Shown: positions 1 to 64,000 of the stretch, piece after piece
Numbering within the stretch: the first letter of the stretch is position 1
Layout of the letters: each line of letters starts with the position of its first letter
Origin: Protonemura montana
Taxonomy: Eukaryota > Arthropoda > Insecta > Plecoptera > Nemouridae
Assembly: GCA_947568835.1 (NCBI GenBank)
Contig: OX387608.1
Span: forward strand, 3,014,001-3,078,000
Direction: 5' to 3'
Length of the DNA stretch: 64,000 bases
Translations under genes and position numbers: made by a program
The notes under the pieces: model-generated
Seen by the model: the letters and a program-made list of their open reading frames with translations, nothing else
Told to the model about the DNA's origin: nothing
Database searches by the model: none

Positions 1-220
1 TGCTACACTAGCCTGATCAAGGAACAATAACAAGAGGTGCAGTAAGCCATTTAGTGGCAGTAATCAAGCAATTTTGATAATCTGAGTAATTTAATTATGT
101 CGAATCAAGAAATCAGGTGTCATTGCTTGTCAGAAAATCTTGCAAAATAGTCTGCCATGCTAGGCCCTTGTGCGTTTGTGGGGCACAAGAATCGCAGACA
201 TTTTTATCATAGCGCCTTAC
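1..220 (-). other. Start of ZC3H15 intron 1; nothing else seen
   Basis: On the minus strand this stretch follows the GTAAGG donor of the ZC3H15 first coding exon, so it should be intron. I see no exon, repeat family member or RNA gene in it. The rest of the gene lies outside the window. Confidence 0.5.
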
Positions 221-292
221 CTCAATGACTTTATCTTTCTTTTTCTCGACATTTTTCTTGCTAGGAGCTGTGGGCTTAGCCTTAGGAGGCAT
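221..292 (-). CDS. ZC3H15: ZC3H15 (DFRP1) homologue, first coding exon only
   Basis: The minus strand encodes 24 residues beginning MPPKAKPTAPSKK and ending KKKDKVIE, followed at once by a consensus donor GTAAGG (219–220 is the GT). ZC3H15 proteins are known to start MPPKK… with a Lys-rich stretch ending KIIE, so start, length and composition match. In the family this protein partners the DRG1 GTPase on ribosomes and carries two CCCH zinc fingers further on, which are not in this window. The ATG is the first codon of the exon. It lies 240 bp from the EIF3E start on the other strand, implying a shared promoter. The short match leaves some doubt; any other Lys-rich N-terminus could look similar. 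Confidence 0.7.
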
Positions 293-531
293 TTTGGACG
301 CAGTAGTCTCCTAAAAGTGTGTCAAATTTGCACAACTCGTGTCGGCGAGGTCCACATCAATGTAGGAAAATTCTCTCTTTTTGACTCAACTTTCGGAAAT
401 CTCCGTTTGACATTGATTTGACTTTAGTAGTAGCCAGAAGGCACAGGCTCGATTCTAGCTTCCGGTTAATATCGGCTCGTTGCCTGTTTGGCTGAATTTG
501 ATGTTAAAATTTGCTCATTTATATCTATAAA
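293..531. promoter_or_regulatory. Probable bidirectional promoter ZC3H15 / EIF3E
   Basis: The 239 bp between two diverging start codons must hold both 5' UTRs and promoters. No TATA box is placed convincingly for either gene. An ETS-type core CTTCCGGT is visible at about 459–466, a motif common in housekeeping bidirectional promoters. Both neighbours serve translation, which fits co-regulation. Transcription start sites cannot be set from sequence alone. Confidence 0.6.
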
Positions 532-3500
532 ATGGCAAATTTTGACCTCACTTCCCAAATGGGACAATATTTAGACAGACATTTAGTTTTTCCCTTGCTC
601 GAGTTTCTGTCTGCGAAAGAAGTAAGTAACTTTTATTCTTAGGGAAAATAACCTCAAATATTAATGGTTGTTCCGCTTCCAAACATATTGACACTACGTT
701 GTTGTTAATATTTCAGATTTACAATGAAAATGAACTTCTACAAGGAAAGCTGGACATTCTCAGCAAAACAAACATGGTTGATTATGCTATTGATATCCGA
801 AAGCAGCTTTACCCAAACCAAGAAGTGCCAGAGGTGAGCCACTCCCTGTGTGCCAAACTCATGTCAGGCCGATTATCTCGACAAATTTTAATAATATCTT
901 ATTTTCCACCTCCAGACTTTAAAGAATCGTAGAAGCCAAGTTGTAGCCCAGCTTCAAGAGCTCCAGAATGATGTCGCTCTAATACTGAAGCTAACCTCTA
1001 ATGACGAGGTGATGAAGACCATGGAAACAATGCGGGACTCGAAAACACTCGTGAATTACCTCACCAAGGAATTTGACTTCAAGATTGAAATGATGGAGAG
1101 CATGTACAAGCTCGCTAAGTACCGATACGAATGTGGCAACTATTCAGTGTCCACAAGTTACCTGTACTTCTACATGCTCGTAATGCCGACATCAGACAAG
1201 AACTATCTGAACGTGTTGTGGGGCAAACTCGCCTCTGAGATTCTTGTGCAGAACTGGGACACCGCGCTGGAGGATTTGAACAAACTTCGTGAATTCATCG
1301 ACGCCAACTCGTTTGGATCACCTCTTCAGCTGCTGCAGCAGCGAACATGGCTGATTCACTGGAGTCTGTTTGTGTTCTTCAACCACGTCAAGGGCCGCGA
1401 TCTCATCATCGAGATGTTTCTGTACCGGCCGCAGTAAGTGACTCGATATTGAATTAGCGTCCCAGAACGTTTCGTCGACAATGTCCATGTGTTGCTGGCT
1501 ACTTCATATCATCAGTAGTTGGGTGTCAAACTGGACTGAAATAAAACGCCAGTCTCGGTATTAGTGAGCTTGTTTCCATATTCTTGCTCCACTGTGACTG
1601 AAAATAATCCCTTAACTGGATGTAGAAGCGTTAGGGTTAGAGCTTACATGCTACCAATACGCACTAAAAATACTACAGGTCAAAAACAAAAACACTCTCG
1701 ATAAATAAATTACTAATAAATTCTTATGAGATTGGCTTTAAGACAGCCAAAAGAAATTATATCAAATGGCAATTTAACGGCAATTTTAGCCTTACCTTGC
1801 CACAGCCTGGTGGACTCTGACGTCACTAACTGCAGTCGTGTTAGCCTAACCTTGCCACAGCCTGGTGGACTCTGACGTCACTTACTGCAGTCGCGTTAGC
1901 CTTACCTTGCCACAGCCTGGTGGACTATGACGTCACTAACTACAGTCGTGTTAGCCTAACCTTGCCACAACCTGGTGGACTCTGACGTCACTAACTACAG
2001 TCGTGTTAGCCTTACCTTGCCACAGCCTGGTGGACTCTGACGTCACTTACTGCAGTCGTGTTAGCCTTACCTTGCCACAGCCTGGTGGACTCTGACGTCA
2101 CTAACTACAGTCGTGTTAGCCTTACCTTGCCACAGCCTGGTGGACTCTGACGTCACTAACTACAGTCGCGTTAGCCTAACCTTGTCACAGCCTGGTGGAC
2201 TCTGACGTCACTAACTAAATGTTGCCAACTTTAGAATGCAAAATAAAGCTAGTCTTCACAGGGGAGTTTGAAAATTAACCAGTATGAAGGAACAAGACGT
2301 CTTGCATTTAAATTCTTTGTAAACTGACCAGTTTATCCATGGGAAACTAAATCTATTCAAAAATAAGAACTTGAATACAAAATTAAAAGTCCTGGTGACT
2401 TCTTCTCAATACCTACTGTACACTAGCGGATTCTAGCAATGGCTGCCAAAAAGCGGTTTGCAAGCTTGGGTGCATGCCAAAACCTGATAAAAGTTCAAAG
2501 TAACCCAAAATATATTAATTTGATCTTTGGTTTGATTAATATTGATTGTTTTTCATTAAATATTTATTTTTCCTGGAATTATTAAATGTTTCGACCAAAG
2601 CAAAACATTATTTTGTTGCTTTTAAATCAGATAGCTAACAGTAGCATCGTGGTACCATGTTTTCTAGGTTGCTACAAGCACCCCAGAAAGTGGCAAACTC
2701 AAATTAATCCTATTGTATGGTGGATGTGTCCCAACTCGCAAGATGATTCGAGATGTACTGTAAATATATCTCACAATCGCTGACGAGATGTTGTTACCTG
2801 TCCAGCTACCTGAACGCCATCCAGACAATGTGTCCCCACATTCTCCGCTACCTGGCGACGGCGGTAATAATCAACCGGACGCGTCGCAACGCGCTCAAGG
2901 ACTTGGTCAAGGTGATCCAGCAAGAGTCGTACTCGTACCGCGATCCCATCACCGAGTTCCTCGAGTGCCTCTACGTCAACTTCGACTTCGACGGCGCCCG
3001 ACACAAGCTGGCCGAGTGCCAGACCGTGCTGTTCAACGACTTCTTCCTCATCGCGTGTCTCGATGAGTTTGTCGAGAACGCTCGGCTCATGATCTTCGAG
3101 ACTTTCTGTCGGATCCACCAGTGCATCAGCATCGGGTAAGCAACTCAACGAGCTTGAATCTTTTAGAGGTTATAGTGGTTATAATAATAAAATACCCTGC
3201 GCATTCCAAGCGTTTGCAATTAAAATCAGATTTCGTCTAAAAATGTAACGCATCCAACGTCAAATTGGAGTTACTGGAGTTTGACAGGTTGTGGCGTGAT
3301 ATATCGTCACTAGAATCAGAGTGACTGTGAGTATTCATAGCCTCTTGGTTCTACTCCTTGGAGAACTGTCACTCTCATCAAATACACTAAATCGTCTCAA
3401 AAAGCCAGTGTCCAAGTAGCTCAATGGTTTAGAGCAACACCCGCGATAGGTTGAGATCAGGGTTCGAGTCCCCGCTTGGGCATCAATTTTTGAGACAATT

Positions 3501-5070
3501 ATAGTGTTCATAATAATAAATTAAAAAAAACTAACAAGTTTCCTATAATTAATCGAGTTGCCTATCTCCAGCCCAAATTCTAAGTCTTCAATTTCATTCA
3601 ATGTTAGTTTCTTCCCAAAGGCTGGCAAAGAAGGAAATGCAATGTACCAAAGGTGGAGATGTGGGATTGCAAAAGATAAAGTTATTAATGGCCCGCAGCA
3701 TTGTTCACATGAGAAGGACAGAAATCACGTTTACAAGGCAGAAGCCGAAATGTCGTAGTTCCACTCTACACCTTTTAGCCATTTGCACCTTGGCACGTTG
3801 CACTGCCTTCGTTCCTCTCCCCCGATTCTTTCATCGTTAAAATGTGATGAAATCACATAACCTGCAAGCACCGCACCAGAAATAGCAATAATATCTGCAT
3901 TACCCTCTTTAAGCACAGTTTTTATAAACAAAGCCCAGTTTACCTACATGTTCAAAATTCTGTATCAAGCTTTTGTTGCATGAAGATTTTATTTACTGAA
4001 CTTAAAAAACCCATTTTAGAGCATATCTTGTAAGAAAGTCATTTTACAATTGAACTAAATTTTTTTTAATGATCCGTGTTACCTATTTTATAAATTTTAT
4101 GAAGCGAAGATAATATGACAATTTTCTTTATTTAGCTGATCAAATAATTGTTGTAGAAAGTGTCATACAGATAAATAGCAGATAAGATATACATTTTTGT
4201 CTGTTTACTTAAGTGTCAAGAATTTATTTTATACTAAAGAAACAATTTGAATATAGGTACTCTTTAAGTTCTTTTAAAAATGACTTTGTCTTGTGTAATT
4301 TTTTTAATTCTCGGGGTTTAAAGAGAACAGATGTGATGATGCTAACGTTACTTTTGTGATCAATGGAATGATAAAATAAATGCTCCCTCCGTTGCGCAGC
4401 ATGCTTGCCGAGAAGCTGAACATGAACCCGGACGAGGCCGAGTGCTGGATCGTGAACCTGATCCGTAACGCGCGGCTGGACGCCAAGATCGACTCCAAGC
4501 TGGGCCACGTTGTGATGGGCGCCCAGCCGCTGTCGCCGTATCAACAACTCGTGGAGAAGATCGACTCGTTGTCGGTGCGCTCGGAGGCGTTGCAGAACCT
4601 CATCGAGCGCAAGCTGAAGGCTCGCACCCAAGACGTAAGTACAGCGAAACAGATATCATTGCAAATAACCCAGTTATAAATCAACACGTTCCAAATTGCA
4701 TTTGCTTGCCCATTGGGGCAGAGTATTTGATCATTATTATGCACTTTAATTCTTGACCAAGCTGTCTCAACTCCTAGATAAAGTGGGAGTAAAGATAACT
4801 ACCATGTCGACTTCCTATCTCATGCTCATGCTGTCTCATCCATAGCTTAACATAAATAGCAGTCTATGCAGTTTAGCGTCACTGTATTTAGAGTGACTGC
4901 GAGCTATGTGAGAAGGTTCAACCAATTAGAACAGATGGTCAGGGCAACACCCGCGATAGACCGGGGAAACCGCTTGGGTTCAGCTGTATTTATGACTATA
5001 CTCAGTAAACATCGGTGCTAATCATATGCGTTTTGTTTTGCAGATTCGATGGGGAGCGCAGGAATTTTAA
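532..5070 (+). CDS. EIF3E: Eukaryotic translation initiation factor 3 subunit E (eIF3e/INT6), complete, 6 exons
   Basis: Exons read 532–621, 717–833, 916–1433, 2806–3135, 4400–4634 and 5044–5070, all with GT–AG borders and closing phases, giving 438 aa (human about 445). The start MANFDLT and blocks such as [41 protein letters not shown] and [18 protein letters not shown] are diagnostic for eIF3e and closest to arthropod versions. The N-terminal helical region is in exons 1–3 and the PCI domain lies mainly in exons 4–5. eIF3e is a scaffold subunit of the cytoplasmic eIF3 complex, which binds the 40S ribosome and recruits mRNA. The last exon adds only a short tail ending WGAQEF. An AATAAA lies at 5104–5109. 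Intron 3 holds the 55-bp minisatellite and intron 4 a SINE-A. Confidence 0.97.
1788..2216. repeat. 55-bp minisatellite, about 8 copies, each with a CRE palindrome
   Basis: Units of about 55 bp (ACCTTGCCACAGCCTGGTGG…) repeat almost perfectly inside EIF3E intron 3. Eight units each contain TGACGTCA, the palindromic cAMP-response/ATF site. The array lies at one end of a dispersed repeat whose second copy (near 39.05–39.1 kb) carries only a single unit, so amplification happened locally. No coding role is evident. Confidence 0.95.
2217..2720 (+). mobile_element. Dispersed repeat R1, copy 1 (body)
   Basis: This roughly 500-bp body continues directly from the 55-bp array and matches 38550–39105 in reverse complement along its length, with small indels. 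Shared landmarks include AACTTTAGAATGCAAAATAAAG, TGGCTGCCAAAAAGC, CCAAAACCTGATAAAAGTT and CACCCCAGAAAGTGGCAAAC (each given in part). Neither copy shows an ORF, a tRNA-like head or clear terminal inverted repeats, so the class is unknown; a SINE-like or Helitron-like element are both possible. Confidence 0.8.
3168..3527 (+). mobile_element. SINE-A (tRNA-derived), tail fragment plus full copy
   Basis: A tail fragment (about 3168–3240) is followed by a full unit: a roughly 160-bp head (CATCCAACGTCAAATTGGAG…), then a tRNA-like core with A box TAGCTCAAT and B box GGTTCGAGTCC, then TTTTTGAGAC and a TAATAATAAA-type tail. The core is flanked by a 10-bp inverted repeat GTCTCAAAAA/TTTTTGAGAC. The core folds as a cloverleaf on paper, but the anticodon loop lacks the usual U33, so this is a SINE head, not a working tRNA gene. 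It lies in EIF3E intron 4. Confidence 0.85.
4860..5000 (+). mobile_element. Degenerate SINE-A fragment
   Basis: Broken pieces of the SINE-A head (TAGCGTCACTGTAT, AGAGTGACTG) and tRNA-like core (GCAACACCCGCGATAG, CGCTTGGG) are recognisable in EIF3E intron 5. Box B is damaged. Confidence 0.6.
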
Positions 5071-5360
5071 TTAATAATCAATATGTACCAAGTTTCATAT
5101 TTCAATAAAAAGAACTGTGAATTGAATGTTTCTTGTGCTGAACTGATTGAATGTTGTGGGCCTGAATTACAACTGGAACCAGGTTTGTTTGCAGAAGATA
5201 TTTGAGATTATGTTGGTTCTGTGCAGAGATGCTTTGCTTGTTGATATTTATGTGATGATTCTGGTTGATTTGTTAAGTGGAGGCCACAAGAACAGACCCT
5301 ATGTTGTTTACCTTCGAGAACTGAACCACTTTACCATTCCTCTAAATATTGTGTACAGCA

Positions 5361-5415
5361 TCGAGGGCTGGACCCCAATCTCCACCTGTCGCAGGTGTTG
5401 CTATAACCATTTTTA
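5361..5415 (-). mobile_element. SINE-A core fragment abutting the 34-bp array
   Basis: The stretch CCAATCTCCACCTGTCGCAG with GTGTTGCTATAACC is the SINE-A tRNA-like core in reverse. The 34-bp minisatellite starts 14 bp later, so array expansion began beside a SINE remnant. Confidence 0.7.
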
Positions 5416-5428
5416 TGATTACCTTTTT

Positions 5429-6396
5429 GAGCATCAGTGGGAAGTATATATGTTCAACTACAGAGCATCAGTGGGAAGTATAAATGTTCAACTACAGAGC
5501 ATCAGTGGGAAGTATAAATGTTCAACTACAGAGCATCAGTGGGAAGTATATATGTTCAACTACAGAGCATCAGTGGGAAGTATATATGTTCAACTACAGA
5601 GCATCAGTGGGAAGTATATATGTTCAACTACAGAGCATCAGTGGGAAGTATATATGTTCAACTACAGAGCATCAGTGGGAAGTATATATGTTCAACTACA
5701 GAGCATCAGTGGGAAGTATATATGTTCAACTACAGAGCATCAGTGGGAAGTATATATGTTCAACTACAGAGCATCAGTGGGAAGTATATATGTTCAACTA
5801 CAGAGCATCAGTGGGAAGTATATATGTTCAACTACATAGCATCAGTGGGAAGTATATATGTTCAACTACAGAGCATCAGTGGGAAGTATATATGTTCAAC
5901 TACAGAGCATCAGTGGGAAGTATATATGTTCAACTACAGAGCATCAGTGGGAAGTATATATGTTCAACTACAGAGCATCAGTGGGAAGTATATATGTTCA
6001 ACTACAGAGCATCAGTGGGAAGTATATATGTTCAACTACAGAGTATCAGTGGGAAGTATATATGTTCAACTACAGAGCATCAGTGGGAAGTATATATGTT
6101 CAACTACAGAGCATCAGTGGGAAGTATATATGTTCAACTACAGAGCATCAGTGGGAAGTATATATGTTCAACTACAGAACATCAGTGGGAAGTATATATG
6201 TTCAACTACAGAGCATCAGTGGGAAGTATATATGTTCAACTACAGAGCATCAGTGGGAAGTATATATGTTCAACTACAGAGCATCAGTGGGAAGTATATA
6301 TGTTCAACTACAGAGCATCAGTGGGAAGTATATATGTTCAACTACAGAGCATCAGTGGGAAGTATGTATGTTCAACTACAGAGCATCAGTGGGAAG
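5429..6396. repeat. 34-bp minisatellite, about 28.5 copies
   Basis: The unit GAGCATCAGTGGGAAGTATA + TATGTTCAACTACA repeats with only scattered substitutions. None of the three forward frames of the unit has a stop, and 34 is not a multiple of 3. Long overlapping plus-strand reading frames of up to about 320 codons therefore appear, each encoding the same 34-residue super-repeat. I take these as by-products of the array, not genes. It lies just past the 3' end of EIF3E. Confidence 0.97.
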
Positions 6397-8092
6397 GATG
6401 TGTCCCACTTTTAACAGTTCTGCTCAATAATACAAATATTATATAGATCCAAGTTTACGATAGTAAAGAAAGAAAACATCTTAAAAATATAATTCAACCA
6501 CTAAAGGGTTGAGTTGCAGCAGTAAAAAGCGCTGCAGTGCACTTGCGTGGAAAGCATAGCAAATACTGGACTGGGGAGTGGATTAGGTCTTCTTAGGTAT
6601 AAAATCACAAAACCAAACCACCAAATATGAACAAATCTTTAATTTAAAGAATTGAGCAACAATTAGTACAAATAGTATAATGATTATTTCTAGAATCTTC
6701 CAACAATTATTTTCTTATATAAATTGCACCGATTGCATAATTTCAACGCCCATTTGGAACCTATTCGAAATGGGTAATGTGAAAGTACACCATACGTAAG
6801 TAAGTGCAAGTTATTAATTAACATTGATATCCAACAAAAGTTTGCTACGGAATAGTTTTATGCACTTGAAAACTGTCCGACCTTTCACAAGTGACTTTGA
6901 GAACGTATCAAAGAAAAATATTGTAATATTCGCTAGTAGCTACACTAACCTGACTTGACAACAATTACCGTCATAGGAATTAAATTCCTGATCGTCAGGA
7001 AATGGCTCGGTGTGAGCTCAACATTAATTGAGATTATTATTAATACTTGTACAACACGAGTGGAACAAATGACCGAGACTACTTTTAATATCAGGAACCG
7101 TCAGTAGACAACAATGACTTAATTGTAACCATTTGGCAATCAACTCTTCGGCATAAAGGGAGAACCTTCGGTACATTTTTAACAAAATGATGCCACTAAA
7201 CTACTAAAACTGATTTTGATTCCCATATTTTGTAAAACATTTGCAACATAAAATAATATATTTTAACATTGCAAAATGACGATCATTCCTCAGTCTTCGA
7301 TCTTTGTACGTAAAAAGTCGGAACTAGATAAAGACTCATTTATAAATCAACCACAAGTTTAACAAATTTGTTAAGAGGTTATAAACCATAAAAGCACTTA
7401 GAAATCAACATGATTAAATAGGACAAAGAACACTTAACAATGGATCATTCCATTGGCTAAAAGCTACTGGACAGCATTTGGAATGCGTATATTTTTTCCT
7501 TTCTTAAAGATTTCACTATTAAAGTGATCAGCTTGAAATCACTTGATTAGTCAGAGCAGAAGTCCCTACTTTGGACCAAACCATTACAACATGGGACATC
7601 AGGACGATGGCGATGACGGCTTCACTCACACACAATAGGGAGGAAATGTACAAAAAAAGCAACACAAAGGCAAAAAACAGCTCGGCAAAGCAGCTGTAAA
7701 AAACACTGAAACAATTCACAGAAGCCTACCCCAGAGCCATGCGGTCATAAACAAAAGCTATGCTATGATAGTTTTTAGACTCATGTCTACTTGATGCAAA
7801 CTTAGCACTAGATTTAACAAAAACTATTTCAACTGGGTTTTGAATGCTAAGTGAAGAACAACTAAATTTCCCAAGGTTTCGTATCTTGTACCTGTTACTT
7901 TATTAAGGGTAAGAGCAGTACCCTTGATAAAGTAACAGGTACAAGTTACGAAACGTTGGGAAATTTAGTTGTTCTTCACTAAGCATTCGAAACCCAGTTG
8001 AAATAGTTTTTGTCATCAACTTGCTATGTTTCCTTCCATTTCAGTCAACCACGAAGTGCATGTTTCTGTCCGGTCCATGAAGTGCCTGATTA
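6397..8092. other. AT-rich spacer between convergent EIF3E and MOV10L1
   Basis: From 6397 to about 7755 I see no gene, RNA or recognised repeat. From about 7760 an FB-1 foldback fills most of the rest, and the last part is the MOV10L1 3' UTR. Confidence 0.6.
7760..8020. mobile_element. FB-1 foldback element
   Basis: Two arms run ACAAAAACTATTTCAACTGG…TTTCCCAA.GTTTCG…GTAACAGG… and back again in reverse complement around about 7915, ending AGTTGAAATAGTTTTTGT. The flank TTTTAGACTCATGTCTACTT also recurs with other copies. There is no ORF. Further copies lie at about 16690, 36445, 42845, 43650, 62130 and 63770, so it is a non-autonomous hairpin (MITE-like) family. This copy contains the first AATAAA downstream of the MOV10L1 stop (TTTATT at 7899–7904 on plus). 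Confidence 0.85.
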
Positions 8093-11000
8093 TCAGAGTG
8101 CTGGATCTTGGGATTGGCTTGGGATGCAGCTGAGCGGAGGTTCGCAGCCCGTGTAGCACTGTCGTTCAAGACAGTACTTGATGGCGCTGCGCCAGCACGT
8201 ATCCGACGCCAGCAGGTGCGGGTTGCCGATGATGATCAACAAAGTGCGCGCTCGCGTTATCGCCACGTTCAGTCTTGAGTCAAACGGGGGACAAAACCAT
8301 TTTTAGATGAAATCTTATTTAAATTGCAAACGCTTGCAACGCGCGGGGTATTTTATTATTATCAACACTATAACCGTCTCAAAAATTGATGCCCAAACGG
8401 GGACTGGAACCCCGATCTCCACCTGTCGCGGGTGTTGCTCTAACCCTAGAGGACAATTAAAAAAAAAGTTGAGACGTTTATAATGTTCATAATAATAAAA
8501 AAAAGGGAACCAAATTATTTATAACTGACAAAAATCATCGCCCCGCACGGCACTCTTCAAACTCTTTCCTTGCAAGCACATGCAGTCTTGAAATTGATCC
8601 AAATACCACGTCATTTTTATTTTATTGAACTTTTTGTCTACATTTTGCCAAACAACAATTCGGTGAAAAAATCGTTCTTGGCAATCTAAGAGACAGACGC
8701 AAGGAATTTGGCAAATTTAATCCATCGCAATAGTTAGCATTTGAGTAAATTTAGCAAAAACGTCACTATATCCAAAAACTATCGAGGAAACAAAACAGAT
8801 AAACTCTGACCTCTTTGGGGAGGCGACGAATCCCAGCGAGTGCAAGACGTCGTTGACCACAAGCTTGGGGTTGCTACGCACGGCAGACAAGATGATCACC
8901 TGTCGCTCCTGTCCCTGGAACTCTTCCACGGAGCCGATCTTCGGCAGCTCGATGCCGAGACGTTTGTAATACCAACGCATCTTCATCACCTGCAACAGCC
9001 GAGGTTAGAGTTCAAACACATCGAGACATTATTAAATTTTTTATTCATCATTCAAAACGCAGTTGTGATTTTTAATATCATTACCATTCACCATTCATTG
9101 GTTGACAGCTTTGGAAACAAAAATTTCAAGTTGCGATACAATTTTCTGTGCAATAAGATACAGAATGCCTTGCATGGCAGGTAGCCCTAAGTCCCAGCCC
9201 CGATCCCTGAGCCCCAAGTCCCGATCCTTACCTGCTTCCTATACGGCGTAATAATGCCGATGTCGTCGGGTGTAAGACCGCAGTCGTACGAAATAGCCAG
9301 ATAGTCCAGCGCAGCCAGCGCCTCCTGGGGGTTGAACCACGACGGAGAGTCTTTGTCCTGGAGGTTCAAGCCGACCACGCCGTGGAAGATGATTGGCGGG
9401 GGACCACCGAATGAAGCATCTCGCACTGGCAGGTGGGCGCCCAGCACGGACTGCGGGCAAAGGTAGGATTAATGTCGCGACAATCCTGCTTCTTGCATAC
9501 TCTCGCCACCGAACAGTTCAGTGTTTTAGGCTCTTTAAACATTGTGTCTGTCACTTAAATACGTTTCGAGATATCGGCAAAAAGATGCCATGGACACGAA
9601 GACCTCTCCATGGTTTTAGTGCTTTGGTGTTGGCATCAAAAGGTTTTTTTTTTTTTTTAGCTGTTTATGAATTTTCTATTATGCGTTTGTTTCAATTAAA
9701 TTATGAATTAGAACCTTTATTAAGATGAAATCTTAATTAAATTGCAAATGCTTGCAATGCGCAGGTTTTTTCATTATTATGAACACTATAACCGTCTCAA
9801 AAACTGATGCCCAAACGGGGACTCGAACCCCGATCTCCACCTGTTGCGGGTGTTGCTCTAACCAATGGAGCTACTTGGACACTGGCTTTTTGAGACGATT
9901 TTAGTGTATTTGATGAGAATATTTAGTAGCAGAGTAGTATTTGTAGAAGTAATAGTAGTATAAAGTATAATAGTAGTAATAGAGAAGTAGTAACTTTGTA
10001 GTATTATGTTTGGGCATCAATTTTTGAGACGGTTATAGTGTTGATAATAATAAAATAGATCTTAATTTTTTATCCATCTCATATTTGCTTCTTATCCCAA
10101 GTTTATCAATTAATCCAACTTGACCCAATGTTTAAAATCTGTCTTAGATCCAATCCCCAACCCACGACCCGAGTTGGACTCACCAACAACTTGGCCTCCG
10201 GGCTGTCCGTAGCCGACACCCTGGGCACGAGCAGTGAGTCGTAGAACAGCTGATTGGGCAGCGCCAGGATCTCCGGCAGCGACCGGTAGTTGTCGACCAG
10301 CCGGGTGACCAGCCGCGGGTCGTGGCCCCCGGTCTCCGGGAACCCAGTGACGTCTCGGTGATACGGGAAGCGGTGAATGAGTCGGTCCAGGTACGACTCG
10401 CCCAGACCGAAAGTCTGAGCGAGTCGGGAGCCGACCACGGGACCGAGCTGCAGCGGATCACCGGCCAGAACAGCTTGGCCAGTCGTGTCCAGGAAACCTA
10501 CACAGACACGTAGAGGACATCAAACAAATTCACAAATAAAATTAAAGAAGAAGCTGAAAATGAGAAGAGAATGTTACGGTGGTGTGGAAATTTAAATGAT
10601 AGATTACCTAGGAATGCATTTGATCCTAATCCACTATATAGGGAAACTGGAAAGATCAAGAGAGAGATGGATTTATTGAGCAAAAAGATGTTGAAGATCA
10701 AGAAGATTGAATTAGAATAGATACAAGAGATGGAAATAAAAGGGATAAGAAGATGGAGAAAAGTGGAAGGAATAAGTAGAAAGGGAGGAGTTAAAAATAG
10801 GAGACAAAGAGAATAATAAATGAAAAATAAACAAAAGAGTATAGTATGGAAAACTGTTCTGACAGACAAAAAAAACAAGATGCCCTGGGAATATCTGTAA
10901 GACTCTTGGTTGACTTTGTAGATCGACATGTAGATGGCGTTGTCCACTCACCCAACGGCACCATCACCTCGGGCTCGGTGGCCTGCCCTGCCTCATCCAC

Positions 11001-14000
11001 TAGCACGTGAGTGAAGTGCCCCTGCGGGAATCCCATGATGAGAAGGTGGCCGAGCGCGATACACGTGCCTACTGTGATCCGGTGCCGACCAAGCGTGGCA
11101 CGATTCGCTCCCTCGTTGTAGAGATCCAGCGGACGAGACTCAGACTCGTGCCCAGACGTCTCTCGGATGCAAGCCGTCGTGGAGTACGGCCGAAGTTTGT
11201 CCGGCAGCGAGCCTTCGTCCAGGATGTGGTGGCTGACCAGGCGGACTAAGTCGCCCGGTTTCAGCAGCCCACGTTCCTCACCATGTGCCTGAACACAAGA
11301 TTCAGTTAGCGACTCTCAACGATAGAATATCTGTGCAAGCTTTATCTGTGGCAGTCTTTGCCTCATAAGGATGGAATATCTGTGCAAGCTTTATCCGTGG
11401 TAGTCTTTGCCTCATAAGGATGGAATATCTGTGCAAGCTTTATCTGTGGCAGTCTTTGCCTCATAAGGATGGAATATCTGTGCAAGCTTTATCTGTGGTA
11501 GCTTGACTCTGAGATACCCAAGATATCAGCTCTTACCTTCGCGTCCAGCAGCCGCTCCGCAATGAGGTTCGCGGAGCTGTTTGAGGGCGTAGCCACCAGC
11601 AGCCGGCTGTCCGGCAACAGGTAGAAGATCTGCAGAATGGTCTCGACCAGGGTCATGGTCTTTCCCGTGCCCGGGGGACCGAAGATGATGTAAGGCAGGG
11701 GACGAGCCTCTCCACGCAGCACGTTACGCACCTTGTAAAGGAAAACACGTTCAGTCAAGCGTGCGATGGTTGCAGCCGTTGTAAGGAGAACCTTTGTATA
11801 GACACAAGCAAAGGGGGGTAGACGGGCTCGTTGTTATCGATTGATTTCTGGTGTTTTTAGACATGCTGTTTTACAACAGTCCATGAAGCACTGGTCTAAT
11901 GGCATCGGTGAATGAATGGCTGATGATGAGGATGATGATAAACCTAATCTAGCCTAGAAGGGAGGAGGGGAAACCCGGTGCCGGCACGTAGCCTACTCCT
12001 GTCGAAGACCAAGAGGACCACCGGTTTAAAGTCCCTTCTGAAGGACAGTACATCGCAAACAACAGGATTCCTTCACAAATCCATGCCGTCGAGAGGTTGA
12101 TAAGCAAGGCGAGTGAAGTTGCTGTACTAACTTATATCCTACCAACCTCTCTCCCAAACACAAAGGGGTGTAGATGGGATTGTTGTTATTGATTGAATTC
12201 TGGTGTTTAAAGATGCTCTATTTTACAACAAGCCATGTGGCACTGGTCTAATGGCGTTGGTGAATGATGATGAGGATGTGGATGATGATGAACCTAACCT
12301 AGCCTCTGGTTCGAAACAACAAAACCTTTACTCACCGCTTCTTTCTGGTGGAAATTGAGTGACTTGTTGACCCAGGCGATCTCCCTGCGCTTGGTCTCGT
12401 GCCTCACAGCCAAGTCATCTTCACCGACCACCTTCGTTGCGTTCTCCTCGAGCTGCACTTGCGGCGGCTGCAACGCCAGTCGGCTCGGGAACAAGATCTG
12501 CTCGCCTAAGTTTGCCATCGCGATCTCGACGGCCGAGTGTTGCTTGCGAATCATGCTGCGACTCGACTCGAAGCGCACGTTCACCACGTTGCCGTTGTAG
12601 CTCAGGTGGAACTCCGGACTGAACTTCAGGTAGACGTTGGTGCCGTGGAGCTCGTGAACGCAGCCCTCGAACACGAGGCGTGTGTCTTCCCACGGCCGAG
12701 TCACAAAGATCGTGTCGCCAACCAGAACCTGAACGCAAGCCTTGCTGTAGCTACCACAACTATCACAGATAACACAGGATTCAAGGAGTGGTGAACGCCA
12801 ATTTAATAGGCATCCAAGAGTTGCGAGCTTGCGAAGTATGCTAGTATGTCATATTTGATTAAAATTGCAAACGCTTGCAATGCGCAGGGTATTTTATAGG
12901 GGTGTGCGAAGCTTCGAACTTGACGAATAATTCGGCTCGAATCGAATCGAATTATTTAACTTCGATTGTCGATTAGTTGTTTTAAAATCATTCGAAAATA
13001 CTTCGGTTCGAAAGAAAATTATTCGCTGTTCGAATACTTCGAGGTCAACTTCGAAGTTGGTTCATGTAATGGCTACTAGGGAGCAGCACACGTCACAAAA
13101 TTGAATTCCAAACATGAAATTCAAAATGGCCTTTACTCTGGTTCTTGCTTATTTAAATCTTCTATTCAGGTACCTACTTATGACCCCTTCTGGCTTCTAA
13201 CATGGATATTGATATGAGTGAGGCAGAAACGGAAAGGCAAGGTGATAACAATAACATCAATGATAATAAGAGGAGTGTAATTTGGGACCACTACAAAAAG
13301 CTCATTTTTGTTATTTTATGATCATGCTGTTTAAAGTGTTTATCATGCTATGGTTATCTGTCACAACTCACCCTGATTTGATAAACATGAGATTTATGGG
13401 TAAACTTTTTAGTAGTACATAAAGGAAGGAGACTGGAGGTATAAGTATGTACCTTACGGAATGCTGTTTAACTGGAAGTTAAAACATGCTAAACTTGCTA
13501 ATAAATACCCAAGTGACAATAAAAATTCAGAATTCTGCGTTTTGAAATTGAAATGAAGTGATAAAAGTAGCAATTCGAAAATACTTCGATCAAATGAAAG
13601 ACTTCGACATTCGATTCGATATTCGACGTTTTTGTAAATAATTATTCGAAATTCGATTCGGTTTGAAACTGTTGACAATAATTCGATTCGATATTCGATT
13701 CGAACTCAAAAACTACTATTCGCACACCCCTAATATATATTTTATTATTATGAACAGTATAACCGTCTCAAAAATTGATGCCCAAACGGTAATTAGTGTT
13801 CCTAATAATAATAAAAGTATGCTAGTAGTTGGCATATGAGTCGTCCCTTGTGGGGATCTGTGTGCCCAGATAGCTCAGTTGGTAGACAACCAGGCCAGCA
13901 ATTGGGAGGTCCCGGGTTCGTATCCTCGTCAGTCGCACATCAGTATTGATGAAGTAGTCCAGAGCGTTCGTTAGCAAAAACAAGTTCCCATTCTTTTATT

Positions 14001-17000
14001 ATTATGAACACTATAACGGCTGCTCCCGTTTGGGCATACATTTTTGAGACGGTTATAGTGTTCATAATAATAAAATACCCCACGCATTGCAAGCGTTTGC
14101 AATTCAAATGAGATTTCATCTGAACAAGTTCCCGTTCTCTCCACCAGTCTGCTCACCGACGGTCTTTTCTCTGAGAGTCCAGTAACCTCGAGCGACAGAA
14201 ACTCGCCAGCGTTGCCAACCCGAGTCAGCGGGACGGTCTCCAACGAGTACTCCTCCATCTTGAGTCGCGAGTCAATCTCCTCTAGATACAGCATCGCGTG
14301 GAAACGCTCGCGGTAATTCCGGAATGTCAGGTCCGTGTAAAGGCTGGGCGCAATCTTCCTCAGCGCCTGTACAATCAAGTTCAAGTTAGCAATGCTGTAA
14401 AGTTTATTTATTTATTTAATTTTTAATTTAACTTTTCAATCCAAGCAAACAAAGCTTGTTTGTATGACTCAGGTCCAGCACTTGAAAATTATCACATATT
14501 ATACAAGATTAATTTACATTAAACATTCAAGAATTCATCTAAACTACAAAAATTGTGTTTCAACGGCAATGATTCGAGTTCTTTCTTGAAGTATTTTACA
14601 TTGGTTTTTATAACTGTATAGGACATGTGAATATCACCGGAAAAAAAATCATATAAAAAAAATCACTTGTTTTTTGTGTAACAAAAAGTCTGCTCAAATT
14701 GCAACCAAATTTTCAAAGCACATTTTCACGATCTCAACTTTGACCTAAGATTTTCAGAAAAATCGGTCTTATAGTAATTATTGTAACAATTAAAAATGTG
14801 CAAAAATTTTCAGATTTTGTATTTAATTTGTTTAGAGCTATGTACTTGTGCCAAGTGTCATAAAATGCTGACCTAGATGAAATCTTATTGAAATTGCAAA
14901 CGCTTGCAATGCGCGGGGTATTTTACTATTATGAACACTATAACCGTCTCAAAAATTGATGCCCAAACGGGGACTCGAACACCGATCTCCACCTGTCGCG
15001 GGTGTTGCTCTAACCAATTGAGCTACTTGGACACTTAAAAAAAGCTAGTCATTGAAGTACAAGTAGCTCAATTGGTTAGAGCAACACCTGCGACAGGTGG
15101 AGATCGGGGTTCGAGTCCCCGTTTGGGCATCAATTTTTGAGACGGTTAAAGCGTTGAGTGTAGGTTATAGGTAGAGAAACAACGTCAATTTTACAGTCTC
15201 TGCGTGAAAGATGGCTGCCAAATGACTACCTTACCGACAAAAATGCAGAGTACCGGAACATCACGTTAAGTGGAGCCACTGTCGTATGAAATTTAATTTC
15301 GATATTTCTCGTAGGTTACTCGCTTTTTAATATCGTTACGTGGATATCAACCGTTGAGGTAAACATTGATGAAGATTTTTTAAGCATGGAAAGGCTCAAA
15401 AGCGAGTTAACCTACGAGAAATATCGAAATTAAAATTCGTGGCTCCACTTAACGTGATGTTCCGGAACTCTGCATTTTTGTCGGTAAGGTAGTCATTTGG
15501 CGGCCATCTTCCACGCAGAGACTGTAAAATTGACGTTGTTTCTCTACCTAGAACCTACGCTCAACGGTTATAGTGTTGATAATAATAAAATGCTGAACAA
15601 AATAATATCGGGAGAGGAGGCCACCTCTTCAAAATTGAAAAGATGGGCTACAGCACCAACGTTGGCACAGGATCTTTCCTGGGAGCGTCAATTATGGAAT
15701 GGAACCAGCTGGACATGGACGTAGTAGAGCCATGGCCGAAGTCAGCTGAAGAGTTTAGAATTAGAATAAAAATTAATAATATTAAGAAAAATGTAAACTA
15801 GAATAGCTAGGTATAGAAGACATTATATTGTAACCAAGCCAGGGTGCTATAAACAATAAAACATTAAATACAATACAATACAATACCTCTTCTATCTCCA
15901 GAATGGTGCGCACGACTCCCTCGAGGTTGACAACGGCGTCCTTGTACCGTCGCGGCACGTCGTACGGATCGAGGCGCCGCGCGATGAACTTGGGCGGAGC
16001 CAAGCTCCGCACGCCGCGCACCACGCTCATGCCCTCGTTGGAGCGGAGCCGAGCGTTCGACCGCGCCGGACGTTCCGTGCTGCGGTCCTCGGAGATCAAG
16101 CGGACCTGGAGATGACGACTAGCTTCAAGATTGTGTTGGCAACATTATTTAATTAATTATTTGTGGTGTTTAACGACGCACTGTTTTGACAACTGGTCAT
16201 GCGGCACTGGTCTAATGGCGTTGGTGAATGAGAGGATGAAGATGAACACCTAGCTTAGAAAGGAACGAGAGGAAACCTGGTGCCGGCACGTAGCCTACTC
16301 CTGCCGAAGAGCACCAAGGGGACCACCGGCTTAACGTCCCTTCCGAAGGACGGTACAACGCGAACAACAGGATTCCTCCACAAATCCATGCTGCCGAGAG
16401 GTTGATAAGCAAGGCGAGTGAAGTTGCTGTACTAACTTTCATCCCACCAAACTCTCTCCCAAACAGAACTGGTCATGTGTATGATGGTCACCCATCCAAT
16501 ACCTGACCCAGCGCAGTGTTGCTTAACTTCGGTGAACTAACGAGAACTGGTGTTTCCAACACAACAAACCGTCCAGTGTTAAATCATTGGGTCTATAGGT
16601 AGAGTCAAAGTCCCAGCACAGATGCTATCATGAAAGTACTACTAGGATGCCCCTAATCAACTGGCAGAAGTTGCAAAATGTCAGGAGAATTAACAAAAAC
16701 TATTTCAACTGGGTTTTGAATGCTAAGTAATGAACAACTAAATTTCCCAACGTTTCGTAACATGTGCCTGTTACTTTATCAAGGGTAAGAGCAAGGGTAA
16801 GGTGCATAACGTAAAGACAACCTCGAAAAATTGGCGTTTTTTCTACACACATAATTGGTTAGTTAGTAAAAAAAAACCAATTAATTCTTGATTTTATTTT
16901 CGAAATTAAAAAATACGTAGGTTTTTTAATTTACCCTAATTCTTTTATTTAGATGCATGTAGAATGCTTTAACTAGGTAATTGTTATAATTTTATGTGGT

Positions 17001-20000
17001 TTTTTTGTTATCGGAAAATTGTCAGGACTGCTCTTACCCTTGATGAAGTAACTAGTACATGTTACGAAACGTTGGGAAATTTAGTTGTTCTTCGCTTGGC
17101 ATTCAAAACCCATTCCAAATAGTTTTTGTTAAAACTAGCGCTAAGTTTACATAAAGTAGACATGAGTCTAAAAACAATCATGTCAGGAGAATTTGTTCTT
17201 TTACTTAACATTAAAAGCCCCAGCTTAAAGTTTTTTTTTTTTTTTAAGATTTCATTCGGTACTTTGTAACAGTCACAGGAGAAGTCCAGTATCGAGCCGT
17301 GAACGCAGTGAATTACGTTGAATTACTCACAGATTCCATGTCGCAGACGTCCACCTGGAAGTGGCAGCCGACCTTGAACTCGCGGAACGTGAAGACGAAG
17401 AGCTCGCGCGAGATGCCGATGAACTTTCCGAGGCAGGAGAACGTGAAGTTGAGCGATTGTCCGGGCGGCACCGCCACCTTCTTGTTAGCGTTGCCGTACG
17501 TGAGAGAGACCTGCAAACAAGCACCGAGCATTCAGTCGCAAAGTCTCATACAGCGATCACCAAGCAGCTTTTTTACTTTTACGAACACTATTTACCTCTC
17601 AAAAATCAGTGCCCAACCTCATCAAATACTCTAAAATCATCTCAAAAAGCTAGTGTCAAAGAAGCTCAATTGGTTAGAGCAACACCTGCGACAGGTGGAG
17701 ATCGGGGTTCGTTTCACTGTTTGGGCATCAATTTTCAAGAGGTTATTTGTGTGCATAATAATAAAATACCCTGGGAATTGCAAGCGTTTGCAATTTAAAT
17801 CAGATTATTTTGCTTCAAATTGATTCGATCCGAGACAAATGGCAGCTATTTCTTTGAACTAAGCTACAAATGAAATGGACAAAATTACAAACAAACTGGA
17901 AGAGCGGGACTGAACAAAGTAGAAAAAATCAAGACAAACAAACAAAACTAATCCCCCCTTGAGGGGATCCCTTATCCCACCCCCGCGAAAGCTGGAATAT
18001 GTGTGTACGGATAGCTCAGTTGGTAGAGCACCCGACCGGAAATTGGGAGGTCCCGGGTTCGTATTCCGGTTTGGTTGCACATTTTTCCAGTCTAGCTTCC
18101 TTTCCATCATTCGCTTGCGGGTTTAAGCTCCCTAGTGGAAATGCCAGAAAACCAAAAAACACTGAAACAAAACTAATATAATCTTGAGCCTGGCCAGATT
18201 CAAATCAAGGTTTAGTATAACAATCAAACAACCGATATGAAATCTGATTTAAACTGCAAACGCTTGCAATGCGCGGCGTATTATATGAATACCTGCGAGC
18301 CGCGCTGAGTTAAATAGAAGTCAGCAAACATCAATATGTGCTCCTGGCTGCCGTTGTTGGTCAGGGTGACCGAGATCTGCTTCCCCGTCTGCCCCTTGAC
18401 CACGGTACCGAACTCAAACTCATATCCGCTGAGCGAGATGCCGCGCTTCTTGGTGCAGAGCTCTGTGATCTCGGTGCTGGCTGCGCTTGTGTTGTAACGG
18501 ACCGGGCGTCCAGACACGACCGGAGTCACCAGCAGAGCACGCCACGTGCAAACACCTGTTGGCGGCCGGGGAGTTGTTTTATTATCAACACTATAACCGT
18601 CTCAAAAATTGATGCCCAAATGGTGACATTTGGGATATTTGAACATTTGGACAAAAGTGACTGTTCATTTTTTGATGAATTATAAAATGCTTTAGGTGAA
18701 ATCTTATTTAAATTTGAAACGCTTGCAATGCGCGGGGTATTTCATTATTATGAACATCAAAACTGTCTCAAAAATTGATGCCCAAATGGGGACATTTGGG
18801 ACATTTGAACAAAATGGATTGTTCATTTTTTGATGAATTATAAAATACTTAAGATGAAATCTCATTTAAATTCCAAACGCTTGCAATGCGCGGGGTATTC
18901 CATTATTATGAACATTATAACCATCTCGAAAATTGATGCCCAAACGGGGACTCGAACCCCGATCTCCACCTGTCGCGGGTGTTGCTCTGAACCATTGAGC
19001 TACTTGGACACTGGCTTTTTGAGACGATTTTAGTGTATTTGATGAGAATGACGGATCTCCAAGGAATAGAACCACGAGGCTGTGAATACTCACAGTCACT
19101 CTGATTCTAGTGACGCTATATCACGTCACAACCTGTCAAACTCTAGTAACTCCAATTTGACGTTGGATGCGTTGTTGTATTAGGATGAAATCTTATTTAA
19201 ATTGCGAACGCTTGCATAAATGTATTATATTATTAGGAACACTGATAACCAAATGCACTAAAATTTTCTCAAAAATGACATGACCAAGTAGCTTAATTGG
19301 TTAGAGCAACACCTGCGAAATGGTAAAGATCGGGGTTCCCTTCAGGGCACCAATATTTCAGAGGTTATAAGTGTTAAAAATAATAAAAAATAGGGAAAAC
19401 GTATTTACTATCATTATTTACTGTAGCAGGGCCTCTTAAAAAGTAGTAAAACTGTTAAAAGTGTGATGATAATTTTCTATTCACAGTCCATCAAGGAAGT
19501 TTTTGCACGTTTCAAAAATGAGGAACCTCGATATCAAAAATCCACGTCTTTTTCAGAAAGCGCTTACATTTTTTTTTTAAATTGTCTGCGAAAGGAAACA
19601 CAACCAAGAAAGAGAAAATAATGAAGAGCTGTTTCTTATAACGCCGCACTTCACCCGGAGCTTTGTATTATTTTTTATTTGTGGTGTTTAACGACGCACA
19701 GTTTTGACAACCGGCCATGCCGCACTGGTCTAATGGCGGCGGTGAATGAGTGGATCATGATGAGGATCATGATGAGGATGATGATGAGGATGATGATGAG
19801 GATGATGATGAACCTAACCTCAAAGGGAGGAGGGGAAACCCGGTGCCGGCACGTAGCCTACTCCTGTCTAAGACCAAGGGGACTACCGGCTGAACGTCCC
19901 TTCCAAAGGACGGTACAACGCGAACAACAGGATTACTCCACAAATCCATGATGTCGAGAGGTTGATAAGCAAGGCGAGTGAAGTTGTTGAACTGACTTTC

Positions 20001-21711
20001 ATCCCTCCAACCTCTCTCCCAAACAGAACTGGTCATGTGTATGATGGTCACCCATCCAATACCTGACACAGCGCAGTGTTGCTTAACTTTCATCCCTCCA
20101 ACCTCTCTCCCGAACAGAACTGGTCATGTGTATGATGGTCACCCACCCAATACCTGACCCAGCGCAGTGTTGCTTAACTTTCATCCCTCCAACCTCTCTC
20201 CCAAACAGAACTGGCCATGTGTATGATGGTCACCCATCCAATACCTGACTCAGCGCAGTGTTGCTTAACTTCGGTGATCTAACGAGAACCGGTGTTTCCA
20301 ACACGACAAACCCTTCGGTTCAGAGCTTCGTAATTGCGCCTCTTAAATGCGCTCAACGCACCTTGATAGCTCTCGATGGCCTCTGCATTGACCTCATCCC
20401 CCCGAAAGGGAATGTACCCGGGCTTGAGTGACTCGGCGTTGAAGAAGACGTTCTTCCCGATGACTCCATTCTTGGCGTTGTCGATGGCCGTGACCTGCCC
20501 CGTGATCACCTTGTGCCGCACCCAGCGGACTCGGCTCACGTCCACGATGCCTCCTCTGAGGTCGTCAGCCTCCGAGTCCACCTCGACCACCGCGTCCAGG
20601 TAGAGGAAGTCACCGACCATGGGTGTGAACAATGTGGACACTTTGTCGAGGCAGAAGCGAAAGGAGTTGCCAACGATCACTTCACGACCATTTCGAGCAG
20701 TCACCTGGGGAGGAAATCGATTGGTTTTTGGTGTTAAAGAGGCTTGAAGGTAAAACACATACATTTGAGTAAGCTTAGAGATACACAATCACCTGTCAAC
20801 AAAAACAAATTATTTGAAAATTATTATTTTTTCAATAACGGTCTTGTCTGCCCTACGTGATACCAGTATTTGAAACCGTGAACGGTTAATAGATTGTTTT
20901 GCTAAAATGTCAGGCCATCAAGTCCTTTTTATCAATACTAAATGCTTCAAAATCCAACCTTAATTGCAACAGGCTCTTACCATCTTCGGAAAATCAACAT
21001 GACTATTGATTATTATTATTATTATATTTTACATAACTGTTTACAGTTCTATATGTAAACTTTTTCTATAAGGCCCATTCAATTACCATGTATCCAGTCA
21101 ATAGCCAAATAAATAAAATAAATAAAAATATTATTTTTCAATAAAAAATCAGAACATCTCACCTGTTGTAGTTCACTTCGATACATCGTCTCCAGCTGAA
21201 TGTCCGTCTGCAGCTTCTCATAGTCTGGTTCTACTTTCAGCGTTTCCTCGTCGGCATCCCACGCGACGATCTTCTTGTTCAGAATCGCCGTCACTTTCTT
21301 CACCGACCAATCCTCCTGGGAATTCGGTCGGTACGCAACGTACAACACCTCGTCGTCGAGTTTGATATCTTGAGGTGCGTCGCGAATGTCAAAGTATCTG
21401 TTCCCATCGATGCAGCCGGAAGATCCACGGAGAAGGGTAACCTGACCAGAGCGTATTACGCACCCCATGTCGGTGTTAGGTTCTGAACCGACTTCTTCTT
21501 CTTCTTTCACGATAGGATCATCCGTTGTCCAAACCAGCTTGCTTAGTTTGTCGTACAACTCTTTATCTTGCTTCTCTTTTTCAAGCCTTTTGTTTGAAAG
21601 CGTCGAAGATGTGAAGAAGCTCAATGCCCACTCCCAAGTGCTAAGAGAATCCTCATCATCATCATCATAGGAATCACTGTTTGAGCCAAACATCCAAGAA
21701 TATAACCCCAT
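8093..21711 (-). CDS. MOV10L1: MOV10L1/Armitage-type piRNA-pathway RNA helicase, complete, 13 exons
   Basis: Exons in transcript order: 21711–21163, 20704–20362, 18555–18293, 17510–17331, 16105–15887, 14366–14157, 12728–12336, 11731–11537, 11288–10952, 10497–10184, 9450–9232, 8989–8811, 8273–8093. All have GT–AG borders and the phases close at 1193 aa (human MOV10L1 about 1211). The SF1B helicase motifs are intact: GPPGTGKT (about residue 737), [13 protein letters not shown] (about 882), [35 protein letters not shown] and VAITRART. The N-terminal part matches MOV10L1 ([13 protein letters not shown]) and not the shorter MOV10, and carries an acidic DDDDED stretch. The family binds piRNA precursors in germline cytoplasm and feeds them 5' to 3' to processing. 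The start was chosen at [10 protein letters not shown]; an in-frame ATG 42 bp upstream is possible. Most introns hold SINEs or foldbacks. Confidence 0.96.
8300..8505 (-). mobile_element. SINE-A copy (MOV10L1 last intron)
   Basis: The tail palindrome TTGCAAACGCTTGCAA, the TATTATCAACACTATAACC segment and a tRNA-like core up to GTTGCTCTAACC are present in reverse. They are followed by a short opposite-orientation tail piece (GAGACGTTTATAATGTTCAT). The core is truncated at its tRNA 5' side. Confidence 0.85.
9722..10060 (-). mobile_element. SINE-A copy with an opposite-facing tail fragment
   Basis: An intact reverse core (CGGGGACTCGAACCCCGATC … GAGCTACTTGGACACTGGC) is at about 9795–9890. The head is cut short after TTTGATGAGAAT, followed by an AGTAGTA-rich microsatellite. 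A plus-facing tail (TTTGGGCATCAATTTTTGAG …) is at 10010–10058. The two tails can pair over about 50 bp. Confidence 0.85.
10504..10910 (+). other. Purine-rich stretch, possible LINE remnant
   Basis: This MOV10L1 intron is A/G-rich on plus. One plus frame reads [20 protein letters not shown], loosely like the C-terminal 'RWxGH…R' end of some LINE ORFs. The resemblance is weak and the rest of the frame is broken. No other feature is seen. Confidence 0.25.
11325..11505. repeat. 49-bp minisatellite, about 3.7 copies (locus 1)
   Basis: The unit GGAATATCTGTGCAAGCTTT + ATCTGTGGCAGTCTTTGCCT + CATAAGGAT has an exact 49-bp spacing (for example 11373 to 11422). The same unit forms a longer array at 49275–49665. 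Here it ends 32 bp from the donor of MOV10L1 exon 8, inside the intron. Confidence 0.93.
11815..12305 (-). mobile_element. SINE-B (5S-type family), two truncated copies
   Basis: A body copy (about 11830–12160, with GGTGCCGGCACGTAGCCTAC, GTCCCTTCTGAAGGACAG, GAGAGGTTGATAAGCAAGGC) is followed by a second, shorter body piece (about 12165–12305) in the same orientation. The 5S-like head is missing from both. Confidence 0.8.
12896..13735. mobile_element. Foldback DNA transposon with GGGGTGTGCGAA termini, nested in SINE-A
   Basis: Ends are GGGGTGTGCGAA at 12898 and TTCGCACACCCC near 13731. Subterminal arrays of ATTCGATTCGA-type repeats occupy both arms. The insertion splits a SINE-A tail: TATTTTAT precedes the left end and recurs about 6 bp beyond the right end. 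An 8-bp duplication of this kind is typical of hAT elements. No transposase is visible, so it is non-autonomous. It lies in MOV10L1 intron 6. Confidence 0.8.
13855..13950 (+). mobile_element. SINE-C copy (second tRNA-like family)
   Basis: A tRNA-like core with A box TAGCTCAGTTGG and B-box region GGTTCGTATCC is followed by GTCGCACAT. The core matches 18001–18080. The anticodon arm is not that of a sound tRNA gene. Confidence 0.7.
13998..14130 (+). mobile_element. SINE-A remnant, two facing tails
   Basis: TTATTATTATGAACACTATAA is followed 30 bp later by its inverse GGTTATAGTGTTCATAATAA, then the plus tail down to GATTTCATCTGA. The tRNA-like core is deleted, leaving a short palindrome. Confidence 0.75.
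14876..15152. mobile_element. Head-to-head pair of SINE-A cores (hairpin)
   Basis: A reverse SINE-A (tail 14876, core 14970–15030) is followed after about 25 bp by a plus core (15060–15127) and tail. The two cores are near-perfect complements over about 75 bp plus the adjoining TTTTTGAGACGGTTA, so transcript from either strand can fold into one long hairpin. The plus tail is cut at 15152 by the next element. Confidence 0.85.
15153..15565. mobile_element. 413-bp large-hairpin element with about 170-bp inverted arms
   Basis: The left arm begins GTTGAGTGTAGGTTATAGGT and the right arm ends with the inverse (…ACCTAGAACCTACGCTCAAC). Pairing extends through TTTTACAGTCTCTGCG, GACTACCTTACCGACAAAAA and TCTCGTAGGTTACTCGCTTTT-type blocks to a central loop of roughly 70 bp. 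It interrupts a SINE-A: GGTTAAAG (15144–15151) and GGTTATAG (15566–15573) look like a slightly diverged 8-bp target duplication. A diverged relative lies at 40700–40870. Confidence 0.85.
15590..15886 (+). mobile_element. LINE 3' fragment with pentanucleotide tail
   Basis: A plus frame reads [20 protein letters not shown] followed by [16 protein letters not shown] and a stop. This is the pattern seen at the C-terminus of non-LTR retrotransposon polyproteins ('F…W N.L..…S...F'). After the stop comes a short 3' region, AATAAAACA and a (CAATA)n tail. The tail runs straight into MOV10L1 exon 5, whose donor GTATTG is built from it. Confidence 0.7.
16145..16567 (-). mobile_element. SINE-B full copy with 5S rRNA-like head
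   Basis: Read on minus, the head contains GTTCTCGTTAGTTCACCGAA followed by GTTAAGCAACACTGCGC and GGTATTGGATGGGTGACC. This lines up with 5S rRNA (…TCTCGTCCGATCACCGAAGTTAAGCA…, …TACTTGGATGGGTGACC). The body follows (GTACCGTCCTTCGGAAGGGA, AGGCTACGTGCCGGCACC), ending at a terminal GTCGTTAAACACCACAAATA. This makes it a SINE3-type element with a 5S-type internal promoter. Confidence 0.88.
16690..17190. mobile_element. FB-1 foldback, long-spacer copy
   Basis: FB-1 arms at 16692–16805 and 17035–17131 enclose about 230 bp not shared with the other copies. The outer flank TAAAGTAGACATGAGTCTAA (17150) matches the family's flank elsewhere, so this may be the least deleted copy. Confidence 0.8.
17570..17805 (+). 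mobile_element. SINE-A copy, head truncated
   Basis: The plus core (AGCTCAATTGGTTAGAGCAA…) is at 17663–17730. It is followed by the tail through TTGCAAGCGTTTGCAATTTA. B box is altered (GGTTCGTTTC). Confidence 0.8.
17945..18110 (+). mobile_element. SINE-C, best copy
   Basis: The copy starts with CCCCTTGAGGGGATCCC and CGCGAAAGCTGGAATATGTG. A tRNA-like core 18005–18078 follows (A box TAGCTCAGTTGG, B box GGTTCGTATTC), then TTTTTCCAGTCTAGCTTCCTTT. The 60.7-kb copy shares both flanks, which defines the family boundaries. Confidence 0.8.
18236..19390 (-). mobile_element. SINE-A cluster (three tails, one full copy, one diverged copy)
   Basis: Truncated tails lie at 18236–18288, 18570–18640 and 18705–18790. 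A full reverse copy lies at about 18850–19180 (core 18940–19012, intact B box and complete head). A diverged plus core at 19268–19345 has a reverse tail at 19186–19250 in front of it. The first tail ends within 10 bp of the MOV10L1 exon 3 donor. Confidence 0.8.
19672..20310 (-). mobile_element. SINE-B full copy with head-proximal segment triplicated
   Basis: The 3' end TTTGTGGTGTTTAACGACGC and a (GATGAT)n stretch lead into the shared body. From 19996 a 91-bp segment (CTTTCATCCCTCCAACC … GCGCAGTGTTGCTTAA) repeats three times at exact 91-bp spacing (19996, 20087, 20178). The complete 5S-like head ends at about 20310. Each repeat carries part of the 5S-like region (GGATGGGTGACC on minus). Confidence 0.9.
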
Positions 21712-22794
21712 TTTGTAAGAATTATGCTGCACGGCTAAATGTTTAGCAACCAATCAAGGTTAAATTGCTACTTTGGTTAACAATCTCAGAAGCTGGCCTC
21801 TAAGGCAAATTTATTGTATAGTCAAATTATATTTCCAAGCAGTGCTGGAATTCAATTTTGTATGCAACAATTCCATGCGGCCTGCGTAACTTTCACGCTG
21901 CAAGTGCCTCGCGGCCTTACGATACTAATACGACACGCGAGATATTGACACTGCTGTTAAGATTCAGTCCCATAGATTTACTTCGAACGGGGGTTAGGGA
22001 ACGGCTTTGGATAAATCAGGTGCACTCATTGTTGTCCATAGACACCTGTTGACAAAAAATACATTTGAATAACTTTCTTAAAAATGAAGCATTAAACACT
22101 AATGAAATCAACTTAAGCATTTGCTGAATGTGTGGTCGTACTACCGTTTGAAGGGGCTGAAACTAACATACTAGCTATGATACTAGCATCGTACTAGTGG
22201 TTTTAAAACGAGAAATTTAAGACCACGTGAAGATGGACATGTCGCCTGGGTACGCAGTTGATTTGACAGGTTATGGGTTTCGATTAGGTTGGCATGGTAA
22301 TGCAAGGATATATACATCGCAACTAAAATAAGAGTAAATGTTGCTTTGAGAATAGCTTACAAACTATCTGAAATAAATCTTGTATTATTTGTTAGCATAA
22401 CGTTGCCCTTACCTCTCTAATAAGCACAACCGAACCGCAGAAACGCCGACTAGGCCCAACCGAACTGGCGGCTGTATTCAGATTGAACATGGCGGTCAAT
22501 AGACCTAATTCAAAATTCACTGCGCAAGCGCGCCGATCTCTGTTTGCACTTCACCAAATATATAAAACCAGAATGAAACCTTCCTTCCTTTGATGAACGG
22601 TTTGGTTTTATATTCGCTACCACCAGCTACTACTAGCAGTAGCATTGAGTTAACCTAGCCCGTTTTAGGGGCATCCCTTAGTCTAAATCAATCGTGTCTT
22701 TTTATTTTAGGCTCTACCAACAACTTGCTCGAGAACGAATTTAATATGACTGCAGGCAATAGTCGAGCTCAAAGACTGTAACCGAGCTCCTAAA
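21712..22794. other. Spacer upstream of MOV10L1
   Basis: Apart from the candidate promoter at 22420–22560, nothing is recognised here: no ORF with known similarity and no member of the repeat families defined in this window. Confidence 0.5.
22420..22560. promoter_or_regulatory. CpG-richer candidate promoter with NRF1- and YY1-like motifs
   Basis: In an otherwise AT-rich spacer this block has many CpGs, an NRF1-like TGCGCAAGCGCGC (22521–22533) and an AACATGGCGG YY1-like site near 22487. It lies 0.7 kb upstream of the MOV10L1 start and 0.25 kb upstream of the decayed coiled-coil gene. It could have served both, which would mean an unseen 5' UTR exon for MOV10L1. Motif evidence only. Confidence 0.4.
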
Positions 22795-23832
22795 ATGCAG
22801 CAAGACATGTTTTCTGCATTAGATGAAATAGTTCTTGACGTCCAACGACTGGAAAGAGAAAAATATTCAGAGAAAAAAAATGTGTGAAAGTAAGCTGAAT
22901 TTTGTTCTTGGCTTTACTTTGGAAGTAAATCCAGTAACAAGCACTATAATTTTCACAGTTTCTTGTCAGGCCTACTAAAGTGACACAAGTTAATTTCTAA
23001 AACGCTAAGACCTTGCAGACCCCTTCAAAAAGGACAAATTTAATTCTCTTGGGAGCTAATTTAACATCTCCTGTAAAGCCTCTGTACATCTCTTGGTTGC
23101 TCAACACATTTACAACAACCATACAAACCCCAACCATGAGCAATTTGTGTTAAACAGTAAAAACTTCTCAAATTGTGGCATATTAATTGTTGCTGCTCTC
23201 ACTGTAGAAGGAATAAAGATCCACCCAGGTTCCATGTTGTTTGAAAAATTGTTTGTGATATTCATGGACACTAAAAATATAATTTTCCATATCTCAGCGG
23301 TCTATCTGGACCTAGTTGCCAAACAGAAAATAATAACGATTTCTGGTGTCGCAATTATGATTATCATTCTACATTTCAGAACTGAACGATAGATTTAAGG
23401 AATTGGATGCTGCAGAAACAAAGATTGAAGAGCAAACAAATGCTTTACTTGAAAAGAGCAAAGAGAATTTTAAGAACGAAGTAGACATTTAGGCAGCTCC
23501 TGATTGGTAAGAATAGAAAATGTGACTTAGTATTCACAAACACCTTTTTATTTTTATTAATACCTAACATTGTCAATAGCAAAAGAAAATACAACCAGTT
23601 TAAACTAGGTATTAGGCATTTATGTCACAGTACAATTAGGTTTAAACTTTTCAGCATAATAAAGACACTACCGCTGGAATAGAACAGCTATACAGGACTG
23701 CGCCACCAATTAGATAGCGCCAACAAAAAGGCAGTCGAGCAGAATGTCCGGCTGGCAGCTAAGGAAATAAAGTACTGGGCTCTTTGGAATTTGAACTCTT
23801 TGGACATTTCAGATTCCCCCTTGAAAATGTAA
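22795..23832 (+). pseudogene. Decayed or frameshifted small coiled-coil gene
   Basis: Three exon-like pieces are visible. The first is ATG at 22795 reading MQQDMFSALDEIVLDVQRLE…, with a stop just before a GTAAGC donor. The second, 23380–23506, reads ELNDRFKELDAAETKIEEQT…, with an in-frame TAG before a GTAAGA donor. The third, 23655–23832, ends …SANKKAVEQNVRLAAKEIKY… and LDISDSPLKM then TAA. Borders look like real splice sites and the residues suit a heptad coiled coil, but a one-base change is needed in each piece (an A8 run, a T3 run and a point near 23700) to keep one frame. Either an unprocessed pseudogene or a living gene with assembly indels. The family is not recognised. Confidence 0.45.
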
Positions 23833-24019
23833 TCTTCTGCAATAAGCTATTTCTTTTTGTTGTTTTTTCTTCTTTCCTCTTCTCCTTATGCCAGATTTTT
23901 GGCAATCTTACATTTTTACTGTGGATAAGTTGTTTTGGCGGCATTTAGATCAGTTAGTATTTAATGCTAATTCTGATTTTTTATACTGATAAGTGAACAA
24001 TGCTAAATGATTTCAAGTA
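23833..24019. other. Short spacer, nothing seen
   Basis: No gene, repeat family or regulatory motif is recognised here. Confidence 0.5.
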
Positions 24020-24345
24020 AACAAAACGAATCCAACGTCAATTTGGAGTGACTCTAGTTTGACAGGTTGTGACGTGGTATAGCGTCACTAGAATGAAAGT
24101 GACTTTAAGTATTCACAGCCTCTTGGTTCTACTCCTTGGAGATCCATCATTATCATCAAATACACTAAAATCGGCTCAAAAAGCAAGTGTCCAAGTAGCT
24201 CAATTGGTTAGAGCAACACCCTCAATAAGTGGAGATTGGGGTCCAAGTCCCCGTTTGGGCATCAATTTTTGAGACTGTTACAGTGCTCATAATAATAAAA
24301 TACCCCACGCATTGCAAGCGTTTTCAATTTAAATAAGATTTTAAA
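24020..24345 (+). mobile_element. SINE-A full-length copy
   Basis: This is the most complete plus copy: head from CGAATCCAACGTCAATTTGG, core 24190–24262 and tail through AATAAGATTTTA. B box is mutated (GGTCCAAGTCC), so it is probably silent. It lies 240 bp upstream of the next gene's start. Confidence 0.85.
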
Positions 24346-24584
24346 TAAAGTATTTTATTATTTATGAAAAACTGAACAGTCACTTTTCTTTGTGATAATG
24401 TTGGCAACAATGATGTCAACACAATAAGTCAATGCTTGGAAACAGTACCCTTTCATTTCTCAGCCCGTAAATGGTCATGTGCCAAAATTAATTGTGTTTA
24501 ATTTAATTTAATTATATGAACTAACAAACATACATTTTCAGCCAATAAAAATTCCTTGTGTGATCATTGTAGTAATAACTAAAC

Positions 24585-27500
24585 ATGTCTCGATCTAAAA
24601 GCGGGACATCTGCAAAGTCGAAGGTGAAAACTACGATTGAATTCAAAGAAGAATGCACGTTTTGCACAGGACAGTGCAAGCCAAAGGAGTCGCAATTCAA
24701 CAAACGATATCGGCCGCTGGAAAAGACCACACATACGGCGTCGTATGAAACTGAAAACTGCTTCATCACATTCACAGAAGTCGAGGAAAGAGTCGTCAAG
24801 TCAAGCTCAGACTTGACAAAGGCTGAAAACGCCGAAGAAAAGAAAAAGAGTCGCCATAAACGGCGACTGGCCAAGAGGAGAAGACTTTCCGAGATCGATG
24901 TCGACATTGAGAATGACATTGTTCTGAAAGAACTGGAAAAAAGGGAAGCGTACCGAATCAAAAAAAAATTGGGGTTGATTCCCGACAAAGGTGAAAGCTT
25001 ACATTTCAGATGTAAATAATAACAAGAAATTCTGCACATGTAGACTTTATTGTTTTTGTCTTTTCACAGTTGGAAAGTATGAGAAGCTGTTGACAGAAGT
25101 TGGGCCTCACTGGTACCAAGAATTATCATATAATCAGGTATGTTACCAGGTAAAACTTCAGTCGTTGAATTCAAATCACACGGGAGTACATTCAAGCGAG
25201 TTATTTGGTTCAGACAGACCTCTGTTTGCTTGTTTTTCAAGCAAAACTTAGTATAGAACCAACGAGCTATATAATGGCTATTTAAATAGCTCGTTGTATT
25301 GAACTTGGAAAGAACTTCAATGAGCCACAAAAAATAGAAGCACAAGAACTTTCCCATCTCTAAAACCTTGCTTCTGCTAAATGCTGTCGTAGAAATCATT
25401 TGAAAGGTAACTTTAACCCTAGAATTATTGTTCGAGTAGCAATAAACTGTACATTGGCCATGCTGGCTCTAAAAAAATGCTATTTCCATTCACATTGATG
25501 TTCAATGAGCTGCACATGTCAGTAAAGTTTCCACAGTGCGTTGGTGAATTTGCGTACAAACAAAAATCAGAGTAACAAAAACCATCGAACTACAGATTTA
25601 TATTGAAATTGTTGGGCTAAAAATGAGCACCGGTTTCAATTTGCAGATGGTTTGTGCCAGCATGGTTGCCCCCACGCTGATAATGGACATGGAGGAGTTC
25701 AATTTGAGTCGAATGCACAAAATCATGGACGGGCTCGGAATCTCTCCACCGCCGACCAATGAACAGCTGCTGAAAGCCGCACGCCTCAGTTACTTGAATC
25801 CGGTCCTTTTTCTTATCTACTTGTTCAAGTTCACGTCCAAGGAGGAAACGTTACGTAAGTTACAGGCTGCTAAGGAAGTATAAGCTCCTTATGATTGTAT
25901 TTTTGGAGCTATAGAAGGATTGTAGTAATGAAGCTTGATGTAGCTGCATATTATCATGCTTATCACATTTTATTTTAACTTATCTCACCGATGATGGAAA
26001 TGGCATGGAATGTCACAGTTTTATGAAACAAAATGACACCAGAATTCAGTTAATTTAATAAAATGAGAACTGTGAGAACTGCTTTTACCCGTGATAAAAT
26101 AGATCTTAAGTTATAGATACTAAATTAGAAAAAAAAAAAAAAAAAAAAAAGTGCTAAGGTAAATAAAGTAGACATGAGTCTATACTCCATAATCACAAAA
26201 CACAATTTTCTTGCTGGGTACCTATATATTTCTAGCAAAGAATACTGTTAAGTAGCCCAAAGCTCATTTGGTCTTTGCAATTTGTTGCCACCTGTTTTGG
26301 GCAAACAGGAGCAATTTTCTCAACTTGTTTTACAGACAAGAAAGATTTTGCGGTAAACGACCGAATAATCTTGTCAACGATGGCGTACATAGCCTTGCCA
26401 CGGACCATGCTCGACTTGGAGGGGAGGCTTCCGAAGGACTTCTTCAAGAAACCACCCTTTGTTGCAAGAAGAGCGTACAAGCCCCTTCCTAAAGGTGTGC
26501 CAACACAACACTGTGACCCACGAATTAGTACTTCAATGTTTGTTTAGCAACAAAATGCAGTTCATACCTCGTTGTGGGTTAAACATACTTTTTGCTTAAT
26601 TCAGTTGAGAAACAACAAGTAAAATATTTCAATTGATAATTAGGGCCTAAAATGTAACCCACATTAACTGGCTGCAGTAGGCTTCTAGTGAAGGTCTACT
26701 ACTAGTAGGCTAGTAGTAGTTACTACTAGTAGTATCTAGTAGACTTCACGAGAAGCCTACTAGATACATTCCCAATCGTTTGTTTGCTGTCACAGTAGGT
26801 TTCAGAACGCCCAGAACATGACATTGTTGTGGTTGGGGAATGGATTCAGTAAGATCTGCCAACTGGCCAAGAAGTGTCAGTAAGTTTTGGAACGTGATTA
26901 TTGTAAAAATGAAAAATATCCACCCCAGAGAAGCTAATATTGAAATCGCCCTGTCACAGCCTATTCATTAATTATTATTATTTTATTTGCTATAATTATA
27001 ACTATTATAACTTATTGTCACTATCACTACTATAACCTAAACTGAGCTCATACAAATACCATGTACTTGTCCCCAGCACAATCAAACAATATACAACAAT
27101 GCAATCCTACCCAATGCAATCCTTTCAGTACTGACGAACACGTACTACAGAAACAAGAAGGAAAAGCCTACGTGTCCGTACTTACAAACTCTGCCGTACT
27201 TCGTGCTGCGTTGCCGGCGAGATGAAGCTGCGCTGCGCAGGGAGGAGAAGTTCCTCAACAAGCTTGCATTCCGCTCGCGATCCACTTCCAAGTCCGTTCT
27301 GAACGAAATCATTTCCTACGACAACGTGGTAAGCACTGAACACCGCCCTGCTTAGTTAGCAGAACAGAATGAAAGAGAGATAAAACCACGGAAGAATCTT
27401 GGACATTCCTTATAAAAGAACCTTTTAAAGACAGGCACCTGACACTTTTCTGACTCCAAACTTATAATTGAGACGTCAGACATGAGGAACAGAACATATT

Positions 27501-30500
27501 TCCGTTGGCATTGAAGTTAGTGGCTTTGTGCACAAAATAAAACTAGGGTTTGTCGGAGAATATTTGTTGAAGACAATTACCACGGTTAGTGATGTACATA
27601 ATATTATAAAACAAGAAACAAGGAGTCATTTATAATCTCTGAAGGAGAGCACAGGACAGGGACGAAAGGTGAGAGAAGTGAACAAATAAATGCTAATGGA
27701 AGGAAAGGAACAATTAACAAATATTCAAACGTATTATTTTAAATGGATTTAGAAGAAAATGAGAAAATAGAGAAGAGTTTAAAAAATGTAATGCACCTTG
27801 TAGCGTCCAAATAAAAACTTAATAAAAAAAAAAAAAAAACCAAAAAAAATACAAATAAAATGTTACAAAGAAAAAGAGCCCAATCTCAAATAAGCACAAC
27901 ATTTCCTTCCAGAGCCTTGCCCCGAAGAAGAACAAAGACGTGATCGAGGACTCTCTGACTCTGGTGAAAACTCAAAACGACCCCAACTTCAAGAAGCAAC
28001 GCCCGCCGCGCCGCAACTCCAAGGTCGAGGGCCGAACTGCGTCTGATATGACGGTGCACTTCTTAGAAGTTTCCAGCGGCGAGTCCTGCGTTTCCTCGGT
28101 CCCCGTTGCCGAGCCGCCGGCCTCCAAGCCCAAGGCCCGCGTGCAGATCTTTGGAGAAGACTACGACGAAGATGAAGATGACATCGAACCCGAAGCTTCG
28201 GCTGCCCAGGACCCGCCCAAGGACGAGAAAGCCGACGGAAAAGTAATCCTGCTCGGAGATGTGGGAAACGTTGCCGAGATGAATGTCGAAGAGTTGGCCG
28301 CGAAGCTCCAAGAACTTGGCGCGGAGATCGCAGACGCTGTTGAAGAGCAAGAGCTCGAGAGCATCGTCCCGGACAACCCGAAACCAAATCAGGACAACGT
28401 TTATAATCGAATCGTTAATAGCTACTACACTCCGATAGACTCGGTTCTGGATTCCCTCGACGCAGCTTTCAAGTTGGCGATGGCCGACATGGTCCTTGAC
28501 CCACAGTTTGAGCCGCCTCCCCCTCCAGTGATCCTTGAGCCCGATACGAGCTCGCAAGACTCGGAGCTCGTCTTAAAGGAGGGGGCGGAGTTACCGGCGC
28601 CGCTGCCGACCAAGCCTGTAATTGTGGCCGTCTTGTTCGGGTATTGGAATGGATACGGGATGGACTTGGAGGACGACGACGACTCGGTAGACGAGACTAT
28701 ATCGGTGAAGAGCAGCGCTAGCAGCGGAACAAAGCAGTTGTCCAAGAAGAGAACGATCAAGGTGAGGTTGAGGCTTGTCTTACCAAAATCTTTTGTCACT
28801 AAATTGGAGGCAATTGTTGTGATCATTCAACTTCAACGACTTCCAACGTTCATTTACTTTCATGAGAATATCTTGTTGATAATTGAAATACTGAGAGAGA
28901 GGATAAAGTAGGAGATGCACACTTATCCAAATTAGCTGCGGTCACTTACGAGAGAGTGCACTCGTACGATATGTGGACATAGCAATCCTCCGTTCTTACT
29001 TTGTTACTTAGCGTTTCTTTCATTCCGCTTCCCTGAGTCCACTTTCTTATCACACATACAACGATGCTTACAACGATTGTTGCTAAGCAACGTTACATAT
29101 TTTTTACCAGGTACCTGAGAAAGCAATGCAATACATAGTTTTATTGCATTAACAAAGAAATGAAAAAATTACAGAAAGAAAATGACCGTCCCAAACGTTT
29201 CAGAAGCATGTTAACACCAGGTCCTCTTCCCATCATTGAATTCTAGTTTCAATTCAATTTTTCTTTATTTTGTAAAATACATATACTCAGGAAGTGAAAT
29301 AATATAATGTATATAAAGTACAAAAAAGGCGATATTCAATATTGTTTTTGGCAGGACTGGGTCGCTGCCCTATTGATTTTCTTTGATCTTCATTCATTTC
29401 ATTTCATAAAATCTCTTTGTAGCCTACGCTTTTATTTGACCATCTGATCGCAAAACCTGTGGCAAAACGTCTAGAAATGTTACCGTCTTTCTTCCTCAGA
29501 AACTGCTGGCCAAGATGGGAAGGGAAGGAAACATTTTGGCTGCAATGCCCGATATTGACAGGTTGCCTTCCATCGTCGAGTGGCTCACTTACACCGAAGT
29601 ACCGACGTTGACGGCAAAGAGGAAAGGTGGGAGGATGAATTTAAGCGGAGGTGGTTTCTAGAAACTGGGCTGGTACACAGCTGTTTTCCCTGACGGTCCA
29701 TTATACACAGAGATATGAAAGGTGAAATGTTTTGAAAGCTACACTTTGCTGGAGATTAGCTTGGCTCTAGTTATTTACTTCAAGCTTTGATGCTCAATAT
29801 TTCATCCAACTGTGAAAAAAAAATCACTATCAACTTAACTTTTTTAAAAGTTCAGTTATGTACATAATGTATATTATGACGCTGAGTTTAAAAATGGTGC
29901 AAGTGATAGTAACTTTGTTATCGACTAAATCGGTTTCATCAACAAAGAGACATTCATTTGAAGCAAATCACAAATATCTTCCCGTTGAACTGATGAAGGA
30001 CAGCAAAGACCAGCAGAATGTATAAATTATACTGATTAACTTCTTTACTATCAGGCCTCCACATATACAATTTGAGTTGTCTTGCAAGATGAGCTTAGCA
30101 ATATTTTGAGATGATAAAATGTAAAGCCAGTCCATTGTAGTAAAACAGCCAAAATAGGCAGAATTGTGTTTGTAAGCCAGCTACAATTTGATAGTTTGAT
30201 GCACAAACTAATACCTATATTATTATCTTGGTAAATACTTTACCAATGAACAAAACTGTGCGCTGTTAGAAGCAACAAATATATAAATAAATACCAAATA
30301 CTTCCGGCAGTATTTGATAGTTTGACTTTGATCTCCCATCTAACGAGGCTGATGAAGAACCTAACCTCCGTTTCAGAGGAGCTGATGATGAATAGCAAAG
30401 GCCAGTGGGAGGTTCACCAGCTCTACCCAGAGATTGTGCCCATTCCTTACCCAAGATTCCAGGCCACACACCTAGACTGGAGCCAGAAGAACTGGTTTAA

Positions 30501-31254
30501 ACGACAGGCAAGTGAACTCACTCGAAGCAATGTAAGGCATGGACAAGACAGGACATGCAAACAAACCGGGGAGTTTGTCAACGATTTAATTATATTAACT
30601 TATTTATACTTATTACTTTTTAACTTATTATAAAAATTAGCGATCCTCTGTTTTGACAACAGGCTTGAGGCATTGGTCTAATGGCATACGTGTATGAGTA
30701 GGTGATAATAAACAGGGAAGGAGGGGAAACTCGGTGCCGGCACGTAGCCTACTTTTGTCGAAGAGCACCAAGGGGACCACTGGCTTAACGTCCCTGCCGA
30801 AGGACGGTACAACTCGAACAACAGAATTCCTCCACAAATCCATGCTGTCGAGAGGTTGACAAGCAAGGCCAGTGAAGTTGTTGAACTAACTTTCATCCCC
30901 AAACAAAACTGGTAATTTTTATGATGGTCACCCAACTATTACCTGGTGCAGTGTTGCTCAATTTTAGAGATCTCACCAGCACAATTGTTGCCAACACGCC
31001 AACCCTTATTTAAACGCTTATTTTGAAAGTACAACATAACCTGAAAGAACTAAACCGCCTTGCCGCAGGTGGACCAACTCTACAACAAATACCGCCGCGA
31101 CCTTCGTCGAGCGCAGGTCAACGACGCGCGCAAGTACTGGACGACGATGTGCATGAAGGACTTCCGCGGACCCCCAACGTTCCGCGAGATCTACTTCACT
31201 TACCTGCAGGCCAGAGAGGAGGACACTGCCCAGAAGAAACTCTTCTTCTTGTGA
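24585..31254 (+). CDS. Unrecognised protein of about 790 aa, about 10 exons
   Basis: Exons read 24585–24990, 25070–25137, 25647–25854, 26336–26494 (or 26496), 26806–26848, 27129–27328, 27913–28761, 29500–29626, 30377–30507 and 31069–31254, for about 792 aa. The N-terminal exon is Lys/Arg-rich (KKKSRHKRRLAKRRRLSE). The middle has DMEEFNLSRMHKIMDGLGIS and YRNKKEKPTCPYLQTLPYF. The 283-codon exon 7 is acidic and disordered (EDYDEDEDDIEPE; PPPPPVILEP; DLEDDDDSVDE). The C-terminal exons are aromatic and ordered (WEVHQLYPEIVPIPYPRFQ; RKYWTTMCMKDFRGPPTF). I do not recognise the family. Phase at exon 4–6 closes only with a weak GTGCCA donor after 26496, so that junction is uncertain. Intron 9 starts GC (30508), a GC–AG intron. 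AATAAA is at 31341. It lies between two piRNA-pathway genes on the opposite strand. Confidence 0.8.
26677..26760. repeat. 84-bp near-perfect palindrome
   Basis: GTAGGCTTCTAGTGAAGG…CTAC is mirrored by GTAGACTTCACGAGAAGCCT…AC. The centre, made of CTACTAG/TAGTAGT repeats, is also palindromic, so the whole folds as one hairpin of roughly 40 bp. It sits in an intron of the unrecognised gene. It could be a tiny MITE or a hairpin RNA source. Confidence 0.75.
30637..31005 (-). mobile_element. SINE-B full-length diverged copy
   Basis: Body landmarks GTGCCGGCACGTAGCCTAC and CGTCCCTGCCGAAGGACGG are present. A decayed 5S-like head (GTCACCCAACTATTACCTGG, GCAGTGTTGCTCAATTTTAG) ends near 31000 in the last intron of the unrecognised gene. 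Confidence 0.8.
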
Positions 31255-31923
31255 ACAAAACAATCACCACATGTTAATACAAACTGATTTATTGCAAACT
31301 TTATCATTTTCATCCAACATGGAATCATTTTTAACATAGAAATAAAGAACATTAATAGTTGAAATGATCTGAACTCAAGAGCTTCATCTAGTTTTTAATT
31401 CTAAAAGAAAGACACGCAGGCCAAAATTCTCCGCAATTTTCCTCGCGTCTTGATAAGAAAATATCAACAAAACAATTTGTGCATGCGATAACTTCGGAGA
31501 GTTAACGATATAAAGTATAGGAGAATCGCAGCATTGAGACGCATCTCCGACTACCGCTGAAGGAACAATGGAGTACCGAGAGTATTATTACGTAACGGTG
31601 TTTAAAGCCGAGTTAAGGTTGGCAACACGCGGCCGAAGTATTAAGTATCAACGCCACTCAGAAGGACGCGCTAATCAAATCTACTGATCGAGAAAGAAAA
31701 ATGTGGAATAATCAAAACCCGGAAAATATCTTCGGGTAACAAAAAAAGAGGAAAAAAACCTGCGTCGGGGACCAAACGCAGAGAGAGCAAGAAATAAATG
31801 GGCATTTAGTGTGAACAGACTGGGGAAAAATACTAGAGCGGTAACTAGTACCAAAAGAGAAAACAAAATTCAGTCTCACAAATTCCCGATCCCTCTTCCC
31901 CGCACAAATCGCGAGCGTCAAGA
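31255..31923. other. 3' UTRs of two convergent genes
   Basis: The unrecognised plus gene stops at 31254 with AATAAA at 31341. The Tudor gene stops at 31924 on minus, and its only canonical AATAAA I can find here is at 31293–31288. If both signals are used, the 3' UTRs overlap by a few tens of bases. A weaker ATTAAA near 31400 is an alternative for the Tudor gene. No other feature is seen. Confidence 0.5.
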
Positions 31924-34900
31924 TCAATGGTTGCCGTTGACGACAGACCCGACGGCTTCATCCCCTTGCCCGATGATCTTCACTTCGACCTGGGTCTTTC
32001 CGTCGACCCCCGATACCACGCCCTGTCCGACCTCGAAGTCGAGCCCGAAGTCCATCGAGACGTTGCACGAGATGCTCCCCGGCACGATCCGTTCGCCGTG
32101 TCGCAGCCGAGTCGGCGTGGTTACCGGGACGTCTGGGCTCGTTGCCGGGCAACTGCGAGGCCGCTCGATCGCCGGCACGAACTCTGGGGACGGAGACCGC
32201 GGAGCCTCGAGCTCGGAGCAAACGTCACCGGGACCCGGCATCGACATCGCTAGTTCTTCCTCGGACAAGCCGCGGCAGATGGAGCCGGGCACGATCCGGT
32301 TCTCCGGGCGGGATATCGCCTTGACCGCAACAGCGACTTCCGTTTCTTCTTCGACTTCCTCTACTTTGGCACCTTGCTTGGCATCTACCTGACTCTCCCC
32401 AACACTGGCATCCACCTGACTCTCTTCGGCACTGGCATCCACCTGACTCTCTTCGGCACTGGCATCCACCTCATTATCCCCTTTGGCACTCTCATAAGAA
32501 TCGTCGGACGCCTCCAGCGTTTCCACCGACGGGAACACGGGCGGCAAGACGGTGCCCACATCGTCCTTCTCTAGCTCGGAGTCCTCATGGTTGGTCTCTG
32601 GACCCTCGCCTGGAAACTCCGGCGCAGACACAATCGCAGTGTCGCCACTTTCTTCTTCGGCAAACTTCTCCACATCCTCTGATTGGAGCTCGCTACCTTC
32701 GCCAGCTTCCTCAAAGTCTGGCAACTCCGGAGCAGACACGAACCCAGTTTCCCCCTTTTCTTCTTCGTCGTCAACTGTCTCTTCAATACCCGCAACTTGG
32801 AGCTCGATTTCCTGAACAGCCTGATCATTTGATTCCAGCTCAATCACTCCACCAGCCTCCTCTGAATCATGGTCGATTATTTCCACCGCCTTCTTCTCTG
32901 AATCAAGGTCGATTATTTCCACCGCCTTCTTCTCTGAATCATGGTCGATTATTTCCACCGCCTTCTTCTCTGAATCAAGGTTGAAAACTTCCACTGCCTT
33001 CCCCCCCGTCGCCTCTGATAGGTTCAAGAGCGTCTCGCTGACCTTCTTCCCGTCGCAGCGTAACTCAACCTGGACAGGGTCAGCAAACTCGAGGACCTCG
33101 ACAACGAAGCTGGCTTCGGTCGTCATGTCAACGAACAGCTCTGCAGCGGCGGCAGAGAACCGTGCCCCACCTAGCAGGGAGCAGCGCTTGGCGACCGGTG
33201 GCGGCACCAGCAGGTCTTCGGGAAGAGCTCTCAGCTCGGTGGCGACGGCGCTGTTGCCGAAGTCAATGAAGAACACCTGCGACAGAATCATTCAAGCGTT
33301 CAGCTCGGGAAGGTTCTAATTGAAAGGGGCACACGACAAGTTTTTTTTTGCTCCATGTGACAGGTTTTGAGCCCAACTGTGATGGTAAATTACAAATGAA
33401 AGTCGCTGGATCTATGTCACTTGCAATAAAAATAAAAATTAAACAAAACTTTTACGACAAGACTGAACCATCCTGCTATGGGGTCATTCCATATCAAGAA
33501 CGTACACTCAAAACCTTCACTAACTCAGAATTTGACGAAATTTTCAGCAGGTTTATAACACCAGTAATAAAAACCCCGTTAAAAATGTTTTTGCCCTACC
33601 CCTAGCGGTTTGCCCGTGGCAGGGGAGGGAAAAACCAAATATTTTACTTTTTGCCCCGCACGGCCATTTACTATATTCACTTCAGTGTTTCAACAATTAA
33701 ACTTAAAAGAATGGGACTAGTTCTGAAATGATAATCGTGCTTTAATTAACAAGAAAAAATACATTAATTGCTTACTTATCAAGTTAAGGGGTGGAAAAAT
33801 TCCACCCTTAAATTGAACCTTTAATAACTCAAATTTTTTTTTCTATGTTTTTTTTTCAAGCATCTCCTGCTTATTCTCTCCTTATAAAAATAAGATGAAT
33901 CATTGCCAGCCATAAGATCAGAAGTTATGATTTTTTATTGTATAGATGTGTGCATTTAGTTGTGTTTCTACACGTCTATTTGCATGGTCCATACAAATCA
34001 CCCGTAAATTGATTGGTTATATAATTTATCAAATTTTAAATTGTTTGTGCTTCGAAGATTTTTTTACTCACTTATTTTTTCGTGTTATTCGGACGTATCA
34101 CTCTTGAAAATCCAACTTTTAAAAATACTATTTCCTTATCAGGAAATGTGTCCTTGAATTGGCTACAAAGCTATTGGCTATTGTCTTTAAGGTTTGAGAG
34201 TACAAGCCTTTTCTGGATTTGCACTCGAGTGCCACTCGCCTCCTTGACGGAAACATAGACAAAATTGCAGGCCTCATCCTCAACAAACACACACAAAAGC
34301 ACTTCTAAATTCATACAATTCATTCACTCGGAACTTTCTAAAGCTCCCGGTGGCCGTGCCAAAGTATCTCTTAATAAACTCGACCGTGTGTTCAAAAAGA
34401 ATGTTTCTTACAAGCTCTTGTGTGGAGTGCAGAGAATTATGGCAGGAGACACTTATGATTTTGGAGAAGATGGTTCGTTCCCCACTCAAATTTGCAATTT
34501 AAAATATGCCCCAGTGACGTCATGTGACGTTGAAAGATCGTTCTCCTCGTATAAAATCATTCTATCAGATGGGCGGCATCGATTAAAGTCGCTTAATATT
34601 AATAATATAATGATGAACATAAAGAAATTCATGATTTTTTTATCTGCTAATCCACATTTTGCATGTTTCGAGGTTTTATTTTGCCTAACAATTGTATCCC
34701 TAGCAACAGTGTTTACCTGCGTCCCCTCTCCGCTGGCGCCGGTGATCTTTGCGCGATACCACGCCTCGTCGTCGACGAACTTTGCGGCGCAAAGCGCGCC
34801 GACCGAGTCGACGAGCATCGGGTCAAAGTCGGCGGCTTCCGTCATGCGCTCGGTCATAGCCTCGAGCTGGAACGTAGCGCTCTGGTATTGCACGTAGAAG

Positions 34901-37900
34901 TCCGCCGGCGAGATCACGTGGCTGACAAACACGGTGTTGGGGTCGTAATACTCTATGACCAGCGCCTCCTCGGTCAGGCACTGGAACACGCTCTTGTTGT
35001 CTCCCACCGCCAGGTCGATCACATTGCCTGGACAACAGATAAACAAAGGAGGTCGTCAAACTCGGTGGCTTTTAGCACACAATATTGTCGGCCCCAAAAA
35101 GTTGCTTGGATTTCTTTGGTCTACTTTATAGACCCTTTGGTTACATACACAAGACAAACAAAATAACGACAGAATTTGACACGTTCGCCCCCAAGTCTCG
35201 GTCAATATGAACCTGCTCCGAGAGCAAGTCGTGTTTTAAAAATTTACACTAAAATTGCTATCTGTTTTACGTTGTAGAATGCTCGTGGATATTGTCAATT
35301 TTTTAAATTATTTTGACATCTATTTATTTATTCTCGGTGTCAATACATCGAGTAAACATGCCGTATAAAAATAAAAAGAATAAACAAATACCCACATTAG
35401 CTCCGCTTGTGTGTAGGAAAGGAAATTATATGTATTATTATTTTATTTTTTTCTTTTCTTTTTTTTTAAGATGTTTCACCTAATGCATACAAAATAGTAA
35501 CACAAATAATAAAAGAAAATCAAAATAGAAACAAAAATTGTAAAAGACTCTTTCTAAATGTCCAGGTTAAAGACGTTTGCCAATGACTTGGCAAAACAAT
35601 TGACATCATCCAACATAAAGAACTACAGACAAACGAGCCCGTGGTCGTCTCCACGGTAACTCACCCTCCTTCACGACGGTCGCTTGGAGAGGATTGTTGT
35701 CCGTGGAAATCAGCGCCTGGATTCTATTGGTCACGTCCGAGCCGAACTCTCGATCGATGGGCGATACGTTGAGTTCGCATCGCGACGCAAATCTCTCCAC
35801 GTTGGCAAGCCTGGGCGGCAGCCGCTTCAACGGCTTCGTGAGAATGTTCACCACGTCCGTGTTGCCGTAGTCGACAAAACGAACCGTCACCGCCGAGTCG
35901 TTGGCGACCAGCACTTCGGCGCGATACCTGTCGCACACACTCGACATTAGATCACGGATAACCTCGAAACACGGTACACATTTCTGTGCTAATCAGACGC
36001 GGCCTTTTTGCGAGTGTATTTGATGAAAATGACAGATCTCCAAGGAGTAGAACCATGAGGCTGTTAATTCTCACAGTCACTCTGATTCTAGTGACGCTAT
36101 ATCACGTCACAACCTGTCAATCTCGAATAACTCAAATTTGACGTTAAATGCGTTTTATTTTAGTTGAAATCTTATTTAAATTGCAAACGCTTGCAATGCG
36201 CGGGGTATTTTATTATTATGAACACTTTAACCGTCTCAAAAATTGATGCCCAAACGGGGACTCGAACCCCGAACTCCACCTATCGCAGGTGATGCTCTAA
36301 CCAATTGAGCTACTTGGACCCCGGCTTTTTCAGACTCTACTCTCACTGTTCCATCAGAACTGATGCTCTTTCGATTGTCTCCTGATTAACATCAAAATCT
36401 GCTGCGGCTCATCAGTAAACGAAGCGCAGAGAATGTCAAAGCAAGCTATGATGGTTTTTAGACTCATGTCTACTCGATTTATCCTTAGCACACGTTTTAA
36501 GAAAAACTATTTGAACTGGATTTTGAATTCTAAGTAAAGCCCTTTACTTAGCATTCAAAACCCATTACTAGAGCCACGATTATATGGTGATGCGCGAAAT
36601 CGCGAATTGTTCTTATCTCTTGTTATTCTTACAAATGAGAGCGATTCATTGACTTCCCAACTCAAATATGTAAGAAGGTCATGGCGACATAACGCGAAAT
36701 TCACGAAAAATCATCCATAACACCGAAATCATCCATAACACCGAAATCAACCATTTCCCGCGAAATCATCGCGAAATGAGCCTTTTCCCATCCAAGTATC
36801 TTAAATTTCAGATAATCTGTTCTTTTTTCATTTTTATCAAGCCACATATCACGGAAAATAAATAAACAAACAAAATAACCCATTTCACTAAATTGTGTGT
36901 ATTTTGCGAAATATCCACTAATTTCCATTCAAAAAATTTTAAATGTTTATTTTATCTCTCTAAACACACATTTCCATGAATTTGTCAGATTATTTCCCCC
37001 AGTCTTGTTGTCAGGTCTGTTTCTCATCAAATGCTGTCAACATTCCTAAGCTTAGGGGGTAGAAGTAGTGGGGCAAAATGTTTGCTGTAGGAAACTATTG
37101 CCATTGGTTGGCTGAATCTTCCCCTCCTTGCCATGTGAGCACCAGCATCACATGCATTCAGTCTATATAGAGATTAGCTGGGATTTCAAATTTCAATGGG
37201 GTGTAATAAATCTTTGACTTTTGAGGATCAAACAAAGCAACTCTTTGTGAGTGATGGATCTATTTTCATGTGTGGAATCTGGAACACCAGACTTGTCTGG
37301 GAGAAAAAAGACAATCTTGCAAAGTATGTTGTTAGTACCAGGCAGTGGGTCTAATTCAAATTCTAATGGACATAAAAATCTCAAACCCCTCACTGACAAA
37401 CTTTTTAGTTTTAAACTCTTTTTGGAAAATTAGTGTTACAAATAGGAGCTAATTGAAATTAATTTAATTTTGCATCAATAATAATAAAAACATGGAGCTT
37501 ATATGGATACATTTTTCTTGTGTCTTATTTGTTTTGTAGTTTTCTTGTGGCGTAACAATGTATTTTATGAAACATAAAGGTATTAGCTACATTTTAAAGG
37601 AACTTATTGAACAGAAACACTATGTTTAACTATTCTTCTTTTTTTCGTCACCTATGTCCGAAATCTGCTATAGACATGAAATTCTGTACTTTTTCCATAA
37701 CACCGCCATAACACCGAAATCCAAAAAGCTTACCACGAAATTAAAGAAATCATAACACCATAAAATCTTGGCTCTACCCATTACAAATAGTTTTTCTTGT
37801 CAAAGCAAGCTCGTTGCACATACCACGACTCATCCTCGGAGAAGATGGCAGCGGCAAGGTCGCCGACGACCGGCACAGTGATGTCGTTGAGTCCGTCGGC

Positions 37901-40900
37901 AGCGAGCTGCAGCTTCTCCTGGAGCTGCTCGATGGCGTCCACGTTGGACTCGAGCTGGATCCAGAGGTCACGTGGACCTCCGACGTGGGACACAAACACG
38001 GGCAACACGAGACCCGGCACAAGCTTCGGGGATCGAGTCAACTTCTCACGCGCCTGCAACATAGACGAGCTCTAGCTGTGATAATAACAGTGACAAATTA
38101 AGATGAAATCTTATTTAAATTGCAAACGCTTGCAATGCGCGGGGTATTTTCTTATTATGAACACTACAACGGTTTAAGACGTTTATAGTGTCATATTAAC
38201 GACTTATGCGATGGTATTGGCACTCACGTTGGCGAACGGGTAGTCCGGAACGAGCTCGAACCCGAGTTCCACGAGCGAGTCGCTGAAAGTCTCTCTCTCG
38301 TGGAACAGCTCCGCCAGCCAGTGAGCTCCGCACGCGGGACTCCTGGCAAACGCGGCGACGTACGTAACCTCGGCTGTCATGGCAACCAAGTCAACGTTGC
38401 GTTCTGCGGCCAGCAACGGCAGTCGGACGTGGACGGCGTACTCATGCTGAGACATGAAGCGTGCATCCAACGTTCGCACGTGCTCGGTCGGGACCTGGAT
38501 GGTTTAGTTCACTATTACAGTAGTTGTTACACATTGTGGGGCATAGGATCTACACTAGGATTAATTTGAGTTTGCCACTTTCTGGGGTGCTTGTACCAAC
38601 CTAGAAAACATGACACCATGATGCTACTGTTTACTATCAGATTTAAAAGCAAAAAAATAATGTTTTTCTTTGGTTGAAACATTTAATAATTTCAGGAAAA
38701 CAAAATATTTAATGAAAAACAATAAATGTTAATCAACCAAAGTTAAAATTAATATATTTTGGATTACTTTCAACTTTTATCAGGTTTTGGCAGGAAACCA
38801 AGCTTGCAAACTGCTTTTTGGCAGCCATTGCTAGAATGCCCTAGTGTACGGTAGGTATTTAGCAGAAGCCATTAGGACTTTTAGTTTTGCATTTAAGTTC
38901 TTATTTTTCAATAGAATTAATTTCACGTAAATAAAATAATAAATTCACAAAGAATTTAAGTGCATGATGCATTGTTTGGTCATAATTTTCTGGTTATTTT
39001 CAAACTCCCCAGTGAAGACTGGCTTTATTTTGCATTCTAAAGTTGGCAATGTGTAGTCAGAGTCCACCAGGTTGTGGCAAGGTAAGGCTAACATAACTGT
39101 ATTGTTATTGTTGCCGAGCTTAACTTACGTCCTCCATGTTGCCGTAGTCCAGGAATCGCACGCTGATCGAGTCTCCTCCATCGCTCGATCGCTCAAGCAC
39201 GATCGCTCGATACCACTGCTCGTCGACAGCGCGGGCCGCACAGAGAGATCCAACCTCCGCCGAGGCAAGCGGCAGACCAGACTCCTCCTCCTGGCAACCA
39301 ACAAAAACATGCCGTCAGTAAACGCAGGTTTGTGCAGAATATTGGAGAGCAGTTTTGACAACGGGCCGCGGGTCTAAAGACATCGGGAAATGAGTGGAAG
39401 ACGATGAACTCAATGGAGTTCGATCTCTTCAACCGCTTTGTTGAACAATACTGGTCAATGCTTGGCGGTCACCCATCCAGTTCATAGCCCAGCTCAGAGT
39501 TGCTCGGTGCTATGGAGATCTCATGAGTATTAGCCATCAAACCATTTGGTCGATTATATACTGCAAACGTTCCATCCTAGATTACAAAACCTTGGTGAAG
39601 AGAAGCAGTGCTAAGTTCCCCTTGCTATTCTAGCTTTTACCTCTTATTTCATTTATTTATTAATTACCATAAAACATTTTAACAAAATGTTGAGAGGATA
39701 TCGCCCTCATAAATGATCACATAATAACAGGTCAATAAGAATAAAATAACAAATAATTATTTTTAGTCAAACAGTCATTCACATTAAAAAACCAATTTGT
39801 AACCAGGAATTTGTGCAAGCCTGATTTGAACTTAGATAGTGAGTCACTTAATTTGACATAAATTAGCTTGTTAAAAATGGTCGGGCACGCTCCACCGATC
39901 TGTTGGATGAACTCAGTCGTTCTATATTTATTAACAAATATATCAAGTGCGTGCCTGGTATTGTGGTCGAGAATATCTCTATTTAAAATGATATCCGTCT
40001 TGTTTTTGTGTACATATAATGCACAGTCATAAATATACTGGGAGAATAGAGGTAAAACTTTATATTTGATAAAGTAAGGTCATGCGCTGGTTTGACCTCC
40101 GACTCTGGCTACTATTCTTATGGCTCTCTTTTAAAATCCAAAAATTCTTTGAGCCTGGGTTAAGTTACCCCAGAATATTAACCGATACTTCATGACCGAG
40201 TGGAAGTAGGCGTAATAAACCATAAGTACAGACTCTAAGTTAGCCTCTTATGATGGATGGCGTTAAAGTCCCACAATTAGCGTAGCAATAAGCTTGAGCA
40301 AGATCTAGAATCAGATATGTTTAACTCGGGCCTTCTCTCGACTCCTGTACCTCATAGAATGTGTAGAGCTCTCCCAGCAGGTCGGCCAGCTGGTCAGCTT
40401 CGCTGGACTTCTGCAGCCAGACGTTGTGAACGTCGTCTGCGTGAGACACAAACACAGCAACGTGCTGCGCCACCATCGGCAGCGAGCGCAGCGTGCCGGT
40501 ACTCGGTGGGCAGTCGCTGATACTGGCCACCAGGGGCTGGGCGGAGCCATCCAAGTTGAACATATGCACCGAGAGTCTGGGGAGAGACCGGCTGCTCGTT
40601 ACATTTTTCCGACGTATCATTTATGACACAGCACTTATCAACTCGGCTTTTAATTTACCATTCTGCTCGGTCATTTTGTTTAAGACATTTTTTCAGTTTT
40701 GGTATTAAGTGGAGTCACTGTCGTTTGAAATTTTGATATTTCGTGTAGGTTACTCGCTTTTGAGACTTTTCGTGCTCAAAAGATCTCTATCAATTTTGAT
40801 CTCAACGATTGATATACACGAAACGATTTTCAAAAGCGAGTACCTAGAACCTGCACCCTCAACGATTCTGCTCATTGTCATTTTGTTTTAGAAATGTTTT

Positions 40901-43900
40901 CTGTTTGGGTACTAGGACTGACCACAAAATGGCATCAACAGCATCTGTCTCATCAAGTTAGGTGCTTTCCTATCCTGAACTTGTGCTAGAAAGTAAAAAT
41001 ATCGACAACATATTTCATTTTGATCTAGCTCCGGTGACTTTACAGGAGGTATTCTTGTTTAAATATGCTTAAAATTGATTTCTCTCCTCAAAAGGATACA
41101 CAATTTCAGAGACAGCATCAGCGTTCACAACTGGTCACCTCATGAAAGTCGATTGAAACTCACCTCCCCTCGAGGAATGCAGTGACCGTGATGAGGACAT
41201 TGTGCCCCTCGACTGCAGTCTTGAAAGCATCCTCGACGTCAGGCTCCAAGTCTGCGCTGGCAGAGCCAACCAGCGCACACTCAACAGCCTGCGCGGGGAG
41301 CACGGCCAGAGCATCGGGCATCGCCAGCATCTGAGCAGGGATCCACGTTAAAACCCAGACGTCTCCGGTTCGCATGAGGTTAGGTTCGTCCATGAGAAAA
41401 AAACTAGTAAACCAATAGAACCAATTGAACTAAGAGCAACCGTCTGCCTCTCACTGGTAGTACATTTGCACTCAAATAGTTCCCACCAACAATGTCCTGA
41501 TCTCAATTACTGCCCAAAATAGACGTGTATTATCACGCTGGACCACAAGAAACTGAATCAATAGTAGACCAGCTACTAGCAGCACAAAACTTCAGCGGTG
41601 GTTTAGCTTTTCTTTGAAGAAATCCAACTTAAGAGTGCATCTAGCCCAGGTTACGACCAGAGCTGCAAGTGGTTTCGGAAAGGATGTTGCTATGAAGATG
41701 AAGATGCAGTTGGAAATTTACGGAAGGTAAAGTTTGGCAAGTAATCTGTGGTTGCTCAGTACCACTTTGGTTAGGTTGGATGACGTAGAGATGATTCTAA
41801 GATCCCTGTAAGTTGGATGACGTAGAGATGAGTCTAAGATCCATGTAATTTGGCGGTGTACCTTGTCTGCAGTGACCTCATCACCGTCTCCGTAGTCGAG
41901 GAACGTGACGAAGATCCCGGCGGTCCCCGTGCAGTCCACGATACGAGCTCGGTACCACTGTGTTCCGTCCGCGGACGCGATGCACATGCGGTCCACCTGC
42001 ACTTCTGCGGCCGGGAACGCTCGCTTGTTCTGCAACACACCAGCAATATTTTCAAGACACTCACTCGCTGGTCTTTCATTTAGAAGCCTCGAGAGAAGCT
42101 GATGATCAACTCGTACAACTTTCGTCTTCTCTTTTTTATGTGAAATAGGTTTAAAGAGCGGTGAAGACTGAAAAAGAGAGGGAGCGTAACTTACAGGACA
42201 AGCACTTATTGCACTTGCCAAAAATTATAATGTTTGAACACGTATTGAAGCTTATAGCGTTAGGGGTCAGAAAAACCCAGCAATCTCGTTCATGTTTCTA
42301 GCAGTGTATTCCACCTCGGTGGGACAGGAACAAATAACATTCCTGTCCCTCAATACCGAAGATGTAATCCTTGCTTTCTGTCCAGTTTGACACCCAGCCA
42401 GCGATGGTATGAGCTGGCCAGCAACACAAAGACAGGGCCACATTGCCACTCCATTTTGTAACCAAATGTTCTGTTGTAACCAAGAACCATTGCCAAGAAG
42501 CTGAGCATCAGACAAATTGGTTCAATGACAAAAGGGATTTCTAAAGGATAATTTATTATTATGAACAATATAACCATCTCAAAAAATTGAGGCCCAAACG
42601 GGGACTCGAACCCCGATCTCCACCTGTCGCGGGTGTTGCTCTAACCCATTGAGCTATTTGGATACTGGCTTTTTGAGACACAGCCTCTTGGTTCTACTCC
42701 TTGGAGATCCGTCATTCTCATCAAATACACTAAAATTGTCTCAAAAGGCAGTGTCCAAGTAACTCAATTGGTTAGAGCAACACCCGTAACAGGTGGAGAT
42801 CAGGGTTCAAGTCCCTGTTGAGGCATCAATTTTTGAGAATTGATAATTGACAAGACAATTTTCTCAAAATTGTCAGGACTGCTCTAACCCTTGAAAAAGT
42901 AACTAGTGTTGTTCTTTACTTAGCATTAAAACCCCTGTTGAAATAGTTTTTGTGGATTTTTGATCCGGTTTTAGTGTTCATAATAATAAAACAACCCGGC
43001 GCATTACAAGCGTTTGCAATTTAAATCAGATTTTATCTAAATTCTAAAGGAATGTATTTCACCTCGGTGGGACAGGAACAAAGAACATTCCTGTCCCTCA
43101 ATACCGAAGATGTAATCCTTGCTTTCTGTCCAGTTTGACACCCAGCCAGCGATGGTATGAGCTGGCCAGCAACACAAAGACAGGGCCACATTGCCACTCC
43201 ATTTTGTAACCAAACATTATGTTGTATCAAAGAACCATTGCCAAGAAGCTGAGCATCAGACAAATTGGTTCAATGACAGAAGGGATTTTTAAAAGATAAT
43301 TTATTATTATGAACAATAAAACCATCTCAAAAAATTGACGCCCAAACGGGGACTCGAACCCCGATCTCCACCTGTCGCGGGTGTTGCTCTAACCCATTGA
43401 GCTATTTGGATACTAGCTTTTTGAGACACAGCCTCTTGGTTCTACTCCTTGGAGATCCGTCATTCTCATCAAATACACTAAAATTGTCTCCAAAAGCCAG
43501 TGTCCAAGTAACTCGATGGGTTAGATCAACACCTGCGACAGGTGGAGATCGGGGTTCAAGTAGCTCAATTGGTTAGAGCAACACCCGCAACAGGTGGAGA
43601 TCAGGGTTCAAGTCCCCGTTGGGGCATCAATTTTTGAGAATTGATAATTGACGAGACAATTTTGAGAAAATTGTCAGGACTGCTCTAACCCTTGAAAAAG
43701 TATATATGTTACGAATCATTGGGAAATTTTGTTGTCCTTTACTTAGCATTAAAACCCCAGTTGAAATAGTTTTTGTTGATTTTTGATACGGTTTTAGTGT
43801 TCATAATAATAAAACAACCCGGCGCATTGCAAGCGTTTGCAATTTAAATAAGATTTTATCTAAGTTCTAAAGGAGTGTATTTCACCTCGGTGGGACAGGA

Positions 43901-46900
43901 ACAAAGAACATTCCTGTCCCTCAATACCGAAGATGTAATCCTTGCTTTCTGTCCAGTTTGACACCCAGCCAGCGATGGTATGAGCTGGCCAGCAACACAA
44001 AGACAGGGCCACATTGCCACTCCATTTTGTAACCAAACATTCTCTTCCTAGGAACAGTATCATACAAAACAAGTGACTGGTAGATTCATTATTACTCTTC
44101 GTGATTTCTCCCTTAATAAGAAACAAACTGAAGAAATTCCTCTGTGAGGTTTGCCCATACTCCCTTGAGAGAGAAAATCAATTTATTTAAAAAACGACAG
44201 CTATCCATAGATATGGTTGACCATTAAGGTCTAGCTTACTGATCTATATTTAATAAAATTTGTTATTAATATTATTTATGATTATGGTTATGAAATGAAC
44301 ATATTGTAATTATGAATTGTTGTTGTACACTTGTTGTACATACCGCACTCATAAGATCGTCTGACACTGTAACGTTATTTTCTTAACTAAATAATTGTCA
44401 CTAACGTATTCCATTAAAATATCCATGTATATTTTGTTCCCGGAATAAAAAACCATTATTATAATAATTGTAGCGTATGTATTAACCGGATGTTTTAGAG
44501 CCAGGTTGTTAAAAGCTTTAAATTGTGCTTCGATTGCGTCACCAGGCTCACCTGAGGCTGCGCCACGTGCGCGTCCACCGCGGCCTGGATCTCGTCCACG
44601 CGGTTGTCGCTGAAGTGAACGTAGAATTTAGCGACCGCCTCCACGTAGGTTATGTTGACTCGTAGAGTTTGGCCGACAAGAAGGTCGCGTTCTATCGGCT
44701 CCTCCTTGATCGCGGGGGCGGCGGGGGCCGGGGGCAAGGGGCGGACACCGAGGCCCTTCTCGACGAGAGCGCTGGCCACGTCTACGGTGCCATGCGTCAG
44801 GCTCACGCTGTACTTGCCTGCAAACAAATGGAACGTTGATCCTCTTCAGAGATAAAAAAAAAAGCACACAAAAATGTCAAACATAGTATTTAGATGAAAT
44901 CTTATTTAAATTGCAAACGCTTGCAATGTGCGAGGTATTTTATTATTACGAACACTATAAATGTCTCAAAAATTGGTGCCCAAACGCATTGCAAGCGTTT
45001 GCATTTTTAATAAGATTTCATCTACATACAACAACACAACCAACGTCCAATTGGAGTTACTGAAGATTGACAGAATCAGAGTGACTGTGATTATTCACAG
45101 CTTTGTGGTTCTACTCCTAGGAGATCTGTCATTCTCATCAAATACACTAAAATTGTCTCAAAAAGCCAGTGTCTAAGTAGCTCAATGGGTTAGAGCAACA
45201 CCCACGACAGGTGGAGATCGGGGTTCGTGTCCACGTTTGGGCATCAATTTCTGAGACGGTTATAGTGTTGATAATAATGTCATACATAGTTTAAGTGCAA
45301 GCACCATAACAAAAGATTCCCTTGTCTTGTCATCATTGAACTGGTCTCTGAACCCCGCTTGGGAAAGAGTCGTCATATGTTTGTAAGCCACCGCCCAGGA
45401 GATGCAAGTCGGTGAAGTGACCTGCAGCCTGGACCATGGCAACAATGTTCTAGCATTCGTGCAAAAGAAACCAGCAACAATGCATGGCATCTGATCGAGA
45501 ATGCAACATTCTCTTTAAAAAGTTTCTCTGCAAAAATTGGAATTAGTTTTTTTGTTTGTTTGATGAACAATTTACTAGTAGAATTCAGAATTCAGTATCA
45601 CGATCAAAATAAAATACTTGCTTTTGATTCATAATAAATGAAAATGATTTCCTATCGGTTTCAAATGACGAAAACAAGTGGTAGGCCGAAGCAATCCCAT
45701 AAGACACGAACGACCCAGTCGATGGACACCAGAGTCAACCAGAGAAAACAGCTCTTCAGTTTGCTACTAGGACTCAATTATCTCGGCAAAACCCACTAAA
45801 ATGAAATCTTCGCGTTGGGCAAAACCCAGATTGGCAAGTCAGGTCTTAACGAATCATTCAATAGCGTTCAATAGCTCCGCCTTCCAACTGCAACAAGTCG
45901 TAAAGCAGCGCACAAATTGTAAGCCACCGCCCAGGAGATGCAAGTCGTGAAGTGACAGACAGTCTAGACCACGGCAACAATGTTCTAGCATTCGTGCAAA
46001 AGAAACCAGCAACAATGCATGGCATCTGATCGAGAATGCAACACTCTCTTTAAAAAGTTTCTCTGCAAAAATTGGAATTGCTTTTTTTTGTTTGTTTGAT
46101 GAACAATTTAGTACTAGAACTCAGAATTCAGTATCAAGATAAAAATAAAATACTTGCTTTTGATTCTTAATAAATTAAAGTGATTTCCTATCGGTTTCAA
46201 ATGATGAATTCAACAAGCGGTAGGCCGAAGCAATCTTGTAAGAGACGAACGACTAGAGTCGATGGACACCAGCTCGATTATCTCGGCAAAACCCACTGAA
46301 ATAAAATCTTCGCCTTGTGCAAAACCCAGGTCTTATAGGCATTCACAACCCGATTTTAGCAGAGCAGTGTTCTTTTTTACGATTTTTAGTGAAAACCAAA
46401 AATTTTCTTGCCTAGCTATGATTTTTTAAAATTTCGAATGTGTTATAGCTCTCACTCAAACGTGACGTCATCAACCTTGTCTTGTGTCTCTCGACATATA
46501 ACAGCGCGGTTCGGGGATAAGCGTTGTGTGCGTGATTTTCGGCCGATCTCACCACGCTCAACGAAAATGCTTTTCAAATGTCACATAGATCTATTTTTCC
46601 GCCTTCGAACTGCAACAAGTCGTAAAGCGGCGCACCAATTGTAAGCCACCGCCCAGGAGATGCAAGTCGGTGAAGTGACAGACAGCCTGGACCATGGCAA
46701 TAATGTTCTAGCATTCGTGCAAAAGAAACCAGCAACAATGCATGGCATCTGATCGAGAATGCCATGGAGCAACCTTGGAGAATAGCACGGTGCTATTAAC
46801 AGTAATACCAGGGTTACGAATCACCGCTCTAGGTCGGGGTCACTGCTTGGTGCTATGGTGGTGCTAGTTAGCACGGTGCTACTGACAACAATATCAGGGT

Positions 46901-49900
46901 TACGAAGCACCGCTCTAGGTCGGGGTCACTGTTTGGTGCTATGGTGGTGCTAGTTAGCACGGTGCTACTGACAGTAATACCAGGGTTACGAATCACCGCT
47001 CTAGGTCGGGTCCCAGGATATAAACAAAGTCAACTCACCCTCGATAACCTCGTGGAACGTGCACTGGTATTTATCTTCACGGAATAGGGCGTCGATGTCA
47101 TCGCTAGCTTTGGGCCACGCCTCCCCGGCTGGCTTCACGTCCTGCAGAGAGCAGAGCACGGCAACCTTGGGCAGGCGCAGGAATCGCGACTCGATCGGAA
47201 ACAGGTTCTTCTTGGAGATCAGGTCGCTGTTGCCGTAGTCCACAAACCTGTCACAGGGCACAAGACACGGATGTTGCATGGGTTGGAATTTGCATTCAGT
47301 GTTTCGGTTCAATTTGTATTTGTATTTTATAAGCTGTTGTAGTACATTTTTTAATGTGTATATTTTGTCATCAGATAGTATGACTAGTAGCAGTCTAACT
47401 TAACTTATATGTCTAACCAAGCGTGCCCTAACCTAATAATCACTAATTCCTCTAAATTATAAAACTCTTTTTGGAGGAGGAAGATCTTGAGGTTTGTCTT
47501 GAATGCAATTCCTCAAAAGGAAGGATCCAATTAGTGAAACCTACCACGGCTGTACAATTCAAGTTGGAATGCTACTAACTTGGTAAGTTGGAAGGTAAAG
47601 AATGAAATTTAGATTTACCAACGCATGTTATCTTGGTTTCCTTTAAGCAGTCGATTATATAAGCAGTATTATTTGGGGTATCATCAAGGATTGTATGAGA
47701 TCTGGGACAAATTAGAAATCAGAGGCAGAAAGATGGGACTTCGATATGTTGAGAGGAGTTTTATAGTATTGCTCTGTGTTGATTAATCTCACACATCGTG
47801 TATCATGGACACATGTTTTTGTAAAGTTCGTGATGTTACGCTTAAGAAATAAATGATCGAAAGTCCCCGAAAACATTTCTTTGAACACCTTATTTTTCTC
47901 CTAAATTTATATTCATTTACCCACAGGAACTTAGGCATTTTTTATAGAATTTTGCATGCCCTTCTGGTGACTTTATGCCAAGCCTAATGCTTAGAGAAAA
48001 CGCAATATGCCTTTAAAAAGAATGGTCACAAACTACATTATCGTCGCTGGCTGCCACACGTGTTATTCATCTGAAACCGCACGGCAACGAATCGCGTTGT
48101 ACCAACCTGACGACGTGGGCGTGTGCGTTGGGGGCGGCGACCACCTCAGCTCGACAGAACGACTTGTCCTCCGCGAAGACGGCAACGCACGGGGCTCCGA
48201 CCTCCAGCGAGTCGACAATCGGTCGCGTAGAGCGGTAAGCAGACTGCATTTCACGCATCAGCGTATCGAAGTCCTTCACCGTCGAAGCCTGCCCCACGTA
48301 GAACTCCTCGGGAGAGATGAACCATGTCACTCCCACCTGTGGTTAGGTAAAGTTGATACATTGTCAATCTAAACCTACCAATTAATAGATTGGAAAGGTC
48401 AAGCATAAAAATTGTCATCAAGTTTATAAGGACAAGCACTGAAGCTAAATAAAATAGACATAACACGAATCTACCAGCGTACTTTTCCAACAGATCAGTT
48501 AATCCACACCTTGATCCCAGTTTTCCTACGATTTTTGCCAAAATAAATGCTACAACACCAGAAGTATATTTTACTATATGGTTCAATTAAAAAATCATTT
48601 TATTATAAGGAAAATTCTGAAATATATGACCTCAAATGTCAATAAAACCACTCAAAAATTGGTACCCAACAAGAGATTTTAACCCCGAACTTCACCTGTC
48701 GCTGGCCAATTATTGAGCTACCTGGACATGGCCTTTATAAAAGGATTTCAGTGCATTTGTTGAGAATGACGGATCTCCAAGGATTGCAACCATTACGCTT
48801 TGTCTATTGCAAGCATTTCCAATTTATATCAGATTTCATAAATTAGCACAAGAAATATTGATATTACCCTTTAGAAACGTGGGACATCAATTTAAAAGTA
48901 ACTAAATTGCCCAAACATTTTGTTACGCAGTTTTACCAGATATTGAAATGAATTAAGTGGATTATACCATCACTCAGTTCATGTTTTGTTAGGCATTAAA
49001 AAACCACAATAGCTTTAAAGCAAGTTATAATCAAGCTCTTATAGGTTGAAGCTCTCTAATATTTTAATGTTCAAATACTAAGTGTATTCCACCTCGGTGG
49101 GACAGGAACAAAGAACATTCCTGTCCCTCAATACCGAAGATGTAATCCTTGCTTTCTGTCCAGTTTGACACCCAGCCAGCGATAGGATGAGCTGGCCAGC
49201 AACACAAAGACAGGGCTGAATTTTAAAAAAATTACAGCAATTTATTTTGCATCTGCTGTTCCCTGATTAAGATGGGTTAACTCTGCAAGCTTTATCCGTG
49301 GTGGTCTTTGCCCCATAAGGATGGAATATCTGTGCAAGCTTTATCTGTGGTAGTCTTTGCCTCATAAGGATGGAATATCTGTGGTAGTCATTGCCTCATA
49401 AGGATTTAATATCTGTGCAAGCTTTATCTGTGGTAGTCTTTGCCTCATAAGGATGGAATATCTGTGCAAGCTTTATCTGTGGTAGTCTTTGCCTCATAAG
49501 GATGGAATATCTGTGCAAGCTTTATCCGTGGTAGTCTTTACCTCATAAGGATGGAATATCTGTGCAAGCTTTATCTGTGGTAGTCTTTGCCTCATAAGGA
49601 TGGAATATCTGTGCAAGCTTTATCTGTGGTAGTCTTTGCCTCATAAGGATAGAATATCTGTGTTAACGGCCAACTTACCTCCTGGCAGTCAGCAGCAGCA
49701 ACTTCCACCACGCTGAGCCGTTCGTTTGGACGCGCAAACTCCTGAACTTGCACCGGCTCCTGCTTGCGAACTGGTGCTGGCTTTGCGTTGGCGAAGTCTT
49801 TTTGAGGCTGACGATCAAAACCGGCAGAGCGGTCTGGCTTGTCATAACTTTGACTTGGTTTATCAAAGCTGCGTTCCTGCCTTTCGTAATTGCGTTCCGG

Positions 49901-52900
49901 CTTTTCGTAATTGCGTTCCTGCTTTTCGTAATTGCGTTCCGGCCTTTCGTAATTACGTTCCGGTTTGTCACCAATGCGTTCCGGTTTGCCACCGTTGCGT
50001 TCTGGTTTGTCGAACGTGTGTGACTGTGTGCTGTAGCTTTGGTTACTTGCTGCCTTGACGAACGGGGGCGGCGGCTTGTCGACGAAAGTGCTGAACTTGT
50101 CGTTGATCTTCTGGCCCGACTCTGCGTCGGTGACGTGCACGCTGTACACGCCGTTGCGTTCAGTGCCGAACTTCATCTGCGACCAGAGCAAGGAGAGGTT
50201 AAGTTTCGTGTGAAAACCAGGGGCTGTGTCTCGATCAGTCAGTCGGCGGTGCTACCATGGTGCTACATAATACGACCGGTGGTATTATATAACCCCGACC
50301 TAGAGCGGTCATTTGGTGGTGCTACCATGGTGCTAAATAATACGACCGGTGATATTATATAACCCCGACCTAGAGCGGCCATTTGGCAGTGCTACCATGG
50401 TGCTACATAATACGACTGGTGGTATTATATAACCCCGACCTAGAGCGGTCATTTGGCGGTGCTACCATGGTGCTACATAATACGACCGGTGGTATTATAT
50501 AACCCCGACCTAGAGCGGCCATTTGGCAGTGCTACCATGGTGCTACATAATACGACTGGTGGTATTATATAACCCCGACCTAGAGCGGTCATTTGGCGGT
50601 GCTACCATGGTGCTACATAATACGACCGGTGGTATTATATAACCCCGACCTAGAGCGGTCATTTGGCGGTGCTACCATGGTGCTAGATAATACGACCGGT
50701 GGTATTATATAACCCCGACCTAGAGCGGCCATTTGGCAGTGCTACCATGGTGCTACATAATACGACTGGTGGTATTATATAACCCCGACCTAGAGCGGTC
50801 ATTTGGCGGTGCTACCATGGTGCTACATAATACGACCGGTGGTATTATATAACCCCGACCTAGAGCGGTCATTTGGCGGTGCCACCATGGTGCTACATAA
50901 TACGACCGGTGGTATTATATAACCCCGACCTAGAGCAGTCATTTGGCGGTGCTACCATGGTGCTACATAATACGACCGGTGGTATTATATAACCCCAACC
51001 TAGAGCAGTCATTTGGCGGTGCTACCATGGTGCTACATAATACGACCGGTGGTATTATATAACCCCAACCTAGAGAGGTCATTTGGCGGTGCTACCATGG
51101 TGCTACATAATACGACCGGTGGTATTATATAACCTCGACCTAGAGCGGTCATTTGGTGGTGCTACCATGGTGCTACATAATACGACCGGTGGTATTATAT
51201 TACCCCGACCTAGAGCGGCCATTTGCAGTGCTACCATGGTGCTACATAATACGACTGGTGGTATTATATAACCCCGACCTAGAGCGGTCATTTGGCGGTG
51301 CTACCATGGAATAATTGTTTTAGAGTATTTATTATTGACTCGGCAACACGTGAGAATAAAGCCATGTAAAAAGATCTTCTCCAATAACAAATTTATTTAA
51401 CCATATGAACCCCATTTAACTATAATATTTTGATCACTAATATAAGATGCAAGCTTGATGTCTCCCAATAAGTGATTGATTATCCAGCGGACCAAACTTG
51501 CAACAATATGACATCAAGACGAGGGCCAGCATCGACGTCAAACTGTCAGTGGAGCAAACAAGCTGGCAACAAGCGGTAACATAGAATATGCCCAGCACAA
51601 TTTAAAAAGATTTGAAATTGGATGTGCATTAGATTATTTGACACTAACCAATCACTCTCACAAAATACTGTAATATGTATGAACAATTTCCTCGAATAGA
51701 TACAAATTTCTGAGAGGCTCACTGGTAAGATGTCCTTCACCTGACAATCAATGGCAATTTTACAAAATAAATTCATCAGGCTTGAGCAGTCAAAAAAAAC
51801 CAAAGCAATCCCTTCTTTGCTGATTCAACTTACCTCGAGTGGCTTCCCGTCCATCATCTCGGTGAACTGTGAAATTTCCTCCGCGGTCCACTCTGCCCCC
51901 TTGGGCAACGAGCCGCTGAGGCAGCATCGTACGGCTTGCGCGGGGAGGCGTACGAAGGCGGGAGCGATCTCTCGCACGTCTGCCAGGGGCACGTCATCCA
52001 CGTTACCGTAGTCAACGAACATGACACGAGCGGTGCTCGAGTCCGCAGACTGAACAGTCGCGCGGTACCACTCTCCGTCGTCTGCAAAACGCGCCACGCA
52101 GGACGCTCCCCGCGAAGGGCGGGGCAAGGGGTGGCCGCCCTTCCCGTACAGCAACGCGATGTCGGCCATCAGGTCCACGAGTGCCGTGTCGGGCGTTATC
52201 TGCGGGACGAGGCAGTTCGTTGGGATAAGAAAAGTGACCCACAGCCTTCTCTGCCATGCAGGTCGACCCACAGTAGACATAGCAACAAACATAGCACACA
52301 AGGATCTTAAAACTTGGTGATCATATGGGACTGCACACAATTGACATGGCAATAAGAACAAGCATAGCGCACAAGGATCTTAAAACTTGGTGATCATATG
52401 GGACTGCACACAATTGACATAGCAATAAGCACAAGCAAAGCACACAAGGATCTTAAAACTTGGTTATCATATGGGACTGCCCACAATTGACATAGCAATA
52501 AGCACAAGCAGAGCACACAAGGATCTTAAAACTTGGTTATCATATGGGACTGCACACAATTGACACAAAATGCAAGTGCAATGTGATGCGCTTCTTCTGC
52601 CCAACGAATCACAGAGCATTATTTTAACAAACATGGGGGACGATCTTTTCTGACTGACGAAGCAGAACGTCGTCGAGCGTTTTGTATTCACTATCTGTAC
52701 TCGAACAGTTGGTCAAAACCATTGCTACCTCCCCGGAATCATGGAATCAGTCAAAGAGTAAATTAAAATATAGAATTTAGTGCCAATCTTACAGTCAACA
52801 GGTGATAAACTTCAAGAATGGGCTTCATTAGGCTCAACAAAAGTGACAGCCGAGATCATTAAATTTGCAGTTGCTCGAAGTTTATTGTACTCAGTAGAGA

Positions 52901-55900
52901 GTAGACCTTCAACGGGTTCTACCTTGCGCGTTCAGCATACACACCTGCACATAGAAGTCCTCCGGGTTCTCTGTGTACACGAGCTGTGCTGCCTTGACGT
53001 CCCCCGAGCCAATGTTTGGTGGCGCGAAGCCCCCTGCAGCCGCCTTAGACTCGCGAGAGCCTTCCCAAGTGTCCATCCTGCCATTGCTGGTAGCTGCAGG
53101 CCGAGCACGCCAGTCGGCCTCCTCACTGACAGGGACAGAGACGTGGGGTCAATGCGTGGGGTTCAACAACGCTACGTATTGGTCTAATGGCATCGGTGAA
53201 TGAGTGTGTGATGAAAATAGCCTAGCCTATAAGGGAGGAGGGGAAACTTGATGCCAGCACGTAGCCTACTCCTGTCGAAGAGCACCAAGGGGACTCCTGT
53301 CGAAGAGCACCAAGGGGACCACCGGCTTAACGTCCCTTCCGAAGGACGGTACAACGCAAACAACAGGATTCCACAAATCCATGCTGTCAAGAGGTTGATA
53401 AGCAAGGCGAGTGAAGTTGCTGAACTAACTTTCATCCCTCCAACCTCTCTCCCGAACAGAAATGGTCATGTGTATGATGGTCGCCCATCCAATACCTGAC
53501 CCAGCGCAGTGTTGCTAAACTTTCATCCCTCCAACCTCTCTCCCGAACAGAAATTGTCATGTGTATGATGGTCAACCATCCAATACCTGACCCAGCGCAG
53601 TGTTGCTAAACTTTTATCCCTCCAAAATCTCTCCCGAAGATGTGGAAATCTTATTGTGACATGGTCATGTTCATAGATTTATGGTATGAGAGGCTCACAG
53701 CAACTTCTAAACATGTTTTAAAAGCAATATCTGCCGAGTATATCGGGCTGCAATATGGTATACCAGACACATGGTAAACATGGCAGACCAGATTACACTA
53801 CTGAGCACTAAATTGTAAACAGATGCCAGCAGTTTATCAAAAAGCACAGTTTGCTAGTCTGGATTCTAGCTTATCAAATGAAGAACCTTACCAATCTGCT
53901 GATAAAAGATTTTTACAATGCTTTGCTTGCCATGTTTGCCAAGCAATCCAGATTCTATAAGATGTTGTTTCCAACTCTGCTTACTGGTAGAAAATCTCTA
54001 GAAAAATGAATCTCGCAACTAAACCTTGCCATGTGCTAACTAACCTCTAATTGAGACAAGATACAGTAGAAGTATCCAATAGGTAAGCAATTTCAGACAG
54101 AAAGTTGTCAAAATCACATTTTTAATTAGTTTGAATGATTAATCTATGTGCCAGTGGTATTGGAGACAACTAGTATAATATGGGCACAGGGTTATGATTT
54201 AACAGTACATGGATCAAGATGCATTTCTCACCAAGCAATTGCTAGAAGGTTTGGGATGGCCAACCAACCAGAAAGTGAACAAGTACCTCCCTAATTTCCT
54301 GCCTTGATCATGAAGTGAATTAATAATTGCTAGAAATCTGGAGGGCAATGCACTTGGAAACAGGCAAAGGGCAAGCAACTTCATTAAAAGTCTGCTAGAG
54401 AAGTGGCTGCCTCAACTCAATTCCTAGAGATTTATTGAGAAACAACTATTCCAACAACTATTCAGGGATTATCAATCCCTGGAAATGAGTCTGGTTGGAA
54501 ATGAAACTGGTTATTTGGGAACTGTGCTAGTGAACAATTCCAGGAAACCTTTGCTTTCCTTGTAAACTACTCCTGAACTTCAGAACTACTTCAACCCATG
54601 TAGGTTTCTTGGAATCAACTCAGGGAAAACAATTCAGGTTCAATCTAGTTTGGTAGCAGCTGCTACTGGCATACATCGGATTGTTGGAACAAGAAGGCAT
54701 TCGACAACGGGGTAGCAGCTTTAGGGTTGGGGTCTAGATTTTCATGTTCTAAGAGAAACAATCTACAAACACAAAAGCAACCACTACTGACATGGATAAA
54801 ACAAGCATTTCTAATACAGTGCAATCAAGCTACTAAATAGGAGGTTATTCTGAAATCAAAGCTTAGTTTTGTCAAATGCAGCAAAAAATCGGGTGGAAAT
54901 TGAATGATTCTTTTTACCCTCGACGATCTCTCCACGGCAGATTCAGATCCTTCTGATTTCCATTGTAAAACCTGTCGGTGACACCAATACGCATTTTAGT
55001 GTACTTTGCAAAGTTATTTGCCTTCACTTGCATTTGTCAATACTTTCGTTGGTTCACGAGTCCAGCTTCGATTGCCTTTCTTGGCACTTTCTTTTAGGAT
55101 GATGCCATTAAAGCCCAGGATTAGTTTCATGACAGCAAATAGCATTTAGAGGCTAAGATTCACTATTTACAAATGAAACTAATCAGATATGCACAAACTT
55201 GGATATAACTTTGTACAAAATTAGACATTTCCCTGCATTGGTTTTCTGGGCCACTATGTACAGATGAGCTATTTGGGGTAACACAAATCAGCTAATGCAG
55301 TTTGCAGACATTTTGAGATGTCAAAATTGTCCGTAACCAGATCACAATCAACATAAAAGTTATTTAGCAAATTGTTGGCTCACCTTGCTCCGCTGCGGTA
55401 CTTGGAATCAGCATTCTGTGCTGGCTTAATCGGTTGATTGGAGACTGCAAAAAGGAGGAAATGCCTTGGATTAGTTCACTAATTAGCCAGGCAAGGTGGG
55501 GCAGGGATGGCTTGCACCCACGAGATCCAATGTTGACTCACTAGCCACATTGTGATGTTTGCTTTGCTAACAGATGCCCTAGCAAATTAATGCTATTATC
55601 TAATTGCCCAACCATGAATTACTATGATGCCAGCTGGGCTGTCATATTTTTGCTGATCTACTAACTATTATTTCCATACGTCAGGTTGCGTCCATAAGAT
55701 AAAGCTACGAAAATCGAACACAGAAACTGTTCACTTTTGACACGTTTGCTGTGGATGAAGGTTGAGTCATGATTTATTGTGCATTTTAATACCGTCTAGC
55801 AAGATCAGCAGCAGAGTTCAAGTTCTGGGGGTCAGGTTCATGGTTACAGCTTAATTGGCAATTATGCTAAAACATTCTCAGATTAAATTAATTGCAGGCC

Positions 55901-58135
55901 ATTACTTCAAATTATAGAGGAAGATCGGATGATTCTAGTATTAAGACGGTTCAAACTTGTATTCCTGAACAACACACATGCAGATATGCCTCGAGATCTA
56001 AGCAACTAACCTTCTTTCTTCCCCGCTGCCTGCCCCTTGCGAAAGCTCCCAACCTTTTCGAGCTCGGCACAGACACTGAGCAACGGCGTAGCCGACAAGT
56101 CGTGCAGATTAACCACCGGCACGCCCCTGGACGTGTGCTTGACCACATAGGCTATCAAAGTCTTATCGACGACGAGCTCCGAGAACCGGTCGACGATACT
56201 TTCGTCCCCTTCGTTCTCTTCGTAGCCTTCGAGGCAGCACTCGATGGCCTGCGCCTTGAGCCGCGAGGTGAGTTCAGGCGTGACAAGCCGAAGCGCTGAT
56301 AGGTCCACGGTTTCGCAGTTGCCGTAGTCGACGTATTGCACACGTGCAGAGTTGACCCCAACGACCGCCTCTACCTGTGCCCGGTACCACTGCTGGTCGG
56401 TGACATATCGGGCACAGCAAACGAAACCTTCGCACAAGTCCGTCTTCGTCACGGCAAACCCGGCACCTGCCGACTGGCAGTGCTTAGCCAGGTCAGTCAT
56501 CAGCTCCAACAAGAACTGCGCATTGTCTTCCAGCACCACAAAGAACTTGCGCATGCTCTCGATGTGTTGAACGGTCACCGACTTTGTCATGCCCACTTGC
56601 GGAGTCGGCACCCTCTGCAAGACGCTGCTGATCTGAGAGTCTATTTGCAATTTCACGATGTTGAGCACACTCTTTCCCTGGTCGAACAGGATGCCGCACT
56701 GCTTGAGGTGGTGGCCTTCAGCCGCCGTGGTATACAAAGTCAGGGACTTGCCGATGACGTAGGTGGAAAACATGTCCTTCATCTCTTTGGTCAACTCGAA
56801 CGTGTTGAGTCCGCCGTGGGTGATGCGGACGCACATAGGCTTGGGGTTCGCAACGTAGTGCGTCGGAATGGCGAATATGTCGTCGAACGCAACCTCCTCG
56901 GTGGTCCCAAAGTCGACAAAGTACAGTTTGCACGTGTCGGCAACGTGCACAACGACGGCACGGAGCAGACTGAGATCGCGGCTGCGTCCGAGGCAAATGG
57001 TGCCCGTCATCGGGGGAGCACTGAGCGGCACGGCCCTCTGGGCGTTGATGTCGGCCAACATCTTTGCGAGGACTTCCTCCATGTCCTGCAAGAACACGAT
57101 GAAGGCCTGCGGGCCGTCCTCAACGTAGACCACTCGCACGGAATACGGCGTGTTTAGTGCCAGGCGTCGTACTTCAAAGCCGGCGACCTCGAGGCCTGAC
57201 GGAGAAGTGGTCGCAACGTGCGGCGGTGTTAAGGCCACGGCTGGCTGCGTAAACTGCGCAGCCGGCGGCGAAAACGGTGGGCAGTACTTGTCTCGACCGG
57301 GGTAGACCAGTCGCGACGAGGGTGGCTTTACGTGCGGCTGGCTTGTCGTTGGGTGATGGGCCGTAGACGATTGGAATTGCGGGGAAAAATGCTCTAACAC
57401 GTTATCTTCGACGGCCTGGGCGGTCGATTGGGTCACCATCATCTGCGCAATAGGCAACGGTGGGGGAATATCCGGATTGAACCGAGGCCAAAGCTGCATC
57501 TGTGGCAGCGGCACTTTGTTCAAGATGTTGTGTAGAATGCCTCCCTGGGTGTCTAGTAATATGTTGACTGCAATACGTCGTGATACCAGGAACTCGGCCA
57601 AATCCATGCCGTTCTGCAGGTGCACACGGATGAAGTGGTGGCATCCTACTTTGCCTACGCTTAAAAACTTGAGTTCCATGTAACATGAAGTATCTTTCAC
57701 AAATTTTAGATTCTCCTTGCTCCAGTTACCTGTGAGAGGCGCCACATTTGCCAAATAAAAATGTGTGGCTTGATCTGCATATGTAGCTAGAGGACTTAAC
57801 ATCCCATCAAGAATCCGTATGTTTATCACACTGATGACCTCTGAATTGCCATAATCGGCGAATTGCACGCCAACCTGGTCACTGGCCAGATTCTCAAGGC
57901 TTGTTATTCGGGCCCGGTAATATGTGCCATCGAGGTACTTGGCACAGCACAACTGTCCTATGGCAAGTTGTGTTGGGACAGGGGTGCCGACTCCCTGGTT
58001 AAACTTTGGTGTAAATTGTCCTATTAGCCTTTCTATTGTGGTAGGGGCTGACCTGTCTGTCTGCCCCCAGATTTTTAGCAAGGGTCCTTCTTCCCCCACG
58101 TGGGTAATAAATACCTCCGATAAAATTCCTTCCAT
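31924..58135 (-). CDS. Giant multi-Tudor protein with nine Tudor domains (Tudor/TDRD6/TDRD15-like), complete, 18 exons
   Basis: Exons: 58135–56011, 55444–55384, 54971–54918, 53125–52945, 52199–51834, 50176–49679, 48336–48107, 47247–47039, 44817–44552, 42029–41862, 41330–41164, 40576–40351, 39290–39129, 38494–38228, 38053–37824, 35927–35665, 35027–34717, 33276–31924. All are GT–AG and the phases close at 2378 aa. Nine extended Tudor units show the W/YYRA…DYGN signature: about residues 71, 390, 584, 850, 1130, 1350, 1525, 1735 and 1915. Units 2 (DFGT) and 6 (DYGD) lack the Asn that contacts dimethyl-arginine. Exon 6 adds a seven-residue PERNYE-type repeat. The C-terminal 430 residues are acidic and repetitive with no domain. 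Such proteins scaffold Piwi proteins in germ granules. Domain number and lack of MYND or RING favour Tudor/TDRD6/TDRD15 over TDRD1 or RNF17; the exact orthologue is not settled. Confidence 0.95.
34262..34690 (+). mobile_element. hAT transposase C-terminal remnant
   Basis: A plus frame contains NLKYAPVTSCDVERSFSSYK followed by IILSDGRHRLKSLNI. This is the hAT dimerisation region ('…TSxxxERxFS…RxxLxxxxI'), preceded by a related helical stretch. Only the last 130 or so codons are recognisable. It lies in the last intron of the Tudor gene, antisense to it. Terminal repeats were not found. The rest of this intron (33277–34261) is AT-rich and unassigned. Confidence 0.75.
36005..36345 (-). mobile_element. 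SINE-A head and core in tail-to-head order
   Basis: A reverse head (36010–36160) is immediately followed by a reverse tail and core (36165–36325). Read on minus, the order is core, tail, then head of a second unit. The B box of the core is intact (GGTTCGAGTCC on minus). Confidence 0.85.
36445..36568. mobile_element. FB-1 copy, left part (split by a hAT-type insertion)
   Basis: FB-1 sequence from ATGGTTTTTAGACTCATGTC to CATTCAAAACCCATTAC is interrupted here and resumes at 37777 (CCCATTACAAATAGTTTTT). The family order is restored if the intervening 1208 bp are removed. Confidence 0.85.
36569..37776. mobile_element. 1208-bp non-autonomous hAT-type transposon with perfect 8-bp target duplication
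   Basis: Termini are TAGAGCCACGATTATATGG and, at the far end, the inverse of TAGAGCCAAGATTTTATGG (2 mismatches in about 19). CCCATTAC flanks both sides exactly (36561–36568 and 37777–37784). TIRs starting TAGAG plus an 8-bp duplication are hallmarks of hAT. The inside has no transposase; it shows small CATAACACCGAAATCA repeats near 36715. It lies in a Tudor-gene intron. Confidence 0.93.
38100..38190 (-). mobile_element. SINE-A tail fragment
   Basis: GATGAAATCTTATTTAAATT, the TTGCAAACGCTTGCAA palindrome and TTATTATGAACACTACAACG are present, followed by a short facing piece. The core is deleted. Confidence 0.8.
38550..39105 (-). mobile_element. Dispersed repeat R1, copy 2
   Basis: This is the reverse complement of the element at 1788–2720, collinear over about 530 bp. 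It holds one diverged 55-bp unit (CCACCAGGTTGTGGCAAGGT) where copy 1 has eight. At the CRE position it reads TGACTACA on minus, not TGACGTCA. Confidence 0.85.
39345..39550 (-). mobile_element. Old SINE-B copy, mostly head
   Basis: GCGGTCACCCATCCAGTTCA … GTTGCTCGGTGCTATGGAGA with TCTCATGAG aligns with the 5S-like head. The body is almost fully lost. It is the most diverged copy in the window. Confidence 0.6.
39600..40240 (-). mobile_element. LINE reverse-transcriptase C-terminal remnant and 3' UTR
   Basis: Minus frame reads VYYAYFHSVMKYRLIFWGNL, KRAIRIVARVGG, PYFIKYKVLPLFSQYIYDCA and LDHNTRHALDIFV. This is the thumb/C-terminal pattern of CR1/Jockey-like non-LTR elements ('Yya.f.S…YG…WG…QKra…'). 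Stops interrupt it, so it is dead. A 3' end rich in AATAAAT lies towards 39640. It is in the same orientation as the host Tudor gene. Confidence 0.75.
40700..40870. mobile_element. Diverged relative of the large-hairpin element
   Basis: TTAAGTGGAGTCACTGTCGT, GTAGGTTACTCGCTTTTGAG and the right end CCTAGAACCTGCACCCTCAA match inner and outer parts of 15153–15565. Most of the left arm is deleted. Confidence 0.65.
42270..44045. repeat. Tandem triplication of a 750–820-bp composite unit
   Basis: A 170-bp block beginning CACCTCGGTGGGACAGGAAC occurs at 42311, 43060 and 43883 (spacings 749 and 823). Between the blocks lie a reverse SINE-A core, a plus SINE-A core and an FB-1 fragment in the same order. 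The third unit is cut off after the 170-bp block. Each block carries a perfect 10-bp hairpin GGGACAGGAA/TTCCTGTCCC. Small minus-strand ORFs in the blocks (62–88 codons) are conserved only because the DNA is duplicated. Confidence 0.9.
44056..44551. other. Tudor-gene intron sequence, nothing seen
   Basis: This AT-rich intron, between the truncated third composite unit and exon 9, holds no recognised element. Confidence 0.5.
44885..45285 (+). mobile_element. SINE-A: reverse tail, then full plus copy
   Basis: The reverse tail is at 44890–44975. A plus tail remnant follows, then a full plus copy (head 45030–45160, core 45175–45243, tail to 45280). B box GGTTCGTGTCC has one change. Confidence 0.8.
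45383..46765. repeat. Second tandem triplication, 536- and 722-bp spacing
   Basis: A block starting GTAAGCCACCGCCCAGGAGA recurs at 45383, 45919 and 46641. The first two continue for about 400 bp of matching sequence (CTTTAAAAAGTTTCTCTGC, GGTAGGCCGAAGCAATC); the third is cut after about 125 bp. It lies in the intron between Tudor-gene exons 8 and 9, within 1.3 kb of the other triplication. No gene is seen. Confidence 0.9.
46770..47012. repeat. 86-bp minisatellite, about 2.8 copies
   Basis: GTTACGAATCACCGCTCTAG recurs at 46813, 46899 and 46985. The parts CCGCTCTAGGTCGGGGT and TGGTGCTATGGTGGTGCTAG correspond, inverted, to the 70-bp array at 50.2–51.3 kb. It ends 27 bp from the donor of Tudor-gene exon 8. 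Confidence 0.9.
47248..48106. other. Tudor-gene intron, nothing seen
   Basis: No member of the window's repeat families and no coding similarity are recognised in this intron. Confidence 0.5.
48640..48840 (-). mobile_element. Old SINE-A copy
   Basis: Diverged reverse core (CCCCGAACTTCACCTGTCGC … GAGCTACCTGGACAT) and head (GAATGACGGATCTCCAAGGA) are recognisable. Both Pol III boxes are damaged. Confidence 0.7.
49081..49217. repeat. Dispersed fourth copy of the 170-bp block
   Basis: CACCTCGGTGGGACAGGAAC through GCTGGCCAGCAACACAAAGA + CAGGGC matches the blocks at 42.3–44.0 kb, including the GGGACAGGAA hairpin. It stands alone, so the block itself is probably a mobile repeat. Confidence 0.85.
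49275..49665. repeat. 49-bp minisatellite, about 7.5 copies (locus 2)
   Basis: The unit is the same as at 11325–11505, in the same orientation. It ends about 12 bp from the donor of Tudor-gene exon 6 (GT at 49677–49678), inside the intron. One unit has an internal deletion (about 49380). Confidence 0.93.
50235..51310. repeat. 70-bp minisatellite, about 15 copies
   Basis: The unit GCGGTGCTACCATGGTGCTA + CATAATACGACCGGTGGTAT + TATATAACCCCGACCTAGAG + CGGTCATTTG has exact 70-bp spacing. GCAGT/GCGGT and CCGG/CTGG variants recur together in a higher-order pattern. It starts about 60 bp upstream (in transcript sense) of the acceptor of Tudor-gene exon 6. Confidence 0.95.
52270..52570. repeat. 73-bp minisatellite, about 4 copies
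   Basis: ACACAAGGATCTTAAAACTT recurs every 73 bp with GATCATATGGGACTGCACAC. The array starts about 70 bp from the acceptor of Tudor-gene exon 5. Confidence 0.9.
53175..53640 (-). mobile_element. SINE-B copy with triplicated head segment
   Basis: The body starts at GGTCTAATGGCATCGGTGAA just 50 bp from Tudor-gene exon 4. A 91-bp segment repeats at 53429, 53520 and 53611, the same segment and spacing as in the 19.7-kb copy. A short internal duplication (GACTCCTGTCGAAGAGCACC) is private to this copy. The 5S-like end is truncated. Confidence 0.88.
53761..54660. other. CpG-depleted intron segment
   Basis: Reading base by base I find one CpG in 900 bp (at about 54014), although C and G are both common. 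There is no coding similarity and no known repeat. The flanking introns contain CpGs at ordinary spacing. Confidence 0.8.
55445..56010. other. Tudor-gene intron 1, nothing seen
   Basis: No repeat family member or similarity is recognised. GT (56010–56009) and AG borders are consensus. Confidence 0.5.
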
Positions 58136-59992
58136 ATTTTAGAACTCTACTTTGCAGTAAAAATCAACACAATACTACACAGATGATTTTCCAACTTGCA
58201 CACGAATGCCTCCCGGCTTGACGAAAATTTCCTTCTCACATTCGCGGCGTCGCGTCCTAAACCACTGCACAACTAACAATGGCGGCCTACATCTGCGGTC
58301 GTGTGCTGCGAACACCGGCGACGGGATCAGACAGGATCTTTTTCGATGGCGCGTGCACAGCTTCGGCTTAGATTCGGCTATGTCCGGTTGCTATCGTTTC
58401 TTCCGGGTTGCTCTCGGGAGAGTCACGTGATTTTGACAGTTTTCTGGAATCTGATTCAAAATATAAAAAAACCATTAGGTAGGAACAGTTTAGGATCGCT
58501 AAAGAGTCCTAAGAAAGTTCTAATAGAGTTCTAAAAACTGAAATATGAAGGATACGTATATAAAGTTTACTATACTCTCTCTAGATAGTTATTTGTGTAA
58601 CCTGTTAATTGTTATCTTCACTTTGTGTTTGGTCTTTGCTGGTCTGCGGTCCTCTTGTATGCTTCGTGTCACGTTGTTAAAGGGGACTTTCATGACACAT
58701 GCATATTTTTTTATTTTTACTTTACTATTTAATTCGGTCTTTTTTTCCGGTTGTGCAAATATTATAGCCTCTAGATACAGGTACGAGATTAGTAAGTGCA
58801 TTATTTAGTCTGGTTTTTATTACTTTCACATATTCTGGTTGTGGTCTAACTACACCTGCTGGCAATTTTTTCCACTGCTCTACTACCATAACAAACTAGG
58901 GCTTCACTAGCACAACTTGATGCGTTGCTCTCGTTGTCTCTCCATTTCAGTTGGCAGCAGTTGGTCTTTGCCAGCCGATGGCCCTCTAGGTATCTCACCC
59001 AGGATTCTCTGGTTTCTCCTGGCTACCTTTTTCACCAGTCTTTCCCCAGTGAAAATTGTTTGTCAAATCCTTGTCATTAAGTTCATAGTGAAAATAATTA
59101 CAGATACTCTCCCCTTTTTTACAGTTGACAGTTGACTTTTTTATCAGTTGACTTTTTGAGTTGAGTAGCTTCATTTTGTTCTTCTGGGCCCATATCTCAA
59201 CGTTTCTTTTATTTGGTCTGCTTGGTTTTTTTCTAAGTCGGCCCCTTCTTACTTCCTACGTAGTTAATAACAACAGAGGCCACGAAACACCGCCCTGAAG
59301 AACCTTAGACAAAACATTGATGCCATTCGATGCCATTGATGCCACTACTCGCACTCTTTGGGTCATAGCTATTTTATCGTTAATTTATTTTCATTAAATA
59401 ATCCTGATTTTATATTTTATAGGTTGCGCCAGAATGACATCAGATTGTTTTAGTTACGGAAATACATTCATCAGCATAAGTATTGTTACTACATTAGTAT
59501 CATAGTTTGTAGGTATGTTCCTACCACAGTAGTATTGCCACTATACCATCAGAATTATTACTATTATTATTATCATTGATATTACTATTTACTTTTATGT
59601 ACTATCCTGACGATCCCAAACAGGATTCATGGCTTGTATGTTTTTTTTTATTTAAGCCAATAAAGGAAATCAATCAATAAATCAAAGAAATGCATTAGAA
59701 GATAGACCACAATCTCTTGAAATTTTTTAATACAATATCTCAATCACCACACTCTTCACATCATTATGAGTAAATTGTATATTGATCGTACCAATACATA
59801 AATATATAACAAGTAAATTTTATTTAAAAGATATACAGATCCTAAACTTTCCTCCATTCAATATAATTACAAGAAAATACCACTTTGATGTTTGCATGAA
59901 GAATTATAATTTAGCTCGTCAGCACTTTCAGGAACAAAATCAAGACTAAAACTCCATCTAAATTTTCCAATACACATCGAAGTTACGTGTAA
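58136..59992. other. Spacer between Tudor-gene 5' end and RNF146 3' end
   Basis: The first 270 bp are CpG-richer and include ATGGCGGC (58279–58286, YY1-like), so they probably hold the Tudor-gene promoter. From 58440 on the DNA is AT-rich. A TTTATT at 59818–59823 supplies the AATAAA for the long RNF146 isoform on minus. Around 59640–59690 a CAATCAATAAAT-type tail hints at an old LINE end. No gene is seen. Confidence 0.5.
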
Positions 59993-62896
59993 TCACAGGA
60001 CGTCTTCTTCGCTGGCATCAGAACGTTCATCATCGCTCGCGGTTCTCAAGCCCAGCGAGCGAATCTGTTCGACAACCTGGTGAATGGAGTCTCTACGATC
60101 GGGTGTCGTGTCTCCGCTAGTTCTGCCCCCAGCTGGAGTTTGAGGCGTGTTCGACGGCGCCACGGGCGTGGTATCGCCCCCGGTGCCGCCGGGACTCTTC
60201 GGGGGCAACGGTTCCTCGTCGCCCAATCGCAGTCCGGCCACGCCCTTCTTCGGGATCGTGGCTAGGTCTCGCTTGATGCGTCGGCGCCGCGACATCTCCG
60301 TGCGTCGCACTTGCAGCATCGCGTTGAAGTCCGCGACGTAGAGGAAGCCGGCGATGAGAAGCTCGCAGACGCGGTCGCCTTTCTTGTACGCTGATTCGAG
60401 CTCGCGGCTCGTTCTCTCGTCATATTGCCACCAGCCTGCGGGGTCGGAAGGGACTTGCACTTCAGAACAGCTGAATATATAGTGCTACTCATGGTCTAAT
60501 TAGATCATGCAATAACAGGGCGTTTGTATTATGACTCACCCATTTTTAACATTGTTTTTAGAGTATTTGATGAGTATGACAAAAAAAAAACCTGTAACAG
60601 CCGTCTATCTTTCGAGCTAAAATGAGATTCGAGGAAAAGTGACAAACGATTCTGTCCATTTGACCGTTGAATTAGCATCCAATTCAAGAGTTGCTAGAAA
60701 CTCGTCCATAAGAATCGTCTAAAACTCTTCCCCCTTCAGGGGATCCTGTATAACACCCCGCGAAAGCTGGAATATGTGTGCCCGGAAAGCTTAGTTGGTA
60801 GAGCATCTGACTGACTATTGCAAGGTTCCACTTTTATATCCCAATGCAATAGAGAATTTTTCCAGTCTAGCTTCATTTCAATAAAAAAAAATGTTTACTA
60901 TACTTTTGTGCTGATTGGCTGCTGGCTTATTATGGAAGGTGCTGATATTTTTAGTCATAAGATAAGATTTCTTTGTGGCTGAATGGATTTCAGTTATTTA
61001 CACAACTTCAACCCACAGATAAATGCCACATAGATAAAAGATAAACTTCAAGATAAAAACCTTTTATTTAAAGACAAAATCTCCAAGATGCATGCATGCA
61101 AAGAGTAAGTTAGTTCTCATCAACTTAACCTAGCCAATACTTGGCATTAACCTATTGCTGTCCAATATTGATGGACTATTTAGTGAGTCCAGATCGACAT
61201 CGAGTCTTTCAACTCAATATTGTGACTGGAGTGACAACATCCAGTTCTATCTTATTATACAGAAGTATCTTTATGTCTAAGACTCTACCTCATGGTTGTG
61301 ATTTGAAGGGTGGTGGCATACAAAGGAAGAAGGAAAAATAATTTCTGTTTCAATGATAAAAAAAAGTGTGTGAACTCTCAAACTGAAATGTATTTGTAAA
61401 AATCATCTCAGAGGGTTTTTATTTATTTACAATAGTACACCAAAAAAAAAAATCACCGATATTTATGATTGAGATGGCAAATTATTTGATAGAGATCAAT
61501 TGATAAGTTGAAATATCGATCGTAGGTTAGGAATATTTTAGCCACCAATGCAAAAATTAAATAACATTTGTTTTTAGAACTGAATTTGAATTTCATCTCA
61601 ACCCTGCGATGCCCTTCTTTTGGGCGGAGACAATGTCCCGCTTGATTCTACGCTTCTTTGTGATATCGTGTTTTTTGTACTGCACTTTTTCTTTGAAATC
61701 TATGACGTAGAGACTGCCGCATATCATGAGCTCGCATTTGCTTTTATTGAGTTTGGAAACTTCTTCGATATCAGCGCTTGTGCGTTCCTCGTATTGCCAC
61801 CAACCTAAAGTATCAGAACGATAGTGTTTCGTTAGAACGGTTCCTACCTAGTTACTATCATCCCATCGATCTAGAAGATACATTGCCTGTGACTCTGACA
61901 CAGCAAGCTGTCTGACAATTTATCTTATCTTGGAATTTAGACTGGAGATTTATGTGTAACTACTGTATTATTTTCACCATCTGTTCCTTCACAAAGTGAA
62001 TAGACATTAAACGCATAACTTTTCATTGAAAACTTTGAGACAAGTGTGAAACAATCAATAATACTTGCACTATGCACTAAATTTAATATGACCTCCTAAT
62101 CTGCTACTGATACCAAATTTAAGAACATATGATGGTTTTTAGACTCATGTCTACTTGATTTATCCTTAGCACAAGTTTTTAGAAAAACTATTTGAACTGG
62201 GTTTTGAATGTAAAGGGCTACTAAATTACTAAATTTAGAAAATTTAGTAGCCCTTTACTTAGCATTCAAAACCCAGTTCAAATAGTTTTTCTAACAAAAA
62301 ATTTAAGAACATCACTAACCCCAGGTAAAAAATGGTAGGATGATTGGTTTTTAAATAATAATTTGAAATAACTGATGAGTTTTCTGCCTAAAATTCTTGG
62401 CATGGTATAGATTACAAGCCTAAAGACTTTGAAAATTATTTAAAACCGCATTCATGACAAAAAAATGCCTTCAGAACCAAAGAAAACTAAAAATAATTAT
62501 GAAAATTAAAAACTATAAGCAATAATTTGAATGCAATATCAGAGCAACCCTCTTACCATTGCGTCCTTCGTAAAACCATTGGTAGCCATCTTCGAGAGAC
62601 GCAGTTTCCTTCACAGTTGCCGACTGCTCCACTAAATGAGGCTTGTCTAGATAGTCTGACGGTATTTCTTGTCGGCACATGGCACACTTCTTGCTCTGGT
62701 TTGCTACACCTTTTAGACAGAGGAAGCAAAAGATATGACCACACGGAAGCTGGGCAGGATGTACGCATGGCTGTAAGCAAACAGCACACTCCAAGACCGA
62801 TGCATTTAGATCCGATTCCGAAGACGAATCGTCCAAGGTGATCTCTTCAATTGGTACAGCCTCAGCCATAGTAGTTTTATCGGAAATTCTTAACAC
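59993..62896 (-). CDS. RNF146: RNF146/Iduna-type PAR-dependent E3 ubiquitin ligase (long isoform)
   Basis: Exon 1 (62896–62557) encodes a C3HC4 RING (CAVCLQPC…CGHIFCFLC…CAMCRQEIP) and the start of the WWE domain ([11 protein letters not shown]). The distal last exon (60435–59993) joins in frame to give [10 protein letters not shown]…, [15 protein letters not shown] and [10 protein letters not shown], then a Ser/Pro/Gly-rich tail ending DASEEDVL; 260 aa in all. RNF146 recognises poly-ADP-ribosylated proteins (axin, tankyrase) through the WWE domain and ubiquitinates them. Residues known to bind iso-ADP-ribose (Tyr in FLYV, Gln, Arg in the basic run, Lys in PKKG) appear conserved. The start could also be the ATG at 62869. 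An alternative last exon lies in the intron (61804–61593). Confidence 0.95.
60720..60885 (+). mobile_element. SINE-C copy, diverged
   Basis: Flanks CCCCTTCAGGGGATCC, GCGAAAGCTGGAATATGTG and TTTTTCCAGTCTAGCTTCAT match the 17.95-kb copy. The core A box is changed (AAGCTTAGTTGG) and B box is lost. It lies in the RNF146 intron. Confidence 0.75.
61593..61804 (-). CDS. RNF146: RNF146 alternative terminal exon with its own WWE C-terminal half
   Basis: After a TTTAG acceptor the exon joins exon 1 in the same phase as the distal exon: [19 protein letters not shown]…, [24 protein letters not shown], then TGA. A transcript ending here would give 183 aa: RING plus a full WWE domain but no tail. An AATAAA (about 61425, minus) follows. 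The two exons match along their whole WWE part (WWQY.ERTS, LYV.DF, IKRD, KKG.AGLR) but differ at about half the positions, so the duplication is old and the reading frame has been kept. The alternative is that it is no longer used. Confidence 0.8.
62125..62305. mobile_element. FB-1 foldback, compact copy
   Basis: ATGATGGTTTTTAGACTCAT… GAAAAACTATTTGAACTGGG folds onto AACCCAGTTCAAATAGTTTTT around a short centre (about 62235). It lies in the RNF146 intron. Confidence 0.85.
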
Positions 62897-63764
62897 AGCG
62901 CGTTTAAGTTTACTGGTAAGAGCTGCGACATAGCATGGTCAAATAGTCTTTGGTCAAATATATTCCAGATTCCATGCTCCAATGTTGTGCCCATTCATGC
63001 AGTTAGATGGCCATTATTTGATAGTTCCATGTTTGACACTTTCTTGATTACGAGTGTAATTATTGTGTTTCAATCAAGCAACGCATTACACCGCAAGATT
63101 TCGACTCCAGTTTCTTAAGAAGGATTATAAACACAACGGTAAACGAGCGATAACTTTCCACGACAGCCTTCACACTTGACAGTGACAGCTACAATAGGAT
63201 ATTTCTGTGCAGTGCGGCCAATGTATAACCTCCTAATCTGTTAATTACCAGTTCGGACCATGTGCGTCTGATTAGAACAACTACCGCCAAATTAGTAAAT
63301 TTGTTTTGTTTTTCTTTTCTTCTGGCAAGTCTGTAAATCCCATCAATTTATCCCTTAGTGTGGGAATACTTCTATTTATACCTTATTGCTGTCCAATGTA
63401 TCGAAACCTTCTATTCCAACGCTTCTGTTTTCTTTTTCATCAAACATTCCCTTCACAAATCTTTCCTGAGCTATTCAGATCAGATATTGTCTTAGCTTGT
63501 TTATCTTGTCATTTAATTCTGATGCAGAACTTCTTTTATTAAAGTTGTATATTTTCCTAAGTTTTTTTTTTAAATACTTGACTTTCTTGTCATAAAATGA
63601 CGGGTCTGAGTTTGAGAATTTTTGTTGGCACATGTTGTTCCCTTTTTTCCATTTCCATGGAAAAACTTTCCAGTTATTTTTTTCTACCAGAATGTTGAAC
63701 TTTAAGTTCTATATACACTTGATGATTCTTACTTCTTTTTAATCTTCAAACACAACTATAATTA
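62897..63764. other. Upstream of RNF146, nothing firm
   Basis: This must contain the RNF146 5' UTR and promoter but shows no clear core motif. The plus strand is T-rich from 63300 on and no ORF is recognisable. Confidence 0.4.
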
Positions 63765-63965
63765 GCATTTCACAAAAACTATTTGAACTGGGGTTTGAAT
63801 GCTAAGTAAAGAACAACTAAATTTCTTAATGTTTTGTAACTTGTACCTCTTACTTTTTCAAGGGTAAGAGTAGTCCTCTTACCCTTAAGAGCAGAACCTG
63901 TTACTTCCTGTTACTTCAGTAAGACTGCTCTTACCTTTGAAAAAGTAACAGGTACCTACAATACT
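63765..63965. mobile_element. FB-1 foldback at window end
   Basis: CACAAAAACTATTTGAACTG … GAACAACTAAATTTC … GTAACTTGTACC is followed by the start of the returning arm (CTCTTACCTTTGAAAAAGTA, ACAGGTAC). The second arm is incomplete. Confidence 0.75.
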
Positions 63966-64000
63966 ATGTAATCATAATTTTTCATTAACATCGTTTTATA

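Follow-up and report, generated by a model that had tools for sequence, protein, structure and literature searches.

Whether a single RNF146 gene can end in either of two last exons, each completing the same WWE domain, and whether both would give a ligase able to read its ligand, are the questions raised by a locus on the minus strand of the 64-kb window (the whole stretch of DNA analysed here). RNF146 is an enzyme that reads poly(ADP-ribose) (PAR) and marks proteins for destruction, and in this way couples the polymer to protein destruction.

The coding part of exon 1 (62557..62869, minus strand) was found to comprise 104 codons and one further base, and to carry the start ATG, the RING and the first part of the WWE domain. 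It ends with the residues YQWFYEGRN plus one base, followed by the donor; the 5' splice site, ATG/GTAAGA in phase 1 (62551..62559, minus strand), lies at the border GGACGCAATG/GTAAGA with the donor GT at 62556. The proximal last exon (61593..61804, minus strand) is preceded by an acceptor AG at 61805..61806 of the same strand, the border reading TACTTTAG/GTTGGTGG, and a CTAAC motif at 61835-61831, upstream of this acceptor, is presumably branch-point-like as judged by eye. This exon encodes the WWE remainder, (G)WWQYEERTS...KKGIAGLR, with a stop directly after it, and gives a tail-less form of 174 aa. The distal last exon (59993..60435, minus strand) follows an acceptor AG at 60436..60437 (minus strand; border CCCCGCAG/GCTGGTGG) and encodes the WWE remainder, (G)WWQYDERTS...KKGVAGLRL, then a 77-residue C-terminal tail and a stop, giving a form of 251 aa. 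In both exons the split codon becomes Gly, Trp-Trp comes next and the phase is identical, so that these are adjacent homologous last exons in one phase, as expected of tandem-duplicated alternative last exons. The distal exon is GC-rich, with 0.63 in its WWE part and 0.62 in its tail, against 0.48 for exon 1 and 0.44 for the proximal exon.

Splice-site sequence and translation thus agree with a previous sequence-only reading of this DNA, which had described two tandem last exons completing the WWE domain in the same phase after exon 1. The outer borders that it gave, 59993 and 61804, are exact by the translation and the sequence of both exons, and the stop codon directly behind KKGIAGLR bears out a short form that stops right after the domain. 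Its prediction of a tail-less short product besides a longer one held, but not the lengths of 183 and 260 aa, as the computed values of 174 and 251 are each 9 fewer.

The assignment to RNF146 is supported at several levels. RING and WWE were above the Pfam cut-off in both spliced forms, the WWE scoring 62.2 bits in the proximal and 68.6 bits in the distal form (cut-off 21.1), while the exon parts by themselves scored 50.1 and 54.0 bits, respectively. The Cys/His spacing of the RING agrees with a RING finger, and in both forms the RING is followed by a single WWE. When solved structures were searched, the top four matches for each form were RNF146 chains; the RNF146 structure 4qpl was matched over RING and WWE with E = 1.6e-55 for the proximal form and 9e-65 for the distal form, and the match spans the RING to the final residues of the WWE region in both.

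The proximal exon might be an open frame that resembles the distal one by chance, and this was ruled out by a neutral simulation, by tblastn and by a scan of frames behind AG sites. Of the 207 bases in the 69 common codons, 119 are identical between the two exons, as are 34 of the 69 encoded residues; by codon position the identities are 41/69, 48/69 and 30/69, and the third position is the less conserved (p = 0.005). The Nei-Gojobori estimates were dN 0.47 and dS about 2.0, the latter near saturation; pS was above pN in all 5000 bootstraps, with a 95% range of 0.35-0.70 for pN/pS. In the simulation the present-day distal exon, which is not the ancestor, was taken as the start and mutated to the observed base identity. 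At least 34 of the 69 residues were kept in none of 3000 runs under uniform mutation and in none of 3000 under window composition (maxima 32 and 31 residues), and the runs free of stops numbered 139 and 100 of 3000, respectively. With the distal form as query, tblastn found the proximal exon in the window with E = 2.9e-20, and outside the RNF146 gene no match in the 64 kb was better than E = 2.2, so that no second RING exon was seen in the window. On the minus strand from 62550 to 59400, 186 AG sites are followed by an in-phase stop; 14 of these open a phase-1 frame of at least 69 codons, 12 lying within the distal exon or a short way before it and two at the start of the proximal exon or shortly before it. 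The 69 proximal codons contain no stop and no frameshift, and the AG is intact. These tests show past coding constraint on the proximal exon; they speak to the past and not to present-day use.

The two copies have changed at unequal rates. When the 69 positions were compared with 4qpl, 29 were alike in all three sequences, 20 were changed in the proximal exon only and four in the distal exon only, five were common to both exons and different from 4qpl, and 11 were all different. The ratio of 20 proximal to four distal changes, polarised with 4qpl, has p = 0.001; the distal exon is equal to 4qpl at 49/69 residues and the proximal exon at 33/69, including the four residues that the proximal exon has in common with 4qpl where the distal exon differs. 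On this comparison the proximal copy is faster-evolving, yet constrained.

The contacts of RNF146 with iso-ADP-ribose are given in the available text of PMC10877565 and PMC11269756 as Tyr107, Arg110, Trp114, Gln153, Arg163 and Lys175. With the numbering fitted to 4qpl so that residue letters agree, all six are identical in both forms. Tyr107 and Arg110 are the same by construction because they are encoded in the common exon 1, and Trp114, Gln153, Arg163 and Lys175, in the duplicated part, are kept in the proximal and the distal copy. Tyr144, which we take to be a further ligand-site residue, is also the same in both copies. With 35 of 69 residues differing, the chance of keeping the four contacts is 0.054, and that of keeping five with Tyr144 is 0.025; taken alone, the kept contacts are weak support. 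A difference between the copies in published ligand contacts is not supported, nor, at these contacts, are the two different PAR-binding surfaces proposed by the sequence-only reading, as all four contacts encoded by the duplicated exon are identical. The proximal exon has Lys at positions 155 and 161, where the distal exon and 4qpl both have Arg, so some change in binding could still exist, and affinity may be altered through residues other than the published contacts.

When 187 AG sites were ranked with an acceptor matrix, the distal acceptor came 1st and the proximal acceptor 9th. Each last exon has a stop codon and an AATAAA: the candidate poly(A) signal after the proximal exon, AATAAATAAA (overlapping hexamers; 61418..61427, minus strand), begins 166 nt past the proximal stop, and the candidate AATAAA after the distal exon (59819..59824, minus strand) begins 169 nt past the distal stop. 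The hexamer alone is not above chance, since 17% of 4000 first-order Markov sequences modelled on the region had an AATAAA within 175 nt, and on the minus strand from 62600 to 59000 there are ten AATAAA/ATTAAA sites, including an AATAAA within the proximal coding sequence (61748). Such hexamers by themselves prove little as to poly(A) sites; the proximal exon does carry a candidate for the poly(A) signal of its own that had been attributed to it, with the chance expectation of 17% within 175 nt to be set against it. We consider it unlikely that the proximal exon serves as an internal one: a scan for donors with at least 6/9 consensus matches found none before its stop, a weaker donor being possible, and splicing onward to the distal exon would encode half of the WWE twice.

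The clearest difference between the two forms is the tail. According to the accessible part of PMC11852910, PAR binding switches the ligase activity of RNF146 on, and the C-terminal region of the human protein binds tankyrase via several motifs; five putative ones are given for it. Neither the 174-aa nor the 251-aa form contains Rxx[ACGP]xG, Rx4G or Rx5G, the patterns that PMC9688111 applies to orthologs, as far as its text was available, and in this respect the gene is unlike human RNF146. The number, configuration and position of these motifs vary across RNF146 orthologs (PMC9688111, same text), so that tankyrase motifs were not taken as a hallmark of RNF146 outside the human protein. That the short form has lost known tankyrase motifs is not supported, since these patterns find none in the long form either, and it cannot be said that tankyrase tethering goes with the tail.

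We consider it likely that the locus derives from an old tandem duplication of the RNF146 last exon, with a common exon 1 that joins in frame to either copy and a presumed choice between terminal exons. The pre-mRNA would be processed by this choice: splicing to the proximal exon and cleavage at a poly(A) site of its own would yield the 174-aa tail-less ligase, and skipping of the proximal exon the 251-aa form, competition between proximal terminal-exon use and skipping to the distal exon being the likely mode. Both products are predicted to be E3 ligases that are gated by PAR and recognise iso-ADP-ribose. The expected differences between them are 35/69 residues of the WWE part, the rate of evolution and, most of all, the C-terminal tail with the 3' UTR, which could give them other partners, stability or expression rather than another class of ligand.

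Some doubt attaches to the function of the proximal exon because its acceptor is the weaker one (9th against 1st of 187), its evolution is faster, its hexamer is at the chance level of 17% and an AATAAA lies inside its coding sequence. The faster evolution (20 against four changes polarised with 4qpl) and the weaker acceptor would also be expected of a relic, that is, an exon long constrained, lately out of use and still unbroken. We regard this as unlikely, given 69 codons with neither stop nor frameshift, an intact AG, four exon-encoded PAR contacts that were kept and a Pfam score near that of the distal copy. The poly(A) hexamers behind and inside the proximal coding sequence would equally suit an exon with a mainly regulatory role, in which premature polyadenylation sets the level of full-length RNF146 and the short protein is minor; a purely regulatory terminal exon, however, has no need for a WWE-coding frame under purifying selection, and this role appears decidedly improbable as the main one.

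A remnant of a whole-gene tandem duplication, with the RING exon of the second copy lost and the distal exon shared or orphaned, would account for the strong GC contrast between the WWE parts of the last exons (0.44 proximal against 0.63 distal) and for an exon 1 (0.48) near the proximal exon in composition. Such an origin is very improbable in our estimation, as the 64-kb window holds no second RING-like stretch better than E = 2.2 and it is the distal exon that is nearer to 4qpl (49/69 against 33/69), and therefore unlikely to be orphaned.

Between the last exons, at 60730-60900, lies a SINE-like repeat with a stretch that is tRNA-like by eye and gave no ARAGORN call; pieces related to it by blastn are at 17954-18030 (87% over 77 bases), 18081-18104 and 13853-13886. 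Intron 1 contains a near-perfect palindrome at 62176-62297, with two 40-nt arms that are 93% complementary and related pieces at several sites of the window, which we infer to be MITE-like. ARAGORN called 11 tRNAs in the window (3409-45245), 10 of the 11 being Ser(cga) or Leu(caa), and these are probably tRNA-derived repeats rather than genes; Rfam gave no matches in 56000-64000. At 5147-6443 overlapping open frames lie on a highly repetitive, minisatellite-like stretch. An open frame adjoining the gene on the minus strand (56009-58138) has three Tudor-domain stretches. Elsewhere in the window, 51828-52379 encodes another Tudor domain, 13974-14411 has MOV-10-like domains and 11492-11833 an AAA domain; these are possibly piRNA-pathway neighbours.

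With respect to known systems, the protein is like RNF146/Iduna (4qpl) in the order and spacing of RING and WWE and in its identical published PAR contacts, and unlike it in having two alternative last exons, one of which gives a tail-less form. The arrangement had been put forward as one not known in described RNF146 genes, and among the papers listed in literature searches naming this gene, covered by titles and the starts of abstracts and with most subscription papers outside, none describes duplicated last exons in it. Pattern matches numbered 5 and 26 in two scans of a collection of viral contigs and 57 in one of genome contigs, none of them confirmed; as these collections consist of viral, bacterial and archaeal sequences, an animal relative was not expected there.

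The type of duplication has precedents. Among human tandem-duplicated exon substitutions, 77 of 236 events affect the C terminus, and in that human set conservation between the duplicated copies is higher at residues that bind small ligands (PMC9741552, in the portion available). The human C-terminal cases are alike in that homologous tandem exons are exchanged, and unlike in that, in the present gene, use of one copy takes away the tail as well; RNF146 is not mentioned in the same portion of that paper. Drosophila pip, with its terminal exons, and PGRP-LC, with its 3' variable regions, likewise have tandem homologous units under mutually exclusive choice, according to the available text of PMC9013439, where competing RNA pairings are referred to as shown for PGRP-LC in a cited study and pip is described as far less studied and is discussed with regard to its 3' UTRs. 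We regard the gene described here as an RNF146 variant built by a well-known type of exon duplication.

We propose only tentatively that one gene encodes two PAR-gated ligases through the choice of last exon, a tailed RNF146 and a tail-less, faster-evolving form serving other PAR-marked targets or tissues. If this is true, the tail-less form would be independent of any binding partners of the tail. A naturally occurring ligase that lacks the tail and has an intact PAR reader would allow PAR reading to be told apart from what the tail does, with no need for an engineered mutant, and, if both forms are kept, the pathway that joins PAR to protein destruction would be tunable by terminal-exon choice in some animals.
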